From a virus, in IMG/VR virus record IMGVR_UViG_3300023174_000183, positions 1 to 59,996 of that record: DNA of 59,996 nt; one strand, given 5' to 3'. The notes below the pieces were generated by a model. That model was not told the DNA's origin, made no database searches, and worked only from the letters and a program-made list of their open reading frames with translations. The position numbers and the translations under genes were made by a program. Below are positions 1 through 59,996 of the stretch, one piece after another; position 1 is the stretch's first letter; each line of letters starts with the position of its first letter.

Positions 1-536
1 AGATTCCTAATATGTTCATTGATTCGATCTGCTATTAATTGATGACCTGCCTCCAATGGATGTCCGCCAGAGCCCAAACTACAATCTCCCATCCACTCCA
101 CCAAACCTTGCTTGGGCCAACCCAAATAACAATCTAGACCAGCACCAGAAGCATATTTCTGTATATCAAATGCACTGACAAAGACATGCGGTATGTCTTT
201 AAGATAATTATCAAGTAATTTAATTTGTGTTAAAAATTTTGAATATGCCCATTGCTCGTCCCAATCTCTAAAAACCTCTTCAACAACTTTTCCGTATTTT
301 CTAAAACTACCTGAGGTAAGATGTTTATTTGAAATTTCTATTCTGTTGGGACTAGTCCAAGCAACAATGACTCCGTCAACTCGATTGTTGTCCACAAAGT
401 CTACGGTACTTCTTAAAATATAATCATTGCTGGCACCGGCCGTTGCAATATTAACAACATCAATATCCAACTTTCGAGGCCAAGCAATTGGAGATTCTTC
501 CCCAGAGGTAAAACTACATCCGTTAACTAATATCAT
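1..536 (-). CDS. SGNH/GDSL-hydrolase-like protein, C-terminus cut by window edge
   Basis: Leftward reading frame starting at ATG 536 and open to the window edge (178 complete codons). The N-terminus reads MILVNGCSFTSGEE, which matches the NGCSFT form of SGNH block I. A later G-A-S-N-D fits block II, and near the end SGGHPLEAGHQLIADRI resembles the block V histidine region. The fold is known for esterases and acyl or acetyl hydrolases; the substrate cannot be inferred. Its ATG overlaps the TGA of the preceding 33-codon gene (ATGA), so it is translationally coupled and is the last gene seen of the radical-SAM operon. A second protein with the same NGCSFTxGxE start lies at 45725-46450. Only the last few residues are probably missing, because the block V region is already present. 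Confidence 0.72.
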   Translation of the reverse strand, partial: MILVNGCSFTSGEESPIAWPRKLDIDVVNIATAGASNDYILRSTVDFVDNNRVDGVIVAWTSPNRIEISNKHLTSGSFRKYGKVVEEVFRDWDEQWAYSKFLTQIKLLDNYLKDIPHVFVSAFDIQKYASGAGLDCYLGWPKQGLVEWMGDCSLGSGGHPLEAGHQLIADRINEHIRN

Positions 537-634
537 TTGTAGATAAATGGATCGCGTTTACGTAACTCTTTAAGTCTCTTACGGTAAGTAATTTCTAAAA
601 CAATACGAGCATAAATTTTTCGTAACCAACTCAT
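533..634 (-). CDS. Conserved-looking 33-residue basic peptide
   Basis: Short frame of 33 codons from ATG 634 to TGA 533. A strong ribosome binding site (GGAGAG, 642-647) sits 7 bases upstream and the stop overlaps the ATG of the SGNH gene, so it is very likely translated. The sequence starts MSWLRKIYARIV and ends RDPFIYK, with about a third Lys/Arg; it looks like an amphipathic basic helix with no Cys. From memory, similar small proteins ending in DPFIY occur in marine T4-like phages, but this is recollection and not a search. Function unknown. It lies directly downstream of the 384-residue protein and the radical-SAM array, so it could be a small structural or accessory protein or, more speculatively, a substrate peptide. 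It lacks the Cys or Gly-rich core expected of many RiPP precursors. Confidence 0.7.
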   Translation of the reverse strand: MSWLRKIYARIVLEITYRKRLKELRKRDPFIYK

Positions 635-649
635 CAAATTTCTCTCCGA

Positions 650-1804
650 TTAATTATATTTACTACTAAAATCATATCCTGCCTTCATTGAATCAATCTG
701 TTGCTGTTGATAATCATCATCTGACCAGCAATAGTTAAATTGACCGCATGTGCCATTGACTTCAATTTGATAAATGTCCAAATATTTTCCCAATATTTTT
801 CTAATTTCTATTGGACTGTCGGTACCAAAGCTTCTGATCAAATCAACCCGCCCAATGGGCAAATACCCCAGACTTAAATTAACGTCCGCAGGATCTCGAT
901 TATTATCCCTCAGCCATTGTTGAAATCGATCCTGCTCTTGATCATGCCATGGCATACCATTACCATAAGTGACATTATTGCCCCATTCAATATCAAACTC
1001 GCCACTGTAGTATTTGAGTTCAGTAATGGCCTCACATATTGTGTCAGTCAGTACTGGGGCATGTTCATCACGAAAAACCTCAAACAATGTTTTACCGACC
1101 TGTGTCCAATGCATGTAAACTCTGCCAAATTCTCGATCATATCCATTAGTCAAAAACAACTGCCTGTGCTCATACGTTAATTCATAACGCTGGGCCTGCA
1201 GGAATGTAGTAATCTGGCTAGGACGCACCCATTCTGGTAATACTGCCTGTTTACGCTGACTCAATATCAATGTCTCAATTTCGTGGCAGATATTGTTGAG
1301 TTGCCTGATGGCATATTTGGTTTCATAATCAGCCAGTTTATAATACTCACTGAGATTCCAAGCAACCCCTTGTAATCTTTCAAAATGATTATGCAGACGA
1401 TTCATGGCCTCGTGTTTGACACTGAGTCCCAAATTTTCATCATCCCACCCAATGGGATAATCACTATCAAATCTCACAACATCGGGAGTAAAATAATCTT
1501 CAATTATATAAGACCTTAACCCTGCATCTTGCCAGATCTTTTTTCGATTAAAAAGATTAATTCGACGAATATGCTGATTAAGTTCATTACAGAGATAATT
1601 TAAATCTCTAGCAGTTTCAGGAAATCCCATGAAACAGTAGTTTTTTTCTAGCGGTCTTTCTGACTTTAGTAGTTCTTTAAGAGCACCGACCCAATCTTGA
1701 GCCAACAAGTGTACATCAGGGATTATCCAGTAATCCAATGTGTCAGACTTGTTAGTGGGATTTCTTAAAGTGACTTTAACAGTTGATGGATTGATACCAC
1801 TCAT
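650..1804 (-). CDS. Unknown 384-residue protein at the end of the radical-SAM array
   Basis: 384 codons from ATG 1804, preceded by GAGG at 4-5 bases, overlapping the end of the upstream radical-SAM gene by 29 bases. I recognise no family. Visible landmarks are an N-terminal DYWIIPDVHLLAQDWVGAL stretch, a charged, helix-rich middle part with many Trp/Tyr, a segment TYGNGMPWHDQEQDRFQQWL and an Asp/Gln-rich C-terminus. There is no signal peptide or membrane segment, and Cys residues are few and not arranged like a metal cluster. The tight overlap with six radical-SAM genes suggests a partner or substrate protein of that pathway (inference). It is soluble by composition. It could equally be an unrelated conserved phage protein that travels with the cluster. 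Confidence 0.75.
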   Translation of the reverse strand: MSGINPSTVKVTLRNPTNKSDTLDYWIIPDVHLLAQDWVGALKELLKSERPLEKNYCFMGFPETARDLNYLCNELNQHIRRINLFNRKKIWQDAGLRSYIIEDYFTPDVVRFDSDYPIGWDDENLGLSVKHEAMNRLHNHFERLQGVAWNLSEYYKLADYETKYAIRQLNNICHEIETLILSQRKQAVLPEWVRPSQITTFLQAQRYELTYEHRQLFLTNGYDREFGRVYMHWTQVGKTLFEVFRDEHAPVLTDTICEAITELKYYSGEFDIEWGNNVTYGNGMPWHDQEQDRFQQWLRDNNRDPADVNLSLGYLPIGRVDLIRSFGTDSPIEIRKILGKYLDIYQIEVNGTCGQFNYCWSDDDYQQQQIDSMKAGYDFSSKYN

Positions 1805-3077
1805 AAACCTCAGGCCTTGTGCTCAAAATATCTGCTAATGTGTATGTATCTGATCTAATGGCTTCTAATTTTAAAATTCTTGATTTGCCTTTACACAACC
1901 CTGATTGATATTCATTGGGCCATTGCTCGGCAAATGTAGGTCGAGTTTTGAGTTGTATCAGAATGTCTCGCAATGCGCCCGATGTCGTGGGCAGTAGTTC
2001 GTCTATCCAGGCATGCAACATGCCTCGAGGCAACGCTAGAGGCGAAAGTAGGATATCTGGACTAAAGCTAAAAACCACTTTGGCCAAGATATCCACACCC
2101 AAATCATCTGCTAACTTTTGAATATTCGCTATTTCAAACATACCCGGAAGGGTAAGTGTGAAATCAATTCTCATCTGACGACGATGCGTAGCGATTCGAA
2201 CACCAGCCTTAAAGTTTTCAAGCCACGCTGCATAATCGAGACCTGTTCGTATATACTCTCCAATTCGTCCCGTACCATCGATGCTTGCACATATTTGCCA
2301 GTCTCGTAGCCCAACCAAAATATCACTGTAGAGATTGATACCACGGTAATTGACGCGGCTAAGATTTGTGTTGTATCTAGCGTAAACATTTTTACCATCT
2401 CCCAGTTCAACAATTCGTCGCATATAGCGCCAATGTTGTTCATACATTAGAGGCTCACCGCCTACCCAATAAACTTCTTCAATTTGATGGTTCTCAACTG
2501 CTGCTGCAAACTCCTGCTCAATTTGTGTTTCTTGAAAATATTCGATTTGTTTTTTTATTTCTGACCGCATCCAATTATTCTTGGTATCATGCCAGTTGAT
2601 CATGTCGTGCTGTCGTTGTTCGGTTTCCCAGGCACTGCTTAACATGTCGCCGCACATACGGCATTTGAAATTGCAGAGATTACTGAAACGGTAATCCCAG
2701 CTGACAGGTTGCATGGTAGTATACCCCGATGCATCTGTGGTTTCCCATATGCTATTGTACTTATGTCCGAACAACTGATTAAAATAGCTGCGGTATACAT
2801 CGGTATTTAATAGCTTATTATTGCATACTTCACACTCGGGCAATGTTTCTCCCGCCATCATACGTCGACGCACCGACTTCATGTGCTCGCTATTCCAATG
2901 CTGCTCTAGTGTGATAGGAATGTACTTGCCTGTGCCGGCCCCGGTGTCGATATACTGTTGGAAGTTTTGTGCTGGCTCGCGACTAGCACAGCACATTCTT
3001 CGCTCAGTTTGAGGACTTAAATAGGTATGCGTCCAGGGGGCCATGCAAAAATTAGGTTTGCTGTTGGGGATAGTCAT
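1776..3077 (-). CDS. Radical-SAM enzyme, N-terminal twitch type (subfamily A, copy 3)
   Basis: 433 residues if started at ATG 3077 (MTIPNSKPNFCMAPW). This start aligns with MTLPNS of the upstream paralogue and falls 13 bases after its stop; a longer frame reaches 3134 but would overlap it. The radical-SAM 4Fe-4S motif is C135-NFK-C139-RM-C142-G, followed by a GGEP SAM-binding motif in VYWVGGEPLM. An N-terminal region carries FCMAPW, MCC and CEVC cysteines, a SPASM/twitch-like auxiliary-cluster region placed before the barrel instead of after it. This fits the family named twitch domain-containing radical SAM protein, whose reactions are largely unknown. It overlaps the 384-residue gene. The enzyme would cleave SAM to a 5'-deoxyadenosyl radical; the substrate is not predictable. 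Confidence 0.88.
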   Translation of the reverse strand: MTIPNSKPNFCMAPWTHTYLSPQTERRMCCASREPAQNFQQYIDTGAGTGKYIPITLEQHWNSEHMKSVRRRMMAGETLPECEVCNNKLLNTDVYRSYFNQLFGHKYNSIWETTDASGYTTMQPVSWDYRFSNLCNFKCRMCGDMLSSAWETEQRQHDMINWHDTKNNWMRSEIKKQIEYFQETQIEQEFAAAVENHQIEEVYWVGGEPLMYEQHWRYMRRIVELGDGKNVYARYNTNLSRVNYRGINLYSDILVGLRDWQICASIDGTGRIGEYIRTGLDYAAWLENFKAGVRIATHRRQMRIDFTLTLPGMFEIANIQKLADDLGVDILAKVVFSFSPDILLSPLALPRGMLHAWIDELLPTTSGALRDILIQLKTRPTFAEQWPNEYQSGLCKGKSRILKLEAIRSDTYTLADILSTRPEVYEWYQSINC

Positions 3078-3090
3078 TACAATACCGAGG

Positions 3091-4287
3091 TCAATACCCC
3101 ATAGCCCTGGCAATTTCGGGATGTGTTTCAGCAAAACTTTGCTTTCTATATTGATCGGCCAATTTCATTACCATTAAAAATTTTTGGCCATCGCTGCCAG
3201 ACCCGTTACGAATAAACTGAACAATGCGTTCAATTTCTGCACGATATTTGGTGTGAAACTTGTGATCAGTCAATCTTTCGATCACCAACTGTTGTGCTGC
3301 GGGGGTCATGCGGCCAATATTCATGTGCCAGGGATCATGCAACATATTGAAATATATGTAGTCAAAATTTTGAGCGCTAGCCCAGTCACAAATTTCTGGC
3401 AAATAATAGACATTCTGAACATTCATTGTGGTGCAGAGTTGTGTGATAATTTTCTCACTGCGCATGGCTGAAAACTTATTCAAATTTTCTTGCACTTCCA
3501 ACCATTCTGCACCGTACCGTTCGAGTTCAAACCGCTCGCCGATGTTATCTATGCTGAACGCAATTTCCACACGATTGAACTTGCTCCACAGTTCAGCAGC
3601 ATCAGGGAACACAGTGCCATTGGTGTTGTAATGAATGTCAATGTGCTGGCTGTGGCCATGTTCTGCGGCATACTCCAACAAATCAAAATGCTGCTGAATC
3701 AGAAAGGGCTCCCCGCCAGTGAACTCAAAATATCTGATGTTGGGCAGCAGACTTTTTAGGTTTTCCCAAAAGTCAGGGCTTTCTCGGGGCCACGCGCCTT
3801 GCTGCAGAAACTTATATGCCAGATGTTCTTTTCTGTTCGCAAGAGCAGGAACATAATCAATTTCTTCCTGGACCCACTTGCTGCTGCTCCAGCTGCCGCA
3901 AATACGACATTTGAGATTGCAAATATTGCCCAATTTAAGATCAATGAACCACAATTGGTCAGGGTTGACATTGTGCCAATCCACTTGATCATAATACTCT
4001 TTAAGACGAATCCGACTGTTGATTCTTTTACTGGTTCGACCTGCAGCCTCCTCTTCCCAGCAACGATCGCAAGTAGAGGGTTTATTGCCTGATAAAAATT
4101 CCTGCCTAAGATTTTGCATATACTCACTGTGATAAATCTCTTCAAGATTATGCTCTTTAAGCAAATATTTTTCGCCAGTGGATTTGGTTATTTCATCTTT
4201 GGCCAAACAACAAGGACGAGCTGTGCCAATAGGACTAGTCTCAATGCTGATCCATGGAAGTATACAAATGCTATTAGGTAATGTCAT
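3091..4287 (-). CDS. Radical-SAM enzyme, N-terminal twitch type (subfamily A, copy 2)
   Basis: 398 residues from ATG 4287, overlapping the upstream paralogue by 14 bases. The radical-SAM cluster is C123-NLK-C127-RI-C130-G and the glycine motif is FEFTGGEPFL. The N-terminal auxiliary-cluster cysteines are ICILPW, RPCCLA and CDRC, in the layout typical of a SPASM/twitch fold with W, PCC and CxxC, here ahead of the TIM barrel. Further barrel signatures are HYNTNGT and AFSIDNIGERFELERYG. It is the shortest of the six and has no C-terminal extension. The close relation to the genes on both sides shows tandem duplication. Reaction and substrate unknown; peptide or glycan modification is possible from the operon context. 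Confidence 0.9.
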   Translation of the reverse strand: MTLPNSICILPWISIETSPIGTARPCCLAKDEITKSTGEKYLLKEHNLEEIYHSEYMQNLRQEFLSGNKPSTCDRCWEEEAAGRTSKRINSRIRLKEYYDQVDWHNVNPDQLWFIDLKLGNICNLKCRICGSWSSSKWVQEEIDYVPALANRKEHLAYKFLQQGAWPRESPDFWENLKSLLPNIRYFEFTGGEPFLIQQHFDLLEYAAEHGHSQHIDIHYNTNGTVFPDAAELWSKFNRVEIAFSIDNIGERFELERYGAEWLEVQENLNKFSAMRSEKIITQLCTTMNVQNVYYLPEICDWASAQNFDYIYFNMLHDPWHMNIGRMTPAAQQLVIERLTDHKFHTKYRAEIERIVQFIRNGSGSDGQKFLMVMKLADQYRKQSFAETHPEIARAMGY

Positions 4288-5617
4288 GTGGTAAAGAGCT
4301 CAATTCAGTAAATACTTGCCAGAAATCTTCATTTCTGACTCGATCAAGTTTGGCGGTCTCCGCAACAAACTTATTCCAGTGTTGGCTGTTGTCCTTGGCC
4401 ATCATAAAGTTGATGGCACTTTCAAAACCATTTGTGGCTCGTTTTAAATCGTCCTGCGGGCGCAACCATTCCAAATGTTTACGGTACGCCGGTTCAACAA
4501 TTTCTCGCTTAAATTGTTCTGGTAATACATCAATTCTGTGCCATTCAGGACTCTGACAAATATTAACATTGAAATCTTTGGCTTTTATTAAGCCCAATTC
4601 AGTCCATTCGCGGTGGAAATCTAATACGTGCAGTATATTGGCAGCACTAACAGTTGCACTGATATAAAAGTCTGCGTGTGGAACTTCACGCATCATACGC
4701 TCGCGATTAGCCACAGTTTGCTGCCAATCAGCACCTTTACGCAGGATTTCTGCACGGTGACCGCTAGCATCCAGACTAGCACCAACATTGACAGTTTTAA
4801 AATGCTTCCAGTACTCAAACACATGTTTATTTTTATATCTGAGCTCACTAAAATTAGTATTATACATGAGTCTGACATCAGTCTTACCCAGCTCGATCAA
4901 TTTTTCCAGTAATAGGTAATGCTCTTTCATGATCAAAGGTTCGCCACCAGCAAAATAAACTTGTTCCAAATGCGGAATGTGTGGTTGCATTTGCTCCCAA
5001 ATATCCATCTCATGGCGACCAGCGTACTCCACTGTGGTCATTTCTCTGCCCAAAACATCTGGGTTTCTATTATAAAGTTTAATGTGATCACCATACCAAT
5101 TACTGCTGAAGATAGGCCCACAGGTTCTGCAACGGAAATTGCAGAGATTACTGAATCTCACATCCCAGTATCTAATATTGAATTCTGGATGCTCGCCATC
5201 TTCAAGAGTCTGTTCTACTTCTGCAATATGATGACCATAATTTCTGTTGGCATCATACCGCATACTGAAAAATCCACTTTTCTCTTGTTCATAGCATTTG
5301 TTGCATTCCTTACTGGATCGTTCATTCAGCATGTTTTGCCGCAACTGTTTATAGGCACCCTGATTCCATACAGTCACCATATCATCCTTGCGCAGATCGC
5401 CTAAAGGATGCCAGTAGTCTGCCAAACAACAAGGATACACTCTCCCATCAGGAAATGCATGCATATGTACCCAAGGTAACATGCAAAATGTCTTGCTCTC
5501 CAAAAGCAATTCTTTTTGTTTCTCTGTTAAACTTTCTAGATCGGCAAAATATGGTGCTCTGGCTGTGTAACTATAGCCTTTGTTGTAAAAACCTTTGATG
5601 TCGTTTGGTTCGCTCAT
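4274..5617 (-). CDS. Radical-SAM enzyme, N-terminal twitch type (subfamily A, copy 1)
   Basis: 447 residues from ATG 5617. The start overlaps the stop of the upstream gene as ATGA, giving translational coupling. The cluster motif is C159-NFR-C163-RT-C166-G and the SAM motif is VYFAGGEPLIM. The N-terminal auxiliary region is the clearest of the set: CMLPWVHMHAFPDGR, then YPCCLADYW, then CNKCYEQE, a SPASM-like pattern (C, PCC, CxxC) before the barrel. About 40 extra N-terminal residues distinguish it from the other A copies. It is the first of three A-type enzymes in the transcript and follows three B-type enzymes. Having both subfamilies in one operon suggests several steps on one substrate or several related substrates (inference). 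Confidence 0.9.
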   Translation of the reverse strand: MSEPNDIKGFYNKGYSYTARAPYFADLESLTEKQKELLLESKTFCMLPWVHMHAFPDGRVYPCCLADYWHPLGDLRKDDMVTVWNQGAYKQLRQNMLNERSSKECNKCYEQEKSGFFSMRYDANRNYGHHIAEVEQTLEDGEHPEFNIRYWDVRFSNLCNFRCRTCGPIFSSNWYGDHIKLYNRNPDVLGREMTTVEYAGRHEMDIWEQMQPHIPHLEQVYFAGGEPLIMKEHYLLLEKLIELGKTDVRLMYNTNFSELRYKNKHVFEYWKHFKTVNVGASLDASGHRAEILRKGADWQQTVANRERMMREVPHADFYISATVSAANILHVLDFHREWTELGLIKAKDFNVNICQSPEWHRIDVLPEQFKREIVEPAYRKHLEWLRPQDDLKRATNGFESAINFMMAKDNSQHWNKFVAETAKLDRVRNEDFWQVFTELSSLPHDIT

Positions 5618-7014
5618 AGTGTGGTGTACCAGTTGGCTAATTGTGGAAACGCTGTGATAAAATCTTTATTTCGTCGTTGATCGTATTGAGAAAAAAATCT
5701 TTTAAAATCTTTTGCCAAAAGGTTAGTATCAGTCTGACAATCTGATTCATTGTAAGTTTTTTTCTCAAATGATATTTTGGACTCTTTGTGTGGGTCAACG
5801 ACGTTATTCAAATATACAGAAAATCTACGTAGTTGATTAACGGTATAGTCTCCAAAAAAATTGTTAAAGTCTGATTCAGACAAAAAAGTATCTAATTTTT
5901 TAGCATATTCTGATCTTAGATTGTCTGGCAAAACTACAATATTTTGGAAAGTGGGCCAGCGTAACGGATTAACCGATATCATCATCCTGCCCGGGGACAA
6001 GGTTGACGGCAAATTTTTCTTTTTTTCCAATGCCCATTCCAAAAATTCAACGAATCCATCAATTGACGGTACACTGGGTGTAGTACAAATTCCAAATTGT
6101 GATATAGCAGGATGCTGAATCACTTTATCAACATTTTCTTCCCACTGCTGCCAACTTATTCCATCACGGACATATTCTGATTTTTCTCCAATGGACTCGT
6201 TACTGCTCCAAATTTCTATGTGATTATCCAGTTGGCTACAGATATCAAGAAATCTGTCAAGAGTCTCGCTGTCATATGCCAAATTGGTGGTCATATGTAT
6301 ATGGCAGGAACTCTTCTTAGGATTATCCCGCAACCATTCTAAAAGTTTCCAAGTGTGGCCACTCATCATAGGTTCCCCACCAGTGATTCTTAAAATTTTC
6401 AACGATTTGTGTAAATCTGTTTCCCACCATTTAAAAAATGCTTCGGCGTAAGGATTTTCGTCCCCAAACTTATATACAGAAACATCGTCGCAAGATGATA
6501 TATAAGTCTGCCGTAAATCAGACTCTAAATTTTTATAAGGCCCTGCTCTGCGTATATCGCGCGCCCAAGTGCTGCTAATTGCAGGGGAACAGTATGCACA
6601 CCCAAGTTGACAGGTTCTATCAAAACTAATTTCTAGATAATCTAAATCGTAATCAGCATTTGGATCTCCATTAAATGCTGCGTCTAATCTTGGTAGGCTG
6701 GACATCTCGCTGAATAACACTCGATCAGACACCGACTCTGGACTGGTTTCTTCCATAACCCAACAAAATTGACAGTTTAATGGTTTTTCTCCACGTTGCA
6801 TCATGGCCCTCTGTTCTTTTTTGATCGGAGTATTGTGTAATGCACTAGGATTATTTCTAACCTCTTCCAAATTAATCGCATGCGGCGGGTTATGGTGACA
6901 ACTGGTAGTCCACCCTGCATGTAAATGTATACTAGCATTGTACCATTTTGCGCCGCAGAAACTTGGACTTTTTGTATCTAAAACATTTAATTTAAATATT
7001 TTTGGGTTTGTCAT
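5614..7014 (-). CDS. Radical-SAM enzyme, N-terminal twitch type (subfamily B, copy 3)
   Basis: 466 residues from ATG 7014, coupled to the upstream gene by ATGA. The radical-SAM motif is C135-QLG-C139-AY-C142, followed by SPAISSTW, a variant distinct from the CRxCG form of subfamily A. The SAM glycine motif is LRITGGEPMMSGH. The N-terminal auxiliary region reads CGAKWYNASIHLHAGWTTSC followed by HH, a conserved ALHNT and CQFCWVMEE. The C-terminus has a signature shared only with the other B copies: SQYDQRRNKDF then a Phe-Pro and a terminal NWYTTL. It is more AT-rich than its siblings. Function beyond radical generation is unknown. Confidence 0.9.
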   Translation of the reverse strand: MTNPKIFKLNVLDTKSPSFCGAKWYNASIHLHAGWTTSCHHNPPHAINLEEVRNNPSALHNTPIKKEQRAMMQRGEKPLNCQFCWVMEETSPESVSDRVLFSEMSSLPRLDAAFNGDPNADYDLDYLEISFDRTCQLGCAYCSPAISSTWARDIRRAGPYKNLESDLRQTYISSCDDVSVYKFGDENPYAEAFFKWWETDLHKSLKILRITGGEPMMSGHTWKLLEWLRDNPKKSSCHIHMTTNLAYDSETLDRFLDICSQLDNHIEIWSSNESIGEKSEYVRDGISWQQWEENVDKVIQHPAISQFGICTTPSVPSIDGFVEFLEWALEKKKNLPSTLSPGRMMISVNPLRWPTFQNIVVLPDNLRSEYAKKLDTFLSESDFNNFFGDYTVNQLRRFSVYLNNVVDPHKESKISFEKKTYNESDCQTDTNLLAKDFKRFFSQYDQRRNKDFITAFPQLANWYTTL

Positions 7015-8363
7015 AGTGTGTTGTACCAGTCGATCAGTTGCGGAAATGTCTTTTTAAAATCTTTGTTGCGCCTCTGATCATATTGTTGGTGAAATTGTTT
7101 GAAATCGTTATGTAATGCCGGGGGGTCAAATGCATCACTGTGCGGTGTTTTAACAATGTCCAAATAGTCAATTAGACGTTGCACATGATTTTTCTCGTGT
7201 TCGTGCAGCATACAATGGTCATTAAATTTATTTAACCAATCAATTAACCGCTGTCTATGTTTCATGCGAATGTTGTCGGGCAACACTAACGGACTTTGGA
7301 AACTGGGAAAGCGCAGAATATTTAATGTAAAGTTAGGGTTATTCTTCCCCCATTGGCTCTTCCATTCCATGAGCATGGTTAGAAATTCTGGCAAACTTTC
7401 CAGGCAAAGAGCATTAATTGTGCACATGACATGTAATCCGCGCAACCGGCCGCTGCGCATCAAAAACCACATGTTACTGGTCCACTGCTCCCATTCTAGT
7501 CCATCACGAATGTACTCTGCATGATCATGCATGCTCTCGTTACTGGTGTAGAGATCTAGTTCAATGCCCGCAGTGCTGTCCAGTAACTCTTCCAGTACTG
7601 ATTGATCGAAACACAAATTGCTGTTGATGGCCAAACGAGTCTGACTAGCACCACGATTATTCTTGAACCAATCCAACAGACGTTTAGTATATCCGCTCAT
7701 GAGTGGTTCGCCGCCAGTGATACGCAATTCGGTCAATGTTTGATGTAGGTCCGATTCCCACCATTTGAAGAAGGCTTCGACGTACGGATTAGTTTCACCG
7801 AGTTTATAGAGTTGAGCACTATCATGCTCGTGAGTGAAATGGTTACGACCGTCGCTGACCAAATTGACGTATGCTCCATTTCGATGAACATCACGTACCC
7901 AGCTGGTGCTGAAAGCAGGATTGCAATAACTACAGGCCAGTTGGCAAGTTCTGTCAAATGCGATTTCCAAAGTTTTAAGATTGATGTCTTGATTTGAATC
8001 CGTTTGATATGCATGTTCTAGGTCCTCATCTTTATAAATTACAGTTTTATACACTCGATCACTGATGGCATCTACCCCCATGTCTTCAATTTTCCAGCAG
8101 TACTCGCAACCAGCAGGGCGCTGCCCTTGTTGCATCTGATGACGTTCTTGCTTTTTGCGTGACGTATTATGCAACGCACGTGGATTTGCCTCAACTTCCT
8201 CTATCGACACTTTATGTGGCAAAGGATGATGACAACTGGTAGTCATGCCTGACCCCAACCATATGGTGGCATTGTACCATTTAGCAGCGCAAAAACTAGC
8301 CGATTTGATATCAATTACTCTGCGACGGTATTCTAGATCTGTTTCGTTATGCTGTTTCGGCAT
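7011..8363 (-). CDS. Radical-SAM enzyme, N-terminal twitch type (subfamily B, copy 2)
   Basis: 450 residues from ATG 8363, overlapping the upstream copy by 17 bases and the downstream copy by ATGA. The cluster motif is C140-QLA-C144-SY-C147 followed by NPAFSTSW; the glycine motif is LRITGGEPLMSGY. The N-terminus has CAAKWYNATIWLGSGMTTSC with HH, an ALHNT block and CEYCWKIED, the B-type auxiliary-cluster layout. The C-terminus carries QQYDQRRNKDF and ends DWYNTL, nearly the same as copy 3, so these two are the most recent duplicates of the array. Their divergence elsewhere shows that both are kept under selection, not as redundant copies. Substrate unknown. Confidence 0.9.
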   Translation of the reverse strand: MPKQHNETDLEYRRRVIDIKSASFCAAKWYNATIWLGSGMTTSCHHPLPHKVSIEEVEANPRALHNTSRKKQERHQMQQGQRPAGCEYCWKIEDMGVDAISDRVYKTVIYKDEDLEHAYQTDSNQDINLKTLEIAFDRTCQLACSYCNPAFSTSWVRDVHRNGAYVNLVSDGRNHFTHEHDSAQLYKLGETNPYVEAFFKWWESDLHQTLTELRITGGEPLMSGYTKRLLDWFKNNRGASQTRLAINSNLCFDQSVLEELLDSTAGIELDLYTSNESMHDHAEYIRDGLEWEQWTSNMWFLMRSGRLRGLHVMCTINALCLESLPEFLTMLMEWKSQWGKNNPNFTLNILRFPSFQSPLVLPDNIRMKHRQRLIDWLNKFNDHCMLHEHEKNHVQRLIDYLDIVKTPHSDAFDPPALHNDFKQFHQQYDQRRNKDFKKTFPQLIDWYNTL

Positions 8364-9720
8364 AATACTTGCACTCCTGCCAGAATTCTTTCATTATGGG
8401 AAAGGTTTTAATAAAACTAAATCCGCGACGTTTGTCGTATTCATTAAAAAATCTATAAAAATCTGCTCGTTGTTGCTTTATATACTCAGGGTCTAGACTT
8501 TGCCCATTTTTCATCCAGGCAATATTTCTGCGCATGCGTTGAACTTCATAATCTTTAAATCCATCAAATCTATCAACACCTTCGGGCAGTTGATTGGACG
8601 CCATCCAATCGGCAACATCTTCTAGTATTTGCATATAACTAATAGGCAGAATCTGCAGGCTTTGCCAGGCGGGTTGTCTGAGCAGTGGCGTATCAAACCA
8701 GACACGCTGATAAGTCTGACTATGTTTTTTGCGTTGTTCCAGAACAATTTCCAATAACTTTCGCAGACCCAGAATATTGAGATTGCTCATGGTAATGATG
8801 TAGGTCAGACTGTTTCTGTAAGGCACTCTGGTTAAAAATTCCTCAGTGTTATGCAAACACTTGTCTAGATTGAGACCACCGCGTATGTACTCGCTCTGTT
8901 CTTTGATGCCCGAATCCAAACTCACATACTGCATGAAGTGTTCAATTTTTGTGCCCCGACACAGTTGTTCAACCTTGTGCATGTATTTCTCAAACAATGC
9001 ATCATCCACGCTGAAATTACTGGTGACGTCCACATGCAAATCACTCTTGGGCAGGGCCAAGATATAATCAAACACTCGATGCGTATTCTTGTCCATGAGT
9101 GGCTCACCACCAGTCATGCGAAAATGCTTGAGGTGAGGATACAGCTCTGGCCACCAACGCCAGAAGGCTTCCACATAGGGATTTTCTTCACGAACCGGAA
9201 TGGGTTTACGGCGCCCCTGAAAGTGTATGGGATCATTGTGCGGTGTGGTGGTGGGATAGGCCCCCCAGCGATCAATTTCTTTGCCCCACTCGGTGCTGAA
9301 CTGTGGACTGCAATAACTGCAGGCCAGATTACATCCGTGACTAAAGTTAACTTCCACATAACTGGGTGTGGCATCCTGATCCCAGGAACCATGGGCTATT
9401 TCTTCATAGTGTTCTGCTGCCCAAGGTTCGCCACTGCGATAATGCCTGTCACTAAGTTGGCCGTTGTCTTCGGCCGACCAACAATAAGCACACTCTGGCG
9501 GACGTTGCTGCTCCAACATCAACTTACGTTGTGCTTTCTTGTGCGCAGTATTGTGTAATGCGCCGGGATTGAACGTCAAAGGAGCAGCATCAATTTCATG
9601 CAAAGGAGGATGATAGCAGCTATTGGTCAACCCAGTAGGTAGATGCAAACTAACCTGCTGCCATTTGGCCAAACACAATGCGTGCCCTAGCTTCTCACGC
9701 ATCAACTCGGCTGTGCCCAT
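8347..9720 (-). CDS. Radical-SAM enzyme, N-terminal twitch type (subfamily B, copy 1)
   Basis: 457 residues if started at ATG 9720 (MGTAELMREKLGHALC). A longer open frame to 9819 would overlap the glycosyltransferase-like gene by about 90 bases, and a GTG at 9738 is another option. The cluster motif is C130-NLA-C134-SY-C137 with SPQFSTEW after it; the glycine motif is FRMTGGEPLMDKN. The N-terminal CLAKWQQVSLHLPTGLTNSC then YHP, ALHNT and CAYCWSAED match subfamily B. The C-terminus has NEYDKRRGFSF and a Phe-Pro, then an extra tail. It opens the radical-SAM run, directly after the GT genes. No clear Shine-Dalgarno is seen, so it may rely on coupling to the gene ending 10 bases upstream. Confidence 0.88.
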   Translation of the reverse strand: MGTAELMREKLGHALCLAKWQQVSLHLPTGLTNSCYHPPLHEIDAAPLTFNPGALHNTAHKKAQRKLMLEQQRPPECAYCWSAEDNGQLSDRHYRSGEPWAAEHYEEIAHGSWDQDATPSYVEVNFSHGCNLACSYCSPQFSTEWGKEIDRWGAYPTTTPHNDPIHFQGRRKPIPVREENPYVEAFWRWWPELYPHLKHFRMTGGEPLMDKNTHRVFDYILALPKSDLHVDVTSNFSVDDALFEKYMHKVEQLCRGTKIEHFMQYVSLDSGIKEQSEYIRGGLNLDKCLHNTEEFLTRVPYRNSLTYIITMSNLNILGLRKLLEIVLEQRKKHSQTYQRVWFDTPLLRQPAWQSLQILPISYMQILEDVADWMASNQLPEGVDRFDGFKDYEVQRMRRNIAWMKNGQSLDPEYIKQQRADFYRFFNEYDKRRGFSFIKTFPIMKEFWQECKYYAETA

Positions 9721-9730
9721 AAAATTGCTT

Positions 9731-10627
9731 TTATTCACGAACCATCGGACCTTTGTTTTGGAAATTACTGCGATAGTGATGTTTGAAAAACGCACTGTCA
9801 GTGGGGTCCATATCAACAATGCTTAGTCCCAGTCGAGTTCGTAGAACCTGCCCCAATTCTGCACAGTGCTCGGGCTCGTGTATATGATACTCTTGCCAAA
9901 GTGCAGATAATGCATCAAAATCCTGAACTTGGCGATAATCCCAGTCGGTCAGCATGGTTCGATAGGTGCCCAGTCTGGCACCGTAAATGGCCCAGAATCC
10001 ATTTTCCACATCTGCTCCCACGCTCTGCCATATGCATAAGTTGTCATAATTGCGACTGTGTACACGTTGCTCAAAGTTTTCTAATGTAGGTTTGGCACCG
10101 CGATCCAAGCACATTTTAACACCTTCGCGGAATCCCGCTCGCCAGGCCTGAAAGGGCGTCTGATTGGGATAAGTCACACTGTAGCGGTCATTCATAGCCC
10201 AGTAGTTGGGATAAAAGCAGAACTCTACATCATTGGCCGCTGAGCCGTCACTGGCTTCATGAGTCTTCATGTTGTGTACAAATTCTTTAGTCCAGCAGCT
10301 CATGCCGCCATTGCCATACTGCAGACCATTGATGATGTTTCTGGCTTTCCAGCGAAACACACAGTCTCGATTGGTTGTATCCAGCTTCAACTGCAGATTA
10401 AAAAATTCTGGATCTGGTAAATTATCGCCGTCAATCAGAACAAAGCGATCGGTATCGCTGGCGTCGGCAGCAGCCTTGTGCGCAGCGTCTGAGCCTTTGA
10501 CTCCGTCCACGCGTTTGGCCCAGGGCACCATGTTCTGTATCTTAACCCAAAACTCTTCCTTCTTGGGTTCATCGTATGTGAGGTAAATGCAATCTAAATC
10601 TGCAACATCAACTATTTCTACGCTCAT
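9731..10627 (-). CDS. GT-A-like glycosyltransferase candidate with DGDN motif
   Basis: 298 residues from ATG 10627. The N-terminal half looks like a Rossmann-like GT-A fold: a hydrophobic strand IYLTYDEP, then VPWAKRVDGVKG, a DAAHKAAAD helix and FVLIDGDNLPDP. The DGD triplet stands where GT-A enzymes place the metal-binding DxD. Further on are FRWKARN, GNGGMSCW and two Trp-rich regions. Proteins with the WAKRVxGVKG and DGDN pair are, to my recollection, frequent in marine T4-like phages, annotated as hypothetical or glycosyltransferase. It overlaps the preceding 124-residue gene by 20 bases and is followed by the first radical-SAM gene. The sugar donor and acceptor are unknown, and catalytic activity is inferred only from the motif. 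Confidence 0.7.
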   Translation of the reverse strand: MSVEIVDVADLDCIYLTYDEPKKEEFWVKIQNMVPWAKRVDGVKGSDAAHKAAADASDTDRFVLIDGDNLPDPEFFNLQLKLDTTNRDCVFRWKARNIINGLQYGNGGMSCWTKEFVHNMKTHEASDGSAANDVEFCFYPNYWAMNDRYSVTYPNQTPFQAWRAGFREGVKMCLDRGAKPTLENFEQRVHSRNYDNLCIWQSVGADVENGFWAIYGARLGTYRTMLTDWDYRQVQDFDALSALWQEYHIHEPEHCAELGQVLRTRLGLSIVDMDPTDSAFFKHHYRSNFQNKGPMVRE

Positions 10628-10982
10628 AATATTCCGTTTCTAAATAGTCATCTTCTACAACAATGCTAGCATGACCTTTAACTACTTTAACACCTTTGTT
10701 GCTGCGAGTCAAAGCAAAATGATGCAGGTATGTGGGCTCAACTCGAATTATTTTACCGTCCACTACTTTTAAAAAATTCCAATCATGTAAAATATATATC
10801 TCTCTACTGATGTGTATCCAATTATCGCCGTCAGGAAACCCGCTGCCTGAAAATCCCGTGACACAACCATCTGCATCATAGTAAGCTCGATACTCCGTCG
10901 ATGCCACAGGATGATCGGTTAGCAATTCCAAAGCCTGGAGAAATTCTGCCTCACCTGGTAGCATGAATAAATCTCTTCTCAT
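10608..10982 (-). CDS. Small unknown protein between GT-like genes
   Basis: 124 residues from ATG 10982, overlapping the genes on both sides (20 and 32 bases), which supports real translation. The sequence MRRDLFMLPGEAEFLQALE begins a helical part, followed by YRAYYDADGCVTGFSGSG, WIHISREIYILHDWNFLKVV and a Val-rich C-terminal strand set ending in Tyr/Glu-rich residues. It looks like a small alpha/beta domain without signal peptide or membrane segment. I recognise no family. Its position inside the GT run makes a role in the same pathway likely. No catalytic motif is apparent. Confidence 0.7.
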   Translation of the reverse strand: MRRDLFMLPGEAEFLQALELLTDHPVASTEYRAYYDADGCVTGFSGSGFPDGDNWIHISREIYILHDWNFLKVVDGKIIRVEPTYLHHFALTRSNKGVKVVKGHASIVVEDDYLETEYYERRNS

Positions 10983-11769
10983 AATAATGCACTGGGTAGT
11001 ATTGATTGCGATTGTTGATTCTTACTATATTATCCTGCCATTCGACATTGACATGATCAGTCACTGCTTGGGTTTCATTCCAGCCTAGAATTTGTGGTTT
11101 GAGGTGTACAAAATTGAAAAAATCTAGGCTAGGAATAGTGCAATGTTCCTGTCCTAAAATTTTAGCAGCAATGGCAAATGCAACATCTGTGGTAGGCAAG
11201 TCGTCCACTAACATCAGATGATTTTTTATCTGCTGCCAATTGTCATAAACATCACGAGCCGTTCTAAAAAAATCTGCCGAAGTCTGACTGTATCTAAAAT
11301 AATACATGCCAGTGTAAATATCTGGCAGATTATTTTCTTTAAAAATTTTTCTGTAGGGGCTTAATTTGACCTGCCGTTCATACAGATCTTGACAATACAG
11401 GCTAAAACAAATATCTCTTAACCGCAAACCAGTTAGCCAATGACCAACGTCTCGAGTAAACAACAGATCACTTTCCAGCTTGATGGTTTCTTTAAAAGGG
11501 GTTAGATAGAACACTTGCCACTCATTGCTCATTTTCCAAGATTCATTCTTGGCCCAATCTGTTTTTAATGTGATGATATGATCGAATACTTGTCGATGAC
11601 GATCTGTGATCAGCTCCAACGTCGCAGCATCCACTAGAACTGCAAACTCATGCTGCTGTTGTGTGGCTTTGATATTCAGTGCTTGCTGATAAGCCAACTC
11701 TAGATAATCAGTGATGTCGTTATTCTGTGCAATGGTCAAAAAACCTACTTGACTTTTAAATTTACGCAT
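10951..11769 (-). CDS. GT-A-like glycosyltransferase candidate
   Basis: 272 residues from ATG 11769, chosen because a GAGG lies 9-10 bases upstream; the longer frame begins with TTG at 11784. The N-terminus FKSQVGFLTIAQNNDITDYL is a first beta strand and loop, and the centre holds FKETIKLESDLLFTRDVGHW. Here a Lys-x-Glu-Ser-Asp segment takes the place of a DxD, as in nucleotide-sugar transferase folds that handle acceptor or donor sugars. Later DDLPTTDVAFAIA resembles the acidic region before the acceptor site. It overlaps the upstream GT-like gene by 8 bases. The activity is a fold-level guess from general layout and neighbours. Confidence 0.6.
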   Translation of the reverse strand: MRKFKSQVGFLTIAQNNDITDYLELAYQQALNIKATQQQHEFAVLVDAATLELITDRHRQVFDHIITLKTDWAKNESWKMSNEWQVFYLTPFKETIKLESDLLFTRDVGHWLTGLRLRDICFSLYCQDLYERQVKLSPYRKIFKENNLPDIYTGMYYFRYSQTSADFFRTARDVYDNWQQIKNHLMLVDDLPTTDVAFAIAAKILGQEHCTIPSLDFFNFVHLKPQILGWNETQAVTDHVNVEWQDNIVRINNRNQYYPVHYYEKRFIHATR

Positions 11770-12538
11770 TGGTTGCTGCCTCAATCAATCGTTGGCATTC
11801 GTCTGATAATATCCAGGCTTTGCTCATTAAATGAATATTTTGTTTGGGTAGCACAAATGCTTGTCCTGCGGTTTTCAAATAAAAGTTTGAACCTTTGAGT
11901 TCCAAACTATCAATCGGGCCGGGCACGCTGACGATGGGCCAAGGCAAATAATTTTTACTATCGGAACTGTAACCGTTTATGATATTGTCAGCAATAGTAA
12001 ATGCATAATCATTTCTAAAATTTCTAGCTTCGATATTGTAGAGGTCTCTGTAATATTGATAATTGCGCTCAATTGCACCCACCAGATCAAATAACATTTT
12101 GGTCTTGGGAGTTTTATTAAACACCATCACAGTTGCCCACAATGTATCCAGGCTATATTGGCCCATTTGATTGCTGTGTTGACTGCAGACATAATTATTT
12201 GTTTTTGTTATCTGATAATCCGACACCACATCTAAAATTTTTAGTAGATTATCATCAAAAACAAAATAGTCACCATCAATCAGAATTGTCTGATCATACG
12301 GACTCAGCTCATGGGCCAAATATCTACCACCGTTGTGCCAGGCTTCAAACTTACCGGAATCGATATTGTATCGGTGATTGATTAGATCCTGCCCCGTGAC
12401 AATGGTCACCGGCAATTTAAGATAATGCTCGGCCAGAATCTTAGCTCGTTGAGCAATGGTAGTGTAATCTATATAACCGGTATTGTTGGCAAATATCAAT
12501 ACGCCTTTAGATTTTTCTGACACTTCTAAGTTCTTCAT
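11762..12538 (-). CDS. GT-A-like glycosyltransferase candidate with DGDY motif
   Basis: 258 residues from ATG 12538, overlapping the preceding small gene by 32 bases. It shows a first strand GVLIFANNTGYIDY, a helix with AQRAKILAEHYLKLP, a strand VTIVTG and then QTILIDGDYFVFDDN. The DGD fits a GT-A DxD metal site. After that come YSLDTLWATVMVFNKTPKTK and a second acidic NDYAFTIAD, in the layout of GT-A transferases that act on glycans. No membrane anchor is seen. It is the first enzyme-like gene of the accessory operon. Together with the two following GT-like genes it suggests assembly of a short sugar chain or decoration of a protein (inference). Confidence 0.65.
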   Translation of the reverse strand: MKNLEVSEKSKGVLIFANNTGYIDYTTIAQRAKILAEHYLKLPVTIVTGQDLINHRYNIDSGKFEAWHNGGRYLAHELSPYDQTILIDGDYFVFDDNLLKILDVVSDYQITKTNNYVCSQHSNQMGQYSLDTLWATVMVFNKTPKTKMLFDLVGAIERNYQYYRDLYNIEARNFRNDYAFTIADNIINGYSSDSKNYLPWPIVSVPGPIDSLELKGSNFYLKTAGQAFVLPKQNIHLMSKAWILSDECQRLIEAATNA

Positions 12539-12824
12539 GTTGGATGTGCCATGTATTCATCACTGATTGATAACATTCTCTGGCCTGCTGCAGAAGTTCT
12601 GTTCTAAGGCATTTGATGGGATTGCCATAGACGTCTTCAACAAATAATTCATCGGTGGGCCAAGTGGACAAAAAAGCCAGCAAAGTTTGATCAACTAAAA
12701 ATAATCCGCCATTATACGCCAAATGCAGATCAATTTTAATTTTTTCCTGCAGTGCGCGTTTATTAATTTGAAAGTCGGTGGCTTGTTTAACTTGATTGAT
12801 AATATTTTCAGTGGTGGTGGTCAT
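12507..12824 (-). CDS. Small conserved phage protein, first gene of the accessory operon
   Basis: 105 residues from ATG 12824. Starts MTTTTENIINQVKQATDFQI, then INKRALQEKIKIDLHLAYNG, FLSTWPTDELFVEDVYGNPI and a C-terminal helix ending RSVRKI. I associate this pattern with a small hypothetical protein common in T4-like cyanophages and pelagiphages (recollection). It has no recognised domain, signal or membrane segment. It lies just after the terminator hairpin that closes the tail-fibre operon and before the GT-like genes, with a 32-base overlap. No good Shine-Dalgarno is visible. It could belong functionally to the fibre genes rather than the sugar genes. Confidence 0.8.
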   Translation of the reverse strand: MTTTTENIINQVKQATDFQINKRALQEKIKIDLHLAYNGGLFLVDQTLLAFLSTWPTDELFVEDVYGNPIKCLRTELLQQARECYQSVMNTWHIQHEELRSVRKI

Positions 12825-12856
12825 ACTTGTAATTATCTACGAAAGTGTGGTGTCAA

Positions 12857-12887
12857 AATAAAAGCACTGTCTAGCAGTGCTTTTATT
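12857..12887. terminator. Bidirectional intrinsic terminator after the tail-fibre operon
   Basis: A 13-bp stem (12857-12869 with 12875-12887), loop of five bases, GC core GCACTG/CAGTGC. On the minus strand the core is followed by TTTTATTTT; on the plus strand by TTTTATTATA. It lies 27 bases after the stop of the structural gene 12915-13856 and ahead of the accessory operon. Confidence 0.85.
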
Positions 12888-12914
12888 ATACAAACTCGAC
12901 CGATTAAAATCAAA

Positions 12915-13856
12915 TTAGTTTACTGTTGAAGCTGCTGTCACTGAGCCCCATGTGTTGGTAAGGTTGGTGGTTTCTGGTGGTGTAACCACAACGTTGGCGT
13001 TGATGGTCATGTTGATTGCATCATCAAATGTATCAGTTGCAGCATCATTATAGTTAATGGTAAATGTGATAACGTTGCCCAACCCACCATTAGAACCCGC
13101 AGTGCCTGAAATTTTGGCCAGCACTTCCACATAGTTGGTAGTGTAGGCAGCAGTGGTATCTGTCAATTTGATCAGTGTCTGATCTGATGTTGTTAGATCC
13201 CAGAATCCAATTGCACTGCCGTCGGTGGTTAGTGTGCCGCCAGTGCCAGTACGGCCACTGGTTGTAAAATCAAAATTTAGTGTTGCCAATTTGGTACCCA
13301 ATAACGATGTCCAGGCGGTTTCTTTGGCATTATCTGCACCGTTGGTCACAGCAAAACTCAATGCAACTCTGCCACCGGCGTTGAAAAAATAACGTGCTTG
13401 ATCACTGCTGGCAAATGTCACTGTGCGAACTTGTTGGAATGTTGTTGGGCTTGCAACGTTCCATATTGCACTCAATGAGGTAGTTGCCGGTGTGCCACGT
13501 GTGCTGTTAAAAGTTGCACGATTGGTATATGCAGTAGAAATCTTTGATGATAGTGTGCTTAAAGCAGCGATGGTATCGCCAGCAGTGGGACTTGTTAGCC
13601 CTGAACCGGCACCTGCTTGGTGGATTAGTATACTGTTTAATCTTGCCAACAAGGTTGACCATTGGGTAGCAGTTACAGTATCACCGGTGGCCACTGCCGA
13701 CAATGTGGTGCTCTGACCATATCCCTTGTCGCCTGAGCCCACGCCCCATACTGTGTTAATGTTTGCTACTGCATTATTGGCAGTGCCATCAGCATTGCCT
13801 GTTGCAAATGTATTGTAGTGATCGCGTAGGATCAAGTCACCGGTCTGATAAGCCAT
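12915..13856 (-). CDS. Virion structural (tail/fibre-associated) protein
   Basis: 313 residues from ATG 13856, with a good ribosome site (AAAAGGAAC) and a late-promoter-like CTAAATAG just upstream. The start MAYQTGDLILRDHYNTFATG is, from memory, shared with structural proteins of marine T4-like phages. The rest is rich in Thr, Ala, Ser, Gly and Asn, typical of beta-structured fibre or decoration proteins, with FNAGGRVALSFAVTNG and FTINYNDA segments that read as beta strands. No Cys, no membrane segment. It is the last gene before the terminator and follows two paralogous fibre proteins, so a role as fibre tip, connector or adhesion protein is likely. Confidence 0.8.
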   Translation of the reverse strand: MAYQTGDLILRDHYNTFATGNADGTANNAVANINTVWGVGSGDKGYGQSTTLSAVATGDTVTATQWSTLLARLNSILIHQAGAGSGLTSPTAGDTIAALSTLSSKISTAYTNRATFNSTRGTPATTSLSAIWNVASPTTFQQVRTVTFASSDQARYFFNAGGRVALSFAVTNGADNAKETAWTSLLGTKLATLNFDFTTSGRTGTGGTLTTDGSAIGFWDLTTSDQTLIKLTDTTAAYTTNYVEVLAKISGTAGSNGGLGNVITFTINYNDAATDTFDDAINMTINANVVVTPPETTNLTNTWGSVTAASTVN

Positions 13857-13869
13857 TTTTTAGTTCCTT

Positions 13870-15591
13870 TTAACTATTTAGTTTGACGATGGCTTCTACC
13901 ACGCCTTCGCCGTCTTTTTCTTTATTTTCGAGAGATCTGCCAATGACATTGAACGCAGTCATCTCGTCCCGTCTGGCAGATCTTGCAAGTCCATTACCTG
14001 CGGCAACCAACCGGTCGCCTTTCTTAACTCGGCCAACCACTCTGACTGGTACTCTGCCACTAACCGCAACCGCAGGGTGAGTAACGTCATCACCCGCTTC
14101 GCCATTCATCAGAAAGGCAGCACGGTTACTAATTACACCAAAAACGTCTTCGCTTAGATCTTCTGCCACTGCGGTAATTTCCTTTGATCCGCCCAGAGCA
14201 ACAACAGTGCCCGGAGCATATGACTGATCAGCAGCAAATCGTTCTGCTAAGTCAGCATACTGTGCAGTGATTGATGTACCACGGAAAGTAGTTGCCCAGA
14301 CATTGCCAAATTTATTATTCGACTGACCAATATCACCCACACCATCTGTGCCTGATTTGGTAATGCTTGGCACTGACGCCGAGGTAGTTGAAATGTTTCC
14401 TACAAAATTGTTGGCATAGATGTTATTGAATTTATTATTTGACTGACCAATATCACCCACACCATCTGTGCCTGATTTGGTAATGCCTGGGACGGAAACT
14501 GATGTTGTAGAGATCAAGGATCCGATAAAATTAGTAGCGTAAATATTAGCAAACTTTGCACTACCTGAACCTATATCAATAGTGTTTGTGTTGTTGGGTA
14601 GGATTACCCCACCAACAGTCATTGATTGACCAAGCGTGGCATTACCGCTAATTGTAACTGTGGATGCGGCAGTAAATGCACCAGCAACTCTTGCAGTGCC
14701 GGCGATTGACACAGTTGTACCATTGAGAAACACCGCAGCATTTCCGCCAACAATGCCAATGGCTCGAGTTTTAACCCCAGCAGCATTGACATAAAGATTT
14801 ATATCTTTATTCAGTGTGGTATTGTTAATGACAACCTCTGAGGCAGACGCTGGTGAAATATTTAGATCTGATCCAATAGTCACGCCGCCCGCCGTTATGT
14901 TGTAACTTGTGCTGGTATTTTGATCACTGCGCAGCAATTGATTGGCAGCAATTCCTTGCAGTGACAACGCATTGCTAGCATCGCCCGAGAATTGTGCGCC
15001 AGTAATTGCGCTGGCACTTACCAGATTAAATCCTGGTTTAATTGTGCTAAATCCAGCAACACTAGCTTGCGGAGTGAAAACAGGGTCTTTGCTTAGAATA
15101 CCAACAACAGTGTTAGCAATATAAAATTTAACAACCACATGACTGACATTTGAAGTGTCTAATATGGTTTCTACCAATGCACCACTGGTGCCCGAAGTAG
15201 AAGTATACGATGGTCCCACAATAACCCAAACGGTGCCACTCCAGACTTTTAATTGTGAATTTGTCGAATCCCACCACAGATCGCCAACAACTGGATTCAC
15301 CGGTGGTGTTGATCCGGAAGCCGAACTACTGATGGCTTTCCAGTTTGCACCATTATAAACTTTCAACACACCCACGCTAGTGTCATACCAGATCTGACCA
15401 GTTAGCGGGGTCGCAGGCGGAGTACCGTAAGAAAAATTCTCCAGTAATTTTACAAAGTTTTCATTTAAAAAGACGCCATAGCCAGCATAGTTTTTACCGA
15501 TCAGGGTCAAACTTGTATTAGAGTTATTAATGGTACCATCTGCAACAGTTGCAAGTGTGGATCCCGAAGTAGTAGTGATTGTATATGACAT
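13870..15591 (-). CDS. Tail-fibre-like protein with ADLAE C-terminal domain
   Basis: 573 residues from ATG 15591. The N-terminal about 130 residues (MSYTITTTSGSTLATVADGT, then GQIWYDT and GDLWWDS) are paralogous to the start of the next upstream gene. The middle is a beta-rich fibre shaft with two near-identical 40-residue units (KSGTDGVGDIGQSNNKF). The last about 130 residues begin QYADLAERFAADQSYAPGTV and continue with GRVPVRV and VIGRSLE. This end domain recurs in the 702-residue fibre at 17744-19852 and resembles C-terminal domains of phage fibres that fold or self-cleave (Peptidase_G2-like; uncertain). An AATAAATA late-type promoter lies upstream (15611-15618). Likely host-recognition or fibre component on the baseplate. 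Confidence 0.83.
   Translation of the reverse strand: MSYTITTTSGSTLATVADGTINNSNTSLTLIGKNYAGYGVFLNENFVKLLENFSYGTPPATPLTGQIWYDTSVGVLKVYNGANWKAISSSASGSTPPVNPVVGDLWWDSTNSQLKVWSGTVWVIVGPSYTSTSGTSGALVETILDTSNVSHVVVKFYIANTVVGILSKDPVFTPQASVAGFSTIKPGFNLVSASAITGAQFSGDASNALSLQGIAANQLLRSDQNTSTSYNITAGGVTIGSDLNISPASASEVVINNTTLNKDINLYVNAAGVKTRAIGIVGGNAAVFLNGTTVSIAGTARVAGAFTAASTVTISGNATLGQSMTVGGVILPNNTNTIDIGSGSAKFANIYATNFIGSLISTTSVSVPGITKSGTDGVGDIGQSNNKFNNIYANNFVGNISTTSASVPSITKSGTDGVGDIGQSNNKFGNVWATTFRGTSITAQYADLAERFAADQSYAPGTVVALGGSKEITAVAEDLSEDVFGVISNRAAFLMNGEAGDDVTHPAVAVSGRVPVRVVGRVKKGDRLVAAGNGLARSARRDEMTAFNVIGRSLENKEKDGEGVVEAIVKLNS
14321..14486. repeat. Two 40-codon direct repeats in the 573-residue fibre gene
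   Basis: The stretches near 14321-14366 and 14441-14486 are nearly identical at the base level with an offset of 120 bases. They encode two copies of SGTDGVGDIGQSNNKF with flanks, a modular fibre-shaft unit in frame. Confidence 0.75.
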
Positions 15592-15610
15592 CTTTTATGA
15601 CCTATAGTAG

Positions 15611-15618
15611 TATTTATT
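15611..15618 (-). promoter_or_regulatory. Candidate T4-type late promoter (AATAAATA)
   Basis: AATAAATA on the minus strand, 19 bases before the ATG of the 573-residue fibre gene and in the gap after the stop of the upstream fibre gene. It differs in one base from the T4 late consensus TATAAATA recognised by gp55. Confidence 0.55.
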
Positions 15619-15632
15619 TAGTAAAAACACCG

Positions 15633-17039
15633 TCAAACGTACTGAAACCAAAAATCTCCGTCCTTAGACCCTGCATCATTAATACCCGGTCTGGGAGATT
15701 CTAGGCTAACAAATTTGGCGCTGCCACCCCACCATTTTGATGCTGTTTTAACAAATTGTGTAGTTGCAATACTGGCATTGCCAGTATTATTGTAGGTGTC
15801 GGGTTGAGTGATGGCAGTGGCACCATTGGATAAATTAAACCCGTCTTTACTGGCAGTTGCCACTGTGGTGCCGTCGATAACCACTTGCATGTTGCCAACA
15901 CCAAAGTCTTCAACTGCTACATATGTTTCTGAACCGACATAAATCCTATTTTTTAAGAATCCCGAACTGGTGATAACAAACTCGGTAGTAGCGACACTGG
16001 CATTGGCTGTTCCACTAGGCATAGTAACTGCAGTAGCTAATCCGGTAAAGTTTGCATTTCCACCGACATTTAAATTGCCAGTAATCCCGGCGCCGCCAGC
16101 GACTAGTAATGCACCTGTGCCTGCGGATGTAGACGCCGTATTGTCACCCAGCGTTGCTGATTTCATAATTGATCTGCCTGTCTCGCCATCAATGTAGAAT
16201 GATTCGGTGGATACTCCTTGAGTATTGGAATACATACTAATTCTGCCGTTGAGTCTGGTGTTCTTTATACTAACGTCGCCAATGGAATTTGTAGTAATTT
16301 GCAAATTGGACGAACGGCCGATGGTCATTCCCGAATTATTTGATACCGTCAATGTTCCATTGATGGTACCATCTTCATCAGTCCGTAGATAATTTCTTGC
16401 CTCAATTCCGGCCAATTTCTGACTGTCGGCAGCAGTGCCATTAAACTGCCCCGACGAGTTTAGGTTGTATCCAGTCTTGATTGTGGTAAACCCAGGTATG
16501 GAGATGGCCGGAGTGAATTCAGGATCCGAACTAACAATGCCTGTACGCACCTGATTTAGGTATACAGAAAGCACGCTATGGGTTGTTTGGGTGATATCAT
16601 TGATTTGTTCCCAGATAGCACCGCTGCCATTGCGCTGAGGACCAACTAACTGCCAGCCCGCTGAATTGTAAGGAGTTGTACCGTCATAGACATATAATTG
16701 CTTATTAGCTGAATCCCACCACAAGTCACCAGCTGTGGTAGTAATGGGACTGGCAGGTTGTGCAGTAGAACTACTGATTATTTTGAATGCTGAGCCAGTG
16801 TAGACACGTAATCTCTGATCATCAGTATTCCACCAAAGCTGTCCTGCAATAGGATTTGGCGGAGCGATGTTGTAGGCAAAGTGTTCCAACATCCCCACCA
16901 GATTATCGGTCATGATCTGACCATAATTGCTGTAATTTCTGCCCACCAACCGCAGACTAGTTTTAGATCTGTCGTCGATGGTGCCATCTAAGATGGTGCC
17001 TAGTGTTACTCCATTGGTTTTTCTTATTATGTAAGACAT
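15633..17039 (-). CDS. Tail-fibre-like structural protein, paralogue of the next gene
   Basis: 468 residues from ATG 17039, with GGAAAAG 4-5 bases upstream. The N-terminal part (MSYIIRKTNGVTLGTILDGT, GQLWWNTDD, GDLWWDSANKQLYVYDGT) matches the 573-residue protein, including the Trp-rich GxLWW(D/N) repeats, so the two genes arose by duplication. The middle holds fibre-shaft repeats (INGTLTVSNNSGMTIGRSSN, GNLNVGGNANF). The C-terminus ends SKDGDFWFQYV and lacks the ADLAE domain found in its paralogue. It probably forms part of the same fibre or an alternative one. No enzyme motif is seen. Confidence 0.82.
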   Translation of the reverse strand: MSYIIRKTNGVTLGTILDGTIDDRSKTSLRLVGRNYSNYGQIMTDNLVGMLEHFAYNIAPPNPIAGQLWWNTDDQRLRVYTGSAFKIISSSTAQPASPITTTAGDLWWDSANKQLYVYDGTTPYNSAGWQLVGPQRNGSGAIWEQINDITQTTHSVLSVYLNQVRTGIVSSDPEFTPAISIPGFTTIKTGYNLNSSGQFNGTAADSQKLAGIEARNYLRTDEDGTINGTLTVSNNSGMTIGRSSNLQITTNSIGDVSIKNTRLNGRISMYSNTQGVSTESFYIDGETGRSIMKSATLGDNTASTSAGTGALLVAGGAGITGNLNVGGNANFTGLATAVTMPSGTANASVATTEFVITSSGFLKNRIYVGSETYVAVEDFGVGNMQVVIDGTTVATASKDGFNLSNGATAITQPDTYNNTGNASIATTQFVKTASKWWGGSAKFVSLESPRPGINDAGSKDGDFWFQYV

Positions 17040-17052
17040 GATCTTTTCCTAG

Positions 17053-17742
17053 TTATGCATTTGTGCTCAAATTAGTCAGTGTTTGTATGCGTACTGTGTA
17101 ATCAATTTGTATCAATCTGTTGAGTGATTTTTGCACTGGGCTAAAAATCACATGTGTTAATAATTTTCCCTGCCCCGGGCCATCCAGACTGTATCCTTTG
17201 AGTCCCAATTCGTCGAATACGAATTGACCGTTTAGATCCTGACTGTTATCGAAAGCAGCTTGCCCGCTGGGCTCACCATAATCCAACAGACATCTAACAA
17301 CAATATCAGTGTATACCAGCCCCGGAGTGTGAGTGACTTCCATTCTGTTTCTGGCAGGATCACTATTGGCAGCGTTGGTGTCGTCCACAATTTTATAATA
17401 CTGTGGACTATATAAATTAGCATTTTGTATGTTGGTGTTAGTGGGCAAATACGTGATAACCCCGGTAGGATCCACAGTGGTGCCACCGTTGCCAAAATGC
17501 ATTTCACTGATGAATGAATTGCCTTTGTTGGCCACACTCAACGCCAGTGCTTCACTCATGTTTTCATAATGAATGGCGTTTCTTTTGTCAACAAAAACCT
17601 CCTGAGTTTCTGGATCAAAAATTCTAATATGTCCTTGTATATGCACACCGCCGCGCTCGTCAGGAGTTTTATGCGGTGGTTGTATGTCTGGCAATTGTTC
17701 ATTGGTATTCATAGTATTATTTATTTCGTTCTTAGTATCCAT
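17053..17742 (-). CDS. Conserved virion structural protein
   Basis: 229 residues if started at ATG 17742, which lies directly after the TAG of the 702-residue fibre gene. The frame continues upstream to 17790 without an ATG that avoids the overlap, and an inner ATG exists at 17712. Typical segments are GGVHIQGHIRIFDPETQEV, FISEMHFGNGGTTVDPTG and FSPVQKSLNRLIQIDYTVRI. From memory this pattern is found in structural proteins of T4-like cyanophages. It is beta-rich and without Cys clusters. Its place between fibre genes in a tightly packed late operon supports a baseplate or fibre-attachment role. Confidence 0.78.
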   Translation of the reverse strand: MDTKNEINNTMNTNEQLPDIQPPHKTPDERGGVHIQGHIRIFDPETQEVFVDKRNAIHYENMSEALALSVANKGNSFISEMHFGNGGTTVDPTGVITYLPTNTNIQNANLYSPQYYKIVDDTNAANSDPARNRMEVTHTPGLVYTDIVVRCLLDYGEPSGQAAFDNSQDLNGQFVFDELGLKGYSLDGPGQGKLLTHVIFSPVQKSLNRLIQIDYTVRIQTLTNLSTNA

Positions 17743-17743
17743 T

Positions 17744-19852
17744 CTAGAGCCTACCAACCACAATTTCAATGATGCCGTCGGAGCCATCAAAATCTTCTAA
17801 TGCTTTACCAATTACGGTACCAAATTTAGGATAGGCAGTGGGTCTGGCATAGCCGCTGCCGCCTGCCACCATGAAGTCACCTTTGAATATTTTTCCACGA
17901 ACTCGACAGGGCACGCGACCCAATAGCGCCACTTGCACCACGTGCTGACCTTGTAATTGGTCATTCATAACGTATGCAGGACTGGTGGACACTACCCCTG
18001 CAATTCTCTGAGACTCATCAGTAGATTCAGTGACTTCAAATTTGCCACCAAATTCTAGAACTGTGCCCGGTGCGTAGTCAGCATCTGCTAGATAGCATTC
18101 GGCAATATCCGCATATTGGGCAGAAGTTGCTTTAGCAAATATGGTATTGAACCCATTTGTGGATGAGCCGATATTTCCAACACCATTGGAGTTGGCATTG
18201 GTGATATTCCCAACTGTGATTGACGTTAGGTTACCAATACCCGTGGCCACTACTCCAGTTAAACTGCTTCCGTCTCCGTAGAACTTAGCAGCAATAACAT
18301 TACCAGTTGTGCTAATATTACCGCTGGCACTCAGTGCAGTTAGGTTACCTACTGATGTCAAACTCGATGCAACTACAGTACTATTCAATATTGTACCAGT
18401 CAGTGTTGCTGCGTTGGCTGTTACTGTGCCACTTGAACCTAAACTAATTGATGTACCATTGACGGTGATGCTGCTGTTGGTTAGTGCACCATTGGGGATT
18501 GATGTCAAACCAGCGCCTGAACCATAATGTGGACCAACGTACCCGCCTGCAGTCACGTTACCGGTAACTGATAGTGAACCTAGGGTACCAACTGATGTAA
18601 TGTTGGGTTGTGTTGCTGTTGTCAGTGTACCTGTCAAGTTGGTTGCTGATACATTACCTGCACTTATGTTGCCGGTGACTGTCAATGAACCTAGAGTGCC
18701 AACACCCGTGGCCACTACTCCAGTTAAACTGCTTCCGTCTCCGTAGAACTTAGCAGCAATAACATTACCAGTTGTGCTAATATTACCGCTGGCACTCAGT
18801 GCAGTTAGGTTACCTACTGATGTCAAACTCGATGCAACTACAGTTGAATTTAGTGTTGTGCCAGTTAATGTTGCGGCATTGGCGGTGATAGTCGCAGTGC
18901 CACCTAGTGATACAAGTGTTCCGTTGACAGTCAAACTGCTGTTGGTCAGGTATGCGTTCTGGATTGGTGATGCTGACCAGGTACCAGTAACAATGTTACC
19001 AACTGAGGTCAAACTTGATGCAACTACAGTTGAATTTAGTGTTGTGCCAGTCAGTGTTGCAGCATTGGCGGTAACAGTGATGTTAGCTGTGCCATTAAAT
19101 GCCACACCGTTGATGGTACGTGCTGTAGTCAAACTGGCTGCACTACCTGTGGTGTTTTGGTTCAATGTAGCAATATATGCTGGTTGAATTACCGAACCTT
19201 GCCATGTACCAGTAGCAATTGTACCCACCGATGTTAGATTTGATGCAACAACAGTCGAGTTCAATGTTGTACCAGTCAATGTTGCTGCGTTGGCTGTCAC
19301 TGTCGCCGAACCGCCCAGAGCAACAGTTACGCCATTGATGGTTATACTGTTGTTGGCCAGATATGCATTAGTAATGGTAGTGCCTTGCCAAACGCCCGAA
19401 GTAATTGTGCCAACTCCCGTGATATTGGGCTGGTCAGAAGTTGCCAACACACCTGTCAGAATATTTGCCGACATATTTTGGGCATTGATACTACCACTAA
19501 CACCAATTCCGCCCTGAACAATTATTGCGCCAGTGTTTGTGGATGTAGATTGGATACCCGAGACATTTTGTATCTGACCGCTGCTAACCATACTGCCTGA
19601 CAGGAACAACCCATCATACGGAAGACTGGCGGACCCTAGACTGTATCTGCTGCCAAAATTTGGCACCAAATTAGAATTAATAGTTAGGTTCGCTGTGTCG
19701 CCACTGGTGGCAATATTGGCAAAAAAAGTTCTCAGCGTTGAAGCTTGAATTTTTTTACTGGTGTACCCCAAATTAGTGGATTCCACCACTGGGATAAGAG
19801 TGTTTCCGGCCAGTGCAGTTAGTGTCCCTAACTGACTAATTTTAATTGTCAT
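17744..19852 (-). CDS. Tail fibre with modular shaft and ADLAE C-terminal domain
   Basis: 702 residues from ATG 19852, coupled to the giant gene by ATGA (GGAGG lies 6 bases upstream). The N-terminus MTIKISQLGTLTALAGNTLI is the usual fibre start. The shaft consists of many repeats built on ANAATLTGTTLNSTVVASSL and GNISTTGNVIAAKFYGDGSS, including a perfect 141-base DNA duplication. The last about 130 residues (QYADIAECYLADADYAPGTV, GRVPCRV, GTVIGKALE) match the end domain of the 573-residue fibre. Repeats of this kind allow shaft length and receptor tip to be exchanged by recombination. Likely a host-binding fibre attached to the baseplate. Confidence 0.88.
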   Translation of the reverse strand: MTIKISQLGTLTALAGNTLIPVVESTNLGYTSKKIQASTLRTFFANIATSGDTANLTINSNLVPNFGSRYSLGSASLPYDGLFLSGSMVSSGQIQNVSGIQSTSTNTGAIIVQGGIGVSGSINAQNMSANILTGVLATSDQPNITGVGTITSGVWQGTTITNAYLANNSITINGVTVALGGSATVTANAATLTGTTLNSTVVASNLTSVGTIATGTWQGSVIQPAYIATLNQNTTGSAASLTTARTINGVAFNGTANITVTANAATLTGTTLNSTVVASSLTSVGNIVTGTWSASPIQNAYLTNSSLTVNGTLVSLGGTATITANAATLTGTTLNSTVVASSLTSVGNLTALSASGNISTTGNVIAAKFYGDGSSLTGVVATGVGTLGSLTVTGNISAGNVSATNLTGTLTTATQPNITSVGTLGSLSVTGNVTAGGYVGPHYGSGAGLTSIPNGALTNSSITVNGTSISLGSSGTVTANAATLTGTILNSTVVASSLTSVGNLTALSASGNISTTGNVIAAKFYGDGSSLTGVVATGIGNLTSITVGNITNANSNGVGNIGSSTNGFNTIFAKATSAQYADIAECYLADADYAPGTVLEFGGKFEVTESTDESQRIAGVVSTSPAYVMNDQLQGQHVVQVALLGRVPCRVRGKIFKGDFMVAGGSGYARPTAYPKFGTVIGKALEDFDGSDGIIEIVVGRL
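18239..18379. repeat. 141-bp perfect direct repeat, copy 1
   Basis: Identical to 18704-18844, offset 465 bases (155 codons), so both copies are in the same frame of the fibre gene. Encodes a 47-residue shaft unit ending in DGSSLTGVVATG. Confidence 0.9.
18704..18844. repeat. 141-bp perfect direct repeat, copy 2
   Basis: Second copy of the 141-base unit at 18239-18379. Base identity without silent differences points to recent duplication or gene conversion within the fibre gene. Confidence 0.9.
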
Positions 19853-22800
19853 CGATTGCCTCCAAATTCAGCAGATAGTGTTCTTCCATCTTCAGTGATT
19901 AATATATTTACTACATCCTCATCGGTAGCTAATTCAAAACTAGTCAGCAGCTCTGCAGTACTGGACTTAAGAAATCTCACCTGTTCCGAATCTTCTAGAT
20001 CAAATCCCTGACCATTGGTTGCAGAATCAATACCTGCACTATACCAGATGTTTTCTTGTACAATTTTAGTACCATCACGCAACGTTACATTTCCATTAGC
20101 ATCTGTTTTGCCAATCAAATTCGTCGCGATCGGACAAACCAGTGGCTGAGAAATACCATCAACCCGTATTTCATTGGATATTGTTGTGTTATAAGTGTTA
20201 TTTATTGGATATACTGAGGACTGCACTCCATTTATCCAAATGTTTCCCTGACCAACAGTAACAGCATTAACGTTTTTGTAAACCACATATATCTGATCAG
20301 AATTTATAGCAGCTCGGCTCACCCGAAGTTCTGCCCCGCTTGCAGGTTGAGTAATTAAGTCATCAGAATTAACTGTGACATTGCCGCTCAGCGTTATTGC
20401 GGCATCTGAAAAGTCAAACTGTGTCGGTGTGTTATACACCACTGTGACCAGCGATGTGCCCTGTCTCTTAGATGCAGTAAGATAAACTCCCAATGGTTGA
20501 TTATTAATAAACAATGCATTACCAACAGAAAACTGCCCTGCCACATAAACAATATCAAGATAGATTTTATTCACAGCAGAATTTCTCACCTGGGCATTGG
20601 CACCAGTGGATGGTTGTGTGATATAGTCGCCGGGCAATACCGAAACTTCTCCACTCAATTGAATAGTATCTGAGACCGAAGCATTAACAGACGTCACTGT
20701 GACATTTGCACCACTGCTGTTCTGAGTAATATGACTTCCAACCCCTGGCACAATGTTGTCTGACAGCAACAAATTATATGGCGGAGTCGATGTTGAATGA
20801 TACGTGACATTTCCGCTAATTGTTGTGGATGTTATGCGAACATTAGGTATATTCTGGTTCACTCCTGCATCCAAAACTGCCAGGCCGGCATTTTGCACCA
20901 ACGCAGCACCGGTGCCCAAAGTTCCTCTTCTTAACTGACTTAATATATTAATATTTTCAATGGCTTCAACTTGAGTGAAGTCTAAATTTGCTGCCGCAGG
21001 CAAATCTATTAATGAACGGTAATACCCTGTGCGAACGCTTGTGGGATACACTGACAAATTGGTGGCATTTAACTGCCCGGAAGGTATTATTTGTATGTTC
21101 CCTGCGCCAGCGACTATCGGATTGCCGGCGTGGCCGCGTGTCAGGATGTATTGAGTTGGAACTTCCTGACTAGATATCACATTGGCTACTACCTTGACAT
21201 TGGCGCCTGATTCCGGTTGATAAATGGTGTCGCCGATATTGGCAGTCACAGGGCCGCTGAAAGTAACAACATTTCCATAATTCAAGACGGTGTCTGACTT
21301 GTAGCTCACATTAGAGACCCAAGGTCTGACTTCAGTGGCATAATTTCGATAGTAAGTAATACGTTCGCCATTAATGAATACCACACCAGGAGTAGCAGTG
21401 GATGGATCCGGTCTGGATAACACCGTGGCATCTGCCACGTGCATGCGTTGATCTTCAAGACGCAAATCCTGAGTTAATCGAGTGGAGTATGCCGAGGCAA
21501 TTCTAGTGTAATGCGGGTTACCCAACATGTCGATAAAGAGTCGGTAACCCAACAGTGTTGTTCCCAAAAACACCTTGGTATAGACTTTTATGTTTAAGGT
21601 ATCAAAAACAATTCCTGGCACCAACTCTTCTGGTGCATGGCTGCTGTAGGTGTCCACATACGCGCCACCGTCTACGTCAATGTCCTCAGGACGTACACCT
21701 AACTGAGCGTCTTGATAGTTGCTGCGAACAATGGCATCAACTGCAGATCGACTTAGTATAGGATTGCCGTCCTCATCATATTCTACTGCATCAAAGGGCT
21801 CACCATCTAATAGGCCATCAAAGCCCGGCTGCTGATCAAAAGATAATCCTGAAACTTTAACACCTGGATAATCAATACCTGACATCAATCTTGGCAAATA
21901 TCTGCCCGGAGTATCTTTTGTTGGCTCGTAATAGGCAATGATTCTGTCATTGGCATTGGTAAAGTAATCCGCTGGGCAAACTGTTAAGTTAGTGGGATCA
22001 AATTGTGTGCCAGTGACAAAATCAGTCTGAACTCGGTATGCTGTTCTAACTCTACTGCCGCCGTCGACCACAGCACGAGTTATAATATCACCTGCCGCAT
22101 ATACTGTATTGGCCGTCCATTCTTTAACCACACTCGTGTAATTAATTCTGTCAAATTTCAATGTGGAATCAAAACTTCTAACCTGACGATTTTTTAATAC
22201 CGCATAGGCTCGGGCGGGCTTGTCACAACCGCCATTAATAATTACCGCAGGAGTATAAGCATACCCGCTGCCACCGTCGACGAGTTCAATGGCGATCACC
22301 GTGCCCAAGTCAAAATCAATTTTAGCGCGTGCTTTGGCCAAAATTACATTCCCGCCGCCACCTACAATAGACACTGTAGGCTCTGATTTATACCCCTGAC
22401 CCGGATCTTCGATTTTGATGTCAATGATCTGATGATGTCTGTGTTGGTACCACTGTGGATATTCAGAATTGATCAATGTGCCATCTGACAGATACCCAGT
22501 GGCCCAGAGCTGGCGATCTTTTTCAATATATTCACCGTCGGGACTGCGCCATTGACTTAACTCCCTGTCATAATACGGCGGCAAATCAAAATCGGTAACG
22601 TTGCCATCATAACTATCATTGCCACTGTATTTGATCAAATATTCTCTAACTTTGGTTGCATAGGGTTTGATCTCATTAATATAGTCTAGGTAGTAAGTCT
22701 GATTATCTTTGACATAATTGGGATATTGGTTAAGGTCTCTGAGTTTATGCGCTACACTGATGAAACTGGTTTTGAAAATCCAATCCACATACTTTTGTTC

Positions 22801-25800
22801 TGACATTAGATAATTTATCATGACAAAGAACATGTTGTTAAATTCAGCTTTTAATTCATTGACAAATATATCATCTCGCAACGCTGTTAGAATTTGCCGA
22901 GTTTCAATATTTGGGTTCTGATCAAATCTAATAGATTCGAATCCTTGATTATCGAAACCCATCTCATTATCTGTCAGATTGTGCAATGATGGTTTGAATC
23001 TTATGGTGCCGTTCTCGATGCCCACAACCTGATATTCACCGGTGGCAGTTACTGATATCAGATTCCATCCCCTGACATTGTTTATGCCCTGATTTACACG
23101 TATCAATATTTCATCGCCGGGCCGCGCGGGCAATGCCAATGCATCAACCAAGGTCTCCACCACATATTCAATCTTATCAGTGATGTTATACCCCTCGGCA
23201 TACCAATCAATAAACTCCCAGTAGAGTTCAGTTTTATAACTTTGAACTCTGCGCACTTGCCAAAATTTGTTGGCTTGTAGTTGATAAATGACCCAAAGCC
23301 CGTCCTGATCGGTGTCTGTTTTAACCAAGACCTTGTACCCAACCGGTGTCTTGATGGTATCGATATAATCTAATTCGATTCGAGTATCAACTATCTGATC
23401 ATACTCCAAATATTTTACATCAGGTATAGGTTCCTCAGACATCAGCTGTCTGAGATCATACTGTCGACTGATGGGTTTGGTGATGAATATGGAATTAGCA
23501 AAATCCACCAAATCGGCCATGGCTTGCAATCTATTCACAAACATAGTTTGCCTGGGTCTGACGCTAATGCCATATCGATTGGCCGGGGGCAATGTTGGGT
23601 CGGGCACATTGGCGCCGGTACTGGAAATTCCTGACAAACTGTCTATCAGTCTGTTGACAATTTTTTTGGGAATCTGACTGTTGACATTGCCTACCTGTAA
23701 CAAGTCATATTCGCTATGAATTAAACTGTCATTGAGCTTTAATTCATAATCCACATGCAATATTGTATTGCGTGCTGTAAGATACTTGCCAAGATTATAA
23801 AATATCACTGCATTATTTTTTATCAGTGCCGCATATGCAATGTCTTGACCGCGAGGGTTTTCGATGAGATTTTGAATAGCCACCAATGGCAAGCGTCTAC
23901 CATGTAAATCAGAATTCAATTCAGACTTATTAATGACCCAATAATAATACTTGCTGGTGATTATATTTGTTATAGGATCTGCTGTCATGACTTCAACATA
24001 TGCACTGTCGTCGGCATATTTGGCCATGCCATCGCCGCTGTACTGGCTGGGCACCACATCACTTTCTACCCACTCCAATACTTCCACAGTGGACCCCGGA
24101 AACAATCGTCCCCAGTTGGCGCTTCTATAAATTAGATCGCCCTGTTCATAATCTAGATATCTGATGTTGGTTAGATCCCACCAAACCTGACCAATTTGGT
24201 TTGGTCCCCAGTAGAGGTTTCTGTCAATACCACTGCGTTCCACAGTGCCGCGATTATAATAGGCAGGGTCATAAGGTGTTTTGAAGGTGATTTCTTGGTC
24301 GGCCAATCCCAAAATCTTGCCTTTGGCTGGATCAATAAATTCCAAATTGGTCAGAATAGTGTTGGAAATATTGTTGTACAAATACAGTCTATTGACTGAA
24401 CTCACATCCAATTTGGGTTCCTGATATCTGATGAGATTCCAACCGCGTTGACCGGTGGGATTACTAAACATATAGACCGCGCCTGCATCTGTCTTGACTT
24501 CATCTGACGCAGGGGCAGTTACCACAATTTGTCGACCCATGACATCAATTGCGGCACCAAATCTGTCACCTGTTTTTAGATCGCCTGTGTCCAGCTGTTG
24601 GGCAAATGCATATCTGCCAGGGTGTTCTACTGCATTGCGGGGGTCATCATACAATTCGTAAACATAGACACTGCCGCTCTTGGGCACTGAATCAAAAATG
24701 CCAGTACTCCTATCGTCTAGATAGGTCAGACCTTGATCCAACGTTGTATAATGTCTGGTGGTACCGCCATCGCTGGCAATGACCAGCATATAAGCATTTC
24801 GTGCCAGCACCACCTTCTTACCAAAATTCTCGTTGGAATTTTTGTATGGTGTAACAATAATTTGCATGAACGCGAAAATTGACATGCCGGCTGCAGCATA
24901 AACATTATTGACCCCGCTGGCATTGCCGGTGTTGTTTTCGCCCGATAATATGCGCAACAGATTTTTAGCCACAGTTCGATCACTGTTTAGCCGCAAATAG
25001 CCATTTTCATTGATAGCAGTGACGCCCAGTATATTTGCGCTGTTGATGTCCTGAATCAGGCTGTCCAGTGTGGTGCCAGTTACAGTGACTTCAAAGTTAT
25101 CTAGTCTGATGGTGTCGCCCGGAGTAAACACCGGATCTTTGACACTACCGATGTTTGTTCCGTATAATCTGCCTCGATTATGGAATTTCCAAACTGCACC
25201 AGTGTTGTATTCGGTGCCGGTGTCGTAATTTGGCGCGCCCACATAGATGGCGCAATTATTACTACAAATGGTCAGACTGGTGCCAAATCTACAATTTTCC
25301 TGTATGGCAGATAAGCCACCTTCTAGACTGTCAATACCAATTAGTTTTTCCAGTAACTTGAATTGATTGGTTTCGACATAAATGACTTGACCCACTTGAG
25401 GCACTGTGTTGAACCGTAGATTGTTGTTGCCAACTATCGCATAATCAGACACTTCATTATTATTAATGGTAACTCGATGAATCCGACCAATGTTGTCCAA
25501 AGTCTGATAGGTTTTGCCATTGGTGTCTGTTGCATCAGCAATGGTGTTAAATGCTTCAATTGATCGATCATATACATAAACTGCGCCGGCGCCAATTATT
25601 GCTCGATCGTTAACTGCAACCGTGTCATTGGGTGCACCCACAGCCAATTGCGCACCATCCAGACTGGCAGAGATATCGTAGCCAAATTCACTGCCCGCAG
25701 GCCCTTGAAGTTTGGTTACTAATTCATAATATGCATGTTGTTTAATACTGTATTCGCCGGCAGATAGATTGGTGGAGAAAGTTATTATTCTGCCCTGCAC

Positions 25801-28800
25801 TGTATAATCTACGTTCGGTAAAAATACTCGATTAAATTTGGTGATCAGTAAGCTTTCTGCAACACCGGGTACATCGGGAGTAAATGTCACTGTGATGATA
25901 TTGGTGGGAGAGGTCACAAATACTGTCTGTTGTCTTTCTTCCAGTCTGGAATTTAGTCCGTAAACGTAGACACTGTCCTCGGCAGGGGCGCCCACATACA
26001 ACCAGTTACCCACATCATCGTACGCCAGACTGGATCCAAAACGGCCGTGCGTATTGGCATTACCGGGCAATACTTGTATGAGATTAAATGTACTGGTACC
26101 AACAGGTCGCTGGTAAACAAAAACTCTTCCAGTGTCAGATGCACTACCGGGTGCACCCACTGCCAAATACTCCACTGCCAAACTAACAGTTGCACCATAT
26201 TCTGCAGTCTCTGCCACCGTGGCGGGTGTTAACTGTTCGCCTTCGACCATAATGCCAGAATAGTCTTTATTGAATACCGAAACAGTGCCAGTGCCTAGAG
26301 ATCCTGGAGAACCTACCACCGCATATAGGCCGTCGGAATTTAATTTTATAGATGTGCCAAATCCATCATCAGTGACATATTCTCCTGATGCTTTGGATAG
26401 TTGTTGTTGTAAATGCCACGGCTTGGTTTTCTCGTAGACCTTCCATGTGCCACTGACGGTGTTGTGTGATTGTCCATTGGCGGTAGTAGTGGCAGCATCT
26501 GCATCAATCCAGATCTTGTCGCCTACTTTCCAGCCATGTAAAGGATTGTTTAGTCCATAAATTCTGGCATCTTCCATGTATTTGAATCGCATGCTGTCTA
26601 ATCTGAGTAACATGGCAAACCCGCCCACGGTGGTCAGATTCTGATAGTCTGCTGGATTGCCTTGATAAAGAGCTATGATCTGATCCATGCCTGGAGTTCC
26701 CAAAACCTCATATACTCCATCAAATGCTGGTGTCAATCCCTTGACCAAAAACACATCTTTAATCTGGAGGCCATGTGGTGCCTGTGTGGTAAACATCACA
26801 TAATTGTCTAGCCCATTGGCAATCTCAATCACATGATTGTTGGTTTCCGTCACTCGATAAACATTCCACTCGCCGGCAAAGTCTCGAGCACACCAAATGG
26901 TATACCCGCTGCCAATCTGATCTATGTCAGAATCAACAGTTGAAAAGTCACTGAGATCAAACAGTGTGGCATTCACATCTTCAATGTTGACATACCCAGC
27001 AGTGGGTATGTCATTGCTAATATCTGATTCCTGGGTGCGATTCAATGCAATATTGCCATTAAATTCGCCCGAAGATCCGTATAATTGAGATTTATTGAAA
27101 ACATTTACGCCGTTGCCTAACTGTCCGTCCTCATTCCCAACAAAGCTGGCCAAGGCAGGATTGACCCCATATTCAGCCTCATCCAGTGCAATTTCTACAT
27201 AGGGGTTCATATTTAATGCCCCATATTCGCCCACACGCACTGCCCATTCTTCGTAATAATTGATGTTGCTGTTGATGTTATTGAATTTGGATTTAGTCAA
27301 TTGATTGACCGCGTTTTCTGTGCCCTTCTGTTTGATGTAGCCTTTGTATAATTCAATCTGTGTGGTGTCTGACAGCCCTAGATCTGTTAGATATTGTCTA
27401 GGTTTGTATCCGATCAATCCGTGACTGTATTTTAACTGTTCTGAATCCTGGAAAGGACCATAATCATCATAGTAAGTCTGACTTCTAACTGCCATGGTGG
27501 ATAGATTGGGCAACAGTCCTGCTTTAATCTGTGCTTGTTCTATCTGCTTCCATTTGCTCCAGCTGAAATCATCATTGGCAATCACAAATTCCAGTGCTAC
27601 CCAAAATTGAGATTTGTACTGCACCAATTCCCCTCGTTGGTAATCTCTGCCTGGCTGCCAGACTTGTATGTCCGACGAACTATAGACGAACCCCGGAGCA
27701 TGCAGGCTGCCGTCCCAGTTGGCTGTCTTCTTCCCAATCAGTTTCAACCGATATTGTCGGTTGCCCAATTCAGGTTTGTAAATGATGTCATTGAACACTG
27801 TGAGATTGTCAAATATCAATGTGTGCTCGTACTGTACCAGATCCAGCTCGGCGAATCCCACCATGCTGTCTGCGGCGGCCAAGGTTATTTGGAAATCAGT
27901 TGCAGTTCGGATGATATTGTATTTGTTATTTTTTACAAGTTTGAAATTCTGATCTAAAATTCTAGACGCAACCTGACTGTTAGTGATTTCGTCCACAACA
28001 GCATTGTTGGTTACTAGTGTCAATTGATTAACCACCGGACTCAACACTAGAATACTGCCGGCGCCCCATCCTTGTTGTGACCAGAATAAGAATTCTCGAG
28101 CACTGAGTTTCCAATCGCGAACTTCCCCAAGGTCTGAATCTCGTCCATTGAATGTAAACCCTTGTGCCAACAGGTATCGTTCATAACTTATTAAAAAGTC
28201 AACGACCTGTTGAGCATTTTTAAATTCATATCCATATGGTACTGTCAATTTGGTACGCTGATAATCTTTAAAGATTATCGCAGTTTCGTTTAAGACCCGA
28301 AGTTGGATATTACGACTATTGGTGACACTGGGAATTATTGTGAAAAAAGGATTATTAAGGTTGTATCCTTTGACGCTGTAACCATTGGTGGTCTTTTGAA
28401 CAATTACTGCACTATATGTGATCTTTTGCACAGGAGTTGACTTGTGCAAATGAATCAGATAGTTTTCGTCGGGTATCATAACACTGTCATTGGTACTGCT
28501 GGGACTGCTCTGTTCGGCCAAGATCTTAATGTATTTTTTGTCAGTGAACCCCGACATCTTATAAGCTAGGTTCACTTGATAATTTCTCAGAATTTCTGAC
28601 AATTTACTCACAGGATCCAGACCTTGGTTTTTCAAATAATCAATGATCCAGTTTATATACCCAGCACTACGAATCACTTGATATTGCTTGATGTCACCAT
28701 TGAACTTGACATCGGTTTGTCTGAGATGGTTGTTATTAACTGTTAGATATTGATCAATTTTGCTGTCTGATTTGTACCCGTATGTGTCAATTAATAGACT

Positions 28801-31800
28801 AAAATACCTAGCAGGTTTTCCCAGAGCCATGGCACGTTGAACTGCGAAAGGATAATCACTGCTGCTGCGCCAGGCCCATTCGACGGGGCCAAAATCTCCT
28901 ACTTTCCAGGCACTGGCCGCAGATTTGGGATGTGTGGCCTTTGCCAGAATCTGAGCCGGGCTCAGTAGTATTCCATGCTCGTTCACTGGTATTACTTGGC
29001 TAAGGCCTGGTCTGGCAAAAGTTGGATCAATCCCTGACCCCAAACCTTGATCTATTAGGCTCCGGAATCCCTGACGGATTCTGCCGGCTTCTAGGTCGTC
29101 CCACAACACTCGATTCGCACCAGTGTAAGGAGCCGGGCCATAATAGTCTTGCCACCAGTCTGGCATCGAAGTAAATCCCAACATTTCCCATGGTGTCAGA
29201 TGTGGACGTTGAGTGTCATAATAATACTGATAGCATGCACGCCAATTCCCTGGCATGTACTCACCGTCAAGTCTATCCTGGCTGCCCGAATAATTCCAGG
29301 TAAATGAATCATTACTAGCAAAAGTTTGATTAGTGGAAAAGTCCAGTCGGTTATTGCCCACCCAGGTCAGAAAACTCTTGGAAATCAGTTGTGTGACTTC
29401 GCCCAGAGTATAATCAGATAATCTGAACTTGCCTGGCACCAACGACAGTATATCACTGTTGATGTTGGTCTCTGGTAACTTTATATTATTGTAAATTCTT
29501 TTTTCTAGTTCCAATATCAGGTTATCCCGATAATCACCAAATGTTGGAATAATACTGCCATCATGACCTCTGATGACATTAATAGGTTCTCTATAAGTGT
29601 CGTCTAGAAAAATTTCAGGAACATATCTAGGATACAGTCCCAATTTAGTAGGAGTCTCTGGTATATAATTGCCATCAGTGTTGTCATATTCAACAATTTT
29701 GATAATGTCATCTATATCCAGCTCCACGCGACTCTCAATGGTCACAGCCGGGCGTGTCTGATCAAATGTATAATCTAAACGGTTAATCAGTTGCACAAAA
29801 TTATTCTGATTGTATTTTTTCAGATAGATCAAAACTGCTCGATTGCTCAGAATTTGATCATTGAAAACCCCATTGATTTCGTATGATCGAACCAGAGGAT
29901 CGAACACCGTGTATCCTTTACCGTTGACCACTCTCTTGAGTGTGCCATATGGAACCATGTCACTGTAGTACCAGGGAAACGATATATTTTTAATATTGGT
30001 TAGGTTGACCATGATGGCATCAACGCCAGCCTCTGGTGTCATGGATTCGATACCAGATAATGTTGACGCCGATTCTAAGAATTTGTTTTTAAATCGACTG
30101 TATTCTACCTGCGCAAACTGCAATGCATCAATGAAATTTGAAGTTTTATCCATTAAAAACATCATGGCATAAGTCACAGGCGCACTGTGTTGAAGTATGG
30201 TTCCGCCTTGAGAATTTATGTCGATGTCTCTGAGATTATTAGTGGATAAAACATTGCCTACCAAATTAGTAGAATTCTGACTCAATGCCACCAGATGGTT
30301 TCTTATTTGACCCAAGGTCATCTGGTCCAGATCTATGTTTTGTGCATTTAGATTTAGATTACTGGGAACTTCATAATGACCTATTTTACTGGGGGCCTTA
30401 CTGTAGATCAACACATCAATTTTATCGTTAACCGCCATAACCGCATTGACCGTCAATTCTTTTCCACTGATTCGATAATCACTTACCGGCAGGAAAACAT
30501 TATTTTTATACACCTTAATATAAGGAATGCTAACTGCATCTGCCGCCTGAATATCCAAAACAAATGAATTTTTAATACCATTGTATGTGTAGGTCAAAAT
30601 TTGATATTGCTTGCTGGACTCTACCACAGTGCGCCAATTGTTTCTGAGATTGGTGGTATATCTGTCTGAAATTTCGGACAAAAATCCATGTTCAGAGATT
30701 CTCAGATCTTTCTGGCTAATCTGATTTTCTACAAATTCAAAAACATCGGTGTCATAATAGTTTTCAAATTCAATGTCGCCCTGGGTGCCAAAATTTCTAT
30801 ATTTGAGCGCAAAGCCTAGGACTGTATCAACTACGCCCGCAGAATTTCTCACGTACCCAAATAGTTGTGTGCCTTTAAATGTACTGCGGTAGTAGCTGCC
30901 CAAACTTTTTCCCTGGGAATCCAGAACGTCAAATAATGGTGCTTGCTGTAACTGTGTTTTTTGCTGCGCGTGGACCCAGTGTTCGCCGTTAAACCACCAA
31001 CTGCTGCCCCGATATTGGCCTTGGGTAACGGTGACTGTGTCCCAAACTTCTGCTGTACTATCCTCTGCTGCTGTTAAATTGATACGAAAATCACCAATGG
31101 GATTGCCCAATTCATCCAAATCATATTGTATCAGATTAATTACATAAATTTTGTTTCTTACTAATGGATCTTCAGCTGCTGAAAACAGTAGTCTGATGCC
31201 ATTAGTCAACGGAATACCAAATGCTGTCGCAATGGTTTGCCCGTCAAATTCATTGAAAGGATCTCGTGTGGTTGTGTCCAAAATGTCAATAGGACGTTTG
31301 CCGACTCTTCCGTTATTGAACAATTGGAAGTTACTGTCAAATTGAACAATAGGGCGCTGAGCCCGAGCATTCTGATCAAACACCGGCTGTCGATTGTTGT
31401 AGGCTGCCGTTTTGATTATGACTTCTTGATGGAACCAACGGTTATTTCTAGACCAGGCATTAAGGTCGACAGAGTCGCGATTGATGGTGATGTATTCGGG
31501 AGAGACTTTATCAGAATAATTTAATGCGATCTCATCATTGTAGGCCTCTGGACGCACTAGTAGATCAACTGCCACCAATTTAATACCATGGCCTACTCGT
31601 TCAACATAATACTCCTGATTCTGATAATTGACAGGCATAATTCCTGCACCAAATCGAACCTTCAATCCATTGGTAAATCTAACACCGTTGGGACTGGTGT
31701 AGGTTTTTTGATTTAAAATTTCCTTTTCAACATCAATGACATCGTTGGCAGGGTTGACAATTTTTAAGAATCCGTATATACTTTTACTACTGCCATCCTG

Positions 31801-33015
31801 AAAGTATAAGGTGTCTTGAAGATTACTCAACAACGGAACTCTTCTAAGAATACCGTCGGAATCCAGATAAAATTCCTGGTTGGCATCGACGATGCCGGAT
31901 TTCACAAAAACTTTCTGATTTTGGGCGAGTGATAAAATCGGAGCCAATCTGATGATGGGATCATCAACAACATCTGAATCAGAATAAACTATCTGCCAGA
32001 CCCCGGAACGTTGTGCCGCCGGCACAATAACACCCTGATCATATCCCTCCTGATTGTAAGTTTGATCATCATAAATCCCTCGGGCAGTCCATGCCTCTTC
32101 CCCGCGGCTAGTCAACTGATCCTGATCAGCAAACACCAGAGTTCTGCTTCCCAGCTGCCGGGCTATTGGCAAATATTCTGGAAATTTCTTTAAGAAAACA
32201 CTCAATCTCTGATTATGCAAATCCGTATATGCTATTGATAGAGCGTAGTCTACATTGTAGACAGTCTGCATCTCGGCAAAACGTTCTTGTGTGTCATCTT
32301 GCGGCACTTGAAATGTTATAATGCCCCGATCTGCGCCATTATTTTCTACTCCCAGTACGTCACGTGAACTTACGCCTGGTCTGGAATTGATCTCACCATC
32401 TATCCCCAACTCTGTTTGTATCCAGAAAGGCGATCCTGGCTGATCCACAGTGAATGTATACGTACCGCCTCGAGCCACTGTGATGTTATTATTGACGACA
32501 TTGTTGTCATAAAAATCATATCTATCGTTGGCCACATTTCGAACAACTCGGAAGTTCTTGACCAAATCAATGCCGGTAGCAGTGACAGTAACAGCATCAG
32601 GGCCATCAGGCAACCAGTAATACTGACTGAAATTCACAAATGCATCATAACTTATGCCTGGATCAAAACTGTAATATTCTTGTTCAAACAACCGACTTTG
32701 GTTGTCGACAAATCCACCATAGTATTTTATTTTGTTTAAAAAATCATCGTAGCTGGCGAAAAAATTTATCTGTCCGATGTCGTTCTTAATCACTAAGCTG
32801 GGTTCAAGTTGATAGTCTTGCCTAACAGCAGAAGATTCTACTACATAACTATCTCCGGCTTTATAAGTGGGCGCAAATTTTCTGCCTATGTAACCATTAA
32901 TTTTGGTAAGTTGGGGTTCAGATATCAGCTGATCCACAGTTGCAGACAAAAATTTCTGATTTGTGTCAGTCTGAAATACACCTGGTAATAGATTTAAACT
33001 TTTTCTTGCGGCCAT
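19849..33015 (-). CDS. Giant 4388-residue baseplate/tail structural protein with FG-GAP region
   Basis: 4388 residues from ATG 33015, one uninterrupted frame of 13.2 kb. It follows gp6 by 13 bases, the slot of gp7 in T4, so a gp7-like wedge part fused to fibre modules is possible but not shown. The N-terminus (MAARKSLNLLPGVFQTDTNQ) and the first about 2000 residues are mixed alpha/beta with no family I recognise. Around 2225-2830 are five or six FG-GAP/integrin-alpha-like repeats (FGTSIKLNSD with VVGSPG; FGYDISASLDGAQLAVGAPN; FGAAIDVMGRQIVVTAP). Around 3550-3600 are GxGYxxxPxVxIxGG repeats, and around 3930-4230 four units with ITQPxSGA. The end is a short helical domain. No signal peptide. 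Probably a very long baseplate-associated fibre or wedge-spanning protein. Confidence 0.85.
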   Translation of the reverse strand: MAARKSLNLLPGVFQTDTNQKFLSATVDQLISEPQLTKINGYIGRKFAPTYKAGDSYVVESSAVRQDYQLEPSLVIKNDIGQINFFASYDDFLNKIKYYGGFVDNQSRLFEQEYYSFDPGISYDAFVNFSQYYWLPDGPDAVTVTATGIDLVKNFRVVRNVANDRYDFYDNNVVNNNITVARGGTYTFTVDQPGSPFWIQTELGIDGEINSRPGVSSRDVLGVENNGADRGIITFQVPQDDTQERFAEMQTVYNVDYALSIAYTDLHNQRLSVFLKKFPEYLPIARQLGSRTLVFADQDQLTSRGEEAWTARGIYDDQTYNQEGYDQGVIVPAAQRSGVWQIVYSDSDVVDDPIIRLAPILSLAQNQKVFVKSGIVDANQEFYLDSDGILRRVPLLSNLQDTLYFQDGSSKSIYGFLKIVNPANDVIDVEKEILNQKTYTSPNGVRFTNGLKVRFGAGIMPVNYQNQEYYVERVGHGIKLVAVDLLVRPEAYNDEIALNYSDKVSPEYITINRDSVDLNAWSRNNRWFHQEVIIKTAAYNNRQPVFDQNARAQRPIVQFDSNFQLFNNGRVGKRPIDILDTTTRDPFNEFDGQTIATAFGIPLTNGIRLLFSAAEDPLVRNKIYVINLIQYDLDELGNPIGDFRINLTAAEDSTAEVWDTVTVTQGQYRGSSWWFNGEHWVHAQQKTQLQQAPLFDVLDSQGKSLGSYYRSTFKGTQLFGYVRNSAGVVDTVLGFALKYRNFGTQGDIEFENYYDTDVFEFVENQISQKDLRISEHGFLSEISDRYTTNLRNNWRTVVESSKQYQILTYTYNGIKNSFVLDIQAADAVSIPYIKVYKNNVFLPVSDYRISGKELTVNAVMAVNDKIDVLIYSKAPSKIGHYEVPSNLNLNAQNIDLDQMTLGQIRNHLVALSQNSTNLVGNVLSTNNLRDIDINSQGGTILQHSAPVTYAMMFLMDKTSNFIDALQFAQVEYSRFKNKFLESASTLSGIESMTPEAGVDAIMVNLTNIKNISFPWYYSDMVPYGTLKRVVNGKGYTVFDPLVRSYEINGVFNDQILSNRAVLIYLKKYNQNNFVQLINRLDYTFDQTRPAVTIESRVELDIDDIIKIVEYDNTDGNYIPETPTKLGLYPRYVPEIFLDDTYREPINVIRGHDGSIIPTFGDYRDNLILELEKRIYNNIKLPETNINSDILSLVPGKFRLSDYTLGEVTQLISKSFLTWVGNNRLDFSTNQTFASNDSFTWNYSGSQDRLDGEYMPGNWRACYQYYYDTQRPHLTPWEMLGFTSMPDWWQDYYGPAPYTGANRVLWDDLEAGRIRQGFRSLIDQGLGSGIDPTFARPGLSQVIPVNEHGILLSPAQILAKATHPKSAASAWKVGDFGPVEWAWRSSSDYPFAVQRAMALGKPARYFSLLIDTYGYKSDSKIDQYLTVNNNHLRQTDVKFNGDIKQYQVIRSAGYINWIIDYLKNQGLDPVSKLSEILRNYQVNLAYKMSGFTDKKYIKILAEQSSPSSTNDSVMIPDENYLIHLHKSTPVQKITYSAVIVQKTTNGYSVKGYNLNNPFFTIIPSVTNSRNIQLRVLNETAIIFKDYQRTKLTVPYGYEFKNAQQVVDFLISYERYLLAQGFTFNGRDSDLGEVRDWKLSAREFLFWSQQGWGAGSILVLSPVVNQLTLVTNNAVVDEITNSQVASRILDQNFKLVKNNKYNIIRTATDFQITLAAADSMVGFAELDLVQYEHTLIFDNLTVFNDIIYKPELGNRQYRLKLIGKKTANWDGSLHAPGFVYSSSDIQVWQPGRDYQRGELVQYKSQFWVALEFVIANDDFSWSKWKQIEQAQIKAGLLPNLSTMAVRSQTYYDDYGPFQDSEQLKYSHGLIGYKPRQYLTDLGLSDTTQIELYKGYIKQKGTENAVNQLTKSKFNNINSNINYYEEWAVRVGEYGALNMNPYVEIALDEAEYGVNPALASFVGNEDGQLGNGVNVFNKSQLYGSSGEFNGNIALNRTQESDISNDIPTAGYVNIEDVNATLFDLSDFSTVDSDIDQIGSGYTIWCARDFAGEWNVYRVTETNNHVIEIANGLDNYVMFTTQAPHGLQIKDVFLVKGLTPAFDGVYEVLGTPGMDQIIALYQGNPADYQNLTTVGGFAMLLRLDSMRFKYMEDARIYGLNNPLHGWKVGDKIWIDADAATTTANGQSHNTVSGTWKVYEKTKPWHLQQQLSKASGEYVTDDGFGTSIKLNSDGLYAVVGSPGSLGTGTVSVFNKDYSGIMVEGEQLTPATVAETAEYGATVSLAVEYLAVGAPGSASDTGRVFVYQRPVGTSTFNLIQVLPGNANTHGRFGSSLAYDDVGNWLYVGAPAEDSVYVYGLNSRLEERQQTVFVTSPTNIITVTFTPDVPGVAESLLITKFNRVFLPNVDYTVQGRIITFSTNLSAGEYSIKQHAYYELVTKLQGPAGSEFGYDISASLDGAQLAVGAPNDTVAVNDRAIIGAGAVYVYDRSIEAFNTIADATDTNGKTYQTLDNIGRIHRVTINNNEVSDYAIVGNNNLRFNTVPQVGQVIYVETNQFKLLEKLIGIDSLEGGLSAIQENCRFGTSLTICSNNCAIYVGAPNYDTGTEYNTGAVWKFHNRGRLYGTNIGSVKDPVFTPGDTIRLDNFEVTVTGTTLDSLIQDINSANILGVTAINENGYLRLNSDRTVAKNLLRILSGENNTGNASGVNNVYAAAGMSIFAFMQIIVTPYKNSNENFGKKVVLARNAYMLVIASDGGTTRHYTTLDQGLTYLDDRSTGIFDSVPKSGSVYVYELYDDPRNAVEHPGRYAFAQQLDTGDLKTGDRFGAAIDVMGRQIVVTAPASDEVKTDAGAVYMFSNPTGQRGWNLIRYQEPKLDVSSVNRLYLYNNISNTILTNLEFIDPAKGKILGLADQEITFKTPYDPAYYNRGTVERSGIDRNLYWGPNQIGQVWWDLTNIRYLDYEQGDLIYRSANWGRLFPGSTVEVLEWVESDVVPSQYSGDGMAKYADDSAYVEVMTADPITNIITSKYYYWVINKSELNSDLHGRRLPLVAIQNLIENPRGQDIAYAALIKNNAVIFYNLGKYLTARNTILHVDYELKLNDSLIHSEYDLLQVGNVNSQIPKKIVNRLIDSLSGISSTGANVPDPTLPPANRYGISVRPRQTMFVNRLQAMADLVDFANSIFITKPISRQYDLRQLMSEEPIPDVKYLEYDQIVDTRIELDYIDTIKTPVGYKVLVKTDTDQDGLWVIYQLQANKFWQVRRVQSYKTELYWEFIDWYAEGYNITDKIEYVVETLVDALALPARPGDEILIRVNQGINNVRGWNLISVTATGEYQVVGIENGTIRFKPSLHNLTDNEMGFDNQGFESIRFDQNPNIETRQILTALRDDIFVNELKAEFNNMFFVMINYLMSEQKYVDWIFKTSFISVAHKLRDLNQYPNYVKDNQTYYLDYINEIKPYATKVREYLIKYSGNDSYDGNVTDFDLPPYYDRELSQWRSPDGEYIEKDRQLWATGYLSDGTLINSEYPQWYQHRHHQIIDIKIEDPGQGYKSEPTVSIVGGGGNVILAKARAKIDFDLGTVIAIELVDGGSGYAYTPAVIINGGCDKPARAYAVLKNRQVRSFDSTLKFDRINYTSVVKEWTANTVYAAGDIITRAVVDGGSRVRTAYRVQTDFVTGTQFDPTNLTVCPADYFTNANDRIIAYYEPTKDTPGRYLPRLMSGIDYPGVKVSGLSFDQQPGFDGLLDGEPFDAVEYDEDGNPILSRSAVDAIVRSNYQDAQLGVRPEDIDVDGGAYVDTYSSHAPEELVPGIVFDTLNIKVYTKVFLGTTLLGYRLFIDMLGNPHYTRIASAYSTRLTQDLRLEDQRMHVADATVLSRPDPSTATPGVVFINGERITYYRNYATEVRPWVSNVSYKSDTVLNYGNVVTFSGPVTANIGDTIYQPESGANVKVVANVISSQEVPTQYILTRGHAGNPIVAGAGNIQIIPSGQLNATNLSVYPTSVRTGYYRSLIDLPAAANLDFTQVEAIENINILSQLRRGTLGTGAALVQNAGLAVLDAGVNQNIPNVRITSTTISGNVTYHSTSTPPYNLLLSDNIVPGVGSHITQNSSGANVTVTSVNASVSDTIQLSGEVSVLPGDYITQPSTGANAQVRNSAVNKIYLDIVYVAGQFSVGNALFINNQPLGVYLTASKRQGTSLVTVVYNTPTQFDFSDAAITLSGNVTVNSDDLITQPASGAELRVSRAAINSDQIYVVYKNVNAVTVGQGNIWINGVQSSVYPINNTYNTTISNEIRVDGISQPLVCPIATNLIGKTDANGNVTLRDGTKIVQENIWYSAGIDSATNGQGFDLEDSEQVRFLKSSTAELLTSFELATDEDVVNILITEDGRTLSAEFGGNR

Positions 33016-33028
33016 GGTTAACTCGTTT

Positions 33029-36000
33029 TTAAATTATTGTAGTTTGATTGATCTGTGCTGCAGTGATTGCGCTGATAATTTGCACATTGTCCACAGTGGC
33101 GGCACTGATGATAACTTCATTATATTCGGCATTTATCTGCAGCAGACTACCAAATACTGTGTTCTTGCTGGTGGGCACTATGATCACACTGGCGATGTTA
33201 GGCGCCAACTTCTGATGCAAAAAAGCATTAAGCTCACTGAAATAGAAGGTTTCACCAAAATCCCAGTTGGCCAAATCAAAGTAATCATTGATGGCGGCCA
33301 CCACAGCAGTTTTGACATCGTTATCGCTGACCACCACATTGGGATTTTTAACCACTTTGAACATGGCCTGAAGATTTGGCTCGGCCTTGGCGCCAAATAT
33401 GGGTTTGAACTTGACAGGATTATAAATCAGCGTGTCTGATATGGTCTTGTAGTTTTCCAACTGGCTAAATTCCAACTTCAATTCTTCTGATGTGGGCGCC
33501 TTGGGTTTGATAACTTTGTTAGACGTGTCACGTACCCATGCAGAATAATCATTGGCATATTGTTTGGGCAAAATATACAAATCAATGATGTTGTTGGGAC
33601 TGGGGTCAATTCTTCGATTGTTGGGACTGTTGTGTCGATATTGGAAATATAAATCTTGTCTGCCGGTTTGGGCTTGATACCCTTTCAAATCATTTATGCG
33701 ATAGTTTGACCCCAAGACAGACAATTGATAAAATTTATCTGTCTTGGGTATATAGAAAATCTGACCATCCTGATACAATGTGATGGATTTTTGCAAATCA
33801 TAATATGATTCCGCATCTGTTGACACCAGGGCCCGATCCACCAATTGCAGCTTGGTAAAATTGTCGTCGCTGGTAACTTGTTTGAAGTATATAAGTTTAT
33901 TGTTGGTATTGATGTCAGGATTTACCAATTGTTCGAACATTTCAGGATTATCGGGCACACCATCCGAATCGCTATCAGGAAAGGTCACCAGGATCTTATG
34001 TGTGTTTTCATACCCGTCAACTTCCACAATATTTTTATGAACAAACCAAGTGTAGTCTGACAACAGTGGTGCAGAACTATCAGATTCTGAATTGATTCTC
34101 AGAATCTTTATCTGATCATTGATTGTGAATCCAGTCTTGGGATCGTAAATTTTTGTGCTGCCATCAAAATAAAATCCAGTTTCTTGCACACTCTCAAAAA
34201 CGTAATCCAGACCGCGATAACTCACAGTGTAGATCTGCCCTTGTGCCGTGAATTGTATTAGCCAGCTGGAATCCATCTGACGTCCACTGGTGTCGCCGGC
34301 ATACGCCAAATTAAATCCGGCATCAATGCTGATGTTGTCTGGCGAAATAATTTGCCATTTTGAAGATTCCACGTCATATCTAAGACCAAAATCTGAATAA
34401 TTTAAAATATAATTGGTCAATTGACTCGTTAGACTGGCATCCAACTCATTGTTAAAAACTGAAATTATATGATCAATTTTGGCCCCAGTAGGGACTATTT
34501 GATTGATGGTCACCGGTCCTTGACCGGACAATAAATTCCCTTTGCCGCCATTGGTGCCATCGCCGACGATTTGCTGAATTGCTGCATAGATATAATATTT
34601 GTCGGTGTTATTGACAGGCGTGCCAGTTTTAATATTGTTTCTAGCGTCAAAATATTTGCCTGTGCCAGCACTGAATCTAACAATGGCACCGTGACGAATA
34701 TATCTGGTGCTTTCACTGCCGCCACTGTTGCCCACTTGCAAAATTAAATCACGTTCAGCCGTATAATTAGAATCCAAATTTAGATCATTAAAGAAAAAAC
34801 CAGTGCAGCCATTGGCAATTTCGGTTGACTGTTGCCACCGAACACCGTCGATGCTGAATTTTTTATAGAATGCGTAAAAAAATTGTTGTGTTTCTTTGGC
34901 ACTCACAATGGGAGCAATCTTGTTATTGATCACCCGATATATGTCATTTTTGGTAGCAAAATCGAAACTGAAAGATTTAACAAAGGAATCTCGATACAGG
35001 ATGCCATCCTGTGCAAAAATATTGGTGCTGCTGTATTTGCCGGTGGTGTCAATGACATCCAGGTAACGACTGATACCGCTACTGGTACGGTTTATGGCCT
35101 TGACTTTGAGTATGTTGCTGAACAGGGTGTAAGGCAGAATGTTGTAGTCTTCACCAGTGACCATGCGGTCCTGTGTGTAATATTGTTGTGGAGCCTTCTG
35201 ACGAATTTCATCCAGGGTCTCACGTGGGCTGCTGTTGGCCACTGTGTATTGCAGGCTGGCTCTGATGTTGATGGTTTCGGGCCGATTGTTTCGACTCATG
35301 TAGGTGATGGGAATGATCACCGCAGACATTTCATCAGGAGTGATCTTATACTGCAGACCGTTGCTGACACGATAGTAGATTCTGAATCGCCCCTGTGGGA
35401 TATTGGCAAATGCGCCGTCACCAAATATCAGATCAATTTGATCGTTGCTGCGACTACTGATCTGATAGATGTTTTTGTTGGTGCTCTTGTTGTAAATGAC
35501 ATTGGTGTTGCCGACTGAGGCCACAGGTGTCCACAATGTGTCTACTGCACCATAGGAATTTACACTGTATACCCAAACATCGGTATTGTTGATGTTATTG
35601 GTATTGATGCCATAGACTCGGTTGGGTATGCTGTCTTGGAAATTCACATCCAAACTCTGAAGTTCGCCCTGTTTGAAGTACAAAAAGAATCCTGTGTTGG
35701 CACTGCTGTTGCCCAGATTGTCATTTCGGTACAACAGATTAAACAGTCCATTAGGCCGAGGACTGTCTTCATAAATGTAAGGCCGACCCAGACTGGTGGG
35801 ACTCACTGCTTCAAATGACATGGCACTGCCTTCTATGCTGGATTTGAAAGCATATGTGGGCAGTGCCAGACTGGGTATGAGATTTATCTGATACTCATCG
35901 TTTATGACACCGTTAATGGTCTGACGGTTGCTGGGTTTACTGATGACCTGATTGCTGGCCAATGCTGCATTAATCACAGTGGTCATCTGTTCCAACCAAT

Positions 36001-36451
36001 TGTCGTTGCCAGTATCGGCCCAGCTGATGGCCAGTCCTGACAAATTAATGCCATTGCTGTCATACACCACCTCAGTAGTACTGACGCTTTCAACTTTTAA
36101 AAATCCACTGGCAGGAATGTTTCTTTTGGGCGTGTAACTAATGAGTCTGGCCAGTTTCAACACACTGTCACGACGTTGTGCAGTGTCGATATAATTCTCT
36201 CGGGCATTCAGATCGGCACGGAATGCCAGACTCTGCCCCAGGAATGCGATCAGGTCCAGTAAGGCGACAAATTCACTGCTTTCGATAAAGTCATTGAAGT
36301 CTTCGGGATAGTACAGACGCAAGTATTCCACCATGCTCTTGCGCAGAGTTTCATAATCGTAACTTTGGAAATCCGCATTTCTGAATGTTTGATATAACTT
36401 GGTCCAATCTTCTGCTACTAAAAGACCAGACTGCCGAGTGGTAATGGCCAT
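33029..36451 (-). CDS. 6: Baseplate wedge protein gp6
   Basis: 1140 residues from ATG 36451, with AGGAA upstream and an AATAAATA late-type promoter 20 bases before the start. The N-terminal FRNADFQSYDYETLRKSMVE, YYPEDFNDFIESSEFVALLD and AQRRDSVLKLARLISYTPKR are typical of T4 gp6 and the related gpJ-like baseplate family. gp6 dimers form the inner baseplate ring around the hub and join gp25 and gp53 in the wedge. T4 gp6 is about 660 residues, so this version carries roughly 480 extra residues, mainly beta-rich insertions. gp25 follows directly upstream in the operon, which agrees with their contact in the wedge. Confidence 0.92.
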   Translation of the reverse strand: MAITTRQSGLLVAEDWTKLYQTFRNADFQSYDYETLRKSMVEYLRLYYPEDFNDFIESSEFVALLDLIAFLGQSLAFRADLNARENYIDTAQRRDSVLKLARLISYTPKRNIPASGFLKVESVSTTEVVYDSNGINLSGLAISWADTGNDNWLEQMTTVINAALASNQVISKPSNRQTINGVINDEYQINLIPSLALPTYAFKSSIEGSAMSFEAVSPTSLGRPYIYEDSPRPNGLFNLLYRNDNLGNSSANTGFFLYFKQGELQSLDVNFQDSIPNRVYGINTNNINNTDVWVYSVNSYGAVDTLWTPVASVGNTNVIYNKSTNKNIYQISSRSNDQIDLIFGDGAFANIPQGRFRIYYRVSNGLQYKITPDEMSAVIIPITYMSRNNRPETINIRASLQYTVANSSPRETLDEIRQKAPQQYYTQDRMVTGEDYNILPYTLFSNILKVKAINRTSSGISRYLDVIDTTGKYSSTNIFAQDGILYRDSFVKSFSFDFATKNDIYRVINNKIAPIVSAKETQQFFYAFYKKFSIDGVRWQQSTEIANGCTGFFFNDLNLDSNYTAERDLILQVGNSGGSESTRYIRHGAIVRFSAGTGKYFDARNNIKTGTPVNNTDKYYIYAAIQQIVGDGTNGGKGNLLSGQGPVTINQIVPTGAKIDHIISVFNNELDASLTSQLTNYILNYSDFGLRYDVESSKWQIISPDNISIDAGFNLAYAGDTSGRQMDSSWLIQFTAQGQIYTVSYRGLDYVFESVQETGFYFDGSTKIYDPKTGFTINDQIKILRINSESDSSAPLLSDYTWFVHKNIVEVDGYENTHKILVTFPDSDSDGVPDNPEMFEQLVNPDINTNNKLIYFKQVTSDDNFTKLQLVDRALVSTDAESYYDLQKSITLYQDGQIFYIPKTDKFYQLSVLGSNYRINDLKGYQAQTGRQDLYFQYRHNSPNNRRIDPSPNNIIDLYILPKQYANDYSAWVRDTSNKVIKPKAPTSEELKLEFSQLENYKTISDTLIYNPVKFKPIFGAKAEPNLQAMFKVVKNPNVVVSDNDVKTAVVAAINDYFDLANWDFGETFYFSELNAFLHQKLAPNIASVIIVPTSKNTVFGSLLQINAEYNEVIISAATVDNVQIISAITAAQINQTTII

Positions 36452-36471
36452 GTATTATTCCTGATATTATA

Positions 36472-36479
36472 TATTTATT
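36472..36479 (-). promoter_or_regulatory. Candidate T4-type late promoter (AATAAATA)
   Basis: AATAAATA on the minus strand between gp25 and gp6, 20 bases before the gp6 ATG. It is a one-base variant of the T4 late promoter core and lies in a short AT-rich gap without genes. Confidence 0.55.
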
Positions 36480-36502
36480 ATTAGGAAAATGTGCGTTGTT
36501 TA

Positions 36503-36880
36503 TTAACGGGCAGTCAATATATTGGATTGGTTGTCAAATCGGAGATTCAGCAGACTGCTCTGATTGGTCTGAACGTACCTAAGTTCCAGATCTATCTGCA
36601 GGCCCTGATCATATTCGGTAATCATGACTCGATCCACTGACACACGAGGATCAGAACTCACAATGTTTTTGACATCTTCGGCGATGACATTTTTGAGACT
36701 GTCTGTCAGTGGCTCATGCAACACGTTCCAGATAATGGTTCCAAAGCTGGGATTCATAAGTTTTTCACCTTTACGAATGTAAAAGTGATTGATCAGATCC
36801 TGCCGCACCAGTTCAAAATCTGTCAGTCGAAATTTTTTCTTTCGACCCACTGTACTGAATCCACGATACATTATAGCCAT
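36503..36880 (-). CDS. 25: Baseplate wedge protein gp25
   Basis: 125 residues from ATG 36880, close to the usual length of gp25 (132 in T4). KGEKLMNPSFGTIIWNVLHE followed by PLTDSLKNVIAEDV is the hallmark of the GPW/gp25 family, related to lysozyme-like folds without activity. gp25 sits at the sheath-baseplate junction, starts sheath assembly and binds gp6 and gp53. An ATG four codons downstream (MYRGFST) is an alternative start. It lies between gp5 and gp6, 10 bases after gp5. Confidence 0.93.
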   Translation of the reverse strand: MAIMYRGFSTVGRKKKFRLTDFELVRQDLINHFYIRKGEKLMNPSFGTIIWNVLHEPLTDSLKNVIAEDVKNIVSSDPRVSVDRVMITEYDQGLQIDLELRYVQTNQSSLLNLRFDNQSNILTAR

Positions 36881-36890
36881 AGTCTAGTAT

Positions 36891-38975
36891 TTAACCTTGT
36901 TTGATATCAGACACTTTTGGTGCCAATACTGCCACAGCATATTTGCCCACGCCAAAATACGTGTCGCCTGTGGTGCCATATTGGTCAGCACCCCCTTGAC
37001 CATTACGCCATTTTTTAGCGCCGCCTGCGCCCAACAAGTGACTGACTGCCAACATGCCGCCTACTTCTTCGGGTTTCATATCTTTGTCTATGGCGCCAAT
37101 CCTTACCATGGTACTGTAGTTGGCATTAGTGTATTTGCAAATTAATTGTTCTTGCAATGGGCCATTGCTCAAAAATTCTTCCAAACTTGCTGGGCCACCA
37201 TTGCCGATCCAACTATTGGGGTTTCGTAACTGTGCATTACTCTTGACCGAACTTTTAACCATTTTGAGATCTATCAGAGCTGGATATCCAAATTGGTATT
37301 TGCCCACAAATCCAATACTATTAACAGTGTCATATTTTCCGCCACTTTCTTTTTTGCCTATCTGTGCATAATATGCTGTCATCTGATCTGCATTTAGGTT
37401 GCCCACCGTGCAAGTGCAAGGCGGTTGGTTTCGCAGATCTTTTTCATTGGCAGGATTTTTTACTCCTGGAGGAACATCTTTAATGGCATCTGAGGTGCCA
37501 GTATATGCTTGTTCTGGGGTACCTCCTGAAATTGACGGCTGAGCGTTATTTTGTTCTGCCATAAAAGATGCCACCGCTGCACGATCATATGGTTCGTGTG
37601 TGGGCAAGGCAGTCGCAATGCTGTCAGTCTGTCCTGGTTTGCTGACCCACAGGCCTTTCGCACTTTCAAATGATGTGTCAGGAAACTTTGTGCTGGTCAG
37701 CGATTTTAACTGTTTGACAGATTTGGTGCCACCGGTATTTTGTTTGATGCTACTGCCCACCAAGGCCACCACTCCGCCGGCTTGCAGACCAATGGCGGCG
37801 CCACTGTCTACTCGTAAATCGCTGCCGGATTTTAATTCTATTTCGCCCAGGCTTTCCAAATTTAGCTTGCCTTGTAGCATCTCAGTGCTACCGGAGTTAA
37901 CAACAAATTTACCGCCTGCTCGAATGTTAATATTATTTTTGGCATCGATGTTGATGTTGTTGTCGCTGTGCAAGTTTATGGTGCCCTCACTGCGTATATT
38001 GACACCAGCCTTGCTGTAGATTTTCACTGAACCTTCAGCAGTCAATTCTACCCAGCTGGTGCCGTCACCGTGTGCGAGATAAACACTGTTAGCAGTGTCG
38101 TGCATCAATAATTGATGGCCATTGGCCGTACGCAGGCGTATTAATTGATCTAACCCCAACACAGTGCCGTCATCCAGAACAAATGTGTGGCCACCTTTGC
38201 GAGCGCCAACCCTATAGGTGTCCTGAGTTATTTGACCAGCATTGGCCAATTTATTGAATTTGTCTATGTCATCTGCAGGATCATTAACTGGTCTCCCGGG
38301 TGTACTAATGCCAAACACATTGCTAGGGCTCTCACGCTGACTACTGCTGCTGATGGCTCCGCGTATCTCATCACGATCTAAGCCCTGCTGACGATAGATG
38401 TTGTATTGATATTCGTGTATGGGTTTGAGATTGTTGAAGAAGGCAGGATTAGTGAGATTTTTATCAGACTCATTGAATTCCACCACTGGCATGTTGTTGC
38501 CGGCGACAAATCCTTTTTTTGATTCGGCACTGGCAGTGCCAAGATCCACATTGGTGCTGCCAGCCAACCCTGGCAACATATGATGACTCAAATACGGATT
38601 GACACAGGCTAGCCAATAGCCGCGCTGCGGATCTCCAGCAATGAAAATACAAATGACCTGCACGCCGATGTCTGGTGGCACCATCCACATGCCATAGGTA
38701 TGGTTGACACTGTCAAAATTATTGGCACTGCTAGTGCTTTGGGTGTTGCTGTATCCTTGGAAAGGACTGGCATATCTGACTGTGCGCCAATTGATTCGAT
38801 CTTTTTCATCGCCTCCCAGATCAGGAATCCAGACCTGAAGTCTGCCGCTGCGTGTGGGGTCCAGGTTGTTTTTGACCACACCAATATAGGGATAGGGATC
38901 CACTCGGGTGCCAGTGGCCTCTTCTCTGCGGAAAGCCTTGTCTACTTTGGTACCTAATCTACGGTCTACGGTCAT
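36891..38975 (-). CDS. 5: Baseplate hub/spike protein gp5 with C-terminal lysozyme-like domain
   Basis: 694 residues from ATG 38975. The N-terminal OB-fold (GVVKNNLDPTRSGRLQVWIP, WRTVRYASPFQG, MWMVPPDIGVQVICIFIAGD) matches gp5/VgrG-type hub proteins. In the middle, GSVKIYSKAGVNIRSEGTIN and NNINIDAKNNINIRAGGKF are the octad repeats of the triple-stranded beta-helix needle. At the C-terminus, after CTCTVGNLN, comes AYYAQIGKKESGGKYDTVN and GFVGKYQFGYPALIDL. This reads like a lysozyme/transglycosylase-like fold with Glu543 as the candidate catalytic acid. In T4 the lysozyme lies between OB-fold and needle, so the order is changed. The domain probably opens peptidoglycan during DNA injection. Confidence 0.87.
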   Translation of the reverse strand: MTVDRRLGTKVDKAFRREEATGTRVDPYPYIGVVKNNLDPTRSGRLQVWIPDLGGDEKDRINWRTVRYASPFQGYSNTQSTSSANNFDSVNHTYGMWMVPPDIGVQVICIFIAGDPQRGYWLACVNPYLSHHMLPGLAGSTNVDLGTASAESKKGFVAGNNMPVVEFNESDKNLTNPAFFNNLKPIHEYQYNIYRQQGLDRDEIRGAISSSSQRESPSNVFGISTPGRPVNDPADDIDKFNKLANAGQITQDTYRVGARKGGHTFVLDDGTVLGLDQLIRLRTANGHQLLMHDTANSVYLAHGDGTSWVELTAEGSVKIYSKAGVNIRSEGTINLHSDNNINIDAKNNINIRAGGKFVVNSGSTEMLQGKLNLESLGEIELKSGSDLRVDSGAAIGLQAGGVVALVGSSIKQNTGGTKSVKQLKSLTSTKFPDTSFESAKGLWVSKPGQTDSIATALPTHEPYDRAAVASFMAEQNNAQPSISGGTPEQAYTGTSDAIKDVPPGVKNPANEKDLRNQPPCTCTVGNLNADQMTAYYAQIGKKESGGKYDTVNSIGFVGKYQFGYPALIDLKMVKSSVKSNAQLRNPNSWIGNGGPASLEEFLSNGPLQEQLICKYTNANYSTMVRIGAIDKDMKPEEVGGMLAVSHLLGAGGAKKWRNGQGGADQYGTTGDTYFGVGKYAVAVLAPKVSDIKQG

Positions 38976-39009
38976 GTTGTATTACCTATCTTTAAAATTT
39001 AAAATTGAC

Positions 39010-42000
39010 TCAACTGGGTTTGACTAAACCAGTGTATTCGTTGAGTGCAGCATCATATTTGGCCTGAGCGTCTGCCGCTCTGGACTTGAGATCTGCGGCA
39101 TTGGTCTGAGCAGCACGTGCTGCTGCCAGAGCCTGATTGGCGTTCTTGCGCTGTACTGCTGCGAGATCAGACTGACCTGCAGCTTCGGACTTTTGTGCTC
39201 TTTCCATACCACTTTCATACAGATACTGTTGATTGTCTGCTTCATCCTGTGCTTGTCTGGCCTGAGATTGCAAAGATGATGCCTGACCGCCCAGAGTCTG
39301 TAACTCTTGCTGTAAGGTAGCGATTCGTTGAGCATTGGGATCAGGCGGGGTGGCCACCGGTTCAGTCTGCTGTGTGATGGGTTTTTCTTCTGCTGTGGCA
39401 TTGACCTCAGCCAGATCCTTCTGATCAGCAGCCGGTGGAATGTCAGGACCTGGTGGCTGACTGTCAGGTGCATTCTGATTGGGCCGGCCGCCTTCTTCAG
39501 GATCCTGAGATTTTTTAGTAGCCACACTGCCGGCACTGACATTTTCCACTGTGGGGCTGCCCATGCTTGTGGATTCTGATCGTTGCTCTGTGGAAGTTTT
39601 AATCTGGTTGACCTCATCTTCTTGCTGTCTGGAGGCCCTGACCAATGTCAGCTGCTGAGTAAACTGTCCATCTTTAAAATGATTAGCCACCATCAATAGT
39701 TTATAAAGCCCACTAAATGAACTTCGGGATAAGTTCTCATCACTGAATTTGATTAAGCCGTTGGTTTCATTGATATCCGTGGGAGTCCTAAAATTCAAAT
39801 TGACAAAAATCTGCCCATCATCGGTTCTGATACTGCCATTGGGTGTGAGTCTAACATCCGGTGTGTTGGCCGTATCTGATGCTTCTGTCAGATCGGCAGT
39901 GAATTCCGGAGGATAAAATACATCATCTTGTTTAATAAAATGTGGGTCGCCTAGGATTTTCAAATCAATTTGAATCATCTCACCTTCGGCCCGGCTAAGA
40001 ACATAATTTTCCAGATCGGTGGCGGCCACTTGTTCGGCAGTCACTGCGGCACCTGTGGCTCTAGATCTGGTATCAGCCACCATTGGGTGTGTTTGAATAG
40101 GTGCCACACTGGTACCAGCGGTTGTTGACCCTGTGCTGCTGCCCTGATACCCGTCGGCATTGGCATCTTTGTTGTCCTCGCCATCAGCCGGCACCGGATT
40201 GACCTCCACTAAGGCACTTCTGTAGGCAGTGGCCAGAGTATAAAAAGTCATGTTGAACTTTAATTCAAAATCCAGAATGTCAACATTTTTTCCAGTATAG
40301 ATATAGTTGTAAACTTTTGCTGGATATTGCTCTATGCCCCTGGGACCAAAGTCCAATGGCAAATTTTTCATTTTATATTTTTTGACGTAGTAAGTAATTT
40401 CCTTGCTATAAGTGTTGCGAATCTTATCAAATTGCTGCAATTTGATTTTGGGCACAATCTTCCACCACATGAGTGGTTTATCATTTGCTTTTAATTCGGC
40501 CCCATAGTCTGTGCCTTTTTTGTAATTTTCTGGAATCACCAATTGGTCCAGAATGTATGTGCTATTGCGCACAATATAATCAATGACTCTGTCCACTGTG
40601 GTGCCGGCGTTTATGGTAAAACTCTGTCTTTCTTGATCCAGCATGCCTTTGGCCTGACCACCATTGCTGAGGTACTGATCACTGACTCGCTGTGCGCTTT
40701 CCTGGGGAGTAAAAGCAGTGTCCTGATGGTTGATCAGGGTGTTGATGACAAATTTTGCTTTGGCAATGTCAGGGTCAAATTCAAATTTATAGACATCAGG
40801 ATATTCGATTTTGTTTTCTTTTTTGAGTGATTGTTGCCAATTATTGAGAGCTGCGGCATAACTGTCCACAGTGATGAAATCATCGGCCCCGGCTCGACGA
40901 CCACCACTGATGCTGCCATTCATGGCCTGATTAAAGACAACCTTGTCGCCTGCCTGACGTTCCATGCGTGTGGTCTGTGCCTCGGTGAGTTTTTCAGATT
41001 GGAAAAAGCTGCCCACTGTACTGCCAGTGACCTGAAACCCAGCTCGAGTGGTGCCGTAGATCTCACCAAAGGCTGCTTGCCCATAGACCACTGATTTGAT
41101 ATGATATTCTGCGCCCCTTTCAGTAATAGTGGATTCCATATTGAGCAACCGGATGGGAATACGTTTGGTCAGGTTGCTGAGTATGCCAGTGATTTCTCCA
41201 GCATTGTTCATGGCAAAAAAATCTATCTGTAGTAGATAGGGCATGTCCAAATAATTTTTACTGCCCACATCCTGACTGGTTTTTAACAGACGGTCGATCA
41301 GAGTGAACCCATAGGGTTCAATGATGGTAAAATCACAAGTTAGGGCATTGGTGTTTCTATTGCGCTCGGTGGGTTGAATCACGCTTTCCATGCTAAGACT
41401 TTCAAAATAAAAGTCCTCTTGGAATCTGGGCGCTCGAACAAATTGATCAGATCCTGTAGAATTATTATATCTACCAGCACTGGCTATGAGAACTCTTTGC
41501 GCTTGATATTGTTGAGTTTCCAACAAATCTATAAACTCCTGCCCGGTCAACATGTGCAAACTCAGATTATAGGTATAACTGGGATATTCATGCAGGGGGT
41601 TCATCAAAGGCTCAAATACAGGCGGCGGCAACCTGGCGGCAGTCACAACCACCGGACTATCCTGATACACGCCCTGAGCGTTGGCAGTCAATGACCGAGG
41701 TTCTGGATCAGACTCTTTTTTGACGGAACCCGCGGGTTCAACTGGAGGTTCCGAATCATTGGTCTGAGCCTGCTCTAATCGGGACTGTTCCTCGTCACTC
41801 AGACTGCCAGCAGGAGGCTCGGTCACTGCAGCCGCTGGCGGGGGCGGGGTATCATTATTGATGGCATCAGCTGCAGATGCGTTGGGTGGTGTCTCTGGTT
41901 GATTGGCCGCTACAAAATTTTCCAATCGACTTTTGGCCCGATTCAACTCCAGCAATAAAGATTGAGTGATATTAAATTGTTGATCTCGCTGATCTCTGAG

Positions 42001-42144
42001 ATTTATTGCCTCCGGAGTATTGCTTTGCCCTGCGCGTTGCAAGGAAAAATATTGTTCAGCCAATCTATTATTTGCGGCAATGCCATTATCATAAGCCACT
42101 TGGGCATTGGTCACTGCATTTTGTAGTTCCTCTGAGGTAGCCAT
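39010..42144 (-). CDS. Large baseplate hub-like structural protein with coiled-coil ends
   Basis: 1044 residues from ATG 42144. Residues 1-80 form a Gln/Asn-rich coiled coil (ITQSLLLELNRAKSRLENFV), followed by a Pro/Glu-rich linker to about 170. The core (about 175-860) begins NPLHEYPSYTYNLSLHMLTG and contains FDFTIIEPYG-like and FAMNNAGEITGILSNLT segments and a long beta-rich part. The last about 130 residues are an Ala/Gln coiled coil (IATLQQELQTLGGQASSLQS). By position, between gp53 and gp5, it is a candidate for the hub (gp27-like) or its adaptor, but I see no motif that proves this. It is soluble, with no signal peptide. Confidence 0.78.
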   Translation of the reverse strand: MATSEELQNAVTNAQVAYDNGIAANNRLAEQYFSLQRAGQSNTPEAINLRDQRDQQFNITQSLLLELNRAKSRLENFVAANQPETPPNASAADAINNDTPPPPAAAVTEPPAGSLSDEEQSRLEQAQTNDSEPPVEPAGSVKKESDPEPRSLTANAQGVYQDSPVVVTAARLPPPVFEPLMNPLHEYPSYTYNLSLHMLTGQEFIDLLETQQYQAQRVLIASAGRYNNSTGSDQFVRAPRFQEDFYFESLSMESVIQPTERNRNTNALTCDFTIIEPYGFTLIDRLLKTSQDVGSKNYLDMPYLLQIDFFAMNNAGEITGILSNLTKRIPIRLLNMESTITERGAEYHIKSVVYGQAAFGEIYGTTRAGFQVTGSTVGSFFQSEKLTEAQTTRMERQAGDKVVFNQAMNGSISGGRRAGADDFITVDSYAAALNNWQQSLKKENKIEYPDVYKFEFDPDIAKAKFVINTLINHQDTAFTPQESAQRVSDQYLSNGGQAKGMLDQERQSFTINAGTTVDRVIDYIVRNSTYILDQLVIPENYKKGTDYGAELKANDKPLMWWKIVPKIKLQQFDKIRNTYSKEITYYVKKYKMKNLPLDFGPRGIEQYPAKVYNYIYTGKNVDILDFELKFNMTFYTLATAYRSALVEVNPVPADGEDNKDANADGYQGSSTGSTTAGTSVAPIQTHPMVADTRSRATGAAVTAEQVAATDLENYVLSRAEGEMIQIDLKILGDPHFIKQDDVFYPPEFTADLTEASDTANTPDVRLTPNGSIRTDDGQIFVNLNFRTPTDINETNGLIKFSDENLSRSSFSGLYKLLMVANHFKDGQFTQQLTLVRASRQQEDEVNQIKTSTEQRSESTSMGSPTVENVSAGSVATKKSQDPEEGGRPNQNAPDSQPPGPDIPPAADQKDLAEVNATAEEKPITQQTEPVATPPDPNAQRIATLQQELQTLGGQASSLQSQARQAQDEADNQQYLYESGMERAQKSEAAGQSDLAAVQRKNANQALAAARAAQTNAADLKSRAADAQAKYDAALNEYTGLVKPS

Positions 42145-42150
42145 GCCCGA

Positions 42151-42453
42151 TTACAACCCCAACACAGATTTGAGCACAGATTTTTTAGGAACGAATATGG
42201 TGGCACCGGGTATGAAATCAAACACCGGATCCTGCAGCACATTGGGGTTGCGTACTGAGAACACCCACCATAACGATACATCGCCATACAAGTCGTTGGC
42301 CAGCAGATCAGGACGATGACGATAAACTGCATCTATCTCATATTTGATATCGCTGGGATCCTGAGGTATTTTGGGTATAGTAGCCACATCCAGAAAGAAA
42401 CTGTAGAATTCACTCTGACTATAAGGGCTGCTTTTGTTGTAACTGACAGCCAT
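42151..42453 (-). CDS. 53: Baseplate wedge protein gp53
   Basis: 100 residues from ATG 42453. The segment YEIDAVYRHRPDLLANDLYG followed by DVSLWWVFSVRNPN is the typical LysM-like signature of gp53. T4 gp53 is 196 residues, so this is a short form, as I recall is usual in marine T4-like phages. gp53 clamps adjacent wedges together around gp6 and gp25. The gene starts on the last base of the upstream gene and ends 6 bases before the next one, so all three are translated as a unit. Confidence 0.85.
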   Translation of the reverse strand: MAVSYNKSSPYSQSEFYSFFLDVATIPKIPQDPSDIKYEIDAVYRHRPDLLANDLYGDVSLWWVFSVRNPNVLQDPVFDFIPGATIFVPKKSVLKSVLGL

Positions 42454-43769
42454 TAAATGAATCCCCCATAACCATTTTTTCTATCTGCCAACAACATCCC
42501 AGCAGCGAATTTGTCAAGATTAAATCTGTCATGTATATTTTTACGACTGTACATGGGCCGCACTGTGACCGAAATGGTGCTGAGAGTGGGCATTCGAGTC
42601 TTAGAGGTTAAGGTCTTGGTTTCGCGAGTTCTGCCGCTGCTGATGCTGCCGTTCATGCTGACATTTTTTGCTGGACCGGTCGAAGTGGTCACTACTTCTG
42701 ATGTGGTGATGTCAACATCAATGTAATCTACATCAGCTGGTAATGTATGACTGAAACTGGTAATCACGCATGGCACATGCGGAAAATAATGACTGCCGTA
42801 GCCATCTAAAAACACCATTGGAGGAGGATTGCCCACATTGGCACCGGATCCAAAAAACATTTTGGTGGCCGCGCGGAAGAAATAAACTGCTGCCATGAGA
42901 TAGCGACCTTCATCCTGACTTTGCACTGTAAAATCGCCGGAAATCTGTATTTCCTGAACTTCACTGTGACTGTAAAAACTTGGCGGATAGTTGCTGTGGG
43001 TGAGGCTGGCCTGATTATAAGTGGCCGAATGTGTCACAGTGATTTGAGGAGTGTACGGCCATATGACTCCGTTGGTTTCAACCAATGGCTTCATGAGCTC
43101 ATTTTGGTCACTGCCTGTGGATTTGTAGAATATGTTGGCGCCGGTGGCTAAACTGATGCGAACTCGCCAGTCAGTATCGGCTGGGCCAGGGCCTGGATCA
43201 TTTGCACCCTGAAATGCCACTGTGGGCTCTGCTGCACCCGGCAGTTCCCCGCCAGGCGGTAATCCATTGGAATCCATTCTGGCAGCCTCCGGATCTGTCA
43301 GTGCAGCAGTATTATCTGCATCGGGGTGCCAGTCGGGATTAAATGTATCTGGTGCTTCACCGTAATTGGTGGTGGTGCCCATTTCTGATCCAGCGTCATT
43401 ATAATAGGTATCAGTGAATGCGTCCTGTGCGCCGCCGCCAAAGTAGGTGGTAGTGCCGTCAGCGGCATCAGGAAAACCAGTAAGCCGACCATTCACTGCA
43501 CCCGATGGTGCGTAAACTGTGCCGTCATCGCCTACCACAAACCCACCATTGGTGGTGGCTGCTGCAGAGTAATTACCAGTCTGCTGATCTAAATTAGCAG
43601 CAGAGTCAGCCTGCTGCACGCTGCCTGCTGTGGGGCCAAAGTCAGCTCGTTCTCCGGCATATTGCTGTTCCATGACCGACGCTTGCTGATCTCTGGACAA
43701 AGAGCCAAAACTCACCGTGTGACCGGTGGCGGGATCTGCGACTTGGGAATCTGGAAGGAAGATTGCCAT
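42453..43769 (-). CDS. Baseplate/tail structural protein, first gene of the leftward tail operon
   Basis: 438 residues from ATG 43769 (MAIFLPDSQVADPATGHTVS). The longer frame to 43844 would translate the promoter region and overlap the start of gp55, so I reject it. Residues 1-180 are low-complexity Gly/Asp/Thr/Ala with many Pro, probably a flexible arm. The second half, WPYTPQITVTHSATYNQASL and FYSHSEVQEIQISGDFTVQS, then YFFRAATKMFFGSG, is a compact beta-rich domain typical of T4-like baseplate proteins, with a basic C-terminus. No exact T4 name can be given; gp48/gp54-like or another hub partner are possible. An AATAAATA late-type promoter lies 28 bases upstream. Confidence 0.75.
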   Translation of the reverse strand: MAIFLPDSQVADPATGHTVSFGSLSRDQQASVMEQQYAGERADFGPTAGSVQQADSAANLDQQTGNYSAAATTNGGFVVGDDGTVYAPSGAVNGRLTGFPDAADGTTTYFGGGAQDAFTDTYYNDAGSEMGTTTNYGEAPDTFNPDWHPDADNTAALTDPEAARMDSNGLPPGGELPGAAEPTVAFQGANDPGPGPADTDWRVRISLATGANIFYKSTGSDQNELMKPLVETNGVIWPYTPQITVTHSATYNQASLTHSNYPPSFYSHSEVQEIQISGDFTVQSQDEGRYLMAAVYFFRAATKMFFGSGANVGNPPPMVFLDGYGSHYFPHVPCVITSFSHTLPADVDYIDVDITTSEVVTTSTGPAKNVSMNGSISSGRTRETKTLTSKTRMPTLSTISVTVRPMYSRKNIHDRFNLDKFAAGMLLADRKNGYGGFI

Positions 43770-43786
43770 TTTGATAGATAAACCTT

Positions 43787-43816
43787 TTGCTATTAGATAT
43801 TTATTGGCTATATAAT
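43787..43816 (+). promoter_or_regulatory. Candidate sigma70-type promoter of the gp55-gp47-gp46 operon
   Basis: Exact TATAAT at 43811-43816 with TTGCTA at 43787-43792 (spacer 18). The start point would fall near 43823, leaving a short leader with AAAAGGAA before ATG 43844. It overlaps the opposing late-type promoter, so the two directions may be used at different times of infection. Confidence 0.45.
43798..43805 (-). promoter_or_regulatory. Candidate T4-type late promoter (AATAAATA) of the tail operon
   Basis: AATAAATA on the minus strand, 28 bases before ATG 43769. A ribosome site AAAAGG lies between them. This supports the shorter start of the structural gene and would drive the leftward baseplate operon. 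Confidence 0.55.
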
Positions 43817-43843
43817 AGTAGTTGTTAAAAGGAACATTTGCCA

Positions 43844-59996: not shown

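Follow-up and report, generated by a model that had tools for sequence, protein, structure and literature searches.

Clusters of radical-SAM genes in phages have been on record for fifteen years without a function attached to them. In 2010, the large lytic Campylobacter phages CP220 and CPt10 were described as having an interchangeable five-gene radical-SAM module and 11-12 such genes per genome (PMC2853527). A marine T4-like environmental genome was reported in 2017 with 12 radical-SAM genes and Fe-S accessory genes (PMC5332604), and pelagimyophage host-recognition clusters were described in 2020 as holding radical-SAM cassettes and glycosyltransferases in a tail-fiber/GT region (PMC7029224). 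In 2025, the giant Aeromonas phage 332-Vera was found to carry eight radical-SAM genes within a structural cluster, alongside baseplate, portal, and tail-fiber genes (PMC12390700). According to the available parts of these reports, clusters of five and eight genes and genomes with 11-12 were thus already published, and runs of several are not new to phages; a preliminary description of the locus studied here had remarked only that single radical-SAM genes occur in phages and that a run of six exceeds the needs of any known phage task.

We analyzed 59,996 nucleotides of an IMG/VR virus record (IMGVR_UViG_3300023174_000183, positions 1 to 59,996), hereafter the window, in which an array of radical-SAM genes sits in the same-strand tail-fiber region of a large, uncultured, myovirus-like phage. 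This array is like those of CP220 and CPt10, as far as the available text describes them, in being a radical-SAM gene cluster in a large phage. However, it belongs to another family, as none of seven CP220 matches exceeded the cut-off of the N_Twi_rSAM profile NF033640 and the best reached 30.9 bits over the radical core only. The same available text places an amidinotransferase in the Campylobacter phage module (PMC2853527), whereas none was noticed in the window array. Phage 332-Vera belongs to the Chimallinviridae, and its eight genes were compared by their published description only. The marine T4-like and pelagimyophage cases, likewise compared by description, share many radical-SAM genes accompanied by Fe-S genes and cassettes located in the tail-fiber/GT region, but families, a fixed gene order, and partners are absent from the available descriptions. 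No published description of the present array was found in the open-licence literature. New here are the N_Twi_rSAM family in a phage array, the conserved core with its partners, and a cellular counterpart.

Table 1. Features of the array and its surroundings (positions in the window)
Feature	Position	Strand	Description	Remarks
SGNH-like ORF	3-536	-	label by eye	runs off window; overlaps pep stop
pep	533-634	-	33-aa peptide ending RKRDPFIYK	GGAGAG ahead; also in array-free phages
G	650-1804	-	384-aa partner protein	model pLDDT 91.8; travels with array
F	1776-3077	-	N_Twi radical-SAM, core gene 5	NF033640 289.3 bits
E	3091-4287	-	N_Twi radical-SAM, core gene 4	NF033640 343.5 bits; Pfam Radical_SAM 43.3 bits
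D	4274-5617	-	N_Twi radical-SAM, core gene 3	NF033640 397.6 bits; Pfam SPASM 45.8 bits
C	5614-7014	-	N_Twi radical-SAM, accessory, B-clade member (tree)	NF033640 275.4 bits
B	7011-8363	-	N_Twi radical-SAM, core gene 2	NF033640 285.1 bits
A	8347-9720	-	N_Twi radical-SAM, core gene 1	NF033640 287.7 bits; kept in related arrays
h298	9731-10627	-	predicted GT-A-fold protein, invariant D66-G67-D68	predicted model; bacterial homologues beside N_Twi_rSAM
h124	10608-10982	-	small conserved neighbor	
h277	10951-11784	-	conserved neighbor	weak DUF7876 match; GT-like by eye only
h258	11762-12538	-	conserved neighbor	GT-like by eye only
h105	12507-12824	-	small conserved neighbor	between h258 and fiber-type genes

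As shown in Table 1, the array is compact, with overlaps of 17 nt (A/B), 4 nt (B/C and C/D), 14 nt (D/E), and 29 nt (F/G), and a gap of 13 nt between E and F. All six array proteins matched the full length of the NF033640 profile at 275.4-397.6 bits (E-values 7e-119 to 8e-82); the NCBIfam entry covers twitch domain-containing radical SAM proteins and assigns them no function. These scores exceed the curated whole-protein cut-off of 170 bits and exclude chance. Each protein has the CxxxCxxC and GGEP motifs, as well as N-terminal cysteines that include a CxxC ahead of the radical core. The open reading frames, motifs, and profile scores therefore confirm the preliminary description of six adjacent radical-SAM genes that overlap or nearly touch, and the comparison it proposed with the N-terminal-twitch family places all six in one family, NF033640. 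Searches were run with single proteins because an alignment of the six gave no conserved stretch when used as a query.

Auxiliary clusters of the twitch (half-SPASM) type have the spacing CX9-15GX4C followed by CX2C. This N-terminal spacing is present in A-E (5/5 in the window), whereas F has the CX2C and a C-x17-CC arrangement and lacks the twitch glycine. The C-x17-CC arrangement was found in 90 of 91 F-type proteins (duplicates dropped), and F is the most conserved array protein, with a median identity of 74.8%. The start called mechanically for the F reading frame is a TTG at 3134. Among phage orthologues, CxxxCxxC is intact in 92/96 A, 97/100 B, 98/101 D, 91/91 E, and 88/90 F proteins, with duplicates dropped and 57 proteins below 40% identity or 70% coverage tallied separately.

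The order h298-A-B-D-E-F-G is kept, among the matches listed, in related viral contigs of up to ~357 kb. This recurrence shows that the array is not an assembly artifact, an objection that the preliminary description had raised itself. The conserved unit is nevertheless smaller than the run of six seen in the window: gene C is present in only 4 of the 79 arrays listed out of 84, and the unit consists of the five core genes A, B, D, E, and F, with C a rare, phage-specific relative of B. In a phylogenetic tree, the five core genes formed separate clades, each with its own bacterial relatives in the Bdellovibrionota, and C fell inside the B clade. Both the tree and the gene-order comparison included two bacterial loci (L153 and L154), with one L154 protein appearing twice in the tree and duplicates dropped. 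Because each core lineage has its own bacterial relatives, recent tandem amplification is strongly disfavored. Relatives also contain fused genes, including D-E, A-D, and F with a second radical-SAM gene, which argue for coupling between steps.

Two further proteins, h298 and G, are partners tied to the array. Loci found by way of B or D are skewed toward array-positive phages, and we therefore counted G in a set of loci found by way of the peptide gene pep (duplicates dropped), where it was present in 22 of 25 array-positive and 0 of 31 array-negative loci. Profile searches returned no family match for G, and a Foldseek search of its predicted structure against the PDB returned nothing at E ≤ 0.001. 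Assignment as a cyclophilin was rejected since the cyclophilins that led the structural matches (Z up to 8.5 over 137-145 residues at ~3.5 Å) were at the background level for such models. A viral library gave ten matches at E ≤ 0.001, all of them uncharacterized phage proteins; one comes from Agrobacterium phage Atu_ph07.

The predicted model of h298 (pLDDT 90.7) had RmlT as its best Foldseek match (E = 2.3e-4), with SunS/ThuS and HddC also matched, and VIA-align paired it with B4GALNT1 (Z of 9.8, 140 aligned residues, 3.1 Å). Nucleotidyltransferases tied in Z, the GT-A fold being common to both groups. The D66-G67-D68 (DxD) motif was invariant in 38 of 38 sequences. On the basis of its model, h298 is a predicted GT-A-fold protein with a DxD motif and a candidate glycosyltransferase. 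A Pfam search gave no GT family match for the nearby h258 and h277.

The same family occurs in bacteria. Among 144 Bdellovibrionota genomes drawn from the larger phylum, at least 40 had N_Twi_rSAM proteins above the cut-off. Homologues of h298 and of G were each found in 9 of the 144 genomes among the matches listed, and in both cases all 9 genomes also had N_Twi_rSAM (p = 4.8e-6 each). Bacterial h298 homologues directly adjoin N_Twi_rSAM genes, and several copies of the family occur per genome. One island combines D-, F-, E-, B-, B-, and A-type genes with an NTP transferase, an APH-type kinase, and GDSL hydrolases. These clusters differ from the phage array in their gene order, in using both strands, and in that G lies mostly at a distance from the radical-SAM genes.

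Some phage relatives have genes beside the array that could support radical-SAM chemistry, namely a SAM synthetase (MetK), an MTA/SAH-type nucleosidase, and a SUF-type Fe-S assembly gene. MetK scored 433.9 bits against its NCBIfam cut-off of 309.4, while the nucleosidase (80.2 versus 129) and the Fe-S protein (106.4 versus 143.4) fell below theirs. MetK was found in 5/91 array-positive versus 0/30 array-negative loci (p = 0.33), the nucleosidase in 6/91 versus 1/30, and the Fe-S gene in 8/91 versus 0/30 (p = 0.20). A role for these genes in supporting the pathway is suggestive only. The presence of such genes beside some arrays is in keeping with the heavy demand on SAM and Fe-S supply suggested earlier, although the MetK and Fe-S associations are not significant.

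What might the array do? We tentatively favor, at a little short of an even chance, a tailoring pathway of several steps, set in the tail module, that acts on a glycan or glycoconjugate. We infer its catalysis, substrate class, and product location as follows. In each enzyme, the core [4Fe-4S] cluster would serve to cleave SAM, after which the enzyme would abstract a hydrogen atom, with its N-terminal auxiliary cluster taking up or passing on the electron. Up to six distinct C-H positions could be epimerized, dehydrogenated, or otherwise altered, one after another. Most likely, h298 and the GT-like neighbors would build the substrate, a glycan or glycoconjugate, which carbamoyltransferase, APS-kinase-like, and SGNH genes adjoining in relatives might decorate further. 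The product would sit on the virion tail or the surface of the host.

This glycan pathway draws on the GT-A-type fold predicted for h298, the co-occurrence of h298 and G with N_Twi_rSAM in Bdellovibrionota, the shared family and intact motifs, the kept order, and the five old lineages with bacterial relatives. It is also consistent with the tie between G and the array, the gene content of the bacterial island, and the SAM and Fe-S support genes. An APS-kinase-like gene was present in 39/91 array-positive and 0/30 array-negative loci. A NodU-type carbamoyltransferase follows pep in 78/91 array-positive loci, but it is equally common without the array (24/30, duplicates dropped), and we rejected it as an array-specific member of the pathway. 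Also weighing against a glycan are the lack of GT family matches for h258 and h277, the tie of h298 with nucleotidyltransferases, the location of bacterial G mostly away from radical-SAM genes, and the occurrence of MetK and Fe-S genes in fewer than one-tenth of array-positive loci each. The idea of a multi-step modification pathway, already put forward in the preliminary description, gains from a single family, a same-strand run between GT-like genes and G, kept order, and fusions.

N-terminal twitch and SPASM domains are classically associated with peptide modification, which counts against a glycan and favors an alternative in which the enzymes mature a tail-fiber protein or the 33-residue pep as RiPP maturases do, such as through residue cross-links or epimerization. 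Fiber-type genes, at 12915-13856 and 13870-15591 in the window, lie directly upstream of the array region. Directly downstream of G, pep overlaps the next gene and has nine C-terminal residues that are nearly or fully invariant in at least 155 distinct sequences. Nevertheless, among the matches listed, 31 loci found through the peptide had 8 kb or more of upstream sequence, and N_Twi_rSAM was within reach in only 15 of them and absent from the other 16. We demoted the reading of pep as an array-linked RiPP precursor because this peptide-first scan, which is independent of radical-SAM genes, recovered it in array-free phages. In addition, pep varies at its N-terminus and is invariant at its C-terminus, which reverses the usual leader/core pattern of RiPP precursors. 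The proteins scanned had no RiPP-specific domain match: no RiPP maturase model scored above its cut-off, and no RiPP recognition domain was among the Pfam matches, such domains often being missed by profiles. Peptide or protein maturation thus appears unlikely, though well worth weighing, and a glycan is the likelier substrate.

Less probable still is that the array boosts metabolism, its members being auxiliary metabolic genes that act on host small molecules or nucleotides. The same proposal was published for the CP220 and CPt10 modules, according to the available text (PMC2853527), and the radical core is weakly similar to MoaA, QueE, and viperin models. However, scores against nucleotide-acting families were far under their cut-offs, and the fixed order, the fusions, and the linkage to h298 and G suggest one dedicated pathway. 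Recent selfish or gene-dosage amplification of one radical-SAM gene, with no separate functions, would fit the rarity of C and its nesting within the B clade, but the tree disfavors it, and we hold it to be very improbable: the core enzymes share 20-26% identity with D in the window, they form distinct clades alongside relatives from bacteria, and nearly all orthologues keep the motifs.

More broadly, we hold it to be possible, at rather less than an even chance, that a family of large uncultured phages possesses a dedicated radical-SAM pathway of several steps, which relatives in predatory bacteria (Bdellovibrionota) share. Such a pathway would furnish the virion tail or the infected cell with a complex modified glycan or peptide, and some members would power it with genes of their own for SAM synthesis, product removal, and Fe-S assembly. 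The unit is now defined as five orthologous enzymes in a fixed order with two partners; the locus also exists in a form that lacks the array, and a counterpart occurs in bacteria. The partners, fused forms, and support genes are pointers to what acts together and make the pathway testable, and array-positive and array-negative relatives provide a basis for comparing virions or envelopes. A glycan pathway, if true, would amount to elaborate virus-encoded sugar chemistry, and a virion-protein target would represent a new class of tail modification.

Sigma-70-like and terminator-like sites in the window occurred at chance level. There is a single copy of the T4 late promoter TATAAATA in the window, away from the array.

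All six of the genes A to F are intact members of one family. The preliminary description had recognized six adjacent radical-SAM genes with an N-terminal auxiliary-cluster region, and profile comparison bore this out, with full-length matches to NCBIfam NF033640 (N_Twi_rSAM) at 275.4-397.6 bits against a cut-off of 170. Of the Pfam models, SPASM exceeded its cut-off for D and E and Radical_SAM for E alone, the others falling slightly under; PHROGs gave weak matches to generic radical-SAM families only. Alignment of A to F revealed 23 invariant columns; GGEP, the core cysteine triad, and four cysteines of the N-terminal part are among them. The twitch spacing, CX9-15GX4C plus CX2C, is present in A to E; F retains the twitch cysteines and is missing the spacing glycine.

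Features of the radical-SAM locus and other genes of the window
Feature	Position	Strand	Remarks
SGNH-like ORF			downstream of pep; truncated by window end
pep	533-634	-	33 residues; downstream of G
G	650-1804	-	downstream of F
A to F	1776-9720	-	six ORFs, overlapping or almost touching (ORF survey)
F		-	NF033640 N_Twi_rSAM, full-length, 289.3 bits
E		-	NF033640 N_Twi_rSAM, full-length, 343.5 bits
D		-	NF033640 N_Twi_rSAM, full-length, 397.6 bits
C		-	NF033640 N_Twi_rSAM, full-length, 275.4 bits
B		-	NF033640 N_Twi_rSAM, full-length, 285.1 bits
A		-	NF033640 N_Twi_rSAM, full-length, 287.7 bits
h298	9731-10627	-	upstream of A
4388-residue protein	19849-33015	-	matches FG-GAP repeats; has baseplate genes on one side and fibre-type genes on the other
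Late-transcription sigma factor	43838-44716	+	T4 kind

The gene order recurs in phage contigs, as the preliminary description had proposed to survey. In IMG/VR, a search with D recovered 68 loci; one with B gave at least 598 stretches, from which 80 loci were retained; related contigs reached 356,865 bases. Among 84 distinct arrays containing A, F, and the partner gene h298, orders were listed for 79, and the five-gene order A-B-D-E-F was unbroken in every one. C, a relative of B, was found in 4 of the 79. The closest relative among the matches listed is without C, and its A, B, D, E, and F are 91-96% identical to ours. Median identity to the window was 60-75% for these five, 68% for h298, and 33-50% for the upstream neighbours h105, h258, h277, and h124 and for the 384-residue partner G; two fibre-type proteins showed 39-43%, and s245 was an exception at 67%. 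Fusions join D to E (L081, L082, L164), an A-type to a D-type domain (L070), and F to an additional radical-SAM domain (L184). One 354-kb record has 12 N_Twi_rSAM genes over cut-off.

We also searched with the peptide gene pep, independently of the radical-SAM genes, and by this marker found the locus in further phages. An N_Twi_rSAM gene was present in 15 of the 31 loci for which 8 kb or more of upstream sequence was available, and absent from the other 16. In three loci (L189, L201, L228), h105-h258-h277-h298 is followed by a second h298-like gene and then pep, with the array absent. These represent the array-free state of the same site, and the array is an optional cassette. G was present in 22/25 array-positive versus 0/31 array-negative loci of this peptide-first set. 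The peptide (33 residues, ending RKRDPFIYK) was seen in at least 120 viral stretches, as a single copy at each locus, array present or absent. KRDPFIYK ends 155/155 distinct sequences, partly by construction since the search had used this motif as its pattern; the preceding residues are strongly conserved too. A NodU-type carbamoyltransferase directly follows pep (e.g., L019:16784-18265) in 78/91 array-positive loci, and also in array-negative phages.

Partner co-occurrence was observed in two independent settings, the second being bacterial. NF033640 exceeded its cut-off in 40/144 Bdellovibrionota genomes, many with several copies, and in 0/14 control genomes. h298 and G each occurred in 9 of the 144, in both cases all among the 40; for h298 the probability of this overlap is 4.8e-6 under random co-occurrence, kinship ignored. 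h298 adjoins N_Twi_rSAM genes in two bacterial loci (L312, L313) and lies near them in three (L302, L304, L307); bacterial G is seldom close. In a collection of 84,980 species, two bacterial loci (Oligoflexia and Bdellovibrionales MAGs) hold several N_Twi_rSAM genes each. One genome, G007, has a single island with D-, F-, E-, B-, B-, and A-type genes, an NTP transferase, an APH-type kinase, and three GDSL-type hydrolases (two below cut-off). In a tree of 126 sequences, the E and F clades are each exclusive (support 1.0 each), C forms a clade (0.99) nested in that of B (B with C, 0.99), and the A and D groupings take in bacterial sequences, D also one other phage sequence with a poorly supported base (0.66). 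Bacterial sequences are the closest relatives outside several of these clades. Bdellovibrionota chromosomes (L301-L308, especially L305) carry several N_Twi_rSAM clusters with other radical-SAM types intermixed; no function for these clusters was found on record in the literature searched.

The predicted structure of h298 (pLDDT 90.7) has an N-terminal domain that matches GT-A enzymes, among them RmlT (E 2.3e-4) and the S-glycosyltransferases SunS and ThuS. Its model aligned with B4GALNT1 at Z 9.8 over 140 residues at 3.1 A (VIA-align), and nucleotidyltransferases matched the modeled domain at similar Z. D66-G67-D68 is invariant (38/38). Long ORFs downstream of pep in some phages (L156:4946-7759, L170:3012-5840, L205:2333-6880; 938-1515 residues) combine an h298-like domain with weak GT2 matches. 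The G model (pLDDT 91.8) had no significant match among solved PDB structures and may weakly resemble a cyclophilin-type barrel with added helical insertions.

Two putative decorating genes were associated with the array, an APS-kinase-like gene (39/91 array-positive versus 0/30 array-negative loci) and a 265-residue SGNH-like protein (44/91 versus 0/30), in a comparison where array-positive loci are longer on average (18.0 versus 12.1 kb). Among loci with at least 3 kb downstream, the APS-kinase-like gene was in 30/65 versus 0/17. We suggest that each N_Twi_rSAM enzyme would perform one radical step, and that the steps would act one after another on a single product. This could be a glycan or glycoconjugate, a reading we hold at slightly under even confidence on three grounds: the GT-A fold of h298, which is the constant partner; the GT-like and decorating genes on either side of the array; and the nucleotide-activation and kinase genes of the bacterial island. 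Against it, twitch/SPASM domains are typical of peptide-acting enzymes, and fibre genes and pep adjoin the array; a modified protein or peptide as the product seems somewhat less likely to us. The strand and position that the array shares with tail genes slightly favour the virion over the host surface as the location of the product.

Some relatives carry genes that could supply the enzymes. A SAM synthetase (TIGR01034, 433.9 bits versus cut-off 309.4) begins at the end of pep, an MTA/SAH-type nucleosidase is encoded within the array, and a SUF-type Fe-S protein sits beside it, directly upstream of A in the L017, L049, and L055 types; three loci (L104, L134, L237) have all three. MTA/SAH nucleosidases also clear the 5'-deoxyadenosine that radical SAM enzymes release as a by-product. 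Counts in array-positive versus array-negative loci were 5/91 versus 0/30 for SAM synthetase (MetK) and 8/91 versus 0/30 for the Fe-S gene, neither significant, and 6/91 versus 1/30 for the nucleosidase.

The preliminary description mentioned only single radical-SAM genes in phages and took a run of six to be far beyond the needs of any known phage task; runs of several are already in print. Published reports describe five-gene radical-SAM modules in Campylobacter phages CP220/CPt10, with 11-12 radical-SAM genes in all (PMC2853527), 12 such genes in a marine T4-like genome (PMC5332604), clustered ones in pelagimyophage host-recognition clusters (PMC7029224), and eight inside the structural cluster of phage 332-Vera (PMC12390700). 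Phage radical-SAM clustering is therefore of an already known kind. Unlike the window, CP220 is without NF033640 in our profile search. What is new, within the literature searched, is the N_Twi_rSAM family in such clusters, the ordered core with its partners, the array-free form of the site, and the counterpart in bacteria. Searches of 50,697 isolate phage records gave no match to h298 or B; D, E, and F matched Vibrio phages K566/K567 at 22-23% identity, D and E (not F) also matched a 7,955-base marine virus record, and no others were found for these three. K566 encodes two NF033640 proteins over cut-off.

Beyond h298, the same strand encodes h124, h277, h258, h105, and then fibre-type and other virion proteins, with the 4388-residue protein and baseplate wedge and hub genes farther upstream. 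No tRNA genes were found in the 59,996 bases. The portal protein shares 50.8% identity with those of Pseudomonas phages (284-288 kb), Callisto and PA5oct among them, and 48% with that of the 490-kb Agrobacterium phage Atu_ph07, which places the window in that broad group of large T4-like phages. The late promoter of this group probably differs from that of T4, because a sigma factor of the T4 kind is present, yet the T4 late promoter TATAAATA occurs only once in the window.
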